From: Spirosoma validum
Lineage (GTDB): Bacteria; Bacteroidota; Bacteroidia; Cytophagales; Spirosomataceae
Direction: 5' to 3'
DNA length: 64,000 nucleotides
Assembly (NCBI RefSeq): GCF_014699035.1
Contig: NZ_JACXAA010000019.1
Location: 1-64,000, forward strand
Under the pieces are notes generated by a model that did not search any database, had not been told where the DNA came from, and saw only the letters and a list, made by a program, of their open reading frames with translations. Position 1 is the first letter of the stretch, and every line of letters starts with the position of its first letter. Of this stretch, positions 1 to 64,000 are shown piece after piece. A program made the position numbers and the translations under genes.

Positions 1-153
1 GCTGTATTTTTTCAAATCAAAGCGAATTGGCTGTCGGATCGCCGCTGCGATGAAAAAAAAGATAGACGGGGCCGCCCGTACGATGGTCAAGTAGGCCTGC
101 AATCAGGTGGTCAAGTACACCCAAATACATAGCTTGTGTCCGCCTCGCCTCAT
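1..153. other. Left edge, no gene supported
   Basis: Short non-coding stretch at the window edge. Reading frames here lack any recognisable protein pattern. It probably holds the upstream part of the promoter region of the Crp/Fnr regulator that begins at 205. Confidence 0.4.
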
Positions 154-172
154 TTTTTACCATATGATAAAT
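154..172. promoter_or_regulatory. Crp/Fnr-type operator, copy 1
   Basis: The 19-mer TTTTTACCATATGATAAAT recurs with one change at 781-799. Its core at 156-171 (TTTACCATATGATAAA) is an inverted repeat with 14 of 16 symmetric positions. The centre lies about 41 bp upstream of the ATG at 205 of a Crp/Fnr-family regulator, and the other copy precedes the next gene. Crp/Fnr proteins bind such 14-16 bp palindromes as dimers, so autoregulation is the likely meaning. The binding itself is inferred. Confidence 0.6.
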
Positions 173-204
173 CGATGCCCCCCAATGGGTACTACCTTTA
201 AGTG

Positions 205-774
205 ATGGAAGCACTTATAAATCTTATCCTGCAATTTGGTAACCTCAACAAACAGCAGATCGAATTTTTGTTGAGCAAGGTTGAAATGCTCGAATTTAAA
301 AAAGACGACTACCTCTCCGAAGCCGGGAAGGTGCCCCGCTATGTGGCGTTTGTGTTGGAAGGCGTGTTTCGCTTTTGCTATTATAACAACAGGGGCCAAG
401 AAATCACCAATTATTTTGTGGACGAAGGCAATTTTGTCGTCGATAATCAAAAGTTTGAATCCGAGATGGTGGCCTCCGAATATGTACAGGCCGTGACCGA
501 CTGCAAGGTGCTGGTTTTCAATAAAAAGAACTGGGACCAGCTATCCAACACCATTGTGGGATGGGAGATGATGAAGGCCAACATGGTAAAAAAGTGCCTT
601 ACCCTGGCCATGGAACGGCGCAGTCCGCTGGTTTCAGAAGACGCCACCACGCGTTATCTTTCGTTCATTGAGGCCTTCCCCAGCCTGATCAACCGCATCC
701 CGCTTTCGTACGTGGCCTCCTACTTGGGCATCACCCAACAATCGCTAAGCCGTATACGCCGTACTATCCGTTAA
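205..774 (+). CDS. Crp/Fnr-family transcriptional regulator
   Basis: A 189-residue cytosolic regulator with the layout of the Bacteroidota Crp/Fnr group: an N-terminal cyclic-nucleotide-binding-like beta-roll (about residues 20-115, containing the VLEGVFRFCYY and ITNYFVDEG stretches) and a short C-terminal winged-helix region ending in YLGITQQSLSRIRR, which is the typical recognition helix. It lacks the usual cAMP-binding RxS phosphate cassette, so the ligand is unknown. The ATG at 205 is preferred to the GTG immediately before it. The downstream dehydrogenase gene shares its operator-like palindrome, so the pair is probably a small regulator-target unit, with oxidative or electrophile sensing as one guess. 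Family assignment is firm; the signal is not known. Confidence 0.9.
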   Translation: MEALINLILQFGNLNKQQIEFLLSKVEMLEFKKDDYLSEAGKVPRYVAFVLEGVFRFCYYNNRGQEITNYFVDEGNFVVDNQKFESEMVASEYVQAVTDCKVLVFNKKNWDQLSNTIVGWEMMKANMVKKCLTLAMERRSPLVSEDATTRYLSFIEAFPSLINRIPLSYVASYLGITQQSLSRIRRTIR

Positions 775-780
775 CGGCGC

Positions 781-799
781 TTTTTACCAAATGATAAAT
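781..799. promoter_or_regulatory. Crp/Fnr-type operator, copy 2
   Basis: TTTTTACCAAATGATAAAT matches the copy at 154-172 at 18 of 19 positions. Its core at 783-798 is a weaker palindrome (12 of 16). It lies between the regulator stop at 774 and the dehydrogenase start at 852, with its centre 61 bp upstream of that start, which suits control of the dehydrogenase by the adjacent Crp/Fnr protein. A longer reading-frame start at 798 would begin inside this element, which argues for the 852 start. Confidence 0.6.
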
Positions 800-851
800 G
801 GTTTCTTATTGCCGTTTTCAACCTTTGCTTATTGATTTAAACGTAAAGAAG

Positions 852-1712
852 ATGAGCAAAAAGATCGTATTGATAACCGGAACAAATAGTGGTTTTGGCT
901 GGCTTACCACCCACAGCGTGGCCGCCTTAGGGCATCAGGTATATGCCACGATGCGCGATACCCAGGGCCGTAATGCCGATAAAGCCCAGGCCCTGGCGGC
1001 TGTAGCGAACGTGACGGTTTTGGACGTTACCCTGACCGACGAGGAGAGTGTGAAGCAGGCCATTGAAACCATTTTGGCCAAAGAAGGCGCAATTGATGTG
1101 CTGGTGAACAACGCCGGTTACGGCATGACCGGCGTGGCCGAGAGCTTTACCACCGCCGATGTGCACACCACGTTTGATATCAACGTGTATGCCCCCTGGC
1201 GACTCATCAAGCAGGTGCTCCCCGCCATGCGCAAACAGGCCGACGGACTGATCATTAACGTGACCAGCGGCTTTGGGCGGGTATCGTTCCCGTTTGCTAC
1301 CATTTACGCAGCCTCCAAATTTGCGTTGGAAGGCATAAGCGAGGGCCTACATTACGAGGTAAAGCGTTTAGGCATTGACGTGGCCCTTGTGGAGCCGGGC
1401 GCTTTCCCGACCGAAATGCAGCAAAAGAACAACCCCGCATCTGATCAGGGGGTATTTGAGGGGTACGGCGCCATTGTCGATCTACCCAACAAAATGCTAG
1501 CCGCCCTGGGCGGAGAAATGCAGGCTAAAAAGCCTAACCCGCAGGCTGTTGCCGATGCCATTGTAAAACTGATCGGCACGCCGAAAGGCACCCGGCCCTT
1601 ACGCACCGTGGTCGACCCCATCACTGGCCCATACATTGAAGCCGCCAACCAAGCCGTAGCCGAACAATTTGCCAAAGGCTTGAGGGTGTTCGGGATGGGT
1701 GAGTTATTGTAA
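852..1712 (+). CDS. Short-chain dehydrogenase/reductase (SDR)
   Basis: A 286-residue classical SDR oxidoreductase. The N-terminal Rossmann motif TGTNSGFG starts at residue 9, NNAG is at 86-89, and the catalytic Ser139, Tyr152 and Lys156 (YAASK) are all present, so it should be an active NAD(P)(H)-dependent enzyme. The GFG variant of the glycine motif and the length match the group often annotated as oxidoreductases with unknown alcohol or ketone substrates. The frame is open from 798, but MSKK at 852 directly precedes the Rossmann strand and avoids the operator, so that start was chosen. It follows the Crp/Fnr gene with a 77-bp gap and its own operator copy. A terminator follows. The substrate cannot be told from sequence. 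Confidence 0.92.
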   Translation: MSKKIVLITGTNSGFGWLTTHSVAALGHQVYATMRDTQGRNADKAQALAAVANVTVLDVTLTDEESVKQAIETILAKEGAIDVLVNNAGYGMTGVAESFTTADVHTTFDINVYAPWRLIKQVLPAMRKQADGLIINVTSGFGRVSFPFATIYAASKFALEGISEGLHYEVKRLGIDVALVEPGAFPTEMQQKNNPASDQGVFEGYGAIVDLPNKMLAALGGEMQAKKPNPQAVADAIVKLIGTPKGTRPLRTVVDPITGPYIEAANQAVAEQFAKGLRVFGMGELL

Positions 1713-1731
1713 GCGGAACAGATTTACCGGG

Positions 1732-1763
1732 AACGGCAGTGGCGTGAGCTAGTGCCGTTTTTT
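1732..1763 (+). terminator. Rho-independent terminator after SDR
   Basis: AACGGCA and TGCCGTT form a 7-bp stem around a 14-nt loop, and the right arm runs directly into a T tract. It sits 19 bp past the SDR stop. Confidence 0.65.
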
Positions 1764-2110
1764 GTTTGTCGCTGTTCGCGTATTGTCGCTAAGATTTACG
1801 GCTACAGCGTTTCATAAAATCCTCCTATGTGCGATGAATCTGCTCTTTTAACGGGGCGTTTTAAGAGGCTTTATAGTAAGGTGATGTGATGGTAACAATA
1901 TCATGAGGTTTGCCATTTTTTGCAAAAGGGATTTATTTGCTATTCAGAGTCAGTATTACCTATAAGACGTAAAAATTAGAAAAGTGGCAACCTAATGCAA
2001 TAAGTGTGTAAAAGTTTAAGTACGTTCGTTTGTGCCAATTTGTGTGCTCCTCATCAGTCTCATTGAGGTTGGCAGCTACACAAGGCTTGATGCTACTAAT
2101 ACTATAACTT
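1764..2110. other. Intergenic, nothing recognised
   Basis: About 350 bp, AT-richer than the flanking genes, with no frame resembling a protein and no strong repeat. It presumably contains the promoter of the racemase-family gene at 2111, but no convincing TTTG/TAnnTTTG pair stands out. Confidence 0.4.
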
Positions 2111-2803
2111 ATGAAAACATTAGGATTAATTGGCGTGCTTAGCTGGTATGCTACATCCGTTTATTATACTACGCTTAATCAACTTGCCAATCAACGGCTT
2201 GGCAATTCCCACTCGTCTAAACTTCTTCTCTTTTCGGTGGACTTTGACGAATTCAGAGTCCTTCAAGAAGTAGGTGACTGGGACGCAGTTGAAAATATGT
2301 TATCAGGCATTGCCATACAACTTGAGAAGGCGGGTGCAGACTGCATTGTGCTGTGCGCTAACACGGTTCACCTGGTTGCTGACACGATCCGGCAAAAAAT
2401 AAAAATTCCTTTGCTTCACAGTGCCGAGGAAACAGCCAAGGAAATCGTTAGCCAAAACATGCATAAGGTGGCTCTTCTTGGCACAAAATTTACCATGGAC
2501 AATCCTTTCTTTAAAGATCGTTTATCCCAGTTCGGCATTACCACCATTGTTCCCGACGAAGCGGATAAAGAGTACGTTCATGCGTCTATTTTTAACGAGT
2601 TGACAAAGGGACTTTTCAAAGACGAGACAAAAGACAACTACATCGAAATTATTGACAAATTAAAGAGTGGCGGAGCCGAGGGAGTTGTCTTTGGCAGCGC
2701 TGAATTTTCCATCCTGCTTAACGCAACGGATTGTAGTATTCCCATATTCGACACCATTGCCATTGATTCTAAAGCAGCGGTTGATTTCGCATTGGCCAAC
2801 TGA
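2111..2803 (+). CDS. Asp/Glu racemase-family protein with altered catalytic Cys
   Basis: A 230-residue cytosolic protein of the aspartate/glutamate racemase superfamily. The N-terminal [15 protein letters not shown] matches the family's substrate-loop region, and LCANTVH provides the first catalytic cysteine (Cys82). In cofactor-independent racemases a second cysteine lies in a GCTE motif; here that stretch is [10 protein letters not shown], so the residue is Ser196. A Cys/Ser pair may reduce or redirect racemisation. Some YgeA-like members use a Cys/Thr pair, so loss of function is not certain. It is monocistronic with long gaps on both sides. The family is firm; substrate and activity are uncertain. 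Confidence 0.82.
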
Positions 2804-3383
2804 CGACAGGGCAGCAGCCAAGATGCGTTTTTGTGCAGGTGGGGCACAGCGTTGTTCATTGGGCTATTTGGAAGTATCAGCTTACTAGCTATGTGGGTGG
2901 AAACTCCTAGGTTACCAGTATCACATGGGGTCTTCAGATGGACACAACAGCCAATAATATAGTTGTGAGCTTGCGTAGGACAACCAGCTCTATTCCTGCT
3001 TTTCTCCCGCTATCTAGCTAAGTCTCCCCAAATGCTCTCAACTGAGACGACAGTGTCTTCATACAAATGCTTTAAGAAACGGGCGTTTGGCGAGATTATA
3101 AAGTAAAGCGATATACGACCAAAATTATAGCCCTTTACAAGTGCATAGCTAATTTGAACGACACGTTATTATATAAGAGCCACCTGTGGCTATAACGGGC
3201 ACAGTCCACAACAGCGGCTTGGCAGCTAGGAGGGGTGACCAACCTCAATCGGCAGTTGTATCTCTATCGAGCTTTTAGGGCTATATTTGGACGGATGCCA
3301 ATCCGAATGCCGCCACACCAGCAAGCCTAATCTCTTAGCGATCAGGCAAAAACTTAAGGCCATTATTCGTTAAATTTTACCCA
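2804..3383. other. Intergenic, no gene supported
   Basis: About 580 bp with frequent stops in all frames and no recognisable domain. It may be decayed coding DNA. No tRNA, repeat or terminator was found. Confidence 0.4.
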
Positions 3384-4253
3384 ATGAAATTGCTTCCGTA
3401 TTCCTTTCGATGGCTTTCAGTTGTGGTTGTTTTTGTCGCTTTACCGGCTCAAGCCCAACATACACAGACGTATACCTATCCATCCAGTGAGGTGGTGACG
3501 ATTCACTCCAAGCTTTTAAAGGAAGAGCGCAAGATTTATGTGCATTGCCCTAAAGTAGACTCCGCGGATGTAAACAAACGATTCCCCGTCGTATACGTAA
3601 TGGACGGGGACAATCATTTTGCCCTGCTTGCTCAGTATGTCGATTATTTGAGTCGGCCCGATGTTTCGGCAATGCCCAAGACTATCGTCATTGGCATCCC
3701 AAATACAAAACGAACCAGGGACCTTACCCCAACCAACAGTCTACTCAACTACGAGGGCAAACCAGACAGTAGTTCGTATCAAGGTAGTGGCGGGAACGAA
3801 AATTTTTTACAGTTCATGGCGACCGAATTGATACCCATGATCGACAAAAATTATAAAACAAGGCCCTACAAAATTTTTGCCGGGCATTCCTTTGGGGGCC
3901 TCTCATCGCTTAATTGTCTGTTAACTCATCCCGATCTGTTTGATGCGTATATTGCCATAAGCCCATCCCTTTGGTGGGACAAAGAGTATCTGTTGAAAAT
4001 GACCGATGAAACCCTTAAAACTGGTTCAGCCTTAAACAAAGCGTTTTTTTTTAGTGACGGAAATGAAGGTAGAGCTAATTCGTTTTTTCATAAGGATTTA
4101 GTAACGTTGGAGGCAACACTCGCCAAAAAAAAGCTAAAAGGACTGGATTATCGCTATAAACATTACCCCACCGAAACCCATATGACCGAACCCGTTGTGG
4201 CTTATTTTGATGCCTTGCGCTTTATTTTTAAGGACTGGGAAAAGCATCGATAA
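3384..4253 (+). CDS. Secreted esterase, Fes/IroE-type alpha/beta hydrolase
   Basis: A 289-residue exported serine esterase. A signal peptide (residues 1-25, VVVVFVALPAQAQ) is followed by a putative-esterase (PF00756-type) domain. The core has VVYVMDGDNHF, then FAGHSFGG with nucleophile Ser169, an SPSLWWD segment typical of this family, and a C-terminal TETHM histidine that would complete the triad. Relatives hydrolyse siderophore esters, S-formylglutathione or feruloyl esters; nothing here decides between these. It stands alone before an unrelated membrane protein 74 bp downstream. Start is the ATG directly before the signal peptide. Confidence 0.88.
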   Translation: MKLLPYSFRWLSVVVVFVALPAQAQHTQTYTYPSSEVVTIHSKLLKEERKIYVHCPKVDSADVNKRFPVVYVMDGDNHFALLAQYVDYLSRPDVSAMPKTIVIGIPNTKRTRDLTPTNSLLNYEGKPDSSSYQGSGGNENFLQFMATELIPMIDKNYKTRPYKIFAGHSFGGLSSLNCLLTHPDLFDAYIAISPSLWWDKEYLLKMTDETLKTGSALNKAFFFSDGNEGRANSFFHKDLVTLEATLAKKKLKGLDYRYKHYPTETHMTEPVVAYFDALRFIFKDWEKHR

Positions 4254-4327
4254 GCATTCTTACAAATTCCTCTATTCGGTAGATTTAGTTTTTCAAAGTC
4301 ACGCGTTGACGATTGAATAAAACAAAT

Positions 4328-5284
4328 ATGAAAGATCGACTGGAACGACTATTACCAACCGACGAGAGAAAAAGGAAGTGGACAGCAATCAGTCTAACGG
4401 TCGTCATTGCCGGTCTGTTGAGCATTTGGGGTATTTATGGCATCGGGCAGTATGGCATCGCCCTGTTTATTCTGACTCCCCTTTTTATCGGGGCTGGCTC
4501 AACGATTTTATACGGGCTAAACCGGGAGATTACTAAGCAAGATGCTTGGCAAATCGGTTATTTGACACTGGCTATTTTCTTGGCCGCACTTCTAGTATTT
4601 GCCATTGAAGGCATCATTTGTGTAGCAATGGCAGCCCCATTTGGGCTTTTACTAACTTGGGTCGGAAGCCTGATTGGGCATGCAATCATTAACAAGAACT
4701 CAACTGATGCGTCAACAACCTTCCTCGTGTTGGTCGGCATTATTCCAACAATGGCGTTCATCGAAAAAAGCAGTCAACCCACTTTGGTCTCTGTGGTGAG
4801 CTCCATTCGGATTGACGCGCCACCACAAACGGTTTGGAAAAATGTCATTGAGTTTCCGCACCTAGACGAACCAGAAGACTTTATTTTTAAAACGGGCATT
4901 GCTTACCCAATTAATGCCCGAATCAAAGGAACCGGCGTTGGGGCAGTGCGCCATTGTAACTTTACAACCGGAAGTTTTGTCGAGCCAATCACCGTTTGGG
5001 ACGAGCCTCGATTACTAAAATTTACTGTCGTCCAGCAGCCGGAACCCATGAAAGAGTTGAGTTTTTGGGACGTGGATGCTCCCCACTTACACGACTACTT
5101 TGTCTCGAAACAGGGGCAATTCAAGCTAACTCGACTACCGAATGGTAAAACGCTTTTAGAGGGCACTACTTGGTACTATCATAACATTAAACCGGCTTTT
5201 TATTGGCAACTGTGGAGCAACTCTATCATTCATAAAATTCATGATAGAGTGCTGGTACATATAAAGAAAAATTCAGAGAGGTAA
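4328..5284 (+). CDS. Membrane protein with C-terminal SRPBCC domain
   Basis: A 318-residue protein with about four hydrophobic segments between residues 20 and 150 (for example ISLTVVIAGLLSIWGIYGIG) and a soluble C-terminal half. That half begins SSIRIDAPPQTVWKNVIEFP, the signature opening of polyketide-cyclase/START-like (SRPBCC) domains, and ends in amphipathic helices. SRPBCC domains hold hydrophobic ligands in a cavity; the ligand is unknown. The frame opens at a TTG at 4313, but ATG at 4328 (MKDRLERLL) is preferred. It overlaps no neighbour. The exact membrane topology is inferred from hydrophobicity only. Confidence 0.75.
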   Translation: MKDRLERLLPTDERKRKWTAISLTVVIAGLLSIWGIYGIGQYGIALFILTPLFIGAGSTILYGLNREITKQDAWQIGYLTLAIFLAALLVFAIEGIICVAMAAPFGLLLTWVGSLIGHAIINKNSTDASTTFLVLVGIIPTMAFIEKSSQPTLVSVVSSIRIDAPPQTVWKNVIEFPHLDEPEDFIFKTGIAYPINARIKGTGVGAVRHCNFTTGSFVEPITVWDEPRLLKFTVVQQPEPMKELSFWDVDAPHLHDYFVSKQGQFKLTRLPNGKTLLEGTTWYYHNIKPAFYWQLWSNSIIHKIHDRVLVHIKKNSER

Positions 5285-5428
5285 CTTTTCCTCGACAAGA
5301 TGCTCGTACTGAGGGAAATTTCGCAACTCCAACCAAACGAAGGTTTAAAGTTTTAAGTGATACGCCTTTATAACGTTGTCTCAAAATATGCTCCCCATTG
5401 AGACATAGCCGCTTTATTGGGTGAGCGC

Positions 5429-5625
5429 TTAGTGCTGAGCAAAATGAGCTAACGCTTCGGCCTCCACCCGTTTGATCCACTCACTTTTGCACTAGCTATA
5501 AGCCTACGAGTTTTGCCCATGAAACCTCTGACAACGGGCTTTCTCCTGGTAATAGGCATGGGCTAGATCGGACCGCTTGAGCAGATAGTCTCGAAACAGG
5601 ACAAGACAAAAACTGGAAGCGACTA
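5429..5625 (-). pseudogene. GrpB-family (UPF0157) C-terminal remnant
   Basis: On the minus strand the reading runs through LFRDYLLKRSDLAHAY, a QEKARCQRFHGQN stretch, two in-frame stops, then EWIKRVEAEALAHFAQH and a stop at 5429-5431. The FRDYL...AYxxxK...F pattern is the conserved C-terminal end of GrpB-family nucleotidyltransferase-fold proteins. The stops show it is broken, and no matching N-terminal half was found to the right, so most of the gene has been lost. Recognition rests on family memory and the position of the FRDYL motif; no alignment was run. Confidence 0.5.
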
Positions 5626-5952
5626 TAAAGATGGCTGACTGAGGGACTATATGTTCTTTTTTGACCTCATTTTATCCCTTATACAGGCGAATTTCATACA
5701 GCAACAAGGGAATTTCAGGCTGGGGGAGTCACTGCAGCGTAATCAGCTAGTGGGATTTGGCATTTGGGAGAGTGATAGTACCCGAAAACCGTGCCAGTCT
5801 TGAGGGAGTGATCACCGCTCGTCAATCACGTTGTTTGATGGAATAAATGTATTGATAAGCCAGATGCTATTGAGTAGAAATGACTAATTCTGTTTTAATT
5901 TACATAGGCTCACATCGGTCAATCTTTTGCTGAATTTCCCTTCACGTTTGGT
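5626..5952. other. Intergenic upstream of hybrid regulator
   Basis: About 330 bp without a supported gene. Short plus-strand peptide-like stretches near 5690-5800 have no recognisable family. It should hold the promoter of the hybrid regulator at 5953. Confidence 0.4.
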
Positions 5953-8900
5953 ATGCCTTTTCACACCACCCACACCTATAAACTTAGCTTGATTATAAAT
6001 TATTCGGCCTGGAACCAAATCCGTCAAGTCAGACTCATACGAACAATTCATCACGTACTGCGGGAATGGTTAGTGCTTAACCAATGGCAACGAGCCGCTT
6101 TGGGCCGTGTCAACGTACTGTTGTTTCTGTTCTGGGGGTTATTGTTCCCAATGGCATTCGCTCAATTTTCCTCCCAGTCCAGCCTACGCCTGACAACCAC
6201 AAACGGCTTGCCGCACAATAGTGTTATGGGTGTGGAGCAGGACCGGGCGGGCTTTATCTGGATCGCTACCAACGACGGACTAGGCCGCTATGATGGGCGG
6301 GCGATGAAGGTGTTTCAGCATCGATCGGAAGACAGCCTATCGCTGGCCAACAATTCGATCACAGAGCTATTACCGGCTGCTGATGGCACCTTCGTCGTGA
6401 ACACCGAATCGGGAACTGTTCAGCAATTCGATCCGGTCACAGAACGGTTTACAAGCCTGCTGGATCGGCGATTTCTGGACCGAAACAAAGCGTTTATTAA
6501 TCAGATACAGCTTAGCGCGGACGGAACCCATATCTGGGGACTTTTGCCCAATGTACGGCTCATTGACTATGATATCCATCGAAAAACGCTGAACGTTTAT
6601 AAGGTGCCTGCTTTAACCGGCAAATCCGGACTGCAAAATTTTATTCTGACGTCAACCGGTCATATCTATGGGGAGACACTGACTGGACTTTTTCAGTTTA
6701 ACACCCACACAGGTCGCAAACGAATTATCCCCTTTCCATTCGCGAAGCCGCCAGGAAGATATTGGCCCATTAATTATCATCGGGTTACACAGGGGCCCGA
6801 TGGTGAAATTGCTGTCTTTGGGTATCAGTGTGTTGCCCTCTATAACCCAATTCTAGACAGTTTTCGCACGATACCTATTCCTGCCGTGCTCCATCAGAAT
6901 GATATCTGGTACCAGCTGAAAACACTGGCTGACAATCGGCTATACGTAGGGTATGCCGACCAGCTCTATCGCCTGGACGCTCAGGATCGGTTTACACGAA
7001 TACCCAAACCCAGCTCGACTACAAAACAAGCTACCCCCTGGCTACTGGACCGCTCAGGCATCCTTTGGGTTGGAGATGGGTTGGCTGGCCTGAACCGAAT
7101 TGACCTTCACGGATTGCCGTTTGGATTCGCCCCGAAACGAAAGTCATTTTGTGAAGATCTGTTGGAACAGGACCTGGGGGTTTCGCTACCAGACAACTAT
7201 GTAGTTTGGGACATTTATCACTGGCCCCGTTATAGCCTCAGCCCCACTATTAGGGGCTATTTGATTGATCCGAATCATGTCTATCAACACATACCGGGCC
7301 GGTCCTCCCTCACCGAACTGACGGCTTTAGTGAATCGCAGGAATGGTGATAACCTCTGTCTGAAAGTGAGCCGCCAAGGAAGAATCTGGCTTTACAGCAA
7401 CAATGGGGGGCTGGTTGAGAGTGATTCGAGCGGTACGAGTAATCAACTGTTGCCCCATAGTCAATTACCTCTCATTGATATATATCCTGGCCATGATGCC
7501 GCTGATATTCAGCCCATGGGGCAATCCGTATGGGTTGGTTCCCAGTATGGGCTAGGTTTATTTCGATACAACATCCTGCGTAAACGGTTTGATAAGATAC
7601 TCATGACTAACCGGGCCGACCGGCAAGCCAACCCATCTCGTTCGCTGCCCGTCAATCCCATTAACTGCCTGAGTGCCGACCCCACTGACAGTACGGTGTT
7701 GTGGATCGGCACGCAAGGTGCGGGTATACACCGGTTGGATACCCGCACCTTGACCTTTCGGCGATTGAGCGATTCGGAGGGATTCCCGAATGGCACAATT
7801 GTGAGCCTGGAAACCGATAATCAGGGGATGCTGTGGTGTGGAACGAATCGGGGTCTGGTACGGCTAAACCCCAGAACCTTAACTTGGCGCCATTTCACGA
7901 GTGTCGATGGGCTGGCCGAAAACTCCTTTCTCCAAACCTCATCGGCCCACCTTCCCGATGGCCGGTTAGTTTTTGGCACGCCCAATGGCCGGATCATCTT
8001 CAATCCGGCGGCTATTCGGGAGACGAGTTACGAGCCCCCTCTTGTCCTGACCTCGCTCCTGATAAACAACCAGTTGGTGGACGCTAATCAATCAGGTTCA
8101 CCACTCTCGGCTCCGATCAACACGCTGTCGGAACTGGTACTCGACGATACTCAAAACTTTCTAACCATCGGGTTTGCCGGTCTTGATTACGGTAAAGCTG
8201 AAAAACTGAATTACCGTTACAAACTCGTGGGTGTCGATGCAAACTGGGTGACGGTTGGGCAGCAGAACACGGCCAACTACACCCAACTCGCACCGGGCCG
8301 CTACGTATTCAGCGTCAACAGCACGACCGCCGATGGTCGGTGGAGCAACCATGTCAAACAGTTATCAATAATTATAAAACCTCCTTTCTGGGCAACCTGG
8401 TGGGCCTATCTTGCCTACGCGCTGGCATTCGGGGGGCTGGTTCTGGGCTTTATTCAGTTCCGCACACGTCAGATTCGACAGCAACAGGAAATCAGATTGA
8501 AACAGCAGGAAGCCGAGCAGCTCCGGGCCGTCGATGAAGTTAAAACCCGATTTTTCTCGAATATTACCCACGAGTTCCGTACCCCACTGACCCTGATTTT
8601 AACACCTACCGAAAAACTATTGCGGGAATCCAAGCATGATGCACTAACTAACCAGTTGCACAGCTCGATTCACCATAACGCGGGTAAACTGCTTCGGTTG
8701 ATCAACCAATTGCTCGACCTCTCTAAATTGGAGGGAAACAGCATGCCCATCGCGCTGGTGCGGGGTGACGCCGTGGCGCTGATTGAGCGTCTAGTCGAGA
8801 CCTTTTACCCAATAGCGGCTAGCCGGGACATTACCTTACAGACAAACGGTTTGGTCGGTACCCGGTACGAGGGACCGTGGCTGTTCGATGCCGATAAATG

Positions 8901-10098
8901 GGAGAAGATAATCACCAATTTACTGGCAAACGCGCTCAAGTTTACACCGGCGGGCGGGCAGGTATCACTGACCCTTGAGCTGCCGATTATCAATCAACTA
9001 ACCGTGCACCTGGCCGATACCGGCGTTGGAATTTCCGCGCAACACATCCCCCATATTTTCGACCGATTCTATCAAGTCGATACCTCACAAACCCGGGCGT
9101 TTGAAGGCACTGGTATTGGTCTATCTTTGGTCCACGAATTGACAGAGCTACTCGGCGGACGCATTACGGTACAAAGTCGGACGGAGGCCCCAACGGGTAC
9201 TACGTTTACGCTGACCTTGCCGCTGCGGCCAGTCACGGACTGGGTTGATGCACCTGATCTCGTGCTGCCGGATATCGACGCCACAGCGTTGAGGGCCACG
9301 CCCAGCGGCCTTGTGCCAACCCATCAGCAGCCTTCACCACGGGTTGCCCAGGATGCCCCCTTGGTACTGGTCGTGGAGGACAATGAGGAACTACGGACAT
9401 TTGTGGCAGGTGAGTTGGCAAATCGCTACCGGGTGCTGACGGCGGCCGATGGGGAGGAAGGCTGGGCCCTTTGCCAGCAAGAGTTGCCTGATATGATGGT
9501 GACCGATGTGATGATGCCCCGGCTAGATGGCTATCAGCTGACGCAGCGCATCAAATCGACCCTGGCCACCAATCACATGGGTGTCATCATCCTGACGGCC
9601 AAGGCGGCCCAAGAAAGCCGGATCATGGGGTTGGAGCAGGGTGCTGATGATTACCTGACCAAACCGTTCCACGTCGATGAACTATTTCTGCGGGTGGAGA
9701 ATATGCTGACCCGGCAGGCCAATCTGCGGGCGCACCTCTACCGGCAACTGGCAACTCCGTCAGTAAAAAACGAGGAGCCTATGATCGATGCGTTCATTAG
9801 TGAGTTGCATCAGGTCATCGAAGCGCGACTGGATGATACGAAATTTGGCGTTGAGGACTTGGCCCAAGCCGTGGACATGAGCCGCCGGACGCTCCACCGA
9901 AAGTTAACAACAACGACAAATATGAGTCCTAACGACTTCATTCGCCACTACCGGCTTCAGCGGGCAACTCAGTTACTGCGGACCGGACAATCGATAGCGG
10001 AGATTGCCTATCGCGTTGGCTTCGAGAGTCCATCGTATTTCTCGGCAATGTTTAAACAAACCTATAACCAGACCCCATCCGAGTTTCTGAGTCGCTAA
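5953..10098 (+). CDS. Hybrid two-component sensor/regulator (HTCS) with AraC output
   Basis: A 1381-residue one-protein two-component system. After a hydrophobic export segment (about residues 53-70, VNVLLFLFWGLLFPMAFAQ) come two-component propeller repeats (from LRLTTTNGLPHNSV, residues 78 to about 700), a Y_Y_Y domain (about 725-805), one transmembrane helix (about 811-836), HisKA with phospho-acceptor His873 (THEFRTP), HATPase with a DTGVGI box near 1024, a receiver domain with Asp1185 (VTDVMMP), and two AraC helix-turn-helices (about 1285-1380). Such HTCS proteins sense periplasmic oligosaccharides or related ligands and activate a neighbouring operon. The adjacent same-strand cluster of exported hydrolases is the obvious candidate target, which is inference. 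No usable internal start lies nearer the export segment. Confidence 0.95.
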   Translation: MPFHTTHTYKLSLIINYSAWNQIRQVRLIRTIHHVLREWLVLNQWQRAALGRVNVLLFLFWGLLFPMAFAQFSSQSSLRLTTTNGLPHNSVMGVEQDRAGFIWIATNDGLGRYDGRAMKVFQHRSEDSLSLANNSITELLPAADGTFVVNTESGTVQQFDPVTERFTSLLDRRFLDRNKAFINQIQLSADGTHIWGLLPNVRLIDYDIHRKTLNVYKVPALTGKSGLQNFILTSTGHIYGETLTGLFQFNTHTGRKRIIPFPFAKPPGRYWPINYHRVTQGPDGEIAVFGYQCVALYNPILDSFRTIPIPAVLHQNDIWYQLKTLADNRLYVGYADQLYRLDAQDRFTRIPKPSSTTKQATPWLLDRSGILWVGDGLAGLNRIDLHGLPFGFAPKRKSFCEDLLEQDLGVSLPDNYVVWDIYHWPRYSLSPTIRGYLIDPNHVYQHIPGRSSLTELTALVNRRNGDNLCLKVSRQGRIWLYSNNGGLVESDSSGTSNQLLPHSQLPLIDIYPGHDAADIQPMGQSVWVGSQYGLGLFRYNILRKRFDKILMTNRADRQANPSRSLPVNPINCLSADPTDSTVLWIGTQGAGIHRLDTRTLTFRRLSDSEGFPNGTIVSLETDNQGMLWCGTNRGLVRLNPRTLTWRHFTSVDGLAENSFLQTSSAHLPDGRLVFGTPNGRIIFNPAAIRETSYEPPLVLTSLLINNQLVDANQSGSPLSAPINTLSELVLDDTQNFLTIGFAGLDYGKAEKLNYRYKLVGVDANWVTVGQQNTANYTQLAPGRYVFSVNSTTADGRWSNHVKQLSIIIKPPFWATWWAYLAYALAFGGLVLGFIQFRTRQIRQQQEIRLKQQEAEQLRAVDEVKTRFFSNITHEFRTPLTLILTPTEKLLRESKHDALTNQLHSSIHHNAGKLLRLINQLLDLSKLEGNSMPIALVRGDAVALIERLVETFYPIAASRDITLQTNGLVGTRYEGPWLFDADKWEKIITNLLANALKFTPAGGQVSLTLELPIINQLTVHLADTGVGISAQHIPHIFDRFYQVDTSQTRAFEGTGIGLSLVHELTELLGGRITVQSRTEAPTGTTFTLTLPLRPVTDWVDAPDLVLPDIDATALRATPSGLVPTHQQPSPRVAQDAPLVLVVEDNEELRTFVAGELANRYRVLTAADGEEGWALCQQELPDMMVTDVMMPRLDGYQLTQRIKSTLATNHMGVIILTAKAAQESRIMGLEQGADDYLTKPFHVDELFLRVENMLTRQANLRAHLYRQLATPSVKNEEPMIDAFISELHQVIEARLDDTKFGVEDLAQAVDMSRRTLHRKLTTTTNMSPNDFIRHYRLQRATQLLRTGQSIAEIAYRVGFESPSYFSAMFKQTYNQTPSEFLSR

Positions 10099-10502
10099 GG
10101 TGTTTACCCATTCGTTCACCCGCCTATCGTCACCTACATTCCACCTTCTGATTTATCGTTTTTCTATTTCTCTTTCGAGAGAGTAGTGTCATTATGGCTA
10201 TGACTCCCAAACGCACTGAATTTAGCGCCACTGGCCCAAATCTTACAGCTTTTGTCCCAAATGAGATAGGTTGCATTTAAGCCGTATCCTACCTTTGGTA
10301 TGTCCCTAATTAACAATGGGTTAGCTCGCACTCCTGTTTTGCTATAAAACACGTCTGTACCCTTCAAGCTGCTGATACAGCCAGCTTTGGTACTGGTCTT
10401 TTGTTTCTGTACTGCTAGAAACCACCCAAAGTAAGCCGTTTCAGATCGCCGAATGTAAGCATGCCTTCACTCTTTATTTAAAACCATAAACGCCTAATTG
10501 TC
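10099..10502. other. Intergenic, probable target promoter region
   Basis: About 400 bp with no protein-like frame. It lies between the hybrid regulator and the first exported cluster gene, so an AraC-type operator is expected here, but no direct repeat was recognised by eye. Confidence 0.35.
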
Positions 10503-11354
10503 ATGAAAAAGAAAATGTTATGTGCCCTGTCTGCGCTCATGCTGAGCCTATCCCTATTGCATACTAGCATAGCACAAGCGCCTAAAAAAGTGTATTCGGA
10601 AGTGTATTATCACAAAATCAAGCCGGGTCACACAATGGCCGAGGCCCGTGCCTTTGAAAACGAGTTTAAAAAGGTGCATCAGGTGCAAGCCGACGAAGGG
10701 TCAATCCTGGGTTGGTATATGCTGGCCCTCGACATGACCACCAACCCTAACAAAGAGTACAGCTACGTGACCATCAAGAACGTCAGCGACCCCGGTTACT
10801 TTGACAATGCCTACCCGGAAGCGACTATGAAAAAAGGCTGGGGCACTGAGTATCAGAAAAAAATGACAGACCTCATGATACAGGGCCGCGAGGTGACAGA
10901 GACCAGTAAGATCGAAGTCTGGGAGATACTGGAGGGAGCTACCGCTACACCCCTGCCCTCGCCCGACAAAGCACCAATCTGGATGGTTACGAACATAAAG
11001 GTCAAGAATAGCCAGTACGAAGAGTATATGGCCCTCGTCAAAAAGGCCAAACCCTTTTATCAGGAGCGCGTCGTTACGGGCGGTGCTGTAGTCTGGAATT
11101 TCGCGGGACTCCTATTTCCGTGGGCCAGTGAGAAGTCCTATGATTTTTCGATGGTCAATATGTTTCCGAGCATGAAAGCCATCATAGAATCAGGGCCTCA
11201 GGCTGAAGCTGCGTTCAAAAAAACGATGCCCGGAATGGACTACAAGCAGTTCTACAAGGATATGGACAACCTGCGCGAAACGGCCCGGCAGGAGTTTTAT
11301 TATCTCGTAGAATACGCGGTGAAAACAGCACCCGCTCAGGCAGCCTCCAAATGA
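10503..11354 (+). CDS. Exported tandem alpha/beta-barrel-like protein
   Basis: A 283-residue exported protein of unknown function. A signal peptide (residues 1-24, ending SIAQA) precedes two related halves. The first half contains VYYHKIKPGHTMAEARAFE and YSYVTI, and the second contains NIKVKNSQYEEYMALVKKA and YDFSMVNMFPS. The pattern resembles duplicated dimeric alpha/beta-barrel (ferredoxin-like) folds. It is a close paralogue of the protein at 12056, sharing TNPNxxYSYxTI, KAPxW and ERVVTGGA stretches, but it lacks the extra C-terminal DUF3471-like domain. It is first in the exported-hydrolase cluster, so a role in handling the same substrate is possible but unproven. Confidence 0.7.
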   Translation: MKKKMLCALSALMLSLSLLHTSIAQAPKKVYSEVYYHKIKPGHTMAEARAFENEFKKVHQVQADEGSILGWYMLALDMTTNPNKEYSYVTIKNVSDPGYFDNAYPEATMKKGWGTEYQKKMTDLMIQGREVTETSKIEVWEILEGATATPLPSPDKAPIWMVTNIKVKNSQYEEYMALVKKAKPFYQERVVTGGAVVWNFAGLLFPWASEKSYDFSMVNMFPSMKAIIESGPQAEAAFKKTMPGMDYKQFYKDMDNLRETARQEFYYLVEYAVKTAPAQAASK

Positions 11355-11653
11355 CGGATTATTCCTACAGAACCATCTGTACGACAGGTCTTACCCGGCA
11401 GTTGCGTCTTTCACTCGACACCACACAATCAACTTTCCACCCTTTTGCTCCTGCCTTGTTCACCTTCTGCGGGCAGAGGTAATCCGGGCAGGACCAATTG
11501 ATGAGCTTATCCGCCTATCGACAGTCTAGGCAAGGTAGATGGGCGGATGAATTTATCGCTGCCACATTGTTCGTTACTCAGTTTGTGCCCCTGTAACGGT
11601 CCCAGATCGCTTCCCTCACTAACTTACTTATTTCAACCAACTCCCATTTGCGT
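11355..11653. other. Intergenic, nothing recognised
   Basis: About 300 bp of non-coding DNA between the first barrel-like protein and the prolyl oligopeptidase remnant. No repeat or terminator with a T tract is evident. Confidence 0.35.
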
Positions 11654-11830
11654 ATGAAAAACCATTACTTGTTTACCGTCCTGAGCCTGTCGCTGACAGC
11701 CACCGCTCAGACGTTGCCCGGAATGCCGTACCACCCCTCGCCCAAGCAGCCCTTTGGTCAGTACATATTTTGGGAAACCCTGATTGACAATTATCGCTGG
11801 CAGGAAACCATGAACAGTCAGGGCAACTAA
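11654..11830 (+). pseudogene. Truncated prolyl oligopeptidase (S9A) N-terminus
   Basis: The 58-codon frame starts with a signal peptide (MKNHYLFTVLSLSLTATAQ) and continues with YHPSPKQPFGQYIF, then LIDNYRWQETMNSQGN before a stop. The order Y-P-x(5)-P...Y-FG...V-DPYRWLE is the hallmark N-terminus of prolyl oligopeptidases, which are about 700 residues long. The catalytic domain is absent, and the following 220 bp up to the next gene contain no continuation. So this is a deletion remnant that keeps the start and signal peptide. It lies between two paralogous genes, where recombination could have removed the rest. Confidence 0.6.
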
Positions 11831-12055
11831 GCTCTGGTAAGGCTCAGGATGACGCTCTTACTCTGCCAACAGGCAGTATTGAATCCGTAAAGATTTTTCT
11901 CAACGAGTAGTGGTTAATCAGCCCGAACCTGTCCTAGTAAATACCGAGGGATTCCAACAGCGCCTGGTTATAAACCCGTTTTGACCTTCCACCCATAAAC
12001 CAGCTTTCTCTTTTCATATACCTTCCTTTCTTACCTATAAACCATCCCTATCCCA

Positions 12056-13180
12056 ATGAAAATCAATGCTACGTTTCGCTCCCTGTATCCACTTTACCTT
12101 ACTTTCTTTATTGCTACAGTTGGTTTTGGTCAGCCACCTCAGAAGGTGTTTTCGGTGGCCCACTTTCATAAACTAAAACCTGGACACACGCTCTCAGAGG
12201 CTCGGGCTATTGAAAGCGAGTGGAAAAAAATACACCAGGCCCAGGCCAAAGACGGCTATAATCTGGGCTGGTACCTGCTGGGTCTCAACATGAGCACGAA
12301 CCCCAATCAGGACTACAGCTACATCACGATCAGTAACTTCACCGATCCTGCTTACATGGACAACCCTACGCCCGAGAAACATCTGATTGAGGTGATGGGG
12401 ACAGATTACCGCTCGAAACTAATTGATCTTTTAAAACGCACGAACGAAGTAAAAGAGGTAGCCAAAGTCGAAATCTGGGAACACGTCGATGGCGCTCTGG
12501 CTAATCCCAACGCATCGCCGGCCAAGGCACCAGTCTGGCTGGCGTCGAATATTAAAGTAAAAAATGGTCAGTATGACAACTACATGGCCCACGTCAAACA
12601 GGCCCAACCATTTAACCGGGAGCGCGTCGTTACGGGCGGTGCGGCTGGCTGGGCTTTCGCGAGTCTTGTGTTGCCCTGGGCTACCGAGAAAGCCTATGAC
12701 TTCACGTCGGTGTATCAGTTTCCCAGCCTGAAAGCCTTACTGGAATCGGATGAGGCTCAAGGAGAAGCGGCCTTTAAAAAAACAATGCCGGGCGTTGATT
12801 ACAAACATTTCTTTAAGGAGATGAGCGAACTACGGGAAACGGCTAGACAGGAGATTTATTACCTGGTCGATTACGCCGTCAAAGAACAGGCCCCAGCAGT
12901 GCGCCTAGACGCAAAGGTGCTGGACAGCTACGTCGGTATCTATGAGGGACCGTTCGGCGGTAATCCAAAGGCCACGTTTACGGTTAGCCGGGAAGGCAAT
13001 CAACTCTTTGAGGAACTGACCGGCGGCAGAAAGTTGGAAATCATTCCCGAATCCCAAACCAAGTTCTCCTTCAAAGATATGAATGCCCAGCTTGAATTTA
13101 TCCGGGATACATCCGGGAAAGTCACCAAGCGGACGCTGGTCTATGATGGGCAAACGTCAGAAGCGAAAAAAATCAAATAG
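12056..13180 (+). CDS. Exported barrel-like protein with DUF3471-type tail
   Basis: A 374-residue exported protein. A signal peptide (residues 1-25, ending TVGFGQ) leads into the same two-half alpha/beta-barrel-like region as the paralogue at 10503 (HFHKLKPGHTLSEARAIE, then NIKVKNGQYDNYMAHVKQA). From about residue 285 a further domain of about 85 residues begins with LDSYVGIYEGPFGGNP and ends in an LVYDGQTSEAKK stretch. That tail matches the C-termini of the serine hydrolases at 19285 and 21084, where DUF3471-type domains are usual. Its attachment to a non-hydrolase suggests tail shuffling within the cluster. Function unknown. Confidence 0.72.
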   Translation: MKINATFRSLYPLYLTFFIATVGFGQPPQKVFSVAHFHKLKPGHTLSEARAIESEWKKIHQAQAKDGYNLGWYLLGLNMSTNPNQDYSYITISNFTDPAYMDNPTPEKHLIEVMGTDYRSKLIDLLKRTNEVKEVAKVEIWEHVDGALANPNASPAKAPVWLASNIKVKNGQYDNYMAHVKQAQPFNRERVVTGGAAGWAFASLVLPWATEKAYDFTSVYQFPSLKALLESDEAQGEAAFKKTMPGVDYKHFFKEMSELRETARQEIYYLVDYAVKEQAPAVRLDAKVLDSYVGIYEGPFGGNPKATFTVSREGNQLFEELTGGRKLEIIPESQTKFSFKDMNAQLEFIRDTSGKVTKRTLVYDGQTSEAKKIK

Positions 13181-13270
13181 TATCAATACGAGTATCCCGG
13201 CATAGGCATTACGTTGTCGACCTACACCTGGTGTTCTAGTCATGTTCCTTTCTTTTAAACCAAACTATCC

Positions 13271-14662
13271 ATGATTACCAATCAACCGTCAATACCTATA
13301 GACTCGGCTACAACGGTCGAAATGACGGATCACCGGCCTGTATCGCAGGCAGAGCGTATCCAGACCATCGATATTCTGCGGGGAGTGGCTCTGTTGGGGA
13401 TTCTGCTCATGAATATTCCCTATTTCAGTATGGCCGAACGCTTCAGTGATGCGTTCAACCATAATCCGAGTAATGTCAATTTTTGGTTAGATGCGTTCAT
13501 TACGATTCTGTTCGAGGGCAAAATGCGCGCTTTGTTTTCCATGATTTTCGGTGTAGGCATCATTCTCTTCATGGCCCGCAAAGAGAAAGCAGGGCCGAGG
13601 CACGATAGCCAATCGGCTACCGGTTTATTTTTCCGGCGTATGGGCTGGCTGGTCGTATTCGGCCTTATCGACTCGCACGTACTGCTCTGGATGGGCGACA
13701 TTCTGTATTACTACGGCGTAATCGGCATGATTGCCTTCTGGTTTCGGAAGATGAAACCCACTTATTTGGCCCTCGGTGTGCCACTGGTAGCTATTATTGG
13801 CTTTGTCCTGAGCACGATGTTTTATCAGAGTGTGCGAGAGAAACGACTAGCTTTTTTAGCCGCGCAGAAAGCCCAACAACAAGGTCAGAAGCAGACCCAG
13901 AATCAGCAACAGGCTATCATCAACTGGAAAGAAGCCGAAAAAGAGTTTTTTCCAAACAAGGCCGAAATTGCTGAGCATACACGCAAAATGAAATCTCCGG
14001 ACTATTTCACAGTGGCATCACGCTACCGGCAAGAACTTTGGGATGGGCAAACCAAGTACTTGATTTTCGGACTCTGGGACCCGCTCGCCCTAATGCTGTT
14101 AGGTATGGCGCTATATAAATGGGGATTCGTGACAGGTCAATGGCCGCGTCGTCGCTACTGGCAGACGATGTTATTGGGCTATGGACTGGGATTGTCGCTC
14201 GTTACGTTCAGTTTCTACTACTATTACCAGAATATTCCGAGTTCATGGGCTTTCATTTCTTACATGGAACAGCACCCTATCCAGTGGGCTGGACTAATTT
14301 ACCCATTCCAGCGAATATTACTGGTGATGGCCCATGCCAGCTTGATTATTCTGTTGATTCAGTCAGGCCGGGTGCAGGGGTTACTAAATCGGCTGGGGGC
14401 TGTTGGACAAATGGCGTTTACCAACTACGTCATGCATACGCTGATCTGCACCTTTGTGTTCTACGGTTATGGATTAAATCAGTACGCTGAGTGGCAATTC
14501 TACCAACTCTATTTTCTGGTGGCCGCGATCTGGATAATCCAACTGATTATCAGCCCAATCTGGCTACGATATTTTCTATTCGGCCCACTCGAATGGGTGT
14601 GGCGGAGCCTCACCTACTGGAAACGGCAACCTATACGTCGTCTATCGACCGATTTTGCTTAA
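13271..14662 (+). CDS. DUF418 (YeiB-like) membrane protein
   Basis: A 463-residue polytopic membrane protein. The N-terminal IQTIDILRGVALLGILLMNI is the signature of the YeiB/DUF418 family, and the C-terminal half has several transmembrane helices with a GQMAFTNYVMHTLIC stretch and closing LGPLEWVWRS-like motif (FGPLEWVWRSLTYW) typical of DUF418. A charged Gln/Lys-rich cytoplasmic or periplasmic loop lies around residues 195-260. DUF418 proteins are thought to be transporters or acyltransferase-like, without an established substrate. The M20 peptidase gene follows 20 bp downstream, so co-transcription is likely. Confidence 0.9.
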   Translation: MITNQPSIPIDSATTVEMTDHRPVSQAERIQTIDILRGVALLGILLMNIPYFSMAERFSDAFNHNPSNVNFWLDAFITILFEGKMRALFSMIFGVGIILFMARKEKAGPRHDSQSATGLFFRRMGWLVVFGLIDSHVLLWMGDILYYYGVIGMIAFWFRKMKPTYLALGVPLVAIIGFVLSTMFYQSVREKRLAFLAAQKAQQQGQKQTQNQQQAIINWKEAEKEFFPNKAEIAEHTRKMKSPDYFTVASRYRQELWDGQTKYLIFGLWDPLALMLLGMALYKWGFVTGQWPRRRYWQTMLLGYGLGLSLVTFSFYYYYQNIPSSWAFISYMEQHPIQWAGLIYPFQRILLVMAHASLIILLIQSGRVQGLLNRLGAVGQMAFTNYVMHTLICTFVFYGYGLNQYAEWQFYQLYFLVAAIWIIQLIISPIWLRYFLFGPLEWVWRSLTYWKRQPIRRLSTDFA

Positions 14663-14682
14663 TCCTCACTAGTATATCCTTC

Positions 14683-16125
14683 ATGAAAACACAATTCCTT
14701 ACTCTAGCACTACTACCTGTGCTAGCTTTTTCGCAACCGAAATTAAAGAAAGTACCCACCCTCGATCCCGATAAGCAAACCATTCTTGCTAATTTAGACA
14801 AACAATTTCCCAACTATGCAGCCATTTCCAGACAGATATGGGATTTTGCGGAAGTGGGCTTTCATGAAAATAAAAGTTCTGCCTTATTACAGGACGAGCT
14901 GAAAAGAGCTGGATTCGACGTTAACGCGGACGTAGCCGGTATGCCCACAGCTTTTGTCGCTACGTTTGGTTCAGGCAAACCGGTGATTGGCCTTCTGGCG
15001 GAATTCGATGCGTTGCCCGGTTTAGCTACCGATGCCAAACCCGAATTCACGCCTATTTCGGGACAGAAATGTGGACATGGTTGCGGGCATAATCTCTTTG
15101 GAACAGCTTCGCTGGCGGCTGCCATCGAACTAAAAGAGTGGCTGAAAAAAGAGGGTCGTTCGGGAACAGTCAGGCTATATGGTTGCCCTGCCGAAGAAAA
15201 CGGAGAGGGTAAAGTCTATATGGTGCGCGAGGGCCTGTTCAACGATATTGATGTGGCCTTACACTGGCATCCTTCCAGTGTAAATGTTGCCAATCCCTAT
15301 TCTACGATGGCCCTGATTGCCGCCCGCGTCCGATTTAAAGGGATTGCCGCACACGCTGCGGCTGCTCCTGAGCAGGGCCGGTCGGCATTAGATGGGGTAG
15401 AAGCCATGAACCACATGGTCAATCTGATGCGCGAACACATTCCCTCCGATGCTCGCGTCCATTACGTGATTACGAAAGGTGGCGAAGCGCCCAATGTTGT
15501 TCCTGCTTTCGCCGAAGTCTATTATTATGCTCGTCACAAAAATCGGGAGGTGTTGAGAAGTATCTGGAAACGGATTGAAAATGCCGCCGAGGGGGCAGCC
15601 AAAGGCACCGGGACTCAGGTAGAGATTGAGATCGAAGGCGGTGTCTTTGACGTCCTGCCCAACGTAACGTTAGCGGAGTCGGCTTACAAAAATCTAAAAA
15701 CTGTAGGTGGAATTCAGTACACGCCCGAAGAATCGGATTTTGCCCAGAAAGTAGCGAGCAGCCTAACGTCAAAAATAGACTTAAGCTATGCCAGCCAGGT
15801 CATCCCGTTTGACTCAGCCACGGCCGCCGATAACAGCTCTACGGATGTTGGGGATGTAAGCTGGGCAGTGCCAACCGTTGGATTTGTTACCGCGACCTGG
15901 GTGCCGGGTACTGGCCCCCATAGCTGGCAGGCGGTGGCGGCAAGCGGCATGAGCATTGGCCAGAAAGGAATGCTGGTAGCCGCCAAAACGCTGGCCTTGA
16001 CTGCGTTGGATTTGTATAAAACCCCAGCCCTTATTGAAAAAGCCCGTAAGGAATGGGTAGACCGGCGAGGAGTTGATTTCAAATACGAGTCCTTTATCGG
16101 AAATCGTAAACCACCGGTAAAGTAG
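14683..16125 (+). CDS. Exported M20 peptidase, AbgB-like amidohydrolase
   Basis: A 480-residue metal-dependent amidohydrolase. The start at 14683 gives a clean signal peptide (MKTQFLTLALLPVLAFSQ); the frame is open further upstream inside the DUF418 gene, but that start would bury the signal. The peptidase M20 core shows GLLAEFDALPG, the metal-binding GHGCGHN, and CPAEENGEGK with the catalytic Glu pair, followed by the dimerisation domain (RVRFKGIAAHAAAAPEQGRSA) characteristic of p-aminobenzoyl-glutamate hydrolase subunit B-like enzymes. These remove acyl groups from amino acids or peptides. Export implies a periplasmic peptide or amide substrate. It sits among beta-lactamase-fold and DUF885 proteins. 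Confidence 0.9.
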   Translation: MKTQFLTLALLPVLAFSQPKLKKVPTLDPDKQTILANLDKQFPNYAAISRQIWDFAEVGFHENKSSALLQDELKRAGFDVNADVAGMPTAFVATFGSGKPVIGLLAEFDALPGLATDAKPEFTPISGQKCGHGCGHNLFGTASLAAAIELKEWLKKEGRSGTVRLYGCPAEENGEGKVYMVREGLFNDIDVALHWHPSSVNVANPYSTMALIAARVRFKGIAAHAAAAPEQGRSALDGVEAMNHMVNLMREHIPSDARVHYVITKGGEAPNVVPAFAEVYYYARHKNREVLRSIWKRIENAAEGAAKGTGTQVEIEIEGGVFDVLPNVTLAESAYKNLKTVGGIQYTPEESDFAQKVASSLTSKIDLSYASQVIPFDSATAADNSSTDVGDVSWAVPTVGFVTATWVPGTGPHSWQAVAASGMSIGQKGMLVAAKTLALTALDLYKTPALIEKARKEWVDRRGVDFKYESFIGNRKPPVK

Positions 16126-16156
16126 CTAACCGTAAACCTATACTCGTAAACTCTCT

Positions 16157-17122
16157 ATGAATTCTTTTTACCTGTTTATTAGTCTGGTTATACTATGTTA
16201 TGCCTGTTCTAAAACCGATAAACCAGCTACCTCGGTTACTCATCAAACTCGCTTTGTGACAGTAGCCGACAGCGTTGCTCTCGAAGTACTCGACTGGGGC
16301 AGCACGGGCCAGCCGCTAGTGTTTCTGACGGGCTTTGGCAACACAGCCCACGTCTTTGACGAATTTGCTCCCAGATTCATCGATCAGTACCACATCTATG
16401 CCATTACGCGCAGAGGGTTCGGCCAGTCGTCCAAACCCAAAACGGGCTATGATATGAGGACACTAGCGCATGATATTTTGGTGGTTCTGGACTCCCTTCG
16501 TATCCAGAAAGTCCTGCTGGTTGGTCATTCCATCGCCGGGGATGAAATGAGTAAATTCGCTTCGTCCTATCCAGATCGGACGGCTAAACTGGTTTACCTC
16601 GATGCCGCTTATGACCGCTCCAATATCATGCAACTGTTAGCCCAAAGTCCTGGCCCACCCAATCCAACAACAAAAGATTCCGCTTCAATGGACAACTTAA
16701 GCCAGGCCGTTCATGAAGTAGTGGGTGTGCCGATTCCAGCCGAAGAGATCCGGGCCACATCTATTTTCTCGAAAGAAGGCAAGTATATTGGGGACACAAC
16801 GCCGGCCTTTGTCTTCCCGGCCACGCTATCGAGGTTAGATCGTCCTGCTTATGGCCGCATCCAATGTCCGGCGCTGGCGATTTATGCCCGGCACACCTCG
16901 GTCCGGAATGCTTTTCCATACTATAACCGCTTGGATTCTGCCAGTCGCCAGAAGGCCATCGCATCGTTTCCCAACATGAGAAAGTGGGATGCTGAACAGG
17001 AGGCCCTGTTTCGCAAAGAAGTGAGGGGAGGCAGGGCGATTGGAATCAAGGACGCCAATCACTACGTGTTCATCTCGCATCCTGCCGAGACAGAGAAATT
17101 GGTGCGGGATTTTCTGAAATGA
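16157..17122 (+). CDS. Lipoprotein alpha/beta hydrolase
   Basis: A 321-residue alpha/beta hydrolase with a lipoprotein-type N-terminus (hydrophobic stretch followed by CYAC, Cys17 or Cys14 as lipidation site). The hydrolase core contains VFLTGFGNTAHVFDE, a ITRRGFGQSSKP strand and LVGHSIAGDE with nucleophile Ser125, and ends in IKDANHYVFIS, which supplies the catalytic His. The fold is that of small esterases and peptidases; the substrate is unknown. Its stop overlaps the next start by ATGA (17119-17122), so the two genes are translationally coupled. It lies within the exported-hydrolase run. Confidence 0.87.
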   Translation: MNSFYLFISLVILCYACSKTDKPATSVTHQTRFVTVADSVALEVLDWGSTGQPLVFLTGFGNTAHVFDEFAPRFIDQYHIYAITRRGFGQSSKPKTGYDMRTLAHDILVVLDSLRIQKVLLVGHSIAGDEMSKFASSYPDRTAKLVYLDAAYDRSNIMQLLAQSPGPPNPTTKDSASMDNLSQAVHEVVGVPIPAEEIRATSIFSKEGKYIGDTTPAFVFPATLSRLDRPAYGRIQCPALAIYARHTSVRNAFPYYNRLDSASRQKAIASFPNMRKWDAEQEALFRKEVRGGRAIGIKDANHYVFISHPAETEKLVRDFLK

Positions 17123-19077
17123 AATGGCTAATCGCTTTACCACAAATTCCTACCTCCATGCACGGCGTTCCTAGCGTTCAACTCCATCAGGTTCTTCCAC
17201 ACAGGTTCTACTGGGTAACTGGCATGCTCCTTACTCTCGGCTTTCTACCCATAGCTACGGCCCAACCGCCACATTCCGTTATCCAGTTCGATACGTTGAC
17301 CAAACGTATCAACCGCATCATGCGGGATGAACATACGCCGGGGGCGCAGGTACTTGTTTTTACGAAAGACAGTCTGCTATACAAACTCAATGCGGGGGTG
17401 ATGAACCTGAAAACAAAAGCACCCGTGACCGATCAATCCATGTTTCGGCTGGGGTCGATTAGCAAGAGCTTTGTAGCGGTTTCGGCCTTGCTCCTGTCCG
17501 AAAAAAAGCAACTGGATTTCTCCGAAGAACTAAAAAAAGCCGCGCCCGAGGTTCAGTTCAGCAATCCCTGGGAAGACACCGACCCTGTCCGGATTGTTCA
17601 TCTGCTTGAACATACGACGGGATTCGATGATTGGACCCTGAAAGATTTTGCCGTCAATGATCCGAACATAACCCTACAAAAGGGACTGGATTCGTCGGCA
17701 GCAACGCGCCATTCGCGCTGGCGGCCTGGTACGTTCGTGGCGTACTGCAACTCCGGCCCACCTGTCGTAGCGCGTATCATTGAGAAACGAACAGGTCAGG
17801 AATTCGAGTCGTTTGTTCAACAGCACATCTTTGCGCCACTGGGTATGAAGACGAGTACGTTTCGCCGGGATGGCGCAGCCCTAACCCATCTGGTTACCAA
17901 CTACTCAGGGGGCAATACGCCCCGGGAAGAGCGATACTTGCATATTCTGGAGCGGCCTGCCGGTAGTTTAAATGCGCCAGCCCTGGAGCTGATGTCGTTT
18001 GTGCAGCTGTTAATGAACCGAGGAACGCATGCGGGAGTTCGATTATTGGATACTTCATCCATTCATCGAATGGAAACGCCGACTGTTTCCCTGGCGGCTA
18101 AAGCTGGTTTGGAAGAAGGCTATGGGCTGCACAATTTTGTAACCTCCTACAAGGGCTATATTTTTCATGGTCATGATGGCTTTATCAATAGTGGTTTAGC
18201 CTATTACCTCTATAATACGGAATTAAACCTGGGACTAATTGTGCTGGTCAACTCCGACGGAGCCGGGTTTGGGAAAATCTACAATGCGGTACTGGATGTG
18301 ATTCTAAAAAACATTCCGCAACGACTGCCACCAGCGTACACCTTAAAAAAGGCCGAAAAAGAGTCGCTGTTGGGTTTTTACCGAGCTAGTAATGTACGGT
18401 TTGGATTCAGTTACTGGTACGAATGGCTCACCAACGTATCACAGGTTGTTGAGCAGGACGGTAAGCTGATGATGAAAAACCTGCTGGATGGAGCAACCAC
18501 CCCCCTTCGGCCGGTTTCAGCAAATCGGTTTATACGGTTGAATAAAAAAGGGTACACAACGTCATGGGCACTCGTCCGTAACGATGAAGGGCAGAAGGTG
18601 TTGACCGGTGGCTTTCTGAACATGACAGAGACCACTGCCTTAAGTGCCTGGTTTCCTATTGTTTTGGGCGGTTTTGCCTTGCTGATGAGTGTACTAAGCA
18701 TCGTGGCTGGTTTTATTTGGCTTATTCGCTATGGCTGGTTAAAACGACGTAGCCAACTACTCAGTGCTATGCAAGTACGAATGCCTCTATGGGGTTATTC
18801 ACTCTCACTACCCTTGTTTTTAGGGGTGACTCTTGTTCAGGTTCCAGCCAATCCATTTACGGTAGGAATAGTTGGGGTTACCGCCGTCACGATCTTCGTG
18901 ACCTCAATCCTAACCGTGGCTTTTGCGATCTGGGCGTTTATCAACCTCATTCGTTACCGACGTCAGATGCCTAACCGGTTCGATCGGGCTTTTCTGTGGA
19001 TTGCCGTGTGCTCGGCCCTGCTGGTAGTGGCTTACATGGCTGTCTGGGGGCTCATTGGCTTGCGGTTGTGGGCCTAA
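17119..19077 (+). CDS. Beta-lactamase-fold serine hydrolase with C-terminal TM helices
   Basis: A 652-residue class C/penicillin-binding-protein-like serine hydrolase. The active-site set is complete: S113-I-S-K116 (LGSISKSF), Y-C-N (VAYCNSG) and H-D-G (GHDGFINSG). A beta-rich linker follows, and the last 130 residues carry about four transmembrane helices (for example FPIVLGGFALLMSVLSIVAG), so the enzyme is anchored with its active site in the periplasm. The N-terminus is long before the hydrophobic export segment (GMLLTLGFLPIATAQ), so ATG at 17158 is an alternative start, but 17119 overlaps the upstream stop and suits coupling. Likely an esterase or D-amino-acid peptidase rather than a resistance enzyme. 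Confidence 0.88.
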   Translation: MKWLIALPQIPTSMHGVPSVQLHQVLPHRFYWVTGMLLTLGFLPIATAQPPHSVIQFDTLTKRINRIMRDEHTPGAQVLVFTKDSLLYKLNAGVMNLKTKAPVTDQSMFRLGSISKSFVAVSALLLSEKKQLDFSEELKKAAPEVQFSNPWEDTDPVRIVHLLEHTTGFDDWTLKDFAVNDPNITLQKGLDSSAATRHSRWRPGTFVAYCNSGPPVVARIIEKRTGQEFESFVQQHIFAPLGMKTSTFRRDGAALTHLVTNYSGGNTPREERYLHILERPAGSLNAPALELMSFVQLLMNRGTHAGVRLLDTSSIHRMETPTVSLAAKAGLEEGYGLHNFVTSYKGYIFHGHDGFINSGLAYYLYNTELNLGLIVLVNSDGAGFGKIYNAVLDVILKNIPQRLPPAYTLKKAEKESLLGFYRASNVRFGFSYWYEWLTNVSQVVEQDGKLMMKNLLDGATTPLRPVSANRFIRLNKKGYTTSWALVRNDEGQKVLTGGFLNMTETTALSAWFPIVLGGFALLMSVLSIVAGFIWLIRYGWLKRRSQLLSAMQVRMPLWGYSLSLPLFLGVTLVQVPANPFTVGIVGVTAVTIFVTSILTVAFAIWAFINLIRYRRQMPNRFDRAFLWIAVCSALLVVAYMAVWGLIGLRLWA

Positions 19078-19104
19078 CTGGACAAATTCAATTCTCTACT
19101 CCAT

Positions 19105-19262
19105 TATGAAATCAACGCTGACCTTTCTTATTGTCTGGCTGATGGGAAGCCTTGCTGGTTCCGCAACGTTGATGCTGAGATTGAATTCGTTAAAGACGAG
19201 GCAGGTAAGCGAACCAGACGATAGTATATGGCGGCCAAAAAACGGAATGAAAAAAAGAAAAA
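19105..19262 (+). pseudogene. Deletion scar of a serine hydrolase gene
   Basis: An ATG at 19105 starts a signal-peptide-like sequence (MKSTLTFLIVWLMGSLAG) resembling the start of the gene at 21084. At 19159 the sequence switches, in another frame, to FRNVDAEIEFVKDEAGKRT, ending at a TAG at 19222. That is the tail of a DUF3471 domain, almost identical to FRNIDAEIEFVKDDAGN at the end of the 21084 gene. The following 23 bp (19227-19249) are identical to 22503-22525. So the first about 18 codons and the last about 35 codons of a paralogue remain, with the roughly 1.3 kb between them deleted. Confidence 0.8.
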
Positions 19263-19284
19263 AAAATCAATCAACACCCTCATC

Positions 19285-21075
19285 ATGAATCTAATTCGAC
19301 CTTTCCTCCTGCTGGCAATAGTGACTGGCAACGAACCACTCTATTGCCAGACTACTCCTACTCCAATACTGGATCGAGCGGCTCAATTCCAGTTGAATAC
19401 ACCCTATAAGGCTCCCCCTGGTGATGCGCTGTCGCATCATACGGCGGGTTATGCCAAAATTATGTGTTCTGCGGTGTTTATTACGGGACTAAAACCTGAT
19501 TTTGCCGCCGAAAACGTAGGGTTCTTCACCAGTCCTTACGCAGAGCGGGCTAAAGTAGGCAAGCCTGTTATTGACTATCAGAAGAAAACCGTTTCCATTA
19601 CGTTGCCCAATGGTGTCACCCGGGTGGCGGTTTATACCGGCGATCAGGGATGTGTCTGCCTGGCAGAAGGCAAAAATACGCTGTCCTTCGAGCCCGTTAA
19701 GGTATCTCGGGAAGTACCTGATGCGGCTACTACGTCCTGGCCGATGGGCGACGTATTACCCCAAACACCACTGCCCGCTGAACTCGATATGACCAAAGTT
19801 AGGCAGGCTGTTGATGCTGCCTTTGCCTTCGATGACGCGCAAACAGCGGCTTTAGTCGTCACCTACAAGGGACGTATTATTGGCGAACGCTACGGTGAAG
19901 ACATTACAAGAGACACGCCATTGGAAAGCTGGTCGATGGGAAAAAGCTTGTCGGCCACGCTGATGGGTGTTTTGATGCAGAAAGGCGTATACCAGTTAGA
20001 CCAACCCGCGCCCATTCCGCAATGGCAAAGCAAAACCGATCCTCGCGCCAAGATTCGCATCAGCGACATTATGCACATGTCGAGCGGCTTATACTGCCGG
20101 GCTCCACAGGACCCTGATTATGACCCAACCCTCGGCTACCCCGATCACCTGTACCTATATACGGGTGGTGGCAATTCATTTGAGTGGGCGGCTAACCTGC
20201 CCCCGCAGTTCCCGCCCAACACGGTCGGTCGGTATCGCAACTCCGACCCGGTGCTGATTAACTACCTCAACCGACTAGGAATCGAAGGGTTAGGAGAGTC
20301 GTACCATCTGTTCTCACAAAAAGAGCTGTTCAATAAACTCGGCATTCGGACGATGATCATGGAAACGGACCCCTATGGAAATTTTCTCACACAGGGTTAT
20401 GAGTTTGCGTCCGGGCGCGATTGGGCGCGGTTGGGTAACCTGTACTTGCAGGACGGGCTCTGGAATGGTGAACGCCTGTTGCCCGAAGGATTCGTCAGCT
20501 TTGTCAGTACATTGGCTAAACCCTGGGTAGCTGACGGACGGCCTATTTACGGTGGTCTGTTCTGGATCAACGGTGACGGTGAACGACCAATACCCAAAGA
20601 CGCCTACATGATGCTGGGTGCGGGTGGTCAATCAGTCACGATGATTCCGTCGCATGATTTAGTCATCGTTCGGTTGGGGCATTATAAAGGCGGATACCGT
20701 GAATACGAAACCATGGGAAACGTTTATTCACAGTTGATGGAAGCCGTACCAGGGAAAAAGGGGTCTAGTCCGCCAGTTAAGCCGCGCGTAAGCACTCCGG
20801 TGAGCGAAACAATTTTGGACACCTACGTAGGAGTTTATGAAGGTCCGTTCGGTAGCAACCCTAACGCTACGTTCACCGTTACGCGGGAAGGCAACCAACT
20901 CTTTGAGCAGCTGACGGGCGGAGAGAAACTGGCAATAATGCCCGAAACCAAAACAAAATTCTTCTTTAAAGCCGTAAATGCCCAACTCGAATTCTTACGC
21001 GATGCATCAGGCAAGGTGGTGAAGCGGACACTAACGTATGGTGGACAGACAACCGAGGCCAGGAAGACACGATAA
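19285..21075 (+). CDS. Exported NylB-like serine hydrolase with DUF3471 tail
   Basis: A 596-residue beta-lactamase-fold hydrolase. The ATG at 19285 gives a signal peptide (MNLIRPFLLLAIVTG...LYCQ); the frame is open from 19228, but that would start inside the neighbouring scar. Active-site residues are S217-M-G-K220 (SWSMGKSL), Y-R-N (GRYRNSDP) and a GAGGQ loop replacing the usual KTG/HxG, the arrangement of 6-aminohexanoate-dimer hydrolase (NylB)-like proteins. From about residue 510 a DUF3471-type domain follows (LDTYVGVYEGPFGSNP), highly similar to the tail of the protein at 12056. The 21084 gene starts 8 bp later, so they are co-transcribed. Substrate unknown; amide or ester hydrolysis is expected. 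Confidence 0.88.
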   Translation: MNLIRPFLLLAIVTGNEPLYCQTTPTPILDRAAQFQLNTPYKAPPGDALSHHTAGYAKIMCSAVFITGLKPDFAAENVGFFTSPYAERAKVGKPVIDYQKKTVSITLPNGVTRVAVYTGDQGCVCLAEGKNTLSFEPVKVSREVPDAATTSWPMGDVLPQTPLPAELDMTKVRQAVDAAFAFDDAQTAALVVTYKGRIIGERYGEDITRDTPLESWSMGKSLSATLMGVLMQKGVYQLDQPAPIPQWQSKTDPRAKIRISDIMHMSSGLYCRAPQDPDYDPTLGYPDHLYLYTGGGNSFEWAANLPPQFPPNTVGRYRNSDPVLINYLNRLGIEGLGESYHLFSQKELFNKLGIRTMIMETDPYGNFLTQGYEFASGRDWARLGNLYLQDGLWNGERLLPEGFVSFVSTLAKPWVADGRPIYGGLFWINGDGERPIPKDAYMMLGAGGQSVTMIPSHDLVIVRLGHYKGGYREYETMGNVYSQLMEAVPGKKGSSPPVKPRVSTPVSETILDTYVGVYEGPFGSNPNATFTVTREGNQLFEQLTGGEKLAIMPETKTKFFFKAVNAQLEFLRDASGKVVKRTLTYGGQTTEARKTR

Positions 21076-21083
21076 TACCTATC

Positions 21084-22541
21084 ATGAAAAAACATTTCAC
21101 TATCCTCTTGGTGTGGTTGGCAAGTTGCCTGAACACCTTCGGGCAAAAGACCACTTATTCTAAAGCCGTACTGGCAAAAATCCACCAGGTCGAACAACAC
21201 CTGGCCGCCAACGTGCGTACACCCAGCGACAAAGACTGGACACTTCAGGAGCGGCTAGCGTATTATCGCATTCCCGGAATTAGTGTAGCAGTGATTCACA
21301 ACTACCAGGTCGAATGGGCCAAAGCCTATGGCTTCGCCGATGTCGCTCAGCAAAACCCTGCCACCTCCGAAACACGCTTTCAGGCAGGCACTCTGGGTCA
21401 GGCCCTGAACGGAGTGGGTATGCTAACGTTGGTGCAGGACAAAAAGATCGACTTGTTCGCCGACATCAATCAGTACCTGACTACCTGGAAATTTCCGTAT
21501 GATTCCGTGACAAACGGTAAAAAAATCAACACCGCGAATCTACTAAGCCACACGGCAGGATTGCCTTTTCTTCGTTTTTCAGGCTATACGGTTAATGAAG
21601 TTCTGCCCACGATACCGCAGATACTCGATGGACACAAACCCGCCAACAGTCCAGCTGTGCGGTCACGTTTTGCCCCCGACCTACGGTCGCTGTACTCGGG
21701 CGGTGGGCTGGTTATTACTCAGCAGTTACTCCAGGACGTAACGCACCAGCCGTATGATCAATATATGCAGGAGCGAGTGCTTAAGCCGATGGGTATGATC
21801 CATAGTTCTTTTTCCCAACCACCGGTTCAGAGTAGTCAGCTAGCTACCGGCTATGACCTGGATAACAACGAAATAGCGGGCCACTATAAACTCTTTCCCG
21901 AGCAGGCAGCCGGTGGACTTTGGACAACCCCAACTGACCTGGCGCGCTACGTCGTAGAAACTCAATTGGCGTACAGAGGCAACTCCAGCAACGTACTTAC
22001 CTCCGACCTGACCCGCCTGCGCCTGACGCCTTATGTAGACAGTTCCTTTGCGATGGGTGTACAGCTCATTACCCGAGGGACGGAGCGGTATTTCACCAAT
22101 GAAACCTATGGTGCCGGATTCAGCGCCGTTTATTACGGCAGTCTGACCAATGGCAATGGCCTGGTGATCCTGGCAAATTCGGATAATGCCAGCGTCAATA
22201 TCATTCCCGAACTCATGAATAGCATCGCCCGGGTTTATAACTGGCCGGGCTTCTACAACCCAACCACCCGACAAACGGTATCCGTCCCGGACTCAGTGCT
22301 GGAATCGTACGTAGGCAATTACCAGCTAGGAACAACGGTCTTTACCGTTGTCCGGGAAAAGAATAAACTTTTTGAGCGGGGCACTGCTAACCGGGCCGAA
22401 CTAATTCCTGAAACACCAACAAAGTTCTTCTTCCGCAATATCGATGCCGAGATCGAATTCGTCAAAGACGACGCAGGGAACGTAGTGAAACGGACGATGG
22501 TGTATGGCGGCCAAAAAACGGAATGGAAAAAAATCAATTAA
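21084..22541 (+). CDS. Beta-lactamase-fold protein lacking SxxK, DUF3471 tail
   Basis: A 485-residue exported protein of the serine hydrolase fold with a signal peptide (residues 1-20, ending NTFGQ). Overall fold markers are present (YRIPGISVAVIHNYQVEW, LLSHTAGLP, YSGGGLVITQQLL), but the catalytic segment reads FQAGTLGQALNG: the SxxK nucleophile and base are Thr103 and Gln106. The usual HxG box is also replaced (NETYGAGFSAVYYG). It is therefore probably catalytically inactive, perhaps a binding or regulatory paralogue, unless Thr can act. The DUF3471-type tail (LESYVGNYQLG) ends at 22541. It is the closest surviving relative of the deletion scar at 19105. Confidence 0.85.
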   Translation: MKKHFTILLVWLASCLNTFGQKTTYSKAVLAKIHQVEQHLAANVRTPSDKDWTLQERLAYYRIPGISVAVIHNYQVEWAKAYGFADVAQQNPATSETRFQAGTLGQALNGVGMLTLVQDKKIDLFADINQYLTTWKFPYDSVTNGKKINTANLLSHTAGLPFLRFSGYTVNEVLPTIPQILDGHKPANSPAVRSRFAPDLRSLYSGGGLVITQQLLQDVTHQPYDQYMQERVLKPMGMIHSSFSQPPVQSSQLATGYDLDNNEIAGHYKLFPEQAAGGLWTTPTDLARYVVETQLAYRGNSSNVLTSDLTRLRLTPYVDSSFAMGVQLITRGTERYFTNETYGAGFSAVYYGSLTNGNGLVILANSDNASVNIIPELMNSIARVYNWPGFYNPTTRQTVSVPDSVLESYVGNYQLGTTVFTVVREKNKLFERGTANRAELIPETPTKFFFRNIDAEIEFVKDDAGNVVKRTMVYGGQKTEWKKIN

Positions 22542-22569
22542 CCCCTCCAATAACCAAACCTCTCCTCAA

Positions 22570-24435
22570 ATGGTAACGACTCCTTCTACCAAACCACCCA
22601 AAAAAAGAACCTGGAAATTCTGGGTGTTACGTTCCCTATTCGTACTGCTGCTGATCGGTGCCGTATGGCTTGTTAACCTCATCTGGTTCCGACCCTTCAA
22701 CATTCGCCATTTCTATGACCGGGTGTTTGTAGCCACTGTGTTACGTAGTCCGGAACTCACTACGTTGCTCGGGTTGCCCGTACTCTATGACTGGACTAAA
22801 GACGAGTGGGACAACGTATCCGACGCACAGCAACGGCGTAACTTTGAGCAGGTCAAGGAAGATTACCAGACGCTTCTAAGGTATGATGTCGAAAGCCAGT
22901 CTCCAGAAAACAAACTCAACACCAGCATATTGGGCTGGTATATGAAGCTGCAGGTAGACCGCGAGCCATTTTTCTACCACGACTACCCGCTGAATCAGAT
23001 GGGGGGTGTTCAGAGCGCAGTTCCCGACTTATTGGTGGACAAACACCAGTTACGAACGAAGAGCGACATCGATGCGTATATCACCCGCCTGAACGGTATC
23101 CCTATTAAGTTCGATCAGGTTCTGGAAGGGCTTAAAATCCGGGAGCAGAAAGGCATTATTCCACCTAAATTTGTCATTGGGCAGGTTCTGACCCAAATGA
23201 AGACCTTCATCGATGGAGGGGTGTATAAAAACCCGCTCTACACGAACTATATTCACAAAACAGCCAAACTTCAGGACGTATCAGCCGATGAAAAAGCAGC
23301 TTATTCGAAGCAGGTAGCCGAGGCTATCCAGCACTCGGTGTTCAACGCCTATCAAAAGCTTATCGAATATAACGAAGGACTGTACGCTCGGTCAACCAAT
23401 GATGCGGGCGTCTGGAAACTTCCGAATGGTGACGCCTTTTACCGCTATCAACTACGTCTGCACACGACCACGAATCTGGGTCCTGACGAAATTCATCAGA
23501 TCGGTCTTACCGAGGTCAATAGGATCACAGCGGAAATGCGGACTATTCTTCAACGTCAGGGTTATACAGACACGACCCAGACGGTTCAGGTGATTATGCA
23601 GCGTCTCAGCCATGAGTTCCGCTTTCTGTTTCCGGAAACGCCCGCTGGTAAACAGATGATTTTGGCCAGATTTAAACAACTGCTTGACGAGGCTGATAAA
23701 CGAGTGGGCGTAGCCTTCGACATGCGGCCGAAGGCCTCACTTACCGTTGAACCTGTCCCTTTGTTTAAACAGGCCGGAGAAGCCCTGGGCCGGTACCAAA
23801 TGCCGGCTCTGGACGGATCGAAAGGTGGTGTTTTCGTCGCAAACCTGCGGTCGTCTGCTGAGCACCCAACATTTGGCATGAAGACACTGGCGTACCACGA
23901 GGGCATTCCAGGCCATCACTTCCAAGTAGGGATTCAAACCGAGCTAAATCGGACCGCCGAACCGAGGCTACCTATTTTTCGCACCGTTATTCCCTTTACG
24001 GCCTATGATGAGGGATGGGCTTTATACAGTGAGAAACTGGCTTACGAACTGGGATTTTATCAAAACGATCCGTTTGGCAATCTGGGGCGTTTGCAGGCCG
24101 AGTTGTTCAGGGCTGTCCGGTTAGTAGTTGATACGGGTATTCATCATAAACGCTGGACGCGGGAAGCCGCCATTACCTATATGGTCGCCAACACGGGACG
24201 TAGCGAGAGCGAAGTAACGACCGAAGTAGAGCGATACTGCGTCATGCCGGGGCAAGCCTGCTCCTACAAAATAGGTATGATGAAGATTCTGGAATTACGC
24301 GAAAAAGCGAAACGGTCACTCGGCTCCCGCTTCGACCTGAAACAGTTTCACCGGGTCGTGCTGGCCAATGGTGCTATGCCATTGCCTGTACTGGAAGAAA
24401 CCGTGAATAACTGGATTGAGCAATCGAAGTCTTGA
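22570..24435 (+). CDS. DUF885 zinc-peptidase-like protein, membrane-anchored
   Basis: A 621-residue DUF885 protein. ATG at 22570 precedes a Lys-rich stretch and a single transmembrane anchor (about residues 20-45, WVLRSLFVLLLIGAVWLVNL). The frame is open from 22504, but that overlaps the preceding tail sequence. The C-terminal catalytic region has YHEGIPGHHFQ, an HExxxxH-type metal site, followed by YDEGWALYSEKLA and a conserved ELFRAVRLVVDTG and YMVANTG...E...RY, all typical of the family. DUF885 proteins are predicted zinc-dependent peptidases acting outside the cytoplasm. It closes the hydrolase cluster. Confidence 0.92.
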   Translation: MVTTPSTKPPKKRTWKFWVLRSLFVLLLIGAVWLVNLIWFRPFNIRHFYDRVFVATVLRSPELTTLLGLPVLYDWTKDEWDNVSDAQQRRNFEQVKEDYQTLLRYDVESQSPENKLNTSILGWYMKLQVDREPFFYHDYPLNQMGGVQSAVPDLLVDKHQLRTKSDIDAYITRLNGIPIKFDQVLEGLKIREQKGIIPPKFVIGQVLTQMKTFIDGGVYKNPLYTNYIHKTAKLQDVSADEKAAYSKQVAEAIQHSVFNAYQKLIEYNEGLYARSTNDAGVWKLPNGDAFYRYQLRLHTTTNLGPDEIHQIGLTEVNRITAEMRTILQRQGYTDTTQTVQVIMQRLSHEFRFLFPETPAGKQMILARFKQLLDEADKRVGVAFDMRPKASLTVEPVPLFKQAGEALGRYQMPALDGSKGGVFVANLRSSAEHPTFGMKTLAYHEGIPGHHFQVGIQTELNRTAEPRLPIFRTVIPFTAYDEGWALYSEKLAYELGFYQNDPFGNLGRLQAELFRAVRLVVDTGIHHKRWTREAAITYMVANTGRSESEVTTEVERYCVMPGQACSYKIGMMKILELREKAKRSLGSRFDLKQFHRVVLANGAMPLPVLEETVNNWIEQSKS

Positions 24436-24521
24436 TTCAGAACGCAAAACGTTCATCTTACTCAATCGTAAAAAATACGTTACGTTCCTCAACTTTGATT
24501 GATTAGCTGACCTCACAGATA

Positions 24522-24713
24522 ATGCAAAACAAATTAGTCAGTCTACAGCCTTCTGTCAGGCAACCCGGCTATTTTAAGTTATTTCTGTTAACAATTATAG
24601 GCCTGATGATTCCGGTAGTAACTTATAATAAAATACTATTTTACATGAGCGACTCTACCTCGCCGTTCAAAGCGAAAATGCTGAGTATGAAAGGACTACT
24701 TATACTAATTTAG
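24522..24713 (+). CDS. Small hypothetical membrane protein, possibly truncated
   Basis: A 63-residue frame with one clear hydrophobic helix (YFKLFLLTIIGLMIPVVTY). It stops 24 bp before the start of the decayed IS630 transposase, so it could be the N-terminal part of a membrane protein cut by that element. No continuation was recognised to the right. Nothing else supports expression. Family unknown. Confidence 0.35.
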   Translation: MQNKLVSLQPSVRQPGYFKLFLLTIIGLMIPVVTYNKILFYMSDSTSPFKAKMLSMKGLLILI

Positions 24714-24737
24714 GGTAGATTTTGCGTATGTAGTCGT

Positions 24738-25391
24738 ATGAACTACACCTCGCTCATCACTCAATCCGCTGAAGAATTGTTGCAACTCGAAAAGCAGCAA
24801 CCTAAAGCCAAACTCAGAGACCGGCTTCGCTTGCTGCGCTTGTTGAAAGACAGCTCAGCCAAGACCCAACAACAAGCGGGTCATTTGATTGACCTTCGAG
24901 AACGCCAAAACCTATAGCGCAACTATCGCCAAACCGGACTCGATGGATTGCTCAGCTACAACAATCATGGCACTGTCGGCTATTTGACCTACTCCCAGAT
25001 TAGTCAACTCCGTCACTTTGTTGATACCGATCAGGCCGCAACCTTGGCCCAGATTCAAACCTTTCTGACCGATAGTTTTGGGATACACTAGTCAGTCGGT
25101 GGATTGAGTCTGCTCTGCCAGCGGCTGAAACTCAAAGCTAAAACGGGGCGGCCCACCAATATGCGTCGGGATCAAGCAGGGGCGGAAGCCTTTAAAAAAC
25201 TTCAGTCAATACGTAGCTGACTTTGGAGAGTCCGTTCTGTTCGAGCCGGGCCGCCGGACGGATGAACTGCGCTTTGGTACCCGTACGGATTTGAAACGAC
25301 GCTGGATTACCAGTGGGCATCGGCCCTACGCTCCGGTTCGTGTCGATTATGAATTTGGCTATCTCTATCTAGCCGTATATCTTAGTTGGTA
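24738..25391 (+). mobile_element. Decayed IS630-family transposase remnant
   Basis: From the ATG at 24738 the reading gives NYTSLITQSAEELLQLEKQQ, then in-frame stops after DLRERQNL and after LTDSFGIH, followed by a winged-helix-like LKAKTGRPTN stretch. After a frameshift near 25200 it continues QYVADFGESVLFEPGRRTDE, then LRFGTRTDLKRRWITSGHRP before a stop at about 25391. The order (HTH with Q-A-G-H-L-I, then DExRFGxRxxxxRRW and GxRP) is that of IS630/Tc1-type transposases around the first catalytic Asp. The remaining DDE domain is missing. No terminal inverted repeats were identified. The element is dead, with at least two nonsense changes, one frameshift and a 3' truncation. Confidence 0.75.
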
Positions 25392-25762
25392 AGCGGTTCT
25401 GACTAAATGTAAAGCTGGAAAAGCCAAGTAAGCACAGCAGAGCCAGAGTGATTGTTTTCACAAAACCGTTGTATTAGTAAGCGTTATATTAGTTGATAAG
25501 CTATTTTTAAGGCTGCTTTACTCGCAATTGATAGACTCAATCTACGGATATTTCATTAACATAATAGAAGGCTTTCGTATCCCGCCCGGCGTCCGCCCTT
25601 TCCAAAGGACAATCCGCCCTGTTTTCAGAGTTTGTCTATAGGGGTCAATTTTGGAAAAATCGATTAACACTAGAAGTCTTACATAGCTCGGCTTGAAAAA
25701 ATACAATTATCTGGAAAGTAAAAAGACAGAGTTTGCCAAGTAACCCTTTTTATCTATTCTCT

Positions 25763-25818
25763 CAAAATGCTACCATTAGGGCATTCATAGGTATGCATCC
25801 CCTAGTGGTAGCATTTTG
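25763..25818. repeat. Large imperfect hairpin
   Basis: CAAAATGCTACCATTAGGG at the left is matched by the reverse complement of the right arm (19 positions with one mismatch), around a short loop with further internal pairing (GCAT/ATGC). It is followed by a T-rich stretch but has no gene close upstream, so it is either a terminator of a lost gene or an end-to-end mobile-element terminal repeat. Confidence 0.6.
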
Positions 25819-25998
25819 TTTGTCTGGTTTTATGTACACCTATATACGCCCGTCAATTGGTGGACAGAGTTGCTAACAACAAGCCAATAGCCAGTCTAAC
25901 TTTGATCCAGAAATTGTGTTTTACTGATAAGATAAAAATAAGGGTATCCTTCCCTCCCCTTTTCAAGAATTTGTACTTTTTGCAGTGTCCGTTCATAA

Positions 25999-26195
25999 AA
26001 GGCAACCATTACGTCAACGCTTTCAGGCACTAATGGCTAGAGTCAGACTATTTCTCTAATCAATGAATATCGTCCATTTGGCCAAACCATTTCGTGAACG
26101 CTTTTAGGCATCGTAACTGAACGTTATGCTATCACTACAGGTCATGATAAGCCATGATAAGCGTCCATTTGGCCAAGCCTTTTACTGGACGATTT
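25999..26195. repeat. Degenerate repeats with CGTCCATTTGGCCAA
   Basis: CGTCCATTTGGCCAAACC at 26071-26088 and CGTCCATTTGGCCAAGCC at 26162-26179 are 91 bp apart. Both continue with a similar TTT...GRACG stretch, and a weaker first copy (GGCAACCATTACGTCAACG) lies near 25999. A 10-bp tandem (CATGATAAGC twice) immediately precedes the third copy. The function is not known; a regulatory array for the gene at 26668 is possible. Confidence 0.45.
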
Positions 26196-26424
26196 AAGAT
26201 TTGACCCATCTTTTAAACGCCCGATTGGGAAGGCATTCTTTGACAATTAAAGGCCAAGGCAACGGCTGACTCGAAGTTCTGCCAAATGCGTATGCTAATG
26301 GTCGCAATCGTTGATCACGAATACAGTCAGAAGGTCACATCAATCAACCAACTTATTCTATACGTACTACTGGTTTTTCAATTCCAGGATCGTCTGTTTG
26401 TTGGTTCTACTTTCTAACGGTCAA

Positions 26425-26506
26425 AATCCCTTCTTTTTACCGGAATACCGTCTGTTTGTACCGCGTCTTACAGGCCTTATGTCCATAGCTTTGTTCTGAC
26501 AAAAAC
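26425..26506 (+). promoter_or_regulatory. Activated promoter, TTYTTAYYG repeat family (copy A)
   Basis: An 82-bp block that aligns without gaps to 41656-41737. Its first 40 bp match there at 33 positions, and both copies carry TAGSTTTG (a Bacteroidota TAnnTTTG -7 box, here 26486-26493) and an identical GACAAAAAC end. Upstream of the -7 box lie TTTTTACCG and TTTGTACCG, 21 bp apart start to start, with the second ending 21-22 bp before the -7 box. The same layout recurs upstream of two surface-protein genes (52853-52911, 55688-55746). It drives the alpha/beta hydrolase at 26668. The bound regulator is unknown; LytTR-type spacing is noted. Confidence 0.65.
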
Positions 26507-26667
26507 AGGAATTATAGTTTAGTTAAATTCCTGAATTACAATTCTGTACGCCTGTCATTTCAACCAAAATTAAGCGATGGTCAGCTCATTCAATCTAAAA
26601 CCATCCTAACTGTCGATACTGCCCGAACTGTATCAATACGTACTATCAAGAATAATCATTCATAACC

Positions 26668-27453
26668 ATGAAGACAACTAACCGCGCCATTTTCGGCGCA
26701 CTATTCAGTATTATCATGACACTTTCAACAACCGAAAATGTTTCGGCTCAGGCATCAGCCACCGGCGTAAAAAATGTAGTACTTGTTCACGGCACATGGG
26801 CCGATGGCTCAAGCTGGGCTAAGGTAATTCCATTGCTTGAAGCTAAGGGACTTAACGTCATTGCGGTACAAAACCCACTTACCTCCTTGGGAGACGATGT
26901 GGCGGCTACCAAACGAGCGATCGAGTTAATGAATGGCCCCGTTTTACTGGTGGGTCATTCCTGGGGAGGGGTGGTCATTACCGAAGCGGGTAACCATGAT
27001 AAGGTAACCGGGCTTGTTTATGTAGCCGCAGCTGCGCCTGATGAAGGTCAATCGTTCCTGGAACTGGTACAGACAGCGGCATCCACACCAGGCAACGATG
27101 AAATTAAACCGGATGCCTATGGCTTTGTCAGTATGTCGCCCAAAGGGATTAATGAAGATTTTGCACAGGATTTACCTGAATCAGAACGAAAGTTACTGAT
27201 AGCGACTCAGGGACCACAAGCGTTCACAGCCTTGAAAGAAAAAATCACCAAAGCCGCCTGGAAAAGCAAGCCTTCTTGGTACGTAGTAGCCGCGAATGAC
27301 CGTATGATTAATCCGGATCTGGAACGGACGCTGGCTAAGAAACTCAAGGCTACTACCCTTGAATTGAAATCCAGCCACGTTGCCATGCTGGCTCAACCGG
27401 AAAAAGTAGCAGCGTTCATTTTGGAAGCCGCTAAAAAGGTAAAGTCAATGTAA
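26668..27453 (+). CDS. Exported alpha/beta hydrolase, salicylate-esterase-like
   Basis: A 261-residue exported alpha/beta hydrolase. A signal peptide (residues 1-28, ending NVSAQA) is followed by VVLVHGTWADGSSW (oxyanion loop), LVGHSWGGVV with nucleophile Ser98, VAANDRMINPDLE carrying the acidic residue, and LKSSHVAMLAQPE with the catalytic His. This order and the VHGTWADGSSW signature are those of the family related to plant methyl-salicylate esterases and hydroxynitrile lyases that is common in bacteria. Substrate unknown. Its promoter block is shared with the non-haem haloperoxidase-like hydrolase at 41793, so the two hydrolases probably answer the same regulator. Confidence 0.9.
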   Translation: MKTTNRAIFGALFSIIMTLSTTENVSAQASATGVKNVVLVHGTWADGSSWAKVIPLLEAKGLNVIAVQNPLTSLGDDVAATKRAIELMNGPVLLVGHSWGGVVITEAGNHDKVTGLVYVAAAAPDEGQSFLELVQTAASTPGNDEIKPDAYGFVSMSPKGINEDFAQDLPESERKLLIATQGPQAFTALKEKITKAAWKSKPSWYVVAANDRMINPDLERTLAKKLKATTLELKSSHVAMLAQPEKVAAFILEAAKKVKSM

Positions 27454-27596
27454 ATAATGACAAGACTCCCACTCTTGGACTGGACTGAATTAGGTTGAGC
27501 GTGGGAGCTCTGGTTTTTGAAAAAGAGTACACTCAGGTCGCAGGGATCCAGTTGATCGTTTACGAATAATCCGCTCATTGATTACTGGAATAGACT

Positions 27597-28017
27597 ATGT
27601 ACCAAAAGCAAACGACTATTTTACTGACTGATGACGACCGCCCCGGCGGACCGTGACGATGATCGTTATTTCCTTCGTCGGGTTATGGAGAGTATCATTG
27701 GGGATTCGGAAATTCTGGAGGCTAAAAATGGTGAAGAAGCACTAGATCTACTAGGAAGACATCTCATTCAACTGGTCATCATGGATATGAACATGCCAGG
27801 ATTAAGTGGTCTGGAAACCCTGGCCTTTATTCGATCACAAAATCAGCCGTTTTCTATTCCTGTCGTCATGCTCTCCACCAGTGACCAGCCAGATTTAATC
27901 GCATTAGCTTATGCGAAAGGCATAAACTCCTTTATCAAAAAACCCGTGCGAGTAGGCGAATATGATCAGATTGCCTCGGCAATCAAAGTCTGTTTTCTTT
28001 CTCTCCCATTGGCCTGA
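27597..28017 (+). pseudogene. Frameshifted single-domain response regulator
   Basis: ATG at 27597 encodes MYQKQTTILLTDDDRPGGP and then a stop at 27654. This is the beta-1 strand and acidic pocket (DDD) of a receiver domain. The rest of the domain continues in the +1 frame from about 27650: DDDRYFLRRVMESIIG, phospho-acceptor in VIMDMNMPG, LSTSD and the conserved Lys in FIKKPV, ending at 28017. Together they form one normal-length receiver (about 135 residues) broken by a single-base shift between about 27640 and 27655. An internal ATG at 27631 would make a protein lacking beta-1 and the metal-binding acids. The shift may be real or a sequence error. Confidence 0.75.
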
Positions 28018-28124
28018 ACACTGAGGTATGAATGAGAAGCTATTTGTTTCTAAATCAGCATAAAAGCCAGTCGACAACGTAATTTCATCAGTACACATAA
28101 ATAACGACAATTCACTAACCAGGT

Positions 28125-29060
28125 ATGGACAACCGCATTTTAGGTCTTCATCATATCACGGCAATTGCCAACAACGCTCAACGCAATTACGATTTTTATA
28201 CTCATGTGCTGGGATTGAGGATGGTTAAAAAGACTGTCAACTTCGATGATCCTAGTACGTATCATTTTTACTATGGCAACGAAAACGGAACGCCCGGTAC
28301 CATCCTTACTTTTTTCCCCTGGGAGGGAATTGGGCCCGGTAAAAACGGCGTGGGTATGGCGACTGAAATCGGCTATTCCGTACCCATCGGAAGTCTGGAT
28401 AACTGGGCTGGACGATTTAAAGAGTTTGGCGTAACTACTAGTGAACAAGCGGAGCGGTTTGGTGAAACGTATTTGCCTTTTACTGACCCGGATGGGCTGT
28501 CAATTGCCCTGATTCAGCATTTGGACGAACGACCCGCCTGGGAAACGGAGGACATCAAACAGGACATGGCCACTCAGGGGTTTCATAGTGTTACGTTGAG
28601 CCTGCATAAAATTGAGGCAACCGCCCGCGTGCTGACCGATATTTTTGGTTATACCCTACAAGCCCAGGAAGGCAACCGTTACCGATTCATTACGGATGCA
28701 ATTCCGACAGCCTCAATTGTTGATTTGCTGGAAGAACCAGCCGGTTCAATAGGCAAGAATGCCGCCGGAACAAATCATCATGTTGCCTTCCGGGTCGCAA
28801 ATGAAACCATCCAGATGGAATTTCGGGAGAAGATTTTGAGCAAGGGGTTACAGATAACCCCCAAGATTGACCGGGATTATTTCTTCTCGCTCTATTTCCG
28901 CGAGCCTGGTGGCGTCCTGTTTGAAATTGCCACCGATAATCCCGGCTTTACAGTCGACGAGCCCCTGCAGGAACTAGGCAGTCATCTGAAACTCCCCAAG
29001 CAGTACGAATCCTCCCGGACACGTATTGAAAAAACACTTCCTGCATTGGCTTCACAATAA
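28125..29060 (+). CDS. Ring-cleaving dioxygenase, VOC/glyoxalase fold (MhqO-like)
   Basis: A 311-residue cytosolic protein with two vicinal-oxygen-chelate modules. The N-terminal part opens with LGLHHITAIANNAQRNYDFY and FDDPSTYHFYYG; the second part has GFHSVTLSLHKIEATARVL, NHHVAFRV and a metal-binding Glu in GGVLFEIATDNPGF. The His...His...Glu arrangement and the opening sequence are those of MhqA/MhqO/YkcA-type hydroquinone-specific dioxygenases, which detoxify quinones and aromatic electrophiles with a bound metal ion. It follows a broken receiver gene and precedes Dps, which supports a stress role. Exact substrate not shown. Confidence 0.92.
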   Translation: MDNRILGLHHITAIANNAQRNYDFYTHVLGLRMVKKTVNFDDPSTYHFYYGNENGTPGTILTFFPWEGIGPGKNGVGMATEIGYSVPIGSLDNWAGRFKEFGVTTSEQAERFGETYLPFTDPDGLSIALIQHLDERPAWETEDIKQDMATQGFHSVTLSLHKIEATARVLTDIFGYTLQAQEGNRYRFITDAIPTASIVDLLEEPAGSIGKNAAGTNHHVAFRVANETIQMEFREKILSKGLQITPKIDRDYFFSLYFREPGGVLFEIATDNPGFTVDEPLQELGSHLKLPKQYESSRTRIEKTLPALASQ

Positions 29061-29311
29061 GCAAAGAAATTTTTAACACCTATAAAACCTGTAGCCAGGC
29101 TTGAGGCTGGCCCATGACAGCTAAGGAAGGTAATCTATTATACGTTGCTGCCTGGTACAGCAACGTATTGGAATTTTCGAATCGTCTGGCTGAGTTTCTA
29201 GCTGAACGAATCTAATGGTTCATGCCAAATAACGTCTGCAGAATTACTTTAAAACCACACAAACGGTAATCCATTCAGTTTCCAAATTCAATTATCTAAA
29301 ATCCATCATTC

Positions 29312-29785
29312 ATGAAAACAAGTATTGGCATTTCGCCCGGAAATCGTGAAGTCGTTGCCCATGAGCTGGCTAAGTTACTAGCCGATGAGTTTGTTCTTTA
29401 TACGAAAACACTGAATGCCCACTGGAATCTGGAAGGCATGGACTTTCATTCGGTGCACCTTTACTTTGAGGACTTGTACAATCAATCGGCAGCGATCGTT
29501 GATGACGTAGCCGAACGTATCCGTCAGTTAGGTCATTATGCCCCGGCTACGCTAAAAAACTTTCTGCAACTAACCCACCTGACCGAGCAGGACGAAGATA
29601 ACAATGATAGCCGCAGCCTGATCAGGAAATTGTTGAGTGACCACGAGAGTATCATCGAATTTATTCGAGGGAACATTGACGAATTTGCTGATGCTCACAA
29701 CGATGCCGGTACGAGCGATTACATCACCGGCTTAATGGAGAAACACGAAAAAATTGCCTGGATGTTACGAGCGCATCTAAAATAG
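29312..29785 (+). CDS. Dps-family ferritin-like protein
   Basis: A 157-residue DNA-protection protein. The family's inter-subunit ferroxidase residues are visible: LNAHWNLEGMDFHSVHLYFEDLYNQ contains the H-W-N...D-F-H...F-E...Y pattern, and IVDDVAERIRQLG follows as the second helix. The late KHEKIAWMLRAHL matches the fourth helix. Dps forms a dodecamer that stores iron, consumes hydrogen peroxide and can coat DNA. No long basic N-terminal tail is present, so DNA binding may be weak. The MaoC-like gene follows 35 bp downstream. Length is normal for the family. Confidence 0.93.
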   Translation: MKTSIGISPGNREVVAHELAKLLADEFVLYTKTLNAHWNLEGMDFHSVHLYFEDLYNQSAAIVDDVAERIRQLGHYAPATLKNFLQLTHLTEQDEDNNDSRSLIRKLLSDHESIIEFIRGNIDEFADAHNDAGTSDYITGLMEKHEKIAWMLRAHLK

Positions 29786-29820
29786 GCAGTATTTAAAACT
29801 ATGTAATCGAGCAAATAAAC

Positions 29821-30318
29821 ATGGAACCAGGCGTTATTAAGACCAAGTCATTTGACCCGAGTTCGTACTTGGTCGTTCCGGCTAAAACGTTTGAAGATCT
29901 ACGAATTAGCGATGTGTTTCGTGCACCGAGCCGTACCTTAACGGATGCCCATGCATCGGCCTTTCAAACAGTTTCCTGCGACAATCATCCGGTTCATTAC
30001 GATGTCGAATGGGCGCGCAGACATGGGCATACCGCACCGGTTGTCCACGGGCTGCAAGTGCTGGCCTTTACGGCCCCGGGTGCGACTTTGTTTCCGCACT
30101 ATATCGGTGACGTGTTTATCAGTTTTAGTGAGGTATCCTGCCAGTTTTTGAAAGAAGTCCATTCTGGAGATACCTTATATTCCTCTCTGGAAATTACAGA
30201 TCTCATTCCCCAAGGTGCGACTGGCTTAGTTGTAACGGCCGCAACAGTTCATAATCAGCGAGGTGAGCTTGTACTGTCTGGACAACATAAGTACTTACTA
30301 CGTACCCAAAACGTATAG
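29821..30318 (+). CDS. MaoC-like hot-dog hydratase
   Basis: A 165-residue MaoC/(R)-hydratase-like protein. The hydratase signature is present as D-N-H-P-V-H-Y-D (SCDNHPVHYDVEWARRHGH), followed by APVVHGLQVLAF, which forms the substrate tunnel wall, and the central hot-dog helix. The Asp and His of the motif are the catalytic dyad that adds water across enoyl-CoA or related double bonds. A preceding YLVVPAKTFEDLRISDVF segment and SFSEVSCQFLKEVHSGDTL complete the domain. It probably acts on acyl-CoA or a mesaconyl-like acid; the substrate is not clear. It is followed by a strong terminator. Confidence 0.88.
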   Translation: MEPGVIKTKSFDPSSYLVVPAKTFEDLRISDVFRAPSRTLTDAHASAFQTVSCDNHPVHYDVEWARRHGHTAPVVHGLQVLAFTAPGATLFPHYIGDVFISFSEVSCQFLKEVHSGDTLYSSLEITDLIPQGATGLVVTAATVHNQRGELVLSGQHKYLLRTQNV

Positions 30319-30369
30319 TATATTGGGAATGGAGGCACATCCCATACTATACCTGAATAGTGTTTCACC

Positions 30370-30416
30370 AAAAAAGATTCTGTTGGCTCTACTGGGCCCA
30401 ATAGAATCTTTTTTTT
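30370..30416 (+). terminator. Rho-independent terminator after MaoC gene
   Basis: The arms AAAAAAGATTCTGTTGG and its near-perfect complement (one G-T pair) form a 17-bp stem with an 11-13 nt loop, ending in a run of eight T. It closes the Dps-MaoC unit and insulates the AraC gene region. Confidence 0.85.
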
Positions 30417-30573
30417 GTCATTAGCATGTTAGGAAAAACTGTACTGGCGACCCCAAGCAATTAAACGGCAAGAGAACTGGTAATCTCAATCTAAAATAAG
30501 ATCGAATCGGCTCCTTACATGTAATGAACAATGAAACAAAAACTCCAAAGCCTACCTCCAAATAGTATGGACT

Positions 30574-30590
30574 CTCCAGTTTATTTGGAT
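30574..30590. promoter_or_regulatory. Enhancer-type site (UAS) for sigma-54 activator, copy 1
   Basis: CTCCAGTTTATTTGGAT matches the 17-mer CTCCAGTTTTTTTGGAG at 39374-39390 in 15 positions and keeps the CTCCA-N7-TGGA inverted arms. It lies about 87 bp upstream of a sigma-54 promoter (30678-30693). Further CTCCA half-sites at 30543 and 30555 suggest a small array. The likely binder is the NtrC-type activator at 37078, by proximity and shared use. Confidence 0.6.
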
Positions 30591-30677
30591 ATAGCCTTTA
30601 AAATTACCTAGTACATATATAATTGATAATCAATAATATACATTATTTCGCTACCTATACTTGAGTAACATATAGAC

Positions 30678-30693
30678 TGGCACTTTATTGGCA
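30678..30693 (+). promoter_or_regulatory. Sigma-54 promoter upstream of AraC gene
   Basis: TGGCAC-N5-TGGCA fits the -24/-12 consensus TGGCAC-N5-TTGCA with one mismatch, keeping the essential GG and GC. It sits 54 bp before the ATG of the AraC-family gene at 30747 and downstream of the CTCCA-N7-TGGA site. The spacing between the GG and GC pairs is the required one. Confidence 0.65.
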
Positions 30694-30746
30694 ATGTAGT
30701 TCGTAGTAGTTGATTCACTATAGATCCATCTCGAACACTTCCCATT

Positions 30747-31664
30747 ATGAAACGTAGCATCCAGCATGAACTCCTGACTATTCAAGTCGTTGAAACAAGC
30801 CAATGGACTTACCCAATTCATGACCATAATCACTTTGAACTAATCCTGATTCGAACCGGCAGTGGGCAACACATAATTAACGGAAACCGATTTACCTACC
30901 AGGCTGGAGATGTGTTCTTACTGGGGCCTTTAGACAACCATTATTTTGTGGTTGATAGAATAACCTGCTTTTGCTCACTCTCCTTCACCGAACTGTATAT
31001 GAGGGGACTAATGACACCAGGAACAGATTGCTGGCCACAAATTACAGAAAGAGGACAGACGGCAAGCCAGCAACTCGCGGGAAGTCTCATTGCAGACCGT
31101 ATCGAGCAACAAAATCTAAATGCGCTTGTCGGGATAGTTTTAACGGAACAGAATAACCACCGACCACTGGTTTCTAACCAAATCGTTGAAGCACTAATGA
31201 AAACGATTCTGAGTTTACTTGATCGTCAGCTCAGTCAGCATCAGCGGTTAAGTTCAACGAACGTTAGTTCTTCATCGCTGATGCAACGAATTGGTGTGTA
31301 TATCTGCCATTATATTACCATGCCAGAGCACCTGCGCATGGAAAAAATGGCTGATGTGTTCAATTATTCCCAAAGCCATTTGGCCGCCCTGTTTAAACAA
31401 CAGGCCGGGGAATCCATCAGTCAGTACATTATCCGGTATAAGCTTCAACTGGTTGAAACACGGTTGCGATTGAGTGGTATGAGTATCTCGCAGATAGCTG
31501 ACGAATTTGGCTTCACTGATATCTGCCATCTTAACAAGTTATTCAAACGGTATTACCAAACGACGCCCACAGAGTACCGGCGAAGCTTACTCGTTCCTAA
31601 CCGGGTCAGAAATACATATTTACAATCTTCATTCAATTTATCACCACAGCTTACCCATTCATAA
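30747..31664 (+). CDS. AraC-family transcriptional regulator
   Basis: A 305-residue AraC regulator. The N-terminal half is a cupin-like sensor domain (YPIHDHNHFELILIRTGSGQ, AGDVFLLGPLDNHYF). The C-terminal about 100 residues hold two helix-turn-helices (LRMEKMADVFNYSQSHLAALFK and MSISQIADEFGFTDICHLNKLFK) ending in the family signature RYYQTTPTEYRR. Its ligand is unknown. Upstream it has a sigma-54 promoter and a CTCCA-N7-TGGA enhancer site, so its expression probably depends on the NtrC-type activator encoded 7 kb away. A DsbA-like gene follows in the same direction 110 bp later. Confidence 0.9.
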   Translation: MKRSIQHELLTIQVVETSQWTYPIHDHNHFELILIRTGSGQHIINGNRFTYQAGDVFLLGPLDNHYFVVDRITCFCSLSFTELYMRGLMTPGTDCWPQITERGQTASQQLAGSLIADRIEQQNLNALVGIVLTEQNNHRPLVSNQIVEALMKTILSLLDRQLSQHQRLSSTNVSSSSLMQRIGVYICHYITMPEHLRMEKMADVFNYSQSHLAALFKQQAGESISQYIIRYKLQLVETRLRLSGMSISQIADEFGFTDICHLNKLFKRYYQTTPTEYRRSLLVPNRVRNTYLQSSFNLSPQLTHS

Positions 31665-31773
31665 AGTAAAGATCAGTTTATGGTCATGCTAGTGTTAGCT
31701 ACTCAACTTGAGTGTAAACAGCATTTTGCTTATCGTACGCGTATTCTCACTGATCTACTTCATTCCTATTTTT

Positions 31774-32361
31774 ATGAATGCTATTTTCGACACTTTTCCC
31801 GTCTCAACCGATTCTGTTACAGGGGCAGTAGAGCTCGTTGAATATGGTGATGCCTTATGCTATGGAAGCCAACATATTAGAAAAGCTATCTGCAATATAC
31901 TCGACCAATTTCAAGGTCAACCGTTTACGTATTCGTACCGCCATTATCCCAATCCAGCAAATGATCAATCATTACTAGCCGCCATGGCTACCGAGGCAGC
32001 CAAGCGTCAAGGGAAATTCTGGTTAATGCATAACGCTCTATTTATTCAACCGCTTATCAATTGCTCTGTTCTGGCCGCTCTGGCCTCAGCCTTAGAGCTG
32101 GATCTATCCCGGTTCCTGCATGATTTGGTGGACGATAGCTTATACGATCTAATTAAAACGGATTGGCGAATAGGCTATCAGTTAGGAGTCCGCTACCCAC
32201 CCACTCTGTTTATTGGCGGCCAATTATTTCATGGTAAACCAACTCAGGCTCGCTTGGCACCAATTGTTCAGTCTCATTTAAGCCATTTCAGGCTATCCGT
32301 TTTAAATACAGTCGATCAAAAGAGCGGAGTGGTGCATTGGGGCGGGAATGAATTTGGTTGA
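31774..32361 (+). CDS. DsbA-like thioredoxin-fold protein, single active-site Cys
   Basis: A 195-residue thioredoxin-4/DsbA-fold protein. GAVELVEYGDALCYGSQH corresponds to the DFQCPYC active-site loop of NhaA-C-terminal-type and DsbA-type proteins, but the second cysteine is Ser32 (C29-Y-G-S), leaving one redox cysteine. The helical insert (NDQSLLAAMATEAAKRQGKFWLMHNALF) and cis-Pro loop (RYPPTLFIGGQLFHG) are typical. No signal peptide is seen with this start; a TTG at 31708 would add a hydrophobic segment and cannot be excluded. A monothiol exchange or glutathione-type role is inferred. It may be expressed with the AraC gene. Confidence 0.8.
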   Translation: MNAIFDTFPVSTDSVTGAVELVEYGDALCYGSQHIRKAICNILDQFQGQPFTYSYRHYPNPANDQSLLAAMATEAAKRQGKFWLMHNALFIQPLINCSVLAALASALELDLSRFLHDLVDDSLYDLIKTDWRIGYQLGVRYPPTLFIGGQLFHGKPTQARLAPIVQSHLSHFRLSVLNTVDQKSGVVHWGGNEFG

Positions 32362-32423
32362 AAATACATCTCAACAAATTGATTCCTATTCATTGAGAAG
32401 ACGACTCCTGTATTACCTGATAG

Positions 32424-34769
32424 CTACATTTGATAAACCAATTTTTCTTCAGTAAACGTAAGACTGATCTGCACCCCATTCATCTGGTTGATTTGCAGCT
32501 TTCCACCAAGTTGTTTGCTGAGCCCCCGAATCAGGCTCATGCCCAGCGTGCGACTTCGGTTCGGGTTTAAATCAGGAGGAAAACCCACGCCATCATCACT
32601 GATTGTGAGCTTGTATGTTTGTTGGCCCACTACCGTAAGTTCAATAGAGATACTTCCTGTTTGATCGGACGGGAAAGCGTACTTTAGCGAATTGGTAACG
32701 ACTTCATTTAGAATAAGCCCCAATGGCACCGCCAGAATGACATCAATATTAACAGGCGTAATGGCCATTTTTTTGATGACGGTATCCTGTCGGGCAAACG
32801 TAGCAAGCAAATAATCGACGATTTCCTCGATGTACTCCGCCATTGGAATCGTAGCTATTCGGTCCGATTGGTAGAGTTTCTGATGGATTAACGCCATAAC
32901 GTGCACCCGGTTCTGACTCTCCTGAATCGCAGAAAGAGCAGCTTTATCTTTCAAATACACACCCTGAGAATTGAGTAAGCTAGTGATAATCTGGAGGTTA
33001 TTTTTGACTCGGTGATGAATCTCTTTGAGCATCCACTCTTTTTCTTCCAGCAGGCCTTCCTTTTCATCCAGCAGATTATCTTTCTCGTTCAGAATAGACT
33101 GAAGCGTTTCATTTTTCTGATTGATTTCAAGCTGTTTGGCTTCCAGCAGTTTATTGCTACGTTGTTTTAATCGGTACTGATTATAACTGACTCCTAGCAA
33201 ACCTAATAATAAAAAGGTCCCCGCTAATATGCTATTGCGCGTTGTTTTTGCTTGGTCCAGTTCATGCTGCTGACGCTGTATCTGCTGCACTTTTTGGGCC
33301 GTAGCATAGCGCACTTCTACTTCAGCGAGTTGCCTCGTTTTTGCTACATTAAAAATGCTGTCATTCAACATTTTATGCAGCCTGAAATGGTTGATGGCCG
33401 ACAAATAATTTCCCTCCGTAGAGTCCACTTTATAGAGCATAAGATGAACATCCTTTATCGTTGACAAAGAGTTTTTCAACGGGAAATAGCTCAGCGACTT
33501 TCGAAGGTAGAAACCGGCAATTTTGTACTTGTTGCGCTTTAGATAAAACTGGCCAACATCCACCTGCACTTTTTGTGACATCTCGAAATCCCCACCCGAC
33601 CGATTATACCAGTCAACGGCTTCCAGATAGTATTTTTCTGCCAGAAAATAATTTTTCAAATTATCATAACAGCACGCTAATGCCTGCGCAACGCAGCCTT
33701 TTTGAATATTGTTAATGGGCTTGATTTCGCGGACGAGGTCTGCGATTAAACGAAGCCCTTCTTTTGATTTGTGATGCGCTACTAAATCCTGAACAACGTG
33801 GTAAGCGGCATTGTACAATGAAAAGTTAGGTAGCTTTTCATAACGCCATTGCTGGAGTGTTTTTTTATACCAATAGTTACTTTCATTCGGCTTATTTAAA
33901 TCCCCGTATATTTCTGCGACAGTGCCATAAAAAGTAGCTGCCGACAGCGTGTCCTGTGTCTGGTTCATGCTCCCCAGGCACTGTAGGGCATAATACAGCG
34001 CTTTATCGTAATTTCCTTTTAACCGATTTACACTGGCTAAACTGCTATAGATATAGTGTAATCTGGGGTACTTTACCGCTTTGTATCGGTTCAATACGTT
34101 AAGAAAATTTTCTTCTGCCAGGTCCAGATGACCAAGATCCTCATGGAGGGAGGCAATCTGTTCGGCCATCTGAATTTCTTTTTCCTGCCTGTTCAGTTCT
34201 TTGTAGAGTGTTTCAGCCTGATTATAGTACGAAAAAGCAGCCGGGTAATCGTTAACGATATAGCGTAAACAGGTGGCGAATCGATAGTTAGCATCGGCTT
34301 CCGTTTCTTTATCTCCTGTTCGCCGACAGTCGTCAATCAGTTTGGTGAAATGTTCCTTTCCCATTTGAACATTGCCCCCTTCTATGTACGCTACGCTCAG
34401 CAAACTTTCCACGTTGTGCTGCGCTTTTGGCAAATGCAATTTTTTGCCTAAATCGTTAGCCTCGTTCAAGTAGGTGATTGCACTGTCTAAATCCGTTTTG
34501 ACCTCGCCAGCTTTGTAGATATGAAACTTACCAAGTTCAATCAAGGCAGTAAGCCGGGATGTATCAGCCGTACTTTTCTCCAGCCTGACCATTAGTTGAT
34601 TGGCCATCTTTCGGGTAATATTTTGACCCGAAGTGAGTGAAGGCAGTACTAGTTGACAGGCAATCCAAAGTAAACCTGGCCAACCAGTTTTTGCTGAATA
34701 TCCGCCCGCCAATTTATTCACTCGTTGAAAAAGGAGTATCCAGGTAGACATCAATCTTGTTCGTTTCAA
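32424..34769 (-). CDS. TPR-domain sensor histidine kinase (HisKA_2)
   Basis: A 781-residue sensor kinase. An export-like hydrophobic stretch near residues 25-45 (GLLWIACQLVLPSLTSGQ) precedes about 400 residues of tetratricopeptide repeats, then one transmembrane helix (NSILAGTFLLLGLLGVSYNQ), a coiled coil with repeated DEKEGLLEEKE, and a HisKA_2 dimerisation domain with phospho-acceptor in EIHHRVKNNLQIITSLL (near residue 584). The HATPase follows with LILNEVVTNSLKYAF and SDDGVGFP. It is third in an operon: its start lies 3 bp from the stop of the gene at 34773, a close paralogue. Both probably phosphorylate the sigma-54 activator at 37078. Confidence 0.92.
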   Translation of the reverse strand: MKRTRLMSTWILLFQRVNKLAGGYSAKTGWPGLLWIACQLVLPSLTSGQNITRKMANQLMVRLEKSTADTSRLTALIELGKFHIYKAGEVKTDLDSAITYLNEANDLGKKLHLPKAQHNVESLLSVAYIEGGNVQMGKEHFTKLIDDCRRTGDKETEADANYRFATCLRYIVNDYPAAFSYYNQAETLYKELNRQEKEIQMAEQIASLHEDLGHLDLAEENFLNVLNRYKAVKYPRLHYIYSSLASVNRLKGNYDKALYYALQCLGSMNQTQDTLSAATFYGTVAEIYGDLNKPNESNYWYKKTLQQWRYEKLPNFSLYNAAYHVVQDLVAHHKSKEGLRLIADLVREIKPINNIQKGCVAQALACCYDNLKNYFLAEKYYLEAVDWYNRSGGDFEMSQKVQVDVGQFYLKRNKYKIAGFYLRKSLSYFPLKNSLSTIKDVHLMLYKVDSTEGNYLSAINHFRLHKMLNDSIFNVAKTRQLAEVEVRYATAQKVQQIQRQQHELDQAKTTRNSILAGTFLLLGLLGVSYNQYRLKQRSNKLLEAKQLEINQKNETLQSILNEKDNLLDEKEGLLEEKEWMLKEIHHRVKNNLQIITSLLNSQGVYLKDKAALSAIQESQNRVHVMALIHQKLYQSDRIATIPMAEYIEEIVDYLLATFARQDTVIKKMAITPVNIDVILAVPLGLILNEVVTNSLKYAFPSDQTGSISIELTVVGQQTYKLTISDDGVGFPPDLNPNRSRTLGMSLIRGLSKQLGGKLQINQMNGVQISLTFTEEKLVYQM

Positions 34770-34772
34770 AAG

Positions 34773-37067
34773 TTATGCACTAATCAAAGCTGGCTGAACT
34801 ACCTTTTCGGCCGTAAATGTCAGACTAATCTGGACCCCATTTAGCTGATTGATTTGCAGTTCGCCACCCAGTTGTTTGCTAAGCCCCCGTATGAGGCTCA
34901 TGCCCAGCGTGCGACTTCGATTTGGATTCAGATTAGTTGGCAGTCCAATGCCATCATCGCTGATCAACAGCCAGTAGTCCTGGTAATCAAGCCGTTTGAG
35001 TTCAATTTGAATGTTGCCACTTCGCCCCGAAGGAAATGCATATTTCAGTGAGTTCGTAATAGCTTCATTAATGATAAGGCCAAGGGGAACAGCCAGCGTA
35101 ACATCCAGGTCGACCGGCGAAACGTCAATCTGCTTATTGATACTTGCTCTTATATCAAATGTACCCATCAGGTAGTCAACGATTTCGGCGATATATTCGG
35201 CCATTGGTATACTGGACAACCGGTTTGATTGATACAGTTTCTGGTGGATGAGGGCCATGGCATGAACCCGATTCTGACTTTCCCGAATAGCCGCCAGCGC
35301 TGCCTGATCTTTAAGGTAAGTGGATTGGGAGTGAAGCAAGCTGGTGATGATTTGCAGGTTGTTTTTCACCCGGTGGTGAATCTCCCGAAGCATCCATTCA
35401 CGTTCCCGGAGTAACTGTTCCTGATCAATGACAGCTTTTTGAAGGGATTCATTTTTCTGATTAATCTCAATCTGTTTGGCTTCCAATAGTTTGTTACTAC
35501 GTTGTTTAAGATTATAGCGATTGACGCTTAGTCCTAATAATAATAATAGCAAGATCGTACCGACAACAATACTATTTCGAGTCATAAGCGCCTGTTGTAA
35601 CTTCGTTTGTTGTACTAAGCTTTGCTCCGTTAATAATTGAATATTCTGTTGACTTAGTTTTAAATTCTGATCTTTCTTTTCACTTTCAAACTCAATTTCT
35701 AACTGCGCGATCTGTCGGCTTTTTGTGGTATTTAACAAGGAGTCCTGCAAGGCTTTATAGCGCTGGTAATGCTGAATAGCGGAGAAGTAATTGGCCCGGG
35801 TCGAATCCAGTCTGAACCATTGTAAATGATTTTTAGCCAGCGCCATGATCGATCCATTCAACTGGCATCGCGACTCATTTAGGGCCAGATAGCGACGGGC
35901 CTGCTGAAACTGACCGCTCTTGATCAAGAAGTTGATAACGGCTTGATAAATCCGGGCACGCCCTAAACTTCCTATTCCCCTTTTGGCCAGTAAATCCAAT
36001 GCCTGACCACAGTACGCCTGAGCTTGTTTAAACTGATTTAACTCGGTATAAATCGAAACAAAACGAAAGTCGACTAGCAGCTGACTTTCCGCTGATGTTG
36101 GTGGATACTGTCGAGACTTTTGCTGTAAATAGCGAAGAGCTTCCCAAGGCTTATGCTGTTGAAGTAACAAATCGGACAGGTTGCCCACCAGGTGGAGGAT
36201 ATAGGCATTATTAGCATGCTTTAACGCGATGGCCAGCGATTTCTGAAAATAGATTTTTGCCTGTTTAAACTGGCCTAGTCCATAATAGGTGAGCCCAACC
36301 CGGTTGTAAATGGTACAAATTGACAGCGAACTGTCTTTACCTGCTTCAGCGGCTCTAACGGCCATCAGGCCAAAGGCAAGGCCTTCTTTATAATCACCAA
36401 GCTTGGTTGATACAAAGCCGAGCAGATCATACACCATCGCTAAATCGGTGTGGCCAATGGCTCGGAATAACGCAAGGGCACTCTGCAACTCAGTCAGGGC
36501 TAGCGCATAATTTTCCTGTATCTGATGAAGATCAGACAGTTCCTTATACATATCGGCCTGTTTCACTCTATCATCCGCCTGTATAAAATAGCCAAGTGCT
36601 TTCTCGTAGTAGTGAATCTTTTTGGGTAACTCCTCCCCTTCCAGCGTATAAAAACGGGCTTGATTCATGTACACATAACCAAGCTGCTTCCCTTGGTTAT
36701 GTCTGAGGAAAAAATCGATTGCCTGCTTGGCATAATTTCTGGCCTTTAGCGTGTCTCCTTTTTCCAGCCAGATTAGGAACGAGGTATACGAAGCTTCGCC
36801 CATCCCGCCCTGATAATGCAATGACTGACTCAGCTTATTGGCCTGTTGACTCATCTGGAGAGCTGTGTCTAAATCATGCGCTTCTTCTCCTGGTTTTAGA
36901 ACGTAGCACTGACTTAGTTGTAACAGTACGTTCACCCGATTGGTATCCGGTTTACTAACGGTCAACACCCGTTGTAAACTGTCAATCTGGGAGGCAGACC
37001 ATTGGGCTTTAGTAGATATGGTTAAGAGCATCCCTAGCGCCAGGAAAATGTACTGCTTCATAGGCAT
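34773..37067 (-). CDS. TPR-domain sensor histidine kinase (HisKA_2)
   Basis: A 764-residue paralogue of the next kinase in the operon. A signal peptide (MPMKQYIFLALGMLLTISTKAQ) leads into periplasmic tetratricopeptide repeats (about residues 60-430), a transmembrane helix (NSIVVGTILLLLLLGLSVN) after a coiled coil, and a cytoplasmic HisKA_2/HATPase kinase with REIHHRVKNNLQIITSLL (near residue 562), LIINEAITNSLKYAF and SDDGIGLP. Only 10 bp separate its start from the upstream activator gene, so transcription is shared. Pairing of HisKA_2 kinases with an NtrC-type regulator, rather than a LytTR regulator, is noteworthy. The stimulus is unknown. Confidence 0.92.
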   Translation of the reverse strand: MPMKQYIFLALGMLLTISTKAQWSASQIDSLQRVLTVSKPDTNRVNVLLQLSQCYVLKPGEEAHDLDTALQMSQQANKLSQSLHYQGGMGEASYTSFLIWLEKGDTLKARNYAKQAIDFFLRHNQGKQLGYVYMNQARFYTLEGEELPKKIHYYEKALGYFIQADDRVKQADMYKELSDLHQIQENYALALTELQSALALFRAIGHTDLAMVYDLLGFVSTKLGDYKEGLAFGLMAVRAAEAGKDSSLSICTIYNRVGLTYYGLGQFKQAKIYFQKSLAIALKHANNAYILHLVGNLSDLLLQQHKPWEALRYLQQKSRQYPPTSAESQLLVDFRFVSIYTELNQFKQAQAYCGQALDLLAKRGIGSLGRARIYQAVINFLIKSGQFQQARRYLALNESRCQLNGSIMALAKNHLQWFRLDSTRANYFSAIQHYQRYKALQDSLLNTTKSRQIAQLEIEFESEKKDQNLKLSQQNIQLLTEQSLVQQTKLQQALMTRNSIVVGTILLLLLLGLSVNRYNLKQRSNKLLEAKQIEINQKNESLQKAVIDQEQLLREREWMLREIHHRVKNNLQIITSLLHSQSTYLKDQAALAAIRESQNRVHAMALIHQKLYQSNRLSSIPMAEYIAEIVDYLMGTFDIRASINKQIDVSPVDLDVTLAVPLGLIINEAITNSLKYAFPSGRSGNIQIELKRLDYQDYWLLISDDGIGLPTNLNPNRSRTLGMSLIRGLSKQLGGELQINQLNGVQISLTFTAEKVVQPALISA

Positions 37068-37077
37068 TAATAAGCGA

Positions 37078-39207
37078 CTAATTCATGTCTGACGAGTTGC
37101 TTGGCGGCTGAACGGAAAGGACTTTTCGAATCCCCAGTTTTTCCATCCGATACTCGAGTGTAGTAGGTTTCAAGTTCATTAATTCAGCGGCTCCACCACT
37201 TCCCCGAATTCGCCCATTTGTTTGTTTAAGAATTGCCAGGATGTATTCCCGTTCCGTTTCCTGCTGAATCTGTTTAACATCCTGTAAATCCTTTGGCGTT
37301 GAATTCCCCAATTTAAAACTGGTATCAGGTTGAATCATGATCTCTGACATCGTCATAGAGAATAAGCTATTGATCAATGGGCGACCCAGCGTTAGCGGTG
37401 ATTGACCGTCATTAATAATGACAGCCTGTTCAATCACATTTTCTAATTCCCGGATATTACCTGGCCAACTGTAATTGATTAGCTCATTCAATACCGCTTC
37501 GCTAATCCCATGAAAGGGTTTTCCTAATTTGCGGGCCGATCGTTGGGCGAAAAATTGGGCCAAGAGGGGTATATCGCCAGGTCGTTCCCGTAAGGTTGGC
37601 AAGGTGATGGGAAACGTAGCTAATCGAAAATACAGATCCATCCGAAAACGCCCTTCGGCTACCTCTTTTTCCAGATGTCGGTTGGTGGCAGCCACAATGC
37701 GCACATCCGTTTTAATGAGCGTTTTGCCACCGACTCGCTCGATCTCCTTTTCCTGGAGTACGCGCAGGAGTTTAGCTTGTAATTCGAGGGGCATCTCTCC
37801 TACTTCATCCAGAAAAATAGTGCCGCCCTGCGCCAGTTCAAACTTACCGATCCGTTTCTCAAAAGCACCCGTAAAAGCGCCTTTTTCGTGACCAAAAAGT
37901 TCCGATTCAATCAGGTTTGCCGGTAGTGTCGCACAGTTGATTTTTACCAAGATTTTGTCTTTCCGTGATGATAGATTATGAAGCGCCCGGGCTATAAGCT
38001 CTTTTCCAGTGCCACTCTCGCCTAATATAAGCACCGTCGTATCGGTATTGGCTACCTGAGTAACCTGGTCAAAAACACGTAACAGGCGTTGGCTTCGACC
38101 AATGATTTCCTCAAAATTGGCCAATGTTTTTACCTCTTCCTGCAAATAGTTGTTTTCCCGTTTTAGCTGCTCACTCAGTCGGGCAACTTCCTCAAAGGCA
38201 AGAACCCGCTCCAGCATTAATACAATCGGTTGTTCTAGCCGCTCCAATAACCGAAGATGTCTGGAATGATAGGTATCAGGCTTACGACTCAGAAAAGAAA
38301 TAGAGAACTTATCCGCTACCCCCACGGTAAAGGGCATTACTAAGGCCGATTCAAGTCGGAACGCTTTGGCCAGCATCTGTCCAAGGCGATTCTGTTTGCA
38401 GAAAATACTAAACGTATCCTCCGTATAGCGCACTGGGCCTACAGGCACTTGTTCATCCTGAAACTGGAGCAGTTGCTCAACTGTCGTGTTCGTCATCTGC
38501 TGGAGATCAGTCAAACTAATGGTTTGATACTCCTCAAAGCCGACTCGGTAGTAATTGAAACACTGCGTTGTGCCTTTCTTTTGGTATTGAATCGATAAAA
38601 AATCGAACGGCACTTGCGACTGAAGAACCATCGCTGCGTTCAGTAGCCTTTGCTCCCAACTTCCGGGAGCCGACAGCGCATCGGTCAGGGCAATCTGAAG
38701 CGCTTTTTCTTCCCGAAGTTTGATTTCAACACTATGCGCATGCCGGTATCGACTGATTTCCAGGGTAGTAAGAATATCTTTTTCCCGAAATGGCTTAACT
38801 ATATAGCCAATCGGCTGCGTAGCTTTTACCGCTTCCAGTACGCTTTTATTGTCGTTGGCAGATATATAGATAAACGGAATGCTGAGTTCTTCCAGTTGTT
38901 TCGCCAGGTCTATGCCCGTTTCTTTTCCCTTCAGGTAAATATCAAGCAATACGATATCGGGCTTTTGCTGGGCCATAATCGCTAAGGCTTCATCAACGGA
39001 GTCGGCAACGCCAATGACCGGATAGCCTGCTTCATCCAGAATAAGCTCCAGATCATTTGCGATAATGTATTCATCTTCAACAATTAAAATCTTGCAGGCC
39101 GAAGTTAGAGAAAGAGGAGGGTTGACTGGTGATTGCATAGTCCGAAATGAGTTAGAGGATAGCATTGACCGCGTTTTCATTTGCTTACAAGAAGTATTCC
39201 CATTCAA
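37078..39207 (-). CDS. NtrC/FhlA-type sigma-54 activator: REC-GAF-AAA-HTH
   Basis: A 709-residue bacterial enhancer-binding protein. Receiver domain about residues 38-155 with phospho-acceptor Asp89 (IVLLDIYLKG); a GAF-like region about 180-350; a coiled-coil linker; an AAA+ domain from about 375 with Walker A GESGTGKE, ELFGHEKGAFTGA (the sigma-54 contact loop) and Walker B GGTIFLDEVGEM; and a C-terminal Fis-type HTH (GSGGAAELMNLKPTTLEYRM). ATG at 39138 (MQSPVNPP) is an alternative start. It leads a leftward operon with two TPR kinases. Two sigma-54 promoters with a common upstream palindrome lie at 30.6 and 39.4 kb on either side, the natural targets. Confidence 0.95.
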   Translation of the reverse strand: MNGNTSCKQMKTRSMLSSNSFRTMQSPVNPPLSLTSACKILIVEDEYIIANDLELILDEAGYPVIGVADSVDEALAIMAQQKPDIVLLDIYLKGKETGIDLAKQLEELSIPFIYISANDNKSVLEAVKATQPIGYIVKPFREKDILTTLEISRYRHAHSVEIKLREEKALQIALTDALSAPGSWEQRLLNAAMVLQSQVPFDFLSIQYQKKGTTQCFNYYRVGFEEYQTISLTDLQQMTNTTVEQLLQFQDEQVPVGPVRYTEDTFSIFCKQNRLGQMLAKAFRLESALVMPFTVGVADKFSISFLSRKPDTYHSRHLRLLERLEQPIVLMLERVLAFEEVARLSEQLKRENNYLQEEVKTLANFEEIIGRSQRLLRVFDQVTQVANTDTTVLILGESGTGKELIARALHNLSSRKDKILVKINCATLPANLIESELFGHEKGAFTGAFEKRIGKFELAQGGTIFLDEVGEMPLELQAKLLRVLQEKEIERVGGKTLIKTDVRIVAATNRHLEKEVAEGRFRMDLYFRLATFPITLPTLRERPGDIPLLAQFFAQRSARKLGKPFHGISEAVLNELINYSWPGNIRELENVIEQAVIINDGQSPLTLGRPLINSLFSMTMSEIMIQPDTSFKLGNSTPKDLQDVKQIQQETEREYILAILKQTNGRIRGSGGAAELMNLKPTTLEYRMEKLGIRKVLSVQPPSNSSDMN

Positions 39208-39373
39208 GCTTTGGGTTAGCGCAAGCAGTATAAAACTAGCTCCTTTATGAAGGATAACGACTCAAAACAAGGATAAATAATATAATAGTCGAGTAAAAAC
39301 CAACGATAACTTAGCCGTACCTGGCGCTGTATCGCCTTCTTTCCCCGTCACTGTCTACGGAAACTATAGACAA

Positions 39374-39398
39374 CTCCAGTTTTTTTGGAGAACTCCAG
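39374..39398. promoter_or_regulatory. Enhancer-type site (UAS) for sigma-54 activator, copy 2
   Basis: CTCCAGTTTTTTTGGAG (39374-39390) is a perfect 5-bp inverted repeat with a 7-bp spacer, directly followed by another AACTCCAG half-site (39391-39398). The same element occurs at 30574-30590. It lies about 126 bp upstream of the sigma-54 promoter at 39517. Further down, ATCGATCAC occurs twice 14 bp apart (about 39415-39440), which may be an additional factor site. Confidence 0.65.
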
Positions 39399-39516
39399 AT
39401 TAAAAACTACTACTGATCGATCACTAAAAATCGATCACGGCAAATTATCGATTGACACTGAGGAATTTGAATCGATGTATAGGATCAAATTCCTGGTTTA
39501 CGAATAGCTCAAAGGC

Positions 39517-39532
39517 TGGCACTCACCTTGCT
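39517..39532 (+). promoter_or_regulatory. Consensus sigma-54 promoter
   Basis: TGGCACTCACCTTGCT matches the -24/-12 consensus TGGCAC-N5-TTGC exactly. Transcription would start near 39544, just before the ATG at 39563. It lies downstream of the CTCCA-N7-TGGAG site, in the divergent region facing the activator operon at 37078-39207. The frame to its right extends back through this promoter, but the gene start is placed after it. Confidence 0.75.
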
Positions 39533-39562
39533 AGGGAGTATGGATATACAGTTCACCTTAGT

Positions 39563-40036
39563 ATGCTTATGGCCAATCCCAAGCCAATTATCGAGGTTGT
39601 TTATGGTGTTTTTGCCGATAACAATTTAAGTCGGATACTGCCTGTACTGGATGAGAAAATCGTACTTTATAGTTCTGAGTATGGACCTGCCGGTCTTGAA
39701 TACCACGGTAGAAGCGGTTTCATAACAATGATGTCAAGGCTATACGCAATTTGTGAGAACCTCAGCGTGAACTCTCTTGTCTATTACAGCCCTGATGACG
39801 ATCAATTGCAGGATACCATCATTACAACCGGCTTTTTTAAAGGTAAACTTCTGATAGATAACGAACTAGCCGTTTTGCCTTTTGTGCATTACTGGCAACT
39901 AAAAGATAATCGAGTGCTTAGGCTAAGGGCGTTCAGTTGGGATTCCGCTAAGCTGCTCAATCGGTTGCAACAGGCGAATATAGGGCCAAATCTTCCGTCA
40001 AACGGGCATCATAATGCTGGTAACGGTACCCAATAA
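39563..40036 (+). CDS. SnoaL-like (NTF2-fold) small protein
   Basis: A 157-residue cytosolic protein with an NTF2/SnoaL-like pattern: an N-terminal helix (IIEVVYGVFADNNLSRILPVL), strand DEKIVLYSS with a central YHGRSGFITMMSRL helix, and a closing beta-sheet with HYWQLKDNRVLRLRAFSWD. SnoaL-like proteins are small ligand-binding or enzyme-like domains; function here is unknown. The frame opens at 39452, but the sigma-54 promoter at 39517-39532 places the start at ATG 39563 (or 39569). It is 25 bp upstream of the antiporter gene, so the two form a sigma-54-dependent unit. Confidence 0.72.
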   Translation: MLMANPKPIIEVVYGVFADNNLSRILPVLDEKIVLYSSEYGPAGLEYHGRSGFITMMSRLYAICENLSVNSLVYYSPDDDQLQDTIITTGFFKGKLLIDNELAVLPFVHYWQLKDNRVLRLRAFSWDSAKLLNRLQQANIGPNLPSNGHHNAGNGTQ

Positions 40037-40061
40037 AACGTAGCGCCTAATTACAACAAGC

Positions 40062-41642
40062 ATGCATCCACTTGAAACGGTTCTTCTGTTACTGATTTTT
40101 GTCATTGGGCTGGCCCTGATTGCCCGGCGGCTCAATCTGGTCTTCCCGATCGTACTAACGGTAGGTGGCCTGGTCATTGGCTTTATTCCGGGTTTGCCAA
40201 ATGTCGGCTTGGATTCGTCGGTTGTGCTCCTTGTCTTTTTACCACCTATTCTTTATAGCGCAGCCTGGTATACGAACTGGAGCGACTTTCGCCGGAATTT
40301 AGAACCCGTTGTCGTGCTCGCATTAGGTCTGGTAGTGGCTACCAGTATAGGTATCGCTTACATAGCTCAATCGTTTATTCCAGGCTTTACGCTAGCCACG
40401 GGCTTATTACTGGGAGCCATCGTCTCGCCTTCCGATGCTGTAGCGGCTACGGCGATCATGAAGACCCTGGCTGTACCTCGAAAAATTGTGGCCATTCTGG
40501 AAGGTGAGAGCCTGGTTAATGACGCGACGGCTTTAGTCATCTTTCAGCTGGCACTAGCGACCATGAATTCTGGGCGTTTTTCCTTAACTGACTCACTGCT
40601 AGATTTCGTCCGGTTAGCGGGGGGTGGTATTGGTGTAGGGCTGCTTATTGGCTACTTATCCTACTGGCTGCATAAACATGGCAATCTGGAATCCGCCCTG
40701 GAAACCGTGCTGACGTTTGTGACGGCCTACTCGGCTTACATAGCGGCCGAACAACTTCATTTAAGTGGAGTGCTCAGTGTAGTTACGGCAGGATTATTAT
40801 TAGGCCATAAACAATCGAGGGTACATAGCCCCACTACGCGGATGCAGGCGGTTGCGGTTTGGGATTTTGTGGTTGTCTTGTTGAATGGGCTTATCTTTAT
40901 TTTAATTGGGTTGCAATTGCCGCACGTTGTGGCCTCTATCAAAGGTCAGTCGCTGGGGCAACTCGTTTGGTTTGGCTTGCTTATTAGTTTGACCGCGGTT
41001 GCTATTCGCTTCCTGGGCATCTTTTTAGCCGATACGGTTTCTACCCAGGTACGAAAGGGTTGGCATCTTCCTCCCGTATTTCCTTCCTACAAACACACAA
41101 CCTTGTTAGCCTATATCAGTATGCGGGGTATTGTCTCACTGGCGGCTGCCCTATCGATTCCAGAACGACTACCCAATGGCCTTCCCTGTCCGGGCCGAAA
41201 TCTAATCCTGTTTATTACGTTTTGCGTGATTCTGTTTACGCTGGTTGGGCAGGGAAGTCTACTTCCTATGGTTATCCGGGCCTTACAATTTGGGCAGCAG
41301 TCTACCGACTATCTTTCCCGACGGGAAATACGCAAACGACTTTCCCAAAAAGCGCTGGCCGTGATTCATCGTGTAGTTAGTAAAGAAGGGCTTGTTGGAG
41401 ACACAGTCCAGGAAATCATCGACCGGCATCAGGAGCGCGTGGATGACCTTGAACGGGGAGATTCTGAAAAGACGCTATCTCAACATCAACTCAGCCAGAA
41501 ACTGACTCTATCATCTATACAGGCGCAACGGTCTGAGTTATTAACCTTACGCGACGCCCAACTGATTGATGTCGACTTGTTTCATGAATTGGAAAACGAA
41601 CTGGATCGGGAAGAGATTCAATTGAAGGTCATCGATGCTTAG
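40062..41642 (+). CDS. Na+/H+ antiporter, CPA1/NhaP type
   Basis: A 526-residue polytopic cation/proton antiporter. About 12 hydrophobic segments occupy residues 1-420, with the family signatures FLPPILYSAAW, GAIVSPSDAVAATAI and LEGESLVNDATALVIF, whose acidic residues bind and exchange the cation. A cytoplasmic tail from about residue 425 (RREIRKRLSQKALAV) is charged and helical. Such proteins export Na+ (or K+) in exchange for H+, adjusting pH and osmotic balance. It is downstream of a SnoaL-like gene under a consensus sigma-54 promoter, so the neighbouring NtrC-type system may control ion homeostasis; this is inferred. Confidence 0.94.
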   Translation: MHPLETVLLLLIFVIGLALIARRLNLVFPIVLTVGGLVIGFIPGLPNVGLDSSVVLLVFLPPILYSAAWYTNWSDFRRNLEPVVVLALGLVVATSIGIAYIAQSFIPGFTLATGLLLGAIVSPSDAVAATAIMKTLAVPRKIVAILEGESLVNDATALVIFQLALATMNSGRFSLTDSLLDFVRLAGGGIGVGLLIGYLSYWLHKHGNLESALETVLTFVTAYSAYIAAEQLHLSGVLSVVTAGLLLGHKQSRVHSPTTRMQAVAVWDFVVVLLNGLIFILIGLQLPHVVASIKGQSLGQLVWFGLLISLTAVAIRFLGIFLADTVSTQVRKGWHLPPVFPSYKHTTLLAYISMRGIVSLAAALSIPERLPNGLPCPGRNLILFITFCVILFTLVGQGSLLPMVIRALQFGQQSTDYLSRREIRKRLSQKALAVIHRVVSKEGLVGDTVQEIIDRHQERVDDLERGDSEKTLSQHQLSQKLTLSSIQAQRSELLTLRDAQLIDVDLFHELENELDREEIQLKVIDA

Positions 41643-41655
41643 AAACTGCGGTTGT

Positions 41656-41737
41656 AATCCCTTCTTTTTACTGCAAAACCATCTTTTTTTACTGCACTCT
41701 CTAACCGTTCCCCCGGTAGGTTTGTACCGACAAAAAC
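41656..41737 (+). promoter_or_regulatory. Activated promoter, TTYTTAYYG repeat family (copy B)
   Basis: Gap-free alignment with 26425-26506. The repeats TTTTTACTG occur at about 41666 and 41687 (21 bp apart), and TAGGTTTG at 41717-41724 is the -7 box, followed by GACAAAAAC. It starts directly after the antiporter stop and serves the hydrolase at 41793. The same element arrangement occurs upstream of both surface-protein genes. Confidence 0.65.
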
Positions 41738-41792
41738 CCAAGAATACTTATCTCTAATTTATCATTTACTCTCAACATTTAATCCCAAAACC

Positions 41793-42614
41793 ATGAGCAA
41801 GATCATAGTAAAAGACGGTACCGAGATTTATTACAAAGATTGGGGAACAGGCCAACCCCTCGTTTTCCATCACGGCTGGCCTTTATCCAGCGACGACTGG
41901 GATACACAACTGATGTTTTTCGTAAGCCAGGGGTTTCGAGTCATTGCTCATGATCGCCGGGGACATGGCCGTTCGTCTCAAACCTCCGATGGCCATAACA
42001 TGGATACCTACGTAGCGGATGTGGCGGAGCTGGTAGCCTTTCTTGATCTAAAAGATGCGATACATATTGGCCACTCGACCGGGGGTGGTGAAGTGATTCG
42101 CTACGTAGCAAAACATGGACAGGGACGGGTAGCGAAAGCTGTGCTAATTAGTGCCGTTACCCCCCTGATGGTTCAAACCGAAACCAATCCAGAGGGTGTT
42201 CCGATGTCTGTATTTGATGAAATCCGGGAAGGCACCGCTACCCACCGCCCCCAATATTTCCAGGATTTCACCCTCCCTTTTTATGGGTATAATCGGGAAG
42301 GAGCGAACGTATCACAAGGCATTCGGGATAATTGGTGGCGCCAGGGCATGATGGGGAGCATCAAAGCCCATCACGATGGTATTAAAGCGTTTTCAGAAAC
42401 CGACTTTACAGAAGACCTGAAGAGTGTGGATGTGCCGGTTTTAGTGTTACATGGCGAGGATGACCAGATCGTTCCTTTCCCAATTTCCGGCGCAAAGGCG
42501 GTAAAGTTATTAAAACATGGAAAACTGATTTCGTATCCGGGCTTTCCGCATGGCATGCCCACCACGGAAGCAGCCACCATTAACGCAGATCTATTGGCTT
42601 TTATTAACTCGTAA
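41793..42614 (+). CDS. Non-haem haloperoxidase-like alpha/beta hydrolase
   Basis: A 273-residue alpha/beta hydrolase of the cofactor-free perhydrolase/arylesterase group. Characteristic segments are FHHGWPLSSDDWD, HDRRGHGRSSQ, IGHSTGGGE with nucleophile Ser95, VLHGEDDQIVP with the catalytic Asp, and PGFPHGMPTTEA with the catalytic His. There is no signal peptide, so it is cytosolic. Such proteins act as esterases and, with acetate or similar acids, generate peracids. Its promoter block is shared with the exported hydrolase at 26668. A strong hairpin terminator closes the gene. Confidence 0.93.
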   Translation: MSKIIVKDGTEIYYKDWGTGQPLVFHHGWPLSSDDWDTQLMFFVSQGFRVIAHDRRGHGRSSQTSDGHNMDTYVADVAELVAFLDLKDAIHIGHSTGGGEVIRYVAKHGQGRVAKAVLISAVTPLMVQTETNPEGVPMSVFDEIREGTATHRPQYFQDFTLPFYGYNREGANVSQGIRDNWWRQGMMGSIKAHHDGIKAFSETDFTEDLKSVDVPVLVLHGEDDQIVPFPISGAKAVKLLKHGKLISYPGFPHGMPTTEAATINADLLAFINS

Positions 42615-42638
42615 TTTATCAATAGATTTAACTATTAC

Positions 42639-42670
42639 AAAAGGCTGTCATTAGAAAATGACAGCCTTTT
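42639..42670. terminator. Strong hairpin terminator
   Basis: A perfect 14-bp stem (AAAAGGCTGTCATT and its complement) around a 4-nt AGAA loop, with T-rich right flank and A-rich left flank, 25 bp after the hydrolase stop. It could terminate from either side. Confidence 0.9.
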
Positions 42671-42767
42671 GTAGCATCTGAGAAACAGGACTATGGGTAT
42701 TCCATAATACCGAGGCCAGTCTTTTTTAAGGGGCCGCCCTCCAGCTCGACTTTACATAAACAGTACT

Positions 42768-45074
42768 ATGAAGGAATTAATCGGTTCGGCTGTGGGATCA
42801 ATCGGTAAAGGCTTTGTTGCCGAAAAGAAAAACGTATTGACGATTTCATTTGTCCTTTTCTGTACGCTGAATACAATCGGTCAGAATATAAACCGCCAAC
42901 AGGTAAATCGGCTCTTGATTCAATTACAAAAAAGTAGAGCAGATGAAAGCAGAATTCATAGTTTAGTCGAGCTGGGCAAGTTTCACATTTATAAACCAGG
43001 GGAGACAAAAATTGATTTGGATAGTGGCCTTACCTATTTACATCAGGCTAAAAAACTAAGTGATTCACTCCATTTAGTCAGATGGCAACACGAGGTAGAA
43101 AGTATGTTGGTAATCGCCGACATGGAAGGGAAAAATCATGAGCTTGGTCAATTACGATTCCGTCGACTACTAGATGAATGCCAGCGGACAGGCGATAAAC
43201 GAACAGAAGCTGTAGCCAGATTTAGAAACGCCATTTGGTTAAGAAATGTAGACAAGGAGTACAGCCATGTAATTAGCCAATTTGTCCAGGCAGCAACCCT
43301 TTACCGATCCTTAAACGATCAGAAAAATGAAATCTTAGCGCTAAAAGAAATTGCCGTTACGTATTTAATTCAGGGAGATAATGATATTGCGGAGGCCCAA
43401 TTACTGGATGTATTGAAGCGATACAAAGCCATTAACTACCCAAAGCTCCATGACATCTATAATTTGTTAGCTGTCGTTGCCCGGTTGAATGGCGAGTTAA
43501 ATAAAGGGCTTCTGTACTCACTCCTATGCATTGACAATATGAGCGAGACGGGCGATACAACCTCAGCGGCTACGTACTATGGTGATCTTGCCAAAATTTA
43601 TATAGAAATAGGAAACTATGGCAAAGGAATGGAATGGTATAGGAAATCGCTTACCAAATGGAGACAGGAGCGACAGCCTAATTACGCCCTCTACAACACG
43701 GCAGGGGTTATTAGCCAGGATCTTATTGCTCACCACAAACCCCAGGAAGCATTACGTTTAATTAACACCCTCGTCAACGAAATACCGACTAATACGATGA
43801 TTCAAAAAGGGTGTGTTGCTCAGAATCTAGCGTACTGTTACGAAGCACTCTATAATTATCCGTTAGCGGAAAAATATTACCTGGAAGCCATTAGCTGGTA
43901 TAACAGAAACAAGCTGGACTCTGAAAAGGCTCAAAAAGCACATCAAGATATAGGATCGTTTTATTTCAAGCAGAAAAGATTGACTAAGGCAAGCTATCAT
44001 TTAGAAAAAGCCTTGAGCATTCTGCCACAGAAAAACGCCCTGCTGACTGTTCGAAACATTCATTACATGCTCTTTAAGATCGACTCCATTCAAGGTAATT
44101 ACCTGTCGGCCATCGGCCATTTTCGTCAACATAAAGCTATAAACGACTCGCTTTTTAACGAAACAAAAAGTAAGCAGATTGCCGGTCTGCAAATTCAATA
44201 CGATACCCGCCAAAAAGAACAAAACATTGAGTTGCTTACCAAACAAAGTAAACTACAGCAAAGCGAACTGAAACGAGGGCAATCTACCCGTAATGGCATT
44301 ATAGCTGCCAGTCTGTTGCTGGCTGGCCTGCTGGGTGTGAGTTATAACCAGTTCCGACTAAAAAAACGTAGTAACCAGCTCCTCCAGACCCAACAAATAG
44401 AGATTAATCAGAAGAACCAGTCGTTGAGCCAGCTTCTGGAAGAAAAAGAGTGGATGCTCAAAGAGATTCACCACCGGGTTAAAAATAACCTTCAGGTCAT
44501 CACCAGTCTGCTCAATTCGCAATCAAGCTTTTTGCACGACTCAACGGCGCTGGCGGCTATTCGGGAAAGTCAGAATCGGGTGCACGCCATGGCCCTCATC
44601 CACCAGAAACTGTATCAATCCGATAATCTGGCCCTAATCGATATGCAGCAGTACATCTGCGATATACTTGATCACCTTATAGACTCATTTAATCGACAGC
44701 ATTCGGTGCAGAAACAAGTAAGCATCTCGACTATCCAACTGGATGTCACATTGGCTACTCCGTTGGGGTTAATCATTAATGAGGCTGTTACCAATTCGTT
44801 AAAATACGCCTTTCCCGAAAACCGTCCGGGTACAATTTCAGTCAGTTTCCGTTCGCTGGAAAATCAGGGTTACTTGCTAACGATAACGGATGATGGAATT
44901 GGCTGGCCCACTGGGTTTAACGCGAAGCAGAATAAAACACTGGGTCTGTCTATGATTCGAGGATTGAGTCGGCAAATTGGAGGCCGGCTGGCTATAAGTC
45001 AGCACGAAGGTGTACACATTAGTTTGGAATTCAGTCAGACGAAAAAGGTATCAAGCGGACGAGATGTTGCTTGA
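42768..45074 (+). CDS. TPR-domain sensor histidine kinase (HisKA_2)
   Basis: A 768-residue kinase closely related to the two at 32424 and 34773, on the opposite strand. An N-terminal hydrophobic export segment (VLTISFVLFCTLNTIGQ, about residues 23-40) precedes tetratricopeptide repeats (about 60-440), a transmembrane helix (NGIIAASLLLAGLLGVSYNQ), and the HisKA_2/HATPase kinase with KEIHHRVKNNLQVITSLL (near residue 566), LIINEAVTNSLKYAF and TDDGIGWP. No response regulator gene is adjacent, so it may feed into the NtrC-type activator at 37078 or an unlinked partner. The high similarity suggests duplication. Confidence 0.92.
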   Translation: MKELIGSAVGSIGKGFVAEKKNVLTISFVLFCTLNTIGQNINRQQVNRLLIQLQKSRADESRIHSLVELGKFHIYKPGETKIDLDSGLTYLHQAKKLSDSLHLVRWQHEVESMLVIADMEGKNHELGQLRFRRLLDECQRTGDKRTEAVARFRNAIWLRNVDKEYSHVISQFVQAATLYRSLNDQKNEILALKEIAVTYLIQGDNDIAEAQLLDVLKRYKAINYPKLHDIYNLLAVVARLNGELNKGLLYSLLCIDNMSETGDTTSAATYYGDLAKIYIEIGNYGKGMEWYRKSLTKWRQERQPNYALYNTAGVISQDLIAHHKPQEALRLINTLVNEIPTNTMIQKGCVAQNLAYCYEALYNYPLAEKYYLEAISWYNRNKLDSEKAQKAHQDIGSFYFKQKRLTKASYHLEKALSILPQKNALLTVRNIHYMLFKIDSIQGNYLSAIGHFRQHKAINDSLFNETKSKQIAGLQIQYDTRQKEQNIELLTKQSKLQQSELKRGQSTRNGIIAASLLLAGLLGVSYNQFRLKKRSNQLLQTQQIEINQKNQSLSQLLEEKEWMLKEIHHRVKNNLQVITSLLNSQSSFLHDSTALAAIRESQNRVHAMALIHQKLYQSDNLALIDMQQYICDILDHLIDSFNRQHSVQKQVSISTIQLDVTLATPLGLIINEAVTNSLKYAFPENRPGTISVSFRSLENQGYLLTITDDGIGWPTGFNAKQNKTLGLSMIRGLSRQIGGRLAISQHEGVHISLEFSQTKKVSSGRDVA

Positions 45075-45120
45075 ACGCTTTTTCAGGCTAAGACATTTAT
45101 GAATATGAATTTAATATTTA

Positions 45121-45136
45121 TTGAACGAGGGTTCAA
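45121..45136. promoter_or_regulatory. Short palindrome, possible operator
   Basis: TTGAACGAGGGTTCAA has perfect 6-bp arms with a 4-bp spacer, in the 220-bp gap before the gene at 45295. It may be a regulator site. No family is assigned. Confidence 0.3.
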
Positions 45137-45294
45137 TAAGCGAAATTTCAAAGCAATTTAACGTCTATTAAACGACCGTTTGTTATGAGTCAATAATGTG
45201 ACTACTCTATCATATGAGTTCGTCTCACTTGGGAGGGTATTTTGAGAAAACATAACTCATAGTCGTGCGTAGAATCTTCGTTGCTCATGGATAA

Positions 45295-46338
45295 ATGACT
45301 GCTGCGGTTAGCTTTGTAAGTATGAGTAGTAGCATGAACAATTCTTGGTCACTATTAATTAACGAGTTAGCTGGCCATTCAGAACAAATGGGGCAACTGC
45401 ATCCTCAACTGATTAAGTTAATTTACACCAAGCAGTGGTTTAAGCTTTATTTGTTGCCTGATTGGGGTGGCGTAAAAATCGAATTTCCAGCTACTCTACG
45501 TTTACTGAAAACCATTGCTCAAGCTGAAAGTAGCACTAGGTGGGTCGTTCCATTATGCAGTGGAGCATCTTGGTTTGCTGGCTTTTGGGATACTAACCAA
45601 GTAAGGCGTGTATTTCTACGGCCTGATACGTGCATTACAGGCAGCGATGCCCTATCAGAAACCGCTATTCAAACCGGAACGGGTTATATAGTGAATGGGT
45701 TTTGGAAACATGGTACTGGGGCCTTGCATGCTACCCATTTTACGGCTAGTTGCCTGCTTAAAAATCCTGATGGCTCACCCGTGTATAGCCAATCAGGTCA
45801 AGAACTGGTTCGTTCATTTCTGTCCACCAAAGAGGAAGTAAAGCTTGTGCCCACTTGGGCAACAGTCGCTATGACCGCCACCGGTAGTCATGGTTTTGAG
45901 GTTAATCATTTAGCGGTCATGCCTGAGCGTAGTTTTGTCATCAACGAGGCTCTCAAACGAGAAACCAACGTAGCCAACTGTCCTTTTCTTCAATTGTCGG
46001 AAACAACCCTTGCCGTTAATTTCTCCGGTATGGCTACGCATTTTTTCGACTTACTGCATCATCATTTCTTTGTCCAAAAGGGCATTGACCGATTTGCTAG
46101 ACGACAAGCAGCGTGGTTTCATCAGGAGTACACTCAGCAAAACAGCGAATTCAATACGTGCCAACAGGCTTTTTATCAGATTGTGGATGAGTCTTGGCAG
46201 GAGCAGGGTCAGCAGAATTATCTTAGCGAACAAACCAGCAGACAAGTTAGCCAAGTTAGTATACAGTTGGCTCATACGTTTCGACGGGTGATCGACCAGT
46301 TATTCCCGTATTGCGGGTCAAGATCGGCACGGAGTTAA
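45295..46338 (+). CDS. Acyl-CoA dehydrogenase/flavin monooxygenase-like protein
   Basis: A 347-residue protein resembling the acyl-CoA dehydrogenase fold used by FMNH2/FAD-dependent hydroxylases (HpaH/DszC-like). LPDWGGVKIEFPATLRLLKT and IAQAESSTRWVVPLCSG match the N-terminal helices, ETAIQTGTGYIVNGFWKHGTG matches the central beta-barrel (substrate and flavin contacts), and the rest is helical with the C-terminal dimer domain. The catalytic base of true acyl-CoA dehydrogenases is not evident, so an oxygenase or degenerate role is likely. MNNSW at 45334 is an alternative start. It is a single gene. Substrate unknown. Confidence 0.72.
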   Translation: MTAAVSFVSMSSSMNNSWSLLINELAGHSEQMGQLHPQLIKLIYTKQWFKLYLLPDWGGVKIEFPATLRLLKTIAQAESSTRWVVPLCSGASWFAGFWDTNQVRRVFLRPDTCITGSDALSETAIQTGTGYIVNGFWKHGTGALHATHFTASCLLKNPDGSPVYSQSGQELVRSFLSTKEEVKLVPTWATVAMTATGSHGFEVNHLAVMPERSFVINEALKRETNVANCPFLQLSETTLAVNFSGMATHFFDLLHHHFFVQKGIDRFARRQAAWFHQEYTQQNSEFNTCQQAFYQIVDESWQEQGQQNYLSEQTSRQVSQVSIQLAHTFRRVIDQLFPYCGSRSARS

Positions 46339-46483
46339 ACCGTATTTGGCGTGATATCCACACGGCGAGTCAACATTCGTTACTGACCTTTGACAGTCCA
46401 AATTAGTAGTAAAGGTCAATCTCAAAAACGCCTGATTGAAGAAGCACATACATGAATATTCCTTCGTCTCAGAAAGAAGTCTT

Positions 46484-46762
46484 ATGACCATTGAGAAGTT
46501 ACTAAACTGGATTACACCGCTGATGCTGGGGGCACTAATAGGTCTCTATGAGATACTCCATGGCCTATTTTATGTTCTTTACGGAACACCCGACCAAAAG
46601 CGGGACTATCCGCTCGAGATCGTACTGGGGCTGCCCATAATGGCCATATGCCTGGGGGGACACTGGGTGATTCGACGGCTCACGCAGGCTAATACACGCA
46701 ACATCTGGATCATTGAAACGATCCTAGTGGGGCTGGTCCTATACGGTTTTTATCGGTCTTAA
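46484..46762 (+). CDS. Small hypothetical membrane protein
   Basis: A 92-residue protein with three hydrophobic segments (WITPLMLGALIGLYEILHG, LEIVLGLPIMAICLGG and WIIETILVGLVLYGF). The frame opens with a TTG at 46436, but ATG at 46484 is preceded by an AGAAAGAAG ribosome-binding-like stretch and starts directly before the first helix. No family recognised. Confidence 0.6.
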   Translation: MTIEKLLNWITPLMLGALIGLYEILHGLFYVLYGTPDQKRDYPLEIVLGLPIMAICLGGHWVIRRLTQANTRNIWIIETILVGLVLYGFYRS

Positions 46763-47327
46763 AAGCCAATACTACCGCCACGAAAGTAGGGAGAACAGAA
46801 ACCTGCTGAATCGGTTGTCGCCGTTGATGCTGGCAGTATGCGGGATCCTTTAGGGCACTCTGGGCAGACGTACAACCAAATGTAGTTTGTCGATTGCATC
46901 CCCATTGCTCATGATTTCTGTCAGCCTGAACGGATCTCTGATTCGGACAGACCGGTTTTGGGGCAATTGGCAGCGTTGGGTATACCCGTCACGGAAAAAT
47001 CGTGAACTACTAAAGTGAACAGCTTTTTTGAACGCAAAAAGACCGTTTCCAGCCTCTTCTCTCCTACCCAACCGCCGTTCAGAAGAACGTCCGAATAAAA
47101 TCAGGACAAGACAGCCGAATTGTGGGCAATAAATAGATTTGACTCCTGTAGACTAAGATACCTAAAGTCAATGGAGAAGCTTTGTCTCAGGAATTCCATG
47201 TTATCTGCCTAAGCCATTACATGCATGTACCTGCTGGTGAACTAAATATACAAGGGGTAGGTCCAGTTTATCAGCTACACTCTTATTGCTTCAGACTAGA
47301 TTCCTCAACGACATGTTTACCAGTTCA
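46763..47327. other. Non-coding, decayed region
   Basis: About 560 bp without a supported gene. All frames are broken by stops. It lies downstream of the broken serine hydrolase gene that begins at 47847, and may include its lost C-terminal part, but no matching motif was found. Confidence 0.4.
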
Positions 47328-47847
47328 TTAGGCCACATGCTGCAGCAGTTGTTCAATAGCGATGTCTTTTTTATAGGGAAATCCCACGCGGGCGTATTGG
47401 GCACGTACGGAATGCTTGTTCCCGGTATGAGGTCCGTAATATGGGCTTTATAATTTAGCCAACCTTATTCGTGCATATTTAGAATTGCCATGCCGTAAAG
47501 TGCTTGGTATTGCTGGCGAAGCGGAAATTCGCCGATTCGATGACCGGCGTAGTTCCCGAAGGCACCGAAGAAACAAAGATTTTTTCGGTCGGCGTCTGGA
47601 TCAACACATTGAGCGACGGTACTTTATTACCCAGAGAGTTTTCCAGATCGGCCCGAACTTTGTCGACGGCTTCCTGAACCTTACGGCTAGACGAAACAGG
47701 GTGATCATCTAGGTTAATGACGCTACAGCCGAACAGTAATCCGGCCAGCCCGGCAGCCAGGAAACGTCTGAAGAAACCTGTCCGAATAGTCGTAAGCGGG
47801 AATTCAAGCAGTTTACTCAGGCGCGTAAACAAGAAAGACGTCATCAT
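47328..47847 (-). pseudogene. Broken serine hydrolase (D-Ala-D-Ala carboxypeptidase-like)
   Basis: The first 122 codons from 47847 encode a lipoprotein signal (LAAGLAGLLFGC) and the start of a penicillin-binding-protein-like hydrolase, reaching the SxxK motif in FRFASNTKHFTA. A frameshift then ends the frame. In the next frame the sequence continues MAILNMHE, an in-frame stop, then GWLNYKAHITDLIPGTSIPY and VPNTPAWDFP, and after a second shift YKKDIAIEQLLQHVA and a stop at 47328. Together these follow the normal order of the family up to the LLxHxAG box. The other two-thirds are gone. Two frameshifts and a nonsense codon show it is inactive. Confidence 0.8.
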
Positions 47848-47877
47848 ACTAGTACGATATTTTTTTGCAAAAGGTGG

Positions 47878-48030
47878 TTAATTGTAGGCCAGCGTATAGG
47901 ACAAATATGTTGTAATGGTGTCGTTAATCGACAACAGACCTTCCTGGTGCTGGCGGCTGCCGTAAAGGTTTTGATGATACTGGCGATTCAGAAATGGGAA
48001 TTCTCCTGCACCGAGTGTGCCTGAGTGTCA
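47878..48030 (-). pseudogene. Unidentified C-terminal gene remnant
   Basis: A minus-strand frame encodes EFPFLNRQYHQNLYGSRQ, then HQEGLLSINDTITTYLSYTL, ending at a stop at 47878-47880. It is preceded by a stop within about 55 codons, so no start or promoter is attached. It looks like the C-terminal end of a beta-rich protein (the NRQYHQNLYGS and SYTLAYN endings resemble an outer-membrane or surface protein). The family is not identified. The orphan promoter-like element at 48237-48273 points toward it. Confidence 0.3.
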
Positions 48031-48236
48031 GTAGGGGGCCGCATGATAGACCGTAACACAGGACTTAAGCGTTAATCTGCCTGGGATGAGGACCAGGGTA
48101 AATATTGACGTGAGTTTCATGGTAACAAACAGTAAGCGGAAAACTAAAATCGTTTCAGGTCTGCACTTCCGGGAATCGGTGAGGAGGAGTTAGACAGTCT
48201 CACCAAAGTCTCGGAAGCGCATCGCTTATTTCTTCT

Positions 48237-48273
48237 CAAAAGTAGGGGTAGGTGTCCCAGGAAACGGTAAGAA
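48237..48273 (-). promoter_or_regulatory. Orphan half-copy of the TTYTTAYYG promoter family
   Basis: Read leftward, TTCTTACCG (complement of 48265-48273) is followed 20 bp later by TACTTTTG (complement of 48237-48244). This is the same element and -7 box seen upstream of the surface-protein genes at 52853 and 55688, with no second repeat 21 bp away, where the stop region of the 48293 gene lies. The gene it served has decayed. Confidence 0.5.
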
Positions 48274-48292
48274 ATGGTCTAACTTGCCTGGC

Positions 48293-51200
48293 CTAGGGGA
48301 AATAATCGATCCGCTCGCCGTCGGTGTTGTTGTCCACCGTTTCGCAGGCTCCACTGCTCTCCAGTACGATCTCAAAGCGGAAAGTGCCTGAAGTACCTTC
48401 CGGATTAAACAGCCCCTCCAGACCAAACGAGAGCAACCCTCCAGCCCCAATTCCTTGCTCGGTGCTCAATAGGTAGTAGCCTGCATCCGAACCCGCATCC
48501 CAGCGCCAGGCACTGTTGACCACCGGCCGACCACCCACCGACGTAGCGCTGGCGGGCAGGTTCAGACTGAGTTTAGCTTCTTTGGGAACCTTGACGCGGA
48601 TAGGGCCTGAGGTGGCCACTCCGTGCAGTTCGTCCACATTCACTACCAACGTAACGGGTGACGTACCATACAGAATCGAGGGGCGGGCATAGGCCTGAAG
48701 GGTCAGATCGGCTCCCTGGTTGATGGTCAGATTAAAATCGTTGGCGATCAGATTATTACAAGTGCCATTAATAAATAAGAGATATCGGCCCGCATCACTG
48801 GGTTGCAGGTTTGTCAGGGTTAGGGTTGCCGAAGTCTGACCGCTGTAGGCAGCGCCATCTTTGTACCACTGGAAGGTTGGATTTGAGCCACTGACGCCCA
48901 CGCTGATGCTGAAGTTACTGCCCGCACAGACGGCTGAACTGCTGGGAGGCTGTTGGGTGATTGTCAGGGGTTGATTAAGGCTCAAACTATAGGCCGCCGA
49001 GGTCAGGCTGCTGCACGAGCTGGTGATGACCACCACATAACTGCCCGCATCGGTGGTCTGGGGGCTGGCCAGGATCAGGCTGGCCGAAGTCTGACCGCTG
49101 AGCGGAGTCCCATCTTTGTACCACTGGAAAGCCGGATTCGAACCACTCACGTCCACACTGGTACTCACTGTGGTTCCCATACAAACCAGGGTACCGCTGG
49201 CGGGTTGCCGGGCGATGGTCAGGGGCTGGTTAATAGCTAGGCTCAGGCTACTGGATGTTAGGCTGTTGCAGCCAGTAATCACGACAGTGTACGCGCCTGC
49301 ATCGCTGCCTTGCAGGTTGGTCAGCGTCAGGCTGGCGGAGGTCTGACCGCTGATCAGGACACCTTCTCTGTACCACTGGAAGGTGGGGTTCGAGCCACTG
49401 ACGCTCACGCCAGCGCTGAAGCTTCCGCCCACGCAGCTAATCGAGTTGCCAGGGGGTTGCTGGGTGATGGTCAGGGGCTGGTTGAGGCTCAGACTGAAGG
49501 CCGTCGAGGTCAGGCTGCTGCACGAACTGGTGATGACCACCACATAACTGCCTGCATCGGCAGGTTGCAGGTTAGATAAAGTCAACGTAGCGGAGGTCTG
49601 ACCGCTGAGTTGAGTACCCTCCCTGTACCACTGGAAGGTGGGATTCGTACCACTCACGTCTACGCTGGCGCTGACACTCGCCCCTGGACAAACGGCTGAA
49701 CTACTGAACGGTTGTGCCAGCATCGAAATCGCCTGGTTGACGGTCAAACTGAAAACGCTGGATGTTAAGCTATTGCAGCCGGTAACCACGACGGTATACT
49801 CACCTGAATCGCTGGCTTGCAGGTTGGTCAGCGCCAGACTAGCCGAGGTCTGTCCGCTGAGGGGGGTACCGTCTTTGTACCACTGGAACGTGGGATTTGG
49901 GCCACTAACGGCTACACTGGTGCTTACATTACTCCCCGAGCAAACGACTGAGCTGCTGGCCGGTTGGCCCGAAAGGGTGACCGCATCGCTGACACTGAGG
50001 GTAAACGGAGTAGACGTCAAACTGTTACAGCCCGAGATGACGACCTGGTATTGACCTGCATCGCTGGGCTGGAGATTGTTGATGGTTAGTTCAGCCGAGG
50101 TCTGGCTGCTGAGCAGAACGCCATCCTTGTACCACTGATAGGCGGCCGCCGGAACCGCAGACTGGTCTGCACCGGTCTTTTCGATGCGCACGCTGGTGCT
50201 AAACCGGCTCCCTAAACAGCCGGTTATTCGACTGGCCGGCTGGGCGGCAATGCTTAGGGGCGAGCAACTATTGCGATTAAGTCTGGTGAAACGAGTTACT
50301 TTATCCGGCCCAAAATTAGCATCATACGCCCCTGTATACATGTGATCCAGCCGCCCATCGGTATCGTAATCAACCCAGGCTATCGAGCCACCTTCTGCCG
50401 CATCATAAAAATCATAGTTTGCAACCATGACAAAGCCATGTCCAGATAGATTATGATGAATTTGGCGGACAGGGCTTTGTCCATCCAATAATCTATCCAA
50501 TGGGCGACCAGCGAACATAAAATCCAGCCACCCATCGTTGTCATAATCCCCCCAGGCCACGGTAGCATTAAAGGACGCAGAGAATTGGGGATTAATAATA
50601 TTCCCCGTTACGTCGATAAACACATTGGACGTATTAGCATACAGCCCCCGGAAGCCACCATATTGCCTTCCCTCTTGAGGTTTATTTTCCCCTACGATCA
50701 GTAAATCCAACCGGCCATCCCGGTCGTAATCCCCCCAGGCCACCGAACTTTTAATCAACCCAGGCAGGGCGCCCTTAAATCGGTCTTCGGTTACGTCCTC
50801 AAACCCATTGCCCGTGTTGCGATAAAGCCTGCTGATCCGATCGGAACGATTATCGCCCGTAATGAGGAAATCCAGCCGACGATCGTTGTCAAAATCCGCC
50901 CACGATACCGACCCTGACGATACCCTGGGCAGGCCCCGAACCTGACTATCTGTTACGTCCTCAAACCCACTGCCCGTATTGCGGTACAGCTTACTGACCG
51001 GGCCCACTTGCTCGCCCCCATCGCCCGTCAGCAGCAAATCCAGTTTACCATCGTTGTCATAATCCCCCCAGGCTACCGAACTCTCAAATAGCTGGGGCAG
51101 GCCGCCCGGGAATTGTGAACTCGTTACCTCGCTAAAGGTACCCCCCAGGTTACGGTAGAGCTTACTGACCGGGCCTGCCCCCGATTTGCCCGTGATGAAT

Positions 51201-52738
51201 ACATCCAGTTTGCCATCGTTGTCATAATCCCCCCAGGCCACTGAACCAGCCGTCACCTGGGGCAGGCCGCCCGGGAATTGGGTGGCGGTTACATGTACAA
51301 ACCCACTACCAGTGTTCCGATACAGCCGGCTAACAAAACCATTGCCCGTACCGGTTTCGCCCATCATGATAAAGTCGGGCTTGCCATCGTTGTCGTAGTC
51401 GCCCCAGGCGATTGAACTCGAAGACACCTTCGGTACGTCCGGAAGTTGGCTCTCCGTTACGTTTACAAAATTGCCGTAGTTGGTGCCATTGTGATAAAGC
51501 CGGCCGAACGTACCGGTCGTGTTATTTCCCATGAGCAACAAGTCCAGCCAGCCATCGGTATCGTAGTCTGCCCAGGTAACGGTACTATTGCCTACCTGAG
51601 GCAGTTTGCTTATCTGTTGATCCGTTACGTCGGTAAAACCATTGCCATTGTTGCGGTACAGCTTACTCAACGTGCCACCGTCGGTATTACCCGTCAGCAA
51701 CAAATCCGGTTTGCCATCCCGATTAAAATCCCCCCAGGCTACCGATCCCGACGATACCCCCGGCACACCCGGTAGTTGATTTCCCGTTACGTCGGCAAAC
51801 TCACTACCCGTATTGCGGTACAGTTTACTGGTGAGCCCAGTGCCCGTATTGCCCGTCAACAGAAAATCCGGTTTACCATCCAGGTCGAAATCCGCCCAGG
51901 CCACCGAAGAACTACTGACACCGGGCAGGCCGGGTGCCTGACTCGTTACGTCGGTAAAGCCGCTGCCCGTATTGCGATACAGCTTGCTGACCGGGCCACT
52001 GTCGCTAGTACCCGTCAGCAGAAAATCCGGTCGTTCATCCAGGTCGTAATCGGCCCAGGCCACCGATCCCGACGATACTCCCGGCAGACCGGGCACTTGC
52101 TGGGCCGTTACGTCTGTAAAGCCGCTGCCCGTATTGCGATACAGCTTGCTGACCGGGCCACTAGCGGAATTGCCCGTTAGCAGAAAATCCAGCTTACCGT
52201 CCTGGTCGTAGTCAGCCCAGTTCACCGTACTAAATTCTAACCCGGGCACATTGTGCAACTGGCTGCTGGTCACGTTCACAAAGCCATTGCCTGTGTTGCG
52301 AAGCAGCAGGACGTCCGGACCAAACACGCCGTTGCCCGTGATGATCAGATCCAGCTTGTTATCGTTGTCATAATCGCCCCAGGCCACCGCCCCATCCGCC
52401 AGGCCCGTCTGGCCCCGCGGCAATAATTGGCCGCCCACTTCCCTAAAGCCATCCCCCATGTTCCGATACAGGCGTATGGCCCGGCCACCGTTCGGCGCTT
52501 TGCCCATCATGATAAAATCAGGCTTGCCATCGTTGTCATAATCGCCCCAGGCCACTGCGCCCGAACTGAACTGAGGGAGTGCCGACAACGTTGTTCCCTG
52601 TATCAGACGTTCGGATACGTCGGTGAAGGGCTGAGCCTGCACCAGCGGGCTGAGGCTCCCCAGGCTTGCCACAAAAAGTATTATCCAGACCCGCCCGCGG
52701 GCGGCCTGAGCGATATAATCAGCTAGACGTGCTTTCAT
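48293..52738 (-). CDS. Large FG-GAP/Ig-repeat surface protein
   Basis: A 1481-residue exported protein. After a signal segment (residues 15-35, IILFVASLGSLSPLVQAQ) come 14 FG-GAP/VCBS-type repeats of about 55-60 residues, each with a VAWGDYDNDGKPDFLLTG-like calcium-binding core. Then six Ig-like repeats of about 85 residues (FQWYKDG...LSGQTS...LTNLQ...DAGxYxVVI), each with a conserved Cys pair. The last about 140 residues form a separate domain (YARPSILYGTSPVTLVVNV to DNNTDGERIDYF) shared with the protein at 53071. A standard type IX sorting domain was not recognised. It is probably a cell-surface adhesin or lectin-like protein; function is not proven. Confidence 0.93.
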   Translation of the reverse strand: MKARLADYIAQAARGRVWIILFVASLGSLSPLVQAQPFTDVSERLIQGTTLSALPQFSSGAVAWGDYDNDGKPDFIMMGKAPNGGRAIRLYRNMGDGFREVGGQLLPRGQTGLADGAVAWGDYDNDNKLDLIITGNGVFGPDVLLLRNTGNGFVNVTSSQLHNVPGLEFSTVNWADYDQDGKLDFLLTGNSASGPVSKLYRNTGSGFTDVTAQQVPGLPGVSSGSVAWADYDLDERPDFLLTGTSDSGPVSKLYRNTGSGFTDVTSQAPGLPGVSSSSVAWADFDLDGKPDFLLTGNTGTGLTSKLYRNTGSEFADVTGNQLPGVPGVSSGSVAWGDFNRDGKPDLLLTGNTDGGTLSKLYRNNGNGFTDVTDQQISKLPQVGNSTVTWADYDTDGWLDLLLMGNNTTGTFGRLYHNGTNYGNFVNVTESQLPDVPKVSSSSIAWGDYDNDGKPDFIMMGETGTGNGFVSRLYRNTGSGFVHVTATQFPGGLPQVTAGSVAWGDYDNDGKLDVFITGKSGAGPVSKLYRNLGGTFSEVTSSQFPGGLPQLFESSVAWGDYDNDGKLDLLLTGDGGEQVGPVSKLYRNTGSGFEDVTDSQVRGLPRVSSGSVSWADFDNDRRLDFLITGDNRSDRISRLYRNTGNGFEDVTEDRFKGALPGLIKSSVAWGDYDRDGRLDLLIVGENKPQEGRQYGGFRGLYANTSNVFIDVTGNIINPQFSASFNATVAWGDYDNDGWLDFMFAGRPLDRLLDGQSPVRQIHHNLSGHGFVMVANYDFYDAAEGGSIAWVDYDTDGRLDHMYTGAYDANFGPDKVTRFTRLNRNSCSPLSIAAQPASRITGCLGSRFSTSVRIEKTGADQSAVPAAAYQWYKDGVLLSSQTSAELTINNLQPSDAGQYQVVISGCNSLTSTPFTLSVSDAVTLSGQPASSSVVCSGSNVSTSVAVSGPNPTFQWYKDGTPLSGQTSASLALTNLQASDSGEYTVVVTGCNSLTSSVFSLTVNQAISMLAQPFSSSAVCPGASVSASVDVSGTNPTFQWYREGTQLSGQTSATLTLSNLQPADAGSYVVVITSSCSSLTSTAFSLSLNQPLTITQQPPGNSISCVGGSFSAGVSVSGSNPTFQWYREGVLISGQTSASLTLTNLQGSDAGAYTVVITGCNSLTSSSLSLAINQPLTIARQPASGTLVCMGTTVSTSVDVSGSNPAFQWYKDGTPLSGQTSASLILASPQTTDAGSYVVVITSSCSSLTSAAYSLSLNQPLTITQQPPSSSAVCAGSNFSISVGVSGSNPTFQWYKDGAAYSGQTSATLTLTNLQPSDAGRYLLFINGTCNNLIANDFNLTINQGADLTLQAYARPSILYGTSPVTLVVNVDELHGVATSGPIRVKVPKEAKLSLNLPASATSVGGRPVVNSAWRWDAGSDAGYYLLSTEQGIGAGGLLSFGLEGLFNPEGTSGTFRFEIVLESSGACETVDNNTDGERIDYFP

Positions 52739-52852
52739 AAAGAGTAGTTAGAGGATATAAAGCCGGAAAGCCGCACGGGTACAGGCTGCCCTGCCGGTAT
52801 GATTTCATAGCCGATGAAGGAACGAGGTAGAATCTCTGGTCCAGAACCAGGC

Positions 52853-52911
52853 CAAAAGTAGGGAACTGACGCCCCGCCGAACGATAAGAAATGATCCAAA
52901 TCCGATAAGAA
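52853..52911 (-). promoter_or_regulatory. Activated promoter of the FG-GAP/Ig gene (copy C)
   Basis: Read leftward: TTCTTATCG (52903-52911), 12 bp, TTCTTATCG (52882-52890), 21 bp, TACTTTTG (52853-52860), then the gene start at 52738. The two 9-mers are identical, 21 bp apart. The -7 box fits the Bacteroidota TAnnTTTG. The block is about 70 bp conserved with 55688-55746. The leader would be about 105 nt. Confidence 0.7.
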
Positions 52912-53070
52912 TTGGTCCAATTAGCCCTGCTCATTCGATAGGTCTAACCCTGAGCCATCAAATCAGGCAAAATGATTCACGCCCCGTTCCTGTAGTTGAC
53001 CCTTTTGCAGATTCCGTTGCCGGAACCCAACGTTTCAACTTGGCAGATGCTCCACTAATTGGTGTTGGCT
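52912..53070. other. Short intergenic between surface proteins
   Basis: About 160 bp between the promoter of the 48293 gene and the stop of the 53071 gene. No hairpin with a T tract was recognised. Confidence 0.4.
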
Positions 53071-55506
53071 TCATTGCTGGAAATAATCGACCTTATCGGC
53101 GTCTACATTGTTGTTCAATCGGCTTTCTCCGCCACTACCCCCCGTTACCGTAGCACTCACGGTCAGTAGTCCTCCGGTTCCCCCCGAACTGAGCGGACCA
53201 CTCAAGCCAAAACTAAGTTTATCTCCCCCAGGAATGGACTGGCTGCTCGTCAGAACGTAGTAACTACCCTCGCTGGCAAAGCTCCAGCTACTGTTCTGGA
53301 TGCTACGGCCTGCTAAGGTGGTCAGGCTTCCATCAAAGCTCAGAGGAGCTTTAGCATCTTTAGTGACTTTGACGGTAATGAGCCCACTGGTGGCCACCGA
53401 GTTGATCTCCACCACATCCACCACCACCGTCAGGGGGGTGTTGCCATACACCGTCGAGGGCCGGGCGTATAGGGTTGGCGTCAGATCGGGGGCAGGAGCC
53501 TGAACCGAAAAATTATAGGTGGTAGAGGCCGAATTGTCCGGGCAGCCACTCGCATCGGTGGCCCGCACGACGATACCGTAAAAACCCGTTGCGGTGGGTG
53601 TGCCCGACAAGACTCCGGTGCTTGACAGGCTCAGACCCGTCGGCAGACTGCCGGCGGTCTGCGAGAAGCTATAGGTACCCGTGCCGCCAGTGGCGGTAAA
53701 ACTCTGCGAGAAACTAACCCCCAGCGTAGCTACTGTCGTTACCGGACTGCTGACCGTTAGGATGGGCCCAGTGAGCGTAGCGGACAGCGAGAGGGGAATC
53801 CCTACACAACTACCGCTCAGCGTGATGGCGTAGGAGCCTGCGCCCAGGTTGGGAATGGTGAACTGGCCACTAGCATTAGTACTGGGAATCAAGGCCTTGA
53901 CACTGCCTCCCACGGTATAGCTCAGCGTATAACTGGTGGTGGCTTTCAGGCCCGTGAGAGTGAGGGCTCCGTTTGGTGAGATGCAGTTCGTTGGATTAGT
54001 AGCGCTCACGCTCAGAGGCTGATTGGGTCCGGACCCGACATAAAAGAAACCCCCGTTGTTATTCTGTACGATGCCGGTATTGCTGGATATTTGGTTTACA
54101 TTTTCGGAATTTTCGATAATAGTACCCGAGTTTGTGATCGCCCCACCGTATTCTGTAATTACGTCGTTGGACACCACATTGATCAACGCCCCACATCCCG
54201 AGTTGTCGAAAAGATAGGAATTCTGAATAGCTAAGCCTCCCACCGCGGCAATGGCCCCTATGGTAATCTTACCTTCGTTAGTGAAATTGGCAACACGGTT
54301 GACCAGACCAGCAGTCTTTGCTCGGTCAAGGGTAATGACACCCCCTACTGTATTGGTAAACGTAGATAGAGATTCGCCCTGGCTTTCGATAGCTGTGCCT
54401 ACAGTTGTACTGGCTCCGATGGTAATTCGAGCCTCATTCGTGAAGTTGCCACCGTTTAAGCTTACAATACCAGCACCACTTACCTGGTCAATGGTGATAG
54501 CGCCCCCCGAATTGTTAACAAAGGTGGCCTGGTTTACAAGACCGCTCCCCTGGTTTCCGAACGGCGTCAGGGTTTGTCCCATAATGATCTGGGCTGCGTT
54601 GGTGAAGGTGCCACCCGTGTTTACCAAACCACCGACAATACCGTTAGCGCTTGGTGGACTTCTTACTTCGCCAATTGTGATGACTCCGCCTGTGTTGTTG
54701 TTAAAGGTGCCCTGGTTTTCAATACCCCTGGTTTGCACCCGAACTATACCGATGTTGATCTGAGCCGCGTTGGTGAAGGTGCCCGTGCTTGCGTTAAACA
54801 AGCTAGTCACAAAGGATCTGTCAGTGGAGATAACGCCCCCCGTCTTGTTCATGAAGTTACCCGTATTCCGTATGCTATAACTTGAGGAGTTTGATGGAAA
54901 GGTTGAATTGAAGGCGGTGCCAAGTAGGACCTGGCCCTCATTGTTGACGGTGCCGCCATCGTTGAAAAAGCAAGTCGAGTTTGGTTGGATGGTTGGTTGT
55001 TCTATGGCGATGATGCCACCCACCCTGTTGGTGATGGTGCCCAGGTTTCGAATACCATAGTCTCCGAAAGAAAACGACCCGGCAGAAATCACTAATTGCC
55101 CCTGGTTGCTGAGGGTGCCACTGTTGTAAAAGGCCGTTAATGAGCCGCTTATGGGTTTACTCTGATCGACTAGTAGTCTCCCTCCGCTGGTGATGCTCAG
55201 CGAGGCCCCGCTCTGAACTTCTACCGAGTTGGCTACCACTGTGGTACTCACAATAGGATCATTGGCTGGTGCCGATGGAATCACCACATTATCGGCGGCC
55301 GTGGGGACGCCCGCCGGGTTCCAGTTGCTGGCTGTATTCCAGTTGGTAGTTCCACCGGTCCAGGTTTTCTGGGCCTCAGCCCTGAGCCCAACCAGCAGCA
55401 GGAGCAAGCCCAACAGCAGGCTACGACTGCCCTTGGCCGACAGGCAGAACGTGTCTTGTTGGGGTCGACGGTCGACCACGTTTATAAATGGAGAAAACCG
55501 AGTCAT
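53071..55506 (-). CDS. Repeat-rich surface protein with shared C-terminal domain
   Basis: An 811-residue exported protein. A signal segment (residues 28-46, LLLGLLLLLVGLRAEAQ) leads into KTWTGGTTNWNTASNWNPAG, the usual start of autotransporter-like beta-helix proteins, then about 400 residues of GGVITI/NNSGG/FTNEGKITIG-type repeats. A SPNGALTLTGL module and a putative-Ig domain (SFSQSFTATGGTGTYSFSQ, LSGTPTATGFYGI) follow. The last about 135 residues (YARPSTVYGNTPLTVVVDV...DADKVDYF) match the C-terminus of the 48293 protein. It is co-oriented with that gene and has a near-identical promoter. Likely a surface adhesin; function not known. Confidence 0.9.
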   Translation of the reverse strand: MTRFSPFINVVDRRPQQDTFCLSAKGSRSLLLGLLLLLVGLRAEAQKTWTGGTTNWNTASNWNPAGVPTAADNVVIPSAPANDPIVSTTVVANSVEVQSGASLSITSGGRLLVDQSKPISGSLTAFYNSGTLSNQGQLVISAGSFSFGDYGIRNLGTITNRVGGIIAIEQPTIQPNSTCFFNDGGTVNNEGQVLLGTAFNSTFPSNSSSYSIRNTGNFMNKTGGVISTDRSFVTSLFNASTGTFTNAAQINIGIVRVQTRGIENQGTFNNNTGGVITIGEVRSPPSANGIVGGLVNTGGTFTNAAQIIMGQTLTPFGNQGSGLVNQATFVNNSGGAITIDQVSGAGIVSLNGGNFTNEARITIGASTTVGTAIESQGESLSTFTNTVGGVITLDRAKTAGLVNRVANFTNEGKITIGAIAAVGGLAIQNSYLFDNSGCGALINVVSNDVITEYGGAITNSGTIIENSENVNQISSNTGIVQNNNGGFFYVGSGPNQPLSVSATNPTNCISPNGALTLTGLKATTSYTLSYTVGGSVKALIPSTNASGQFTIPNLGAGSYAITLSGSCVGIPLSLSATLTGPILTVSSPVTTVATLGVSFSQSFTATGGTGTYSFSQTAGSLPTGLSLSSTGVLSGTPTATGFYGIVVRATDASGCPDNSASTTYNFSVQAPAPDLTPTLYARPSTVYGNTPLTVVVDVVEINSVATSGLITVKVTKDAKAPLSFDGSLTTLAGRSIQNSSWSFASEGSYYVLTSSQSIPGGDKLSFGLSGPLSSGGTGGLLTVSATVTGGSGGESRLNNNVDADKVDYFQQ

Positions 55507-55687
55507 GAGTAAGTTGGATTGAGGTATAAAAATCAGAGACTATTTCTTGGCGCAGCGTCGGATGATGGGCTGTTCATCGCTGGGATAGTCAGGGAGTGAA
55601 AGTCCGCACCGTCCCAGGTGGACATTACGTTGACGTACTATTTTCATCGATTGAGTAAAGACGTACTGCTCTAGCCCAAGAGCAAGC

Positions 55688-55746
55688 TAAAAGTAGGGGG
55701 AGGGTAGACCGGGCAACAATAAGAAATGATCCAAATCCGATAAAAA
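55688..55746 (-). promoter_or_regulatory. Activated promoter of the 53071 gene (copy D)
   Basis: Read leftward: TTTTTATCG (55738-55746), 12 bp, TTCTTATTG (55717-55725), 21 bp, TACTTTTA (55688-55695). Same layout and nearly same sequence as copy C. The internal GATTTGGATCAT spacer is identical in C and D. The gene starts at 55506, so the leader is about 175 nt. Confidence 0.7.
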
Positions 55747-55790
55747 ATGGTTCAGTTGACACTGAATCGATGACCTGGAGAGTTATCCGA

Positions 55791-56234
55791 TCAGCCTTGA
55801 GCGATAAACTCGCGAGGACTCCGCTGATAGAGTTCCCGAAAACATTTACTGAAGTAGGCTGGACTATCGAAGCCCACCTGGTAAGCCGTTTGTTTAACAC
55901 TCTGACCAGCCCGCAGCAACTGAGCCCCTCGCTTGAGCCGGTAGTTGCGTAGCAGATCGTGAGCCGTCAGACCCGTCAGGGCTTTTACTTTGCGGAACAG
56001 ATTGGTGCGGCTCATGCCCAGTTCATTCAATATTTGCTCCAAACCAAAGCCGGAATCACTCAGGTTTGCGTCAAACAGGGCATACAAGCGGCTCAAAAAT
56101 GGGTCGACGGGTTTGGGAGTTGCCTGAGACGACAAACTGGAATTACTCAGACTGGTTTTCCCCCACTCCCGTTGCGGCCGTTTGCTCAACAGTTGATTGA
56201 ATAGGTGCAGATAAACAAATGAGTTGATTTTCAT
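55791..56234 (-). CDS. Lone AraC-type DNA-binding protein (HTCS output-like)
   Basis: A 147-residue protein consisting of an N-terminal basic linker and one AraC DNA-binding domain (FGLEQILNELGMSRTNLFRK and QSVKQTAYQVGFDSPAYFSK, ending RSPREFIAQG). The region from DPFLSRLYALFDANLSDSGF onward is strikingly like the C-terminus of the hybrid regulator at 5953 (IDAFISELHQVIEARLDD), including HYRL/NYRL and SPxYFS. It appears to be the output domain of a hybrid two-component protein without its sensor or receiver. A separated domain or a remnant is possible. It could be a constitutive regulator of the surface-protein genes next to it; unproven. Confidence 0.8.
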   Translation of the reverse strand: MKINSFVYLHLFNQLLSKRPQREWGKTSLSNSSLSSQATPKPVDPFLSRLYALFDANLSDSGFGLEQILNELGMSRTNLFRKVKALTGLTAHDLLRNYRLKRGAQLLRAGQSVKQTAYQVGFDSPAYFSKCFRELYQRSPREFIAQG

Positions 56235-56335
56235 AATTTGACTGGTTAACTATGAGTAATGAATTGGTTATTTATTTTCTGAGTGCAATCTGTTCTGACG
56301 TGGTCAAGTAAGTCCAATCTGACATGCGCAGTCTT

Positions 56336-56848
56336 CTAAGCCGGAACGCGCAGGACGGTAAACGGAAGGACCGGTTTGCCCGTAGCCGAACGTTGATTCA
56401 ACTGAGCATTCACCACGAACAAACCGCCTTTCACCTTCGTCACCACAGTAGAGAATAAGAAATCCGAATTGGTATAGAATTGTACCAGCATGGTCCTTAA
56501 AAAATCAGCCGACAGTTTAATTCCGGCAATCGTATTCTCTAGGTTGCGGGCCACGTACAGGGCGTGATTGTCCAGTGCCAGGTCATCATCATGAACCAGA
56601 AAAGTGCCTGTAAATGGAAATCCCTGTACGTTCTTCATCTGGGTATTAATCCGGAATAGCTTCGCTAAAGCGTCTGTGTAAAATTGGTTGGTAATCGTTT
56701 GCCCCGCCCGGAAAGGGGAATAAACGACAAAATCCGGTACACGAACGACCGGATTTTGGTAGTAAATCAAAAAAGAACAGCTATGACTGGAATAAGGTGG
56801 GGCCCATCCAGGACCGGCCAGGGGCGTTACGTCGGGTTCGGAATCCAC
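56336..56848 (-). CDS. Hypothetical protein overlapping kinase gene
   Basis: A 170-residue protein of unknown family, with FLIYYQNPVVRVPDFVVYSP, FPFTGTFLVHDDDLALDNHA, GIKLSADFLRTMLVQFYTNS and FVVNAQLNQRS stretches. Its best start (ATG at 56848) lies inside the last 22 bp of the kinase gene at 56827, so it would be translationally coupled as the fourth gene of the leftward operon. No signal peptide or transmembrane helix is evident. Codon usage and sequence regularity support a real protein, but no domain was recognised. Confidence 0.55.
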   Translation of the reverse strand: MDSEPDVTPLAGPGWAPPYSSHSCSFLIYYQNPVVRVPDFVVYSPFRAGQTITNQFYTDALAKLFRINTQMKNVQGFPFTGTFLVHDDDLALDNHALYVARNLENTIAGIKLSADFLRTMLVQFYTNSDFLFSTVVTKVKGGLFVVNAQLNQRSATGKPVLPFTVLRVPA

Positions 56849-58701
56849 AGCCGGAAGTAGGTGCCGTGCCGGGTCGCCAGGCTCATCTCACCCCCTAATT
56901 GGCCGGTCAGTTCACGAATCAGTCGTTGGCCAAAGGAGCCTTTTCGCCGGTTAAAAGCCGGACTTGAACTCTTCAATCCCAGACCCTCCAGTCCGGGATT
57001 GGAGAGTCCGGGACCATTATCCTGGACCTCGATGAGTAATCCGGTCGCCGAGCTATCCGTTACCAGTTGGAGCCGGACGTTCAGCTTAGGTTTGTCTACG
57101 TTGGTATACGCGTATTTAAAGGCATTGGTCAGCACTTCGTTCAGAATCAGGCCCAGTGGTACGGCTACATCCACATCCAGATGAATATCAGCTACCTCCA
57201 CCTGACAGTCGAACGTGCCGGGGTCGAAACCGTAGCCCAGCAACAGGTTCTCGGTGAGTTCGGTCACGTAGGCTTTGATGGGCACATCGGCCAGGTTTTC
57301 GGTCTGGTAAAACTGTTGATGAATCAGCGAGATAGCTTCTACCCGCCGTTGCCCATCCTGTACAGCCTGTACCGCCCGTGGGTCGTCGAGTCGTTTGGAT
57401 TGCATCCGCATCAGGCTCGACACGATGGCCAGATTATTTTTGACCCGGTGGTGCAACTCCTGCATCAGAACGCCCAACCGATCGGACTGCTGGCTAATCT
57501 GCCGGTTGTTTTCAGAAACCATCTGGCTGGATGTTCTCAGCCGGGCGTTCACCTGCCGGATGACACGATACTGCCACAGGGCTAGGCCCAGCAGGGCAAT
57601 CAGGGCAATCAGTCCGACCGCCTGCCAACTGATTTGGGTTAACTGACGCTGATTATCAACACTTAGCTGGTTGATGCGAGCCTGTTTCTGAGCGGTCTGG
57701 TAGCGGGCTTCTACTTCGGCAATCTGCCGGTTTTTCTCCACGCTTAACAACGCATTCCTGTACTGATTGCTCAGTCGGTCGTAAACCAGTGCCTGTTTGT
57801 ACTGGCCCCTGGCTTCGGCAATGTGCGTTAGGGATTCATAGACCTGCATTCTGTGCTCATCCTGGCGTTCGGGGTCATGTTCAATGCGGCTCAGGGCCAG
57901 TTTCGCGTAGTAAACGGCTTCGTCCAGTCGGCCCAGGTGTAGCAGCGCTTCAGGCAGGTGGATGTATTCGTAGAGTTCCCGTCGCTTATCGCCCTGCTGG
58001 AGACTGTAGGCCAGGCACTGGCGAAAGGTTTTTTCGGCTTCGCGGTACTGACCCTTTTTTGTCAATAAGACGCCGTAGCCATCCAGGTAACTATGAAAGT
58101 TTGTCCATCTCCGAGACACCCAGAAAACTTTCATGGCCTTTCGACTATAGGCCAGCGCAGAATCCAGTTTTCCAGTATTTATGAAATCATCAGTCTTGTC
58201 TGCATACATAAACGGCAGCATGAACAGTTGATGATACGTGCGTTGTAACGTAGCTGCCTGCCGATGGTATGCCTGTCTTTTAACCAAATTTTGAAGGTTA
58301 CTATATACTGCGCTAATATGAACACAGAGTTGTTGTTGCTGTTCAAAAGCATAGGTGGCCTGATAGATAGCCAGTGCCTGGAGAAAAAAATCAACGGACC
58401 GGACAAGATTGCCGTTGGTTTCTTCCATATACCCTGACAACTCGTAGAATCGGGCCGTCCAGGCGATTAAATGAGCTTGCCGGGCCACCGTCAGCGAAGC
58501 CTGTAACAAAGTCCTGGCTTCAGCGAAGCGGGAATGTTCGTTCAGAAATTTAGCATACGTTTCGGCCCATACCAATCGCTGCACGGGCGACAGGCCCACC
58601 ATCCGCCGTTGAAAGAGGCTATCGTAATCAATAGGCTGTAGGGTTTGTGCCCAACTGCTGATACATAGTAAAAACAGGAAAATGAACAGACCGGTACGCA
58701 T
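56827..58701 (-). CDS. TPR-domain sensor histidine kinase paired with LytTR regulator
   Basis: A 624-residue kinase. A signal peptide (MRTGLFIFLFLLCISSWAQ) precedes TPR-like repeats (about residues 40-320), a transmembrane helix (AVGLIALIALLGLALWQYRV) and the HisKA_2/HATPase kinase with ELHHRVKNNLAIVSSLM (near residue 416), LILNEVLTNAFKYAY and VQDNGPGLS. It is a shorter relative of the TPR kinases at 32424, 34773 and 42768. The LytTR regulator gene lies 4 bp upstream in the operon, so this is its cognate kinase. The TPR part presumably senses a periplasmic signal or partner, perhaps the lipoprotein at 59495. Confidence 0.92.
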   Translation of the reverse strand: MRTGLFIFLFLLCISSWAQTLQPIDYDSLFQRRMVGLSPVQRLVWAETYAKFLNEHSRFAEARTLLQASLTVARQAHLIAWTARFYELSGYMEETNGNLVRSVDFFLQALAIYQATYAFEQQQQLCVHISAVYSNLQNLVKRQAYHRQAATLQRTYHQLFMLPFMYADKTDDFINTGKLDSALAYSRKAMKVFWVSRRWTNFHSYLDGYGVLLTKKGQYREAEKTFRQCLAYSLQQGDKRRELYEYIHLPEALLHLGRLDEAVYYAKLALSRIEHDPERQDEHRMQVYESLTHIAEARGQYKQALVYDRLSNQYRNALLSVEKNRQIAEVEARYQTAQKQARINQLSVDNQRQLTQISWQAVGLIALIALLGLALWQYRVIRQVNARLRTSSQMVSENNRQISQQSDRLGVLMQELHHRVKNNLAIVSSLMRMQSKRLDDPRAVQAVQDGQRRVEAISLIHQQFYQTENLADVPIKAYVTELTENLLLGYGFDPGTFDCQVEVADIHLDVDVAVPLGLILNEVLTNAFKYAYTNVDKPKLNVRLQLVTDSSATGLLIEVQDNGPGLSNPGLEGLGLKSSSPAFNRRKGSFGQRLIRELTGQLGGEMSLATRHGTYFRLWIPNPT

Positions 58702-58705
58702 AGAG

Positions 58706-59485
58706 TTACCGAATGTTGAAGTGGCGCAAAAAGTCGGGCTTGTAGAGTCGGCCCAGCGGCAGACTCAGCGTGGGTAGGCACACTTCCCGTTCGTTAAAGG
58801 TACTCACCCGGTTCAGATTTACCGCAAAGGAGCGGTGGATGCGAATCAGGCGGGGGAAGCTAAGCCGATCCAGCACGTGGCTAATGGTCAGCCGTAGGGC
58901 GTAGCGGTGCTGGGTGGTCACTAACGTCGTGTAGGAACCATCGGCTTCGATATAGTCGATATCATCGAGGCTGATTTTGACGAACTGGTATTTATGTTTG
59001 ATAAACACCGCGTCGTCAATCCGCAGAATGGGTTCGGTTCGGGCTTCCTCTTTAAGCGCAGGCGGACTGGTCTGGGAAGGCAGCGGTTCGGGCGGAGTCG
59101 TCACCGTCTGGGTAAAGTTTCGCAGGGCCAGTTCAATAGCGGCCCGCAGGCCGGGCACAGTGATGGGTTTGATCAGGTAAGCCGATGGGTAGAGCCGCAT
59201 GGCGCGGTCGAGCGTGGCCTTATCGGTCAGGGCGGTCAGGAAGATGATGGGAATGGCCCGTTCGGCCAGCAGGCGTTCCGCCGTTTCGATACCGTCCCAG
59301 TCTCCTTTGATATGAATATCACATAGGGCCAGGTCAAGCCGGTTTTGCTGATGCAGGCTCAGGGCTTTGGGGCCGTTATTGGCCGTCCCAATCACGAAAT
59401 AGCCCTCTTCTTCCAGTAAATCGCTCAGGTCCATGGCGAGCACCGCTTCATCTTCAATAATCAGGATGTTGATAGGGTCACTCAT
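58706..59485 (-). CDS. LytTR-family response regulator
   Basis: A 259-residue response regulator. The receiver domain (about residues 1-125) has acidic residues IEDE (10-13), phospho-acceptor Asp56 (LALCDIHIKGDWDG) and the conserved Lys in YLIKPI. A Pro/Ser-rich linker precedes the LytTR DNA-binding domain (about 158-259: IDYIEADGSYTTLVTTQHRY and LIRIHRSFAVNLNRVSTFN). LytTR proteins bind pairs of roughly 9-bp direct repeats spaced 12-13 bp. The operon's own promoter region has CACGAACGAC twice 21 bp apart, and 21-bp-phased repeats precede the neighbouring surface-protein genes, so these are candidate targets. Confidence 0.95.
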   Translation of the reverse strand: MSDPINILIIEDEAVLAMDLSDLLEEEGYFVIGTANNGPKALSLHQQNRLDLALCDIHIKGDWDGIETAERLLAERAIPIIFLTALTDKATLDRAMRLYPSAYLIKPITVPGLRAAIELALRNFTQTVTTPPEPLPSQTSPPALKEEARTEPILRIDDAVFIKHKYQFVKISLDDIDYIEADGSYTTLVTTQHRYALRLTISHVLDRLSFPRLIRIHRSFAVNLNRVSTFNEREVCLPTLSLPLGRLYKPDFLRHFNIR

Positions 59486-59494
59486 GCGTCAAGG

Positions 59495-60394
59495 TCAGTT
59501 AAGGTAGTCGATTGAAACGGTATCCCGGATCCCCGTCAGCGCATCGGTGCTGAACTGCCCGATTACGTAGCCCAGGGTGTCGGTTCGCCAGGTAACCGAC
59601 ACGTCCGACCGTTTGATTAGTTTGGTGGGCGTTTCGGGGGGCGCGTACCGGTAGATCTCTACATGCCGGGCTACTTCGCTGCTGATGGGAAACACCTCCC
59701 CCCAGGTAATCCAGGGGTAGCGGTTCAAATCATAGGGAACGCCCCGAATTAACTGATATGGGCTGGATACCGACGAATTGAAACCACGCCGAATGATGCG
59801 GTAGTACAGAATGTTCCGGTCGTTTCGCACATCGAGCTGCACGTACCGCCCCTGTTCATCCAGCCGGTATTGGGTCGAGTAAGCCATCAGGCCACTGTCG
59901 TTCAGCGGCATTCCCAATAGCCTTGTAATCTGGCCTTTTGCATTGGTGCTGACCTGGTAGCGGTAAATGGGCTGACCATCCTGAAAAAAGTCGATTCCCA
60001 CCAATTGTCCGTTCTTGTACTTGTATTGACTAGAGCCCCGCTCATCGCGTACCTGGTCCAGTAGGCCCGCCTTCGTGTAAATTAGGTGTTGGTTGAGGGG
60101 ATAATCCTTCAGGTTAAACGTGTGTTCAATAGCTGAACACGCGCTTAACTGCTCGCTGGAATTAAATGTATAGGTGTAGTAGTTGGTGTTATAGGCATGC
60201 CACACCACTTGTCGACACTGGCGTTTGGGGCGGGCAGGGGCCGCACGAACGGACAAGGTATTGGCTCTGGTCGTACTGTTTTGATGATCGGTGGGTGTGC
60301 AGGCAAACACGGCTATCAACAGCAGGTAAATGAACAGGAGGATTTTTATCGGGGCCATCGTACGCAGCATGGATAGACTGGAAAGACTACTCAA
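59495..60394 (-). CDS. Lipoprotein leading the LytTR operon
   Basis: A 299-residue probable lipoprotein. The hydrophobic N-terminus ends in LLLIAVFAC, a lipobox; ATG at 60358 (MAPIKILLF) is an alternative start giving a shorter signal. The body contains RHS/YD-like beta-strand repeats (YTKAGLLDQVRDERGSSQYK, YQVSTNAKGQITRLLG, YRLDEQGRYVQLDVRN), suggesting a beta-propeller or beta-sheet periplasmic protein. It is first in the operon, 9 bp before the LytTR gene. It may be the signal-binding partner of the TPR kinase, or a target kept under the operon's own control. No enzymatic motif. Confidence 0.72.
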   Translation of the reverse strand: MSSLSSLSMLRTMAPIKILLFIYLLLIAVFACTPTDHQNSTTRANTLSVRAAPARPKRQCRQVVWHAYNTNYYTYTFNSSEQLSACSAIEHTFNLKDYPLNQHLIYTKAGLLDQVRDERGSSQYKYKNGQLVGIDFFQDGQPIYRYQVSTNAKGQITRLLGMPLNDSGLMAYSTQYRLDEQGRYVQLDVRNDRNILYYRIIRRGFNSSVSSPYQLIRGVPYDLNRYPWITWGEVFPISSEVARHVEIYRYAPPETPTKLIKRSDVSVTWRTDTLGYVIGQFSTDALTGIRDTVSIDYLN

Positions 60395-60457
60395 GGTACG
60401 TCAATTTGGCAAAACACCAGGTATAGCTGTGAGTCAACGGCATGGCGCTTATCCCCT

Positions 60458-60528
60458 CAAAAGTAAATAATTGGATTTATGCGTACTGATAAATGATCAC
60501 GAACGACAGGTTTGCGTACACGAACGAC
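60458..60528 (-). promoter_or_regulatory. LytTR-type direct repeats and -7 box before LytTR operon
   Basis: CACGAACGAC occurs at 60498-60507 and 60519-60528, exactly 21 bp apart. On the gene strand this reads GTCGTTCGTG twice, containing CGTTCGT, which resembles the LytTR half-site core (GTTN[AG][TG]). The -7 box TACTTTTG (complement of 60458-60465) lies 32 bp downstream of the proximal repeat, 60-70 bp before the lipoprotein start. This fits autoregulation by the operon's LytTR protein. Between the repeats and the -7 box, a GATCATTTATCA stretch resembles part of copies C and D. Confidence 0.65.
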
Positions 60529-60530
60529 CT

Positions 60531-60979
60531 GAATAAAGGAGTGAGCAGTCCACGGTCAGCCCTGTCCCTGAATAAAGAAAGCCGGTTTATCCTGGTTAAA
60601 CTACCCCACCCGCCAATCCGGTGGAATATAACCTAATCAGCTAATTCACTTGTAAGCTAAATCCGCCCAAAGTCCTTCACTAATTTTGCTGCCCATGAGG
60701 ACAGGGTGAGCAGGGAATCGAGTAAAAGTCGCACCGATCATTGAGGGTATAAAGGCCAGCTTGCTATTACTTTGTAGGTATTATTTTATGGGTTCAATAC
60801 CGCTGAACGGATACGTGTCGAAGGAACGCCAACGGTTGGTACACGACACGCACAAGCGAGCGAATTCAGGACGGGTCACGATATGTCTGGCAGTTAATTC
60901 GGCTACAAGAACCACAAGTCTGGCTACGTCTTTGTGTTAGGTAAAGCAGACCTTTGTCCCAACCAAATCAGAATACGCT
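60531..60979. other. Divergent intergenic region
   Basis: About 450 bp between the LytTR operon promoter and the NmrA-like gene. No protein-like frame, hairpin terminator or repeat was recognised. Promoters in both directions are expected. Confidence 0.4.
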
Positions 60980-61843
60980 ATGATCTTAGTCACTGGAGCT
61001 ACTGGCCAACTGGGCACTGCCGTCATCCAGCACCTACTCCGAAAAGTGCCGGCCAGCCAGATTGCCGCCTTCGTGCGGGACGATTCGAAAGCAGCTAACT
61101 TGCTTAAACAGGGCGTGGCAATACACGTGGGCCACTACGATGACACAGACTCCCTCGATAGGGCCATGAAGGGTATTGAAACGGTTCTGTTGATTGCCGG
61201 TACGGATGAGGAAAACCGGGTTCATCAGCATCAGAATGTCGTAGATGCAGCCAGGAAAGCAGGGATTCATCGGATTGCCTACACGAGCCGGGCGCTGAAA
61301 GATCCCACTACACTGGTGAACCGGTTGATGGAAGGCCACGTTCACACCGAGCAGTACATCAAAGCAAGCGGACTGTCCTACACGTTATTTCAGAACATTC
61401 TGTATATGGAGGCAATTCCGCAGTTTGTGGGGGGCGAGGCCGTTTTTGAGCGCGGTATTCACCTAGCCGCCGGGCAAGGTCGGGTTGCCCTGGCCCTACG
61501 TAGCGAGATGGGTGAAGCCATCGCCAATGCCCTGGCGAGTCCCAGTGAGGGCAACCTAACGTATCAGTTAACCGGCCGTGAGTCGTACTCGTTTTATGAT
61601 GTAGCTGCTTCCCTGACCAAGCTATCAGGTAAGATCGTCACCTACACTCCAGCGGAGCCAGCCACCTTTATCGCCCAATTAATGGGGCGAGGTTTGCCCC
61701 AGCTCCTGGCCCAGCGAATCACCGGATTTGTAACCGATATTGCCAATGGTCAGGAAGACATTATAAGTCCGGATCTGGAGGAGCTGCTGGGTCGTAAGCC
61801 GACGCCACTTAATGAAGGGTTAACCTTGTTGTATAAGCTGTAA
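60980..61843 (+). CDS. NmrA-like NAD(P)-binding reductase (QOR2-like)
   Basis: A 287-residue Rossmann-fold protein of the atypical SDR NmrA/QOR2 group. ILVTGATGQLGTAVIQHLL is the dinucleotide-binding motif, FVRDDSKAANLL follows with the Arg that favours NADP, and HQNVVDAARKAGIHRIAYTS and LSYTLFQNILYME are family hallmarks. There is no canonical YxxxK active site. Such proteins are quinone/azo reductases or redox sensors. The AraC gene starts 48 bp later on the same strand, so regulator and target are a unit. The substrate is unknown. Confidence 0.92.
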   Translation: MILVTGATGQLGTAVIQHLLRKVPASQIAAFVRDDSKAANLLKQGVAIHVGHYDDTDSLDRAMKGIETVLLIAGTDEENRVHQHQNVVDAARKAGIHRIAYTSRALKDPTTLVNRLMEGHVHTEQYIKASGLSYTLFQNILYMEAIPQFVGGEAVFERGIHLAAGQGRVALALRSEMGEAIANALASPSEGNLTYQLTGRESYSFYDVAASLTKLSGKIVTYTPAEPATFIAQLMGRGLPQLLAQRITGFVTDIANGQEDIISPDLEELLGRKPTPLNEGLTLLYKL

Positions 61844-61891
61844 CATTCGTCGCCTGGTTTCATTCAAGCCAGGCAATAAGCCTATTGAATT

Positions 61892-62806
61892 ATGTCAACC
61901 CAGCCGCTCCACCGAATCGATACCATAGCCGCCTATCATCAGTTTGCTGGCCTTCCCAAACCCGCCCACCCGCTCATTAGTGTGGTCCGCTTTGAGCACA
62001 TCAGACCACGGCCGATTGACAGGCCAAAAAGCATTGTCAATAACTTCTATTCGATCGCCTTGAAGCGAAATTTCACTGGTCAAATGAAATACGGCCAACA
62101 ACCCTATGATTTCGACGAAGGGGTACTGGTCTTTCTGTCGCCGGGTCAAGTGCTTACTGTTACGGCCGATGAATCACACGAACATACGGGTTGGTTATTG
62201 ATGATCCACCCCGATTTTTTGTGGTGTACCCCCCTGGCCAAAACCATTCGGCAGTACGATTATTTTGACTACGCGATTCGAGAGGCCCTGTTTCTATCGG
62301 AACAGGAAGATGCTATGATTGTGGGTATAATCCAGCAGATTCAGCAGGAATACCAGGCTCCCATTGACAAGTTCAGTCAAAATATTATCGTTGCTCAACT
62401 GGAGGTGCTGCTCAACTATGGCGAACGGTTTTATCAGCGGCAGTTCATCACCCGGAAGATTACCAATCACCAACTTCTCGACCGATTTGAGGCAGCCCTG
62501 GATGCTTATTTTGCCAACGGTGAGCTACTGAAAATTGGCTTGCCAACCGTGGGGTACCTGGCCGACCAACTGAATCTGTCTCCAACGTATCTGAGTAGTT
62601 TACTGAAGACGCTGACGGGGCAGAACCCTCAACAGCATATTCGCGATAAGCTCATCTCAACGGCCAAAGAAAGGCTATCGACGACGAATTTGTCGGTTAG
62701 TGAGATTGCCTATGAGTTGGGTTTTGGGCATCCCCAGTCATTTAGTAAATTGTTTAAGAGCAAGACTAGTTATACCCCGCTTGAATTTCGCCATTCATTC
62801 AATTAG
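61892..62806 (+). CDS. AraC-family transcriptional regulator
   Basis: A 304-residue AraC regulator. The N-terminal part carries an AraC_N-like sensor (YSIALKRNFTGQMKYGQQPY, DEGVLVFLSPGQVLTV, HPDFLW). The C-terminal region has two helix-turn-helices (GYLADQLNLSPTYLSSLLK and LSVSEIAYELGFGHPQSFSK) and ends in the TSYTPLEFRHSF signature. It is translated after the NmrA-like reductase and probably controls it, as is common for AraC-reductase pairs in this group. The signal molecule is unknown. Confidence 0.9.
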   Translation: MSTQPLHRIDTIAAYHQFAGLPKPAHPLISVVRFEHIRPRPIDRPKSIVNNFYSIALKRNFTGQMKYGQQPYDFDEGVLVFLSPGQVLTVTADESHEHTGWLLMIHPDFLWCTPLAKTIRQYDYFDYAIREALFLSEQEDAMIVGIIQQIQQEYQAPIDKFSQNIIVAQLEVLLNYGERFYQRQFITRKITNHQLLDRFEAALDAYFANGELLKIGLPTVGYLADQLNLSPTYLSSLLKTLTGQNPQQHIRDKLISTAKERLSTTNLSVSEIAYELGFGHPQSFSKLFKSKTSYTPLEFRHSFN

Positions 62807-63109
62807 GGGAAGCTTCCCCTGAACGATGTCAATGTGGCGAGATAACTAGTAAAGTTTGATAATACAAAAATCGCGTTTCGCAATATCGTACACGAAAAGG
62901 CTTTGGTCAATGAACGACTCTTCAGCGTTAGCCTAGTATATCCGTCAACAATTTATAAGCCTGAAAGCGTTTACAAAATGGCTTCGATCAGTGCGATCAG
63001 TGATCGGGCAATTTGGTTTATAAAAGAGGGTTTGTCGATCATTGATCATCGGCCTACTTCTCAGCAGGAGTACCTTGCAACGTGTTTAGGCTGAGTAACA
63101 GACCATTGA
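62807..63109. other. Intergenic with palindrome, no gene supported
   Basis: About 300 bp. The AraC stop codon overlaps the 16-bp palindrome AGGGGAAGCTTCCCCT (62805-62820), which lacks a T tract. A 63-codon frame at 62903 has no recognisable family and no ribosome-binding sequence. Confidence 0.4.
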
Positions 63110-64000
63110 TCAGGGCTTCTGCCAGTGCACAGTACCATCGGCACTCAGCAAATTTCCCCCCATCGCTTCCCCCAACTCGTGGGTCAACATAGGGAACCCT
63201 GGATTCCAGCTCACCTCCAGCTCCGCTTCGTTCAGGGCCTCGAATTTAGCCCACCACAAGGCGGGGGGGTGGCAATCGGGGCGGTAGATGTTAGCCGTCT
63301 CGGCCACCACGATTTTTTTTCCCGGAAACAACTGCCGGGCCACTCGCAGCATGTGGGCAATGTCATTCTCGAAATAGATGTTCAGGCCGACGATGTCCAG
63401 AAGCTCCGCCCCGCCTTGCTGCCAGCTCTGACAACCCTTTTGCCGGGCAACCTCATCGGCTTGCCCCAGTACCGTAGCAAAAGGCCGGGCCTGGTCGGGG
63501 TAGGGCATATCGCCCCAGCCCCAGGGTTCGCTCATGGCCGTCAGACAAGCAGGGTCTGCGGCTTTGAGTCCCTTGGCAATGGCAATAGTGATGGCACTGG
63601 TCTGTTGATAGACATCCCACCAGGGTCGTCCGCCAAATGGCCATTGACGATTGTTGGGAGCCGCAATCCAATCGGTCCAGATGCCCAGTTCCACGCCAAT
63701 GTTGTAACTGCGGAAAACACCCGGGTAGCGGAGAGCAATCTGGTAGGCCTGCTCGTACATGGCCTCGGCGGCCTGCTCACTCCAGAACATGGCCTCATCG
63801 ATCCATTCGGGTAATCCGTAGTGATTCAGGACTAATTCAATCTGGCCCTGGCTGGTGGTTTGCAAGCGGTCCAGCCAGGCATAATCCGGACCACGGTTGA
63901 CTTCATCCCAGAGAACCGTATCGCGGAAGAGGGTGAGACCCATCTGACGGGCCCGACGGTAGTTGTCCTCCATCTGGTCTTTGTGGCCGGTGGCCAAAGT
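63110..64000 (-). CDS. Glycoside hydrolase clan-A-like protein, partial
   Basis: The C-terminal 295 residues or more of a (beta/alpha)8-barrel glycoside hydrolase; the 5' end lies beyond the right edge, and the frame is still open at 64000. Visible segments are FRDTVLWDEVNRGPDYAWLD and a LVLNHYGLPEWID strand, typical of the GH1/GH5-like clan in which a trio of strands builds the active site; TAMSEPWGWG carries the probable acid/base Glu, and VVAETANIY the likely nucleophile Glu. Similar domains occur in fused cyanobacterial and Bacteroidota sugar-nucleotide enzymes. The family and substrate are not settled. It is read leftward with no visible promoter. Confidence 0.72.
   Translation of the reverse strand, partial: TLATGHKDQMEDNYRRARQMGLTLFRDTVLWDEVNRGPDYAWLDRLQTTSQGQIELVLNHYGLPEWIDEAMFWSEQAAEAMYEQAYQIALRYPGVFRSYNIGVELGIWTDWIAAPNNRQWPFGGRPWWDVYQQTSAITIAIAKGLKAADPACLTAMSEPWGWGDMPYPDQARPFATVLGQADEVARQKGCQSWQQGGAELLDIVGLNIYFENDIAHMLRVARQLFPGKKIVVAETANIYRPDCHPPALWWAKFEALNEAELEVSWNPGFPMLTHELGEAMGGNLLSADGTVHWQKP

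Follow-up and report, generated by a model that had tools for sequence, protein, structure and literature searches.

The window analysed here, 64,000 nucleotides in length, belongs to one contig of the 8.22 Mb genome of Spirosoma validum (phylum Bacteroidota), and a set of 36 genomes was used for comparison within the genus Spirosoma. A leftward operon (32424-39138) encodes two histidine kinases and a sigma-54 activator. It diverges from the genes of an NTF2/SnoaL-like protein and a Na+/H+ antiporter, and at its other end it converges with an AraC-DsbA-like gene pair (30747-32361). The genes on both sides are preceded by an array of CTCCA/TGGAG half-sites, an IHF-like element and a -24/-12 element (Table 1).

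Table 1. Genes and DNA elements of the sigma-54 module, in window coordinates.
Feature	Position	Strand	Basis or remarks
Upstream activator array B: three CTCCA + TGGA	30543..30589	+	kept in 7/7 aligned species, also in G015
IHF-like element TTGATAATCAATAATATA	30623..30640	+	consensus scan, alignment
Second -24/-12 element TGGCACTTTATTGGCA	30678..30693	+	8/8 orthologues; predicted start ~30704
AraC-type regulator, second target	30747..31664	+	Pfam HTH_18, HTH_AraC, AraC_binding
DsbA/thioredoxin-like protein behind AraC gene	31708..32361	+	Pfam Thioredoxin_4, E=5.1e-6; 3/8 orthologous loci
TPR-HisKA_2 histidine kinase HK1	32424..34769	-	8/8 orthologous loci
TPR-HisKA_2 histidine kinase HK2	34773..37067	-	intact in 4/8 orthologous loci
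Sigma-54 activator: REC, AAA+ with GAFTGA, HTH_8, recognition helix KPTTLEYR	37078..39138	-	Pfam, translation
Upstream activator array A: CTCCA-N7-TGGAG + third CTCCA	39374..39397	+	13/24 columns invariant, 8 species
IHF-like element TTGACACTGAGGAATTTG, between array and promoter	39452..39469	+	10/11 consensus positions; putative IHF site
-24/-12 element TGGCACTCACCTTGCT	39517..39532	+	GG 39518-39519, GC 39530-39531; predicted start ~39543
NTF2/SnoaL-like protein, first gene of target operon	39569..40036	+	profile, fold search
CPA1 Na+/H+ antiporter, second gene	40062..41642	+	Pfam Na_H_Exchanger; TIGR00831

The leftward operon had been said in an earlier note to encode a GAFTGA-containing activator, and this was confirmed. 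The protein was matched by Sigma54_activat (241.5 bits), Response_reg (70.9 bits) and HTH_8 (21.2 bits, just below the cut-off of 22), and GAFTGA was read in the translation. It has the features of NtrC-type bEBPs, namely an AAA+ domain with GAFTGA, a REC domain and a Fis-type HTH. The listed open reading frame runs to 39207 from a TTG; the start is probably ATG 39138. The best NCBIfam match is FhlA, the formate hydrogenlyase activator (NF011958), with 411.8 bits over the AAA+/HTH part. An assignment as FhlA equivalog was rejected, since the score is far below the cut-off of 830 bits. A further difference is the REC domain of the activator, and the scanned neighbour genes gave no match to formate hydrogenlyase families. 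Both kinases carry TPR, as the note had claimed, and HisKA_2, but they are not equally constant: HK1 is present at every orthologous locus and HK2 is intact at half of them, being a fragment in G031. A third TPR-HisKA_2 kinase is encoded at 42768-45074, beyond the antiporter gene and that of an alpha/beta hydrolase, and the array scan listed no half-site array before it. RpoN itself is encoded in this genome (PF04552 at G000:C33:686879-687355, 187.8 bits). Its DNA-binding domain was found as a single copy in 35 of the 36 genus genomes, the missing genome being 82% complete, and the RpoN box ARRTVAKYR is intact at all four loci inspected, which come from relatives.

The protein encoded next to the SnoaL-side promoter was shown to have an NTF2 fold by profile match (3grd, E=4.2e-8) and by Foldseek (3grd, E=4.5e-8, probability 1.00; AF2 model with mean pLDDT 77), which agrees with its earlier description as SnoaL-like; its Pfam SnoaL_2 match (E=0.011) lies below the family cut-off. 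The gene does follow the promoter, but the conserved start codon is ATG 39569, not ATG 39563 as first proposed. The antiporter was likewise confirmed (TIGR00831, 365.6 bits against a curated cut-off of 279.6). Compared with other CPA1 antiporters, it is distinguished by its position, since an NTF2-like gene and a sigma-54-type promoter precede it in 6/8 loci.

Orthologues of the activator, 77-88% identical, were found in seven relatives, each with the SnoaL-like gene divergent. Among the eight orthologous loci, the SnoaL-like gene, HK1 and the AraC gene are constant (8/8), the antiporter is the second gene in 6/8, HK2 is intact in 4/8 and the DsbA-like gene follows AraC in 3/8. At L040 the gene after the SnoaL-like gene is on the opposite strand, and no antiporter match was found in the 19 kb of L041. 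The SnoaL-like profile matches 11 of the 36 genus genomes at E<=0.001. Nine of these matches are strong (E<1e-60); they come from G018 and from the eight genomes that carry the orthologous activator. The antiporter had been proposed as the sigma-54 target. Because the SnoaL-like gene is the constant partner, this is better put as control of the NTF2-like gene, with the antiporter in a presumed operon behind it.

At the SnoaL side, the two DNA elements of the earlier note were found as described. The -24/-12 element TGGCAC-N5-TTGCT is exact, and the palindrome that had been placed about 125 bp upstream (CTCCAGTTTTTTTGGAG, 39374-39390) lies 126 nt from the -24 box, with the additional CTCCA at 39393-39397. 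In the eight-species alignment of this intergenic region, 91 of 430 non-coding columns are invariant; against this background, invariant columns are in excess in the -24/-12 element (9/16, P=0.0018), in array A (P=2.5e-4) and in the IHF-like block (12/18, P=2.6e-5; scored at 39451-39468, one base off the element). Three blocks are conspicuous between the array and the SnoaL-like gene, namely the CTCCA array, TTGACAATGAGGAATTT and TGGCA...TTG. In all eight species, this one included, TGGCAY in the GG-N10-G register and at least two half-sites precede the SnoaL-like gene. Array A is partly degraded in two relatives (CGTAG for TGGAG in G031; the third CTCCA absent from G023). The promoter had been described as a perfect consensus, which holds for this genome; the perfect -12 box is, however, not the conserved feature, as TTGCT occurs here only and all seven aligned relatives have TTGAT. 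Two further features of this region were observed. A perfect 10-bp inverted repeat, AGGAATTTGA...TCAAATTCCT (39461-39470/39485-39494, 14-nt spacer), overlaps the IHF-like element and is, by eye, not perfect in the aligned relatives. A block at 39186-39204, upstream of the activator start, is as conserved as any in the region (11/16 columns invariant) and may be the promoter or leader of the activator operon.

The earlier picture of a single promoter was correct for the SnoaL side but missed half of the module, as an array and a -24/-12 element also precede the AraC gene. Relative to the GG-N10-GC consensus, which 39517-39532 matches exactly, the AraC-side element has one mismatch to TGGCAC-N5-TTGCW and keeps GG and GC. 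This arrangement is kept in 7/7 aligned species and in 8/8 with G015; TGGCA and TTGG are invariant in the seven, and the -12 dinucleotide in relatives is GC or GT. With an array and a promoter before both the SnoaL-like and the AraC genes, the two outward ends of the module follow one design. Ahead of the AraC gene, a run of genes at 26668-30318 encodes an alpha/beta hydrolase, a single REC domain, a glyoxalase, a Dps-like ferritin and a MaoC-like protein, and open reading frames with similar starts recur at L072 (G015).

The SnoaL, AraC-A, AraC-B and hydrolase groups have an extended element, YTGANNNTCARNNNNTTR, between array and promoter, with its start 35-65 nt ahead of the TGG. The IHF consensus is WATCAANNNNTTR, which the right half of the extended element resembles. 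In four of the five promoter groups, 0 of 300 shuffles reached the group score of YTGANNNTCARNNNNTTR, a consensus drawn up with all groups already in view; all eight AraC-B rows were included in this test. The SDR-D promoters do not have the element (159/300 shuffles reach their score). With the plain IHF consensus, most results between array and promoter in these groups lacked significance, in a test that covered 2 of the 8 AraC-B rows.

Counts of the promoter string gave little. In the whole genome, the exact -24/-12 string was found 4 times against 4 in the reversed control, and a looser form 26 times against 24. The string alone is therefore no better than chance, and genome-wide counts were rejected as evidence. 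In the window, 39517-39532 is the sole exact TGGCAC-N5-TTGCW, and matches with up to two mismatches were fewer than expected (22 against a shuffled mean of 34.4). The perfect palindrome with a spacer of N6 or N7 was counted 7 times genome-wide against 3 in the reversed control; five of the other six copies are inside open reading frames and one is between two convergent ones. Across the genus, TTGGCACN5TTGNT was found 213 times against 110 in the control. This excess was rejected as a general consensus, as its clearest part is one element, TTGGCAC-N3-ATTTG, often before PadR-like genes (37 rows against 9.4 expected, among the 150 matches listed). As a separate observation, this element (TTGGCACNNNATTTGNW) had 58 matches across the genus against 4 in the reversed control (L269-L298, e.g. 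L272:1501-1517). The next open reading frame is PadR-like by its start at 14 of 30 loci, mostly 44-60 nt downstream, with PadR confirmed by Pfam for L272 only. The element fits GG-N10-G and is a candidate sigma-54 or housekeeping promoter. A poorly chosen pattern for GA promoters near start codons gave 3 matches. Genus scans for an array with TGGCA gave many chance-looking matches among those listed; the AraC and paralogue loci were conspicuous by inspection.

The same CTCCA/TGGAG half-sites were found in non-coding DNA adjoining paralogous activators elsewhere in the genus. Downstream of 56 array orientations, TGGCAY was present in 43, against 4.8 expected from dinucleotide shuffles, and TGGCAY in the GG-N10-G[CTA] register in 39, against 0.8 expected, counts in which orthologues are not independent. 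The 56 were picked by hand from the array listing, with L072 added; the selection excluded arrays oriented toward the activator gene, the remaining clusters of two half-sites, several of the clusters at L046/L050/L051 and the duplicates L229-L232. Regions of 330 nt (SDR-D) or 180 nt (all other groups) were searched, and sites with GG at -12, such as TGGCACACTTTTCGG before a DsbA-like open reading frame at L051, did not enter the count. The -12 dinucleotide of the 39 in-register sites is GA in 22, GC in 11 and GT in 6. Misses in register comprise the alpha/beta-hydrolase group (4/4), the kinase-facing sides (4/5 and 2/2), L051 (3/3), one side of L052/L053 (2/2), L048 of the L047/L048 divergent pair, and L228. 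In group abH-C, TGGCAY is present at 3/4 loci and the GG-N10-G register at 0/4, and the TGGCAY of L062 lies elsewhere than the aligned TGGTAC. The distance from array to -24 box is 57-126 nt in most groups and about 260 nt in SDR-D. Before the DsbA-like genes of L042-L048, an array and TGGCAY-N5-TTGA were found in 7/7, with 106-107 nt between the final half-site and the promoter. The activators of a second group (L221-L228; 837-874 aa) are divergent from AraC-type genes, with which they share an array; the single member that was scanned has REC, GAF and AAA+. Array and TGGCAC precede these AraC paralogues in 7/8.

The arrays were also linked to one type of activator. The C-terminal helix is mostly KPTTLE in activators with arrays, and PPTTLN or similar in many without. 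Arrays are present at 31 of 35 loci with a KPxTLE helix and at 2 of 18 without (Fisher P=4e-8, for loci that are not independent). This automatic count placed L059 (KPNTLE) among those without the helix; corrected by hand it becomes 32/36 against 1/17, with L046 and L051 overlapping. The exceptions are L049, L060, L144 and L146, with KPxTLE and no arrays, and L151, with clusters and no KPxTLE. Control 5-mers of the same composition gave a mean of 0-0.26 clusters per locus. L049 has a SnoaL-like gene with TGGCATATCTGTTGAT and the helix KPSTLE; it has CCCCAA/TTGGGG repeats instead of CTCCA half-sites (L049:11281-11336, by eye), and its IHF-like element is upstream of these repeats instead of in the interval from the repeats to the -24 box. 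This single case might reflect a co-change of helix and site. No palindrome was found beside the distant homologues L141-L153 (Chitinophaga, Flavobacterium, Mucilaginibacter and others); L151, an Acidobacteria MAG, has two half-site clusters.

It is highly probable, judging from these comparisons, that the locus is a sigma-54 two-component module in which the activator binds both arrays and drives the two flanking promoters. In this model, the TPR-HisKA_2 kinases would phosphorylate the REC domain of the activator, and its HTH_8 domain would bind the CTCCA/TGGAG arrays at two places flanking its own operon. Bending at the IHF-like element would then bring the AAA+ ring to RNA polymerase-sigma-54 at 39517-39532 and 30678-30693. 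Promoter one would express the NTF2/SnoaL-like protein and the Na+/H+ antiporter, and promoter two the AraC regulator, here with the DsbA-like protein. As the second promoter would make a regulator, it is proposed that the first response also launches a second regulatory tier. The model builds on direct observations: the DNA elements, their conservation and spacing, their co-occurrence with one activator type, and the presence of RpoN. Both transcription starts and the physiological signal are predictions. A role of the target operon in stress response is at most plausible, given the neighbouring Dps-like ferritin, glyoxalase and alpha/beta-hydrolase genes.

Could the array instead act as operator for the leftward operon, to which the activator gene itself belongs, with TGGCAC incidental and the SnoaL-like gene read from a housekeeping promoter? 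Array A does lie between the two divergent genes, about 235 nt away from the start of the activator, and the lack of genome-wide enrichment of the -24/-12 string would fit. Such autoregulation is nevertheless quite improbable: an array and -24/-12 element of this kind also precede the AraC gene, which is convergent with the operon, at a distance of about 8.5 kb from the start of the activator, TGGCAY follows the array toward the SnoaL-like gene in 8/8 species, and on the activator side the -24/-12 pattern was unmatched within 225 nt of the array at the eight loci. It is less probable still that another regulator, such as the AraC protein, binds the arrays and that the sigma-54 activator acts at other sites. 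AraC proteins often bind repeated half-sites, and the arrays adjoin AraC genes in both groups. Against this, arrays are also present beside activator paralogues that face DsbA-like, SDR or hydrolase-like genes, a search with the window's AraC protein gave no match in the 19-kb loci L042-L065 at E 1e-8, and the arrays track the HTH helix of the activator.

The -12 box raises a different question, namely whether GA is inactive in the relatives and a working promoter was gained only in this species through C. That TTGCT is found here alone and TTGAT in the seven aligned relatives gives this some room, yet it remains unlikely. GA is kept over orthologues and is the commonest -12 dinucleotide among the 39 array-linked sites, and is thus probably functional. 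A 2025 PSSM survey of sigma-54 regulons gives the consensus as TGGCACN5-7TTGCT and, where it discusses its own method, describes it as limited for promoters that deviate from consensus, with E. coli xapBp3 among those missed (PMC12316311). This validated promoter (TGGCAA-N6-ACGAT) has no GC at -12, so that such a -12 box has precedent.

The sigma-54 module preferred here resembles known NtrC-type bEBP systems with UAS, IHF site and -24/-12 promoter in its REC, AAA+ GAFTGA and HTH domains, its single RpoN, its upstream array and, as a putative IHF site, the IHF-like element that lies between the two in four of five groups, from array to promoter. It differs in its CTCCA/TGGAG half-sites, its TPR-HisKA_2 kinases, the position of both targets flanking the signalling operon, and a -12 box that is often GA or GT. 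The word 'antiporter' occurs 0 times in the main text of the 2025 survey, which is weak evidence on how usual such a target is (PMC12316311). A search of open-access papers found no sigma-54 literature on Spirosoma and none linking HisKA_2/tetratricopeptide kinases and response regulators in Bacteroidetes. The core of the earlier note, a sigma-54 promoter with an array beside its cognate activator, was upheld by the genus-wide comparison, while target, kinase constancy, -12 box and module extent had to be revised. Sequence comparison thus gives good support to a module that is real, conserved and well explained, and that would be a rather ordinary type of switch.

Of most interest beyond this are the many sites with GA or GT at -12, together with one half-site common to several paralogues. 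Tentatively, and with less than even confidence, the sigma-54 promoters of CTCCA activators may form a class in the genus, mostly with G-A or G-T at -12 and with a half-site shared by paralogues, from which the SnoaL-side promoter has drifted to the textbook consensus. The counts suggest that scans demanding TTGC at -12 would overlook the majority of array-linked sites in the genus, as 28 of the 39 are without GC. What the genus offers is a complete and testable sigma-54 circuit of activator, half-site, two promoters and IHF-like element, kept in eight species and echoed by paralogues. If the wider class is real, kinases at different loci could cross-regulate common stress genes, among them DsbA-like, AraC, NTF2-like/antiporter and SDR/NDH-2 genes.
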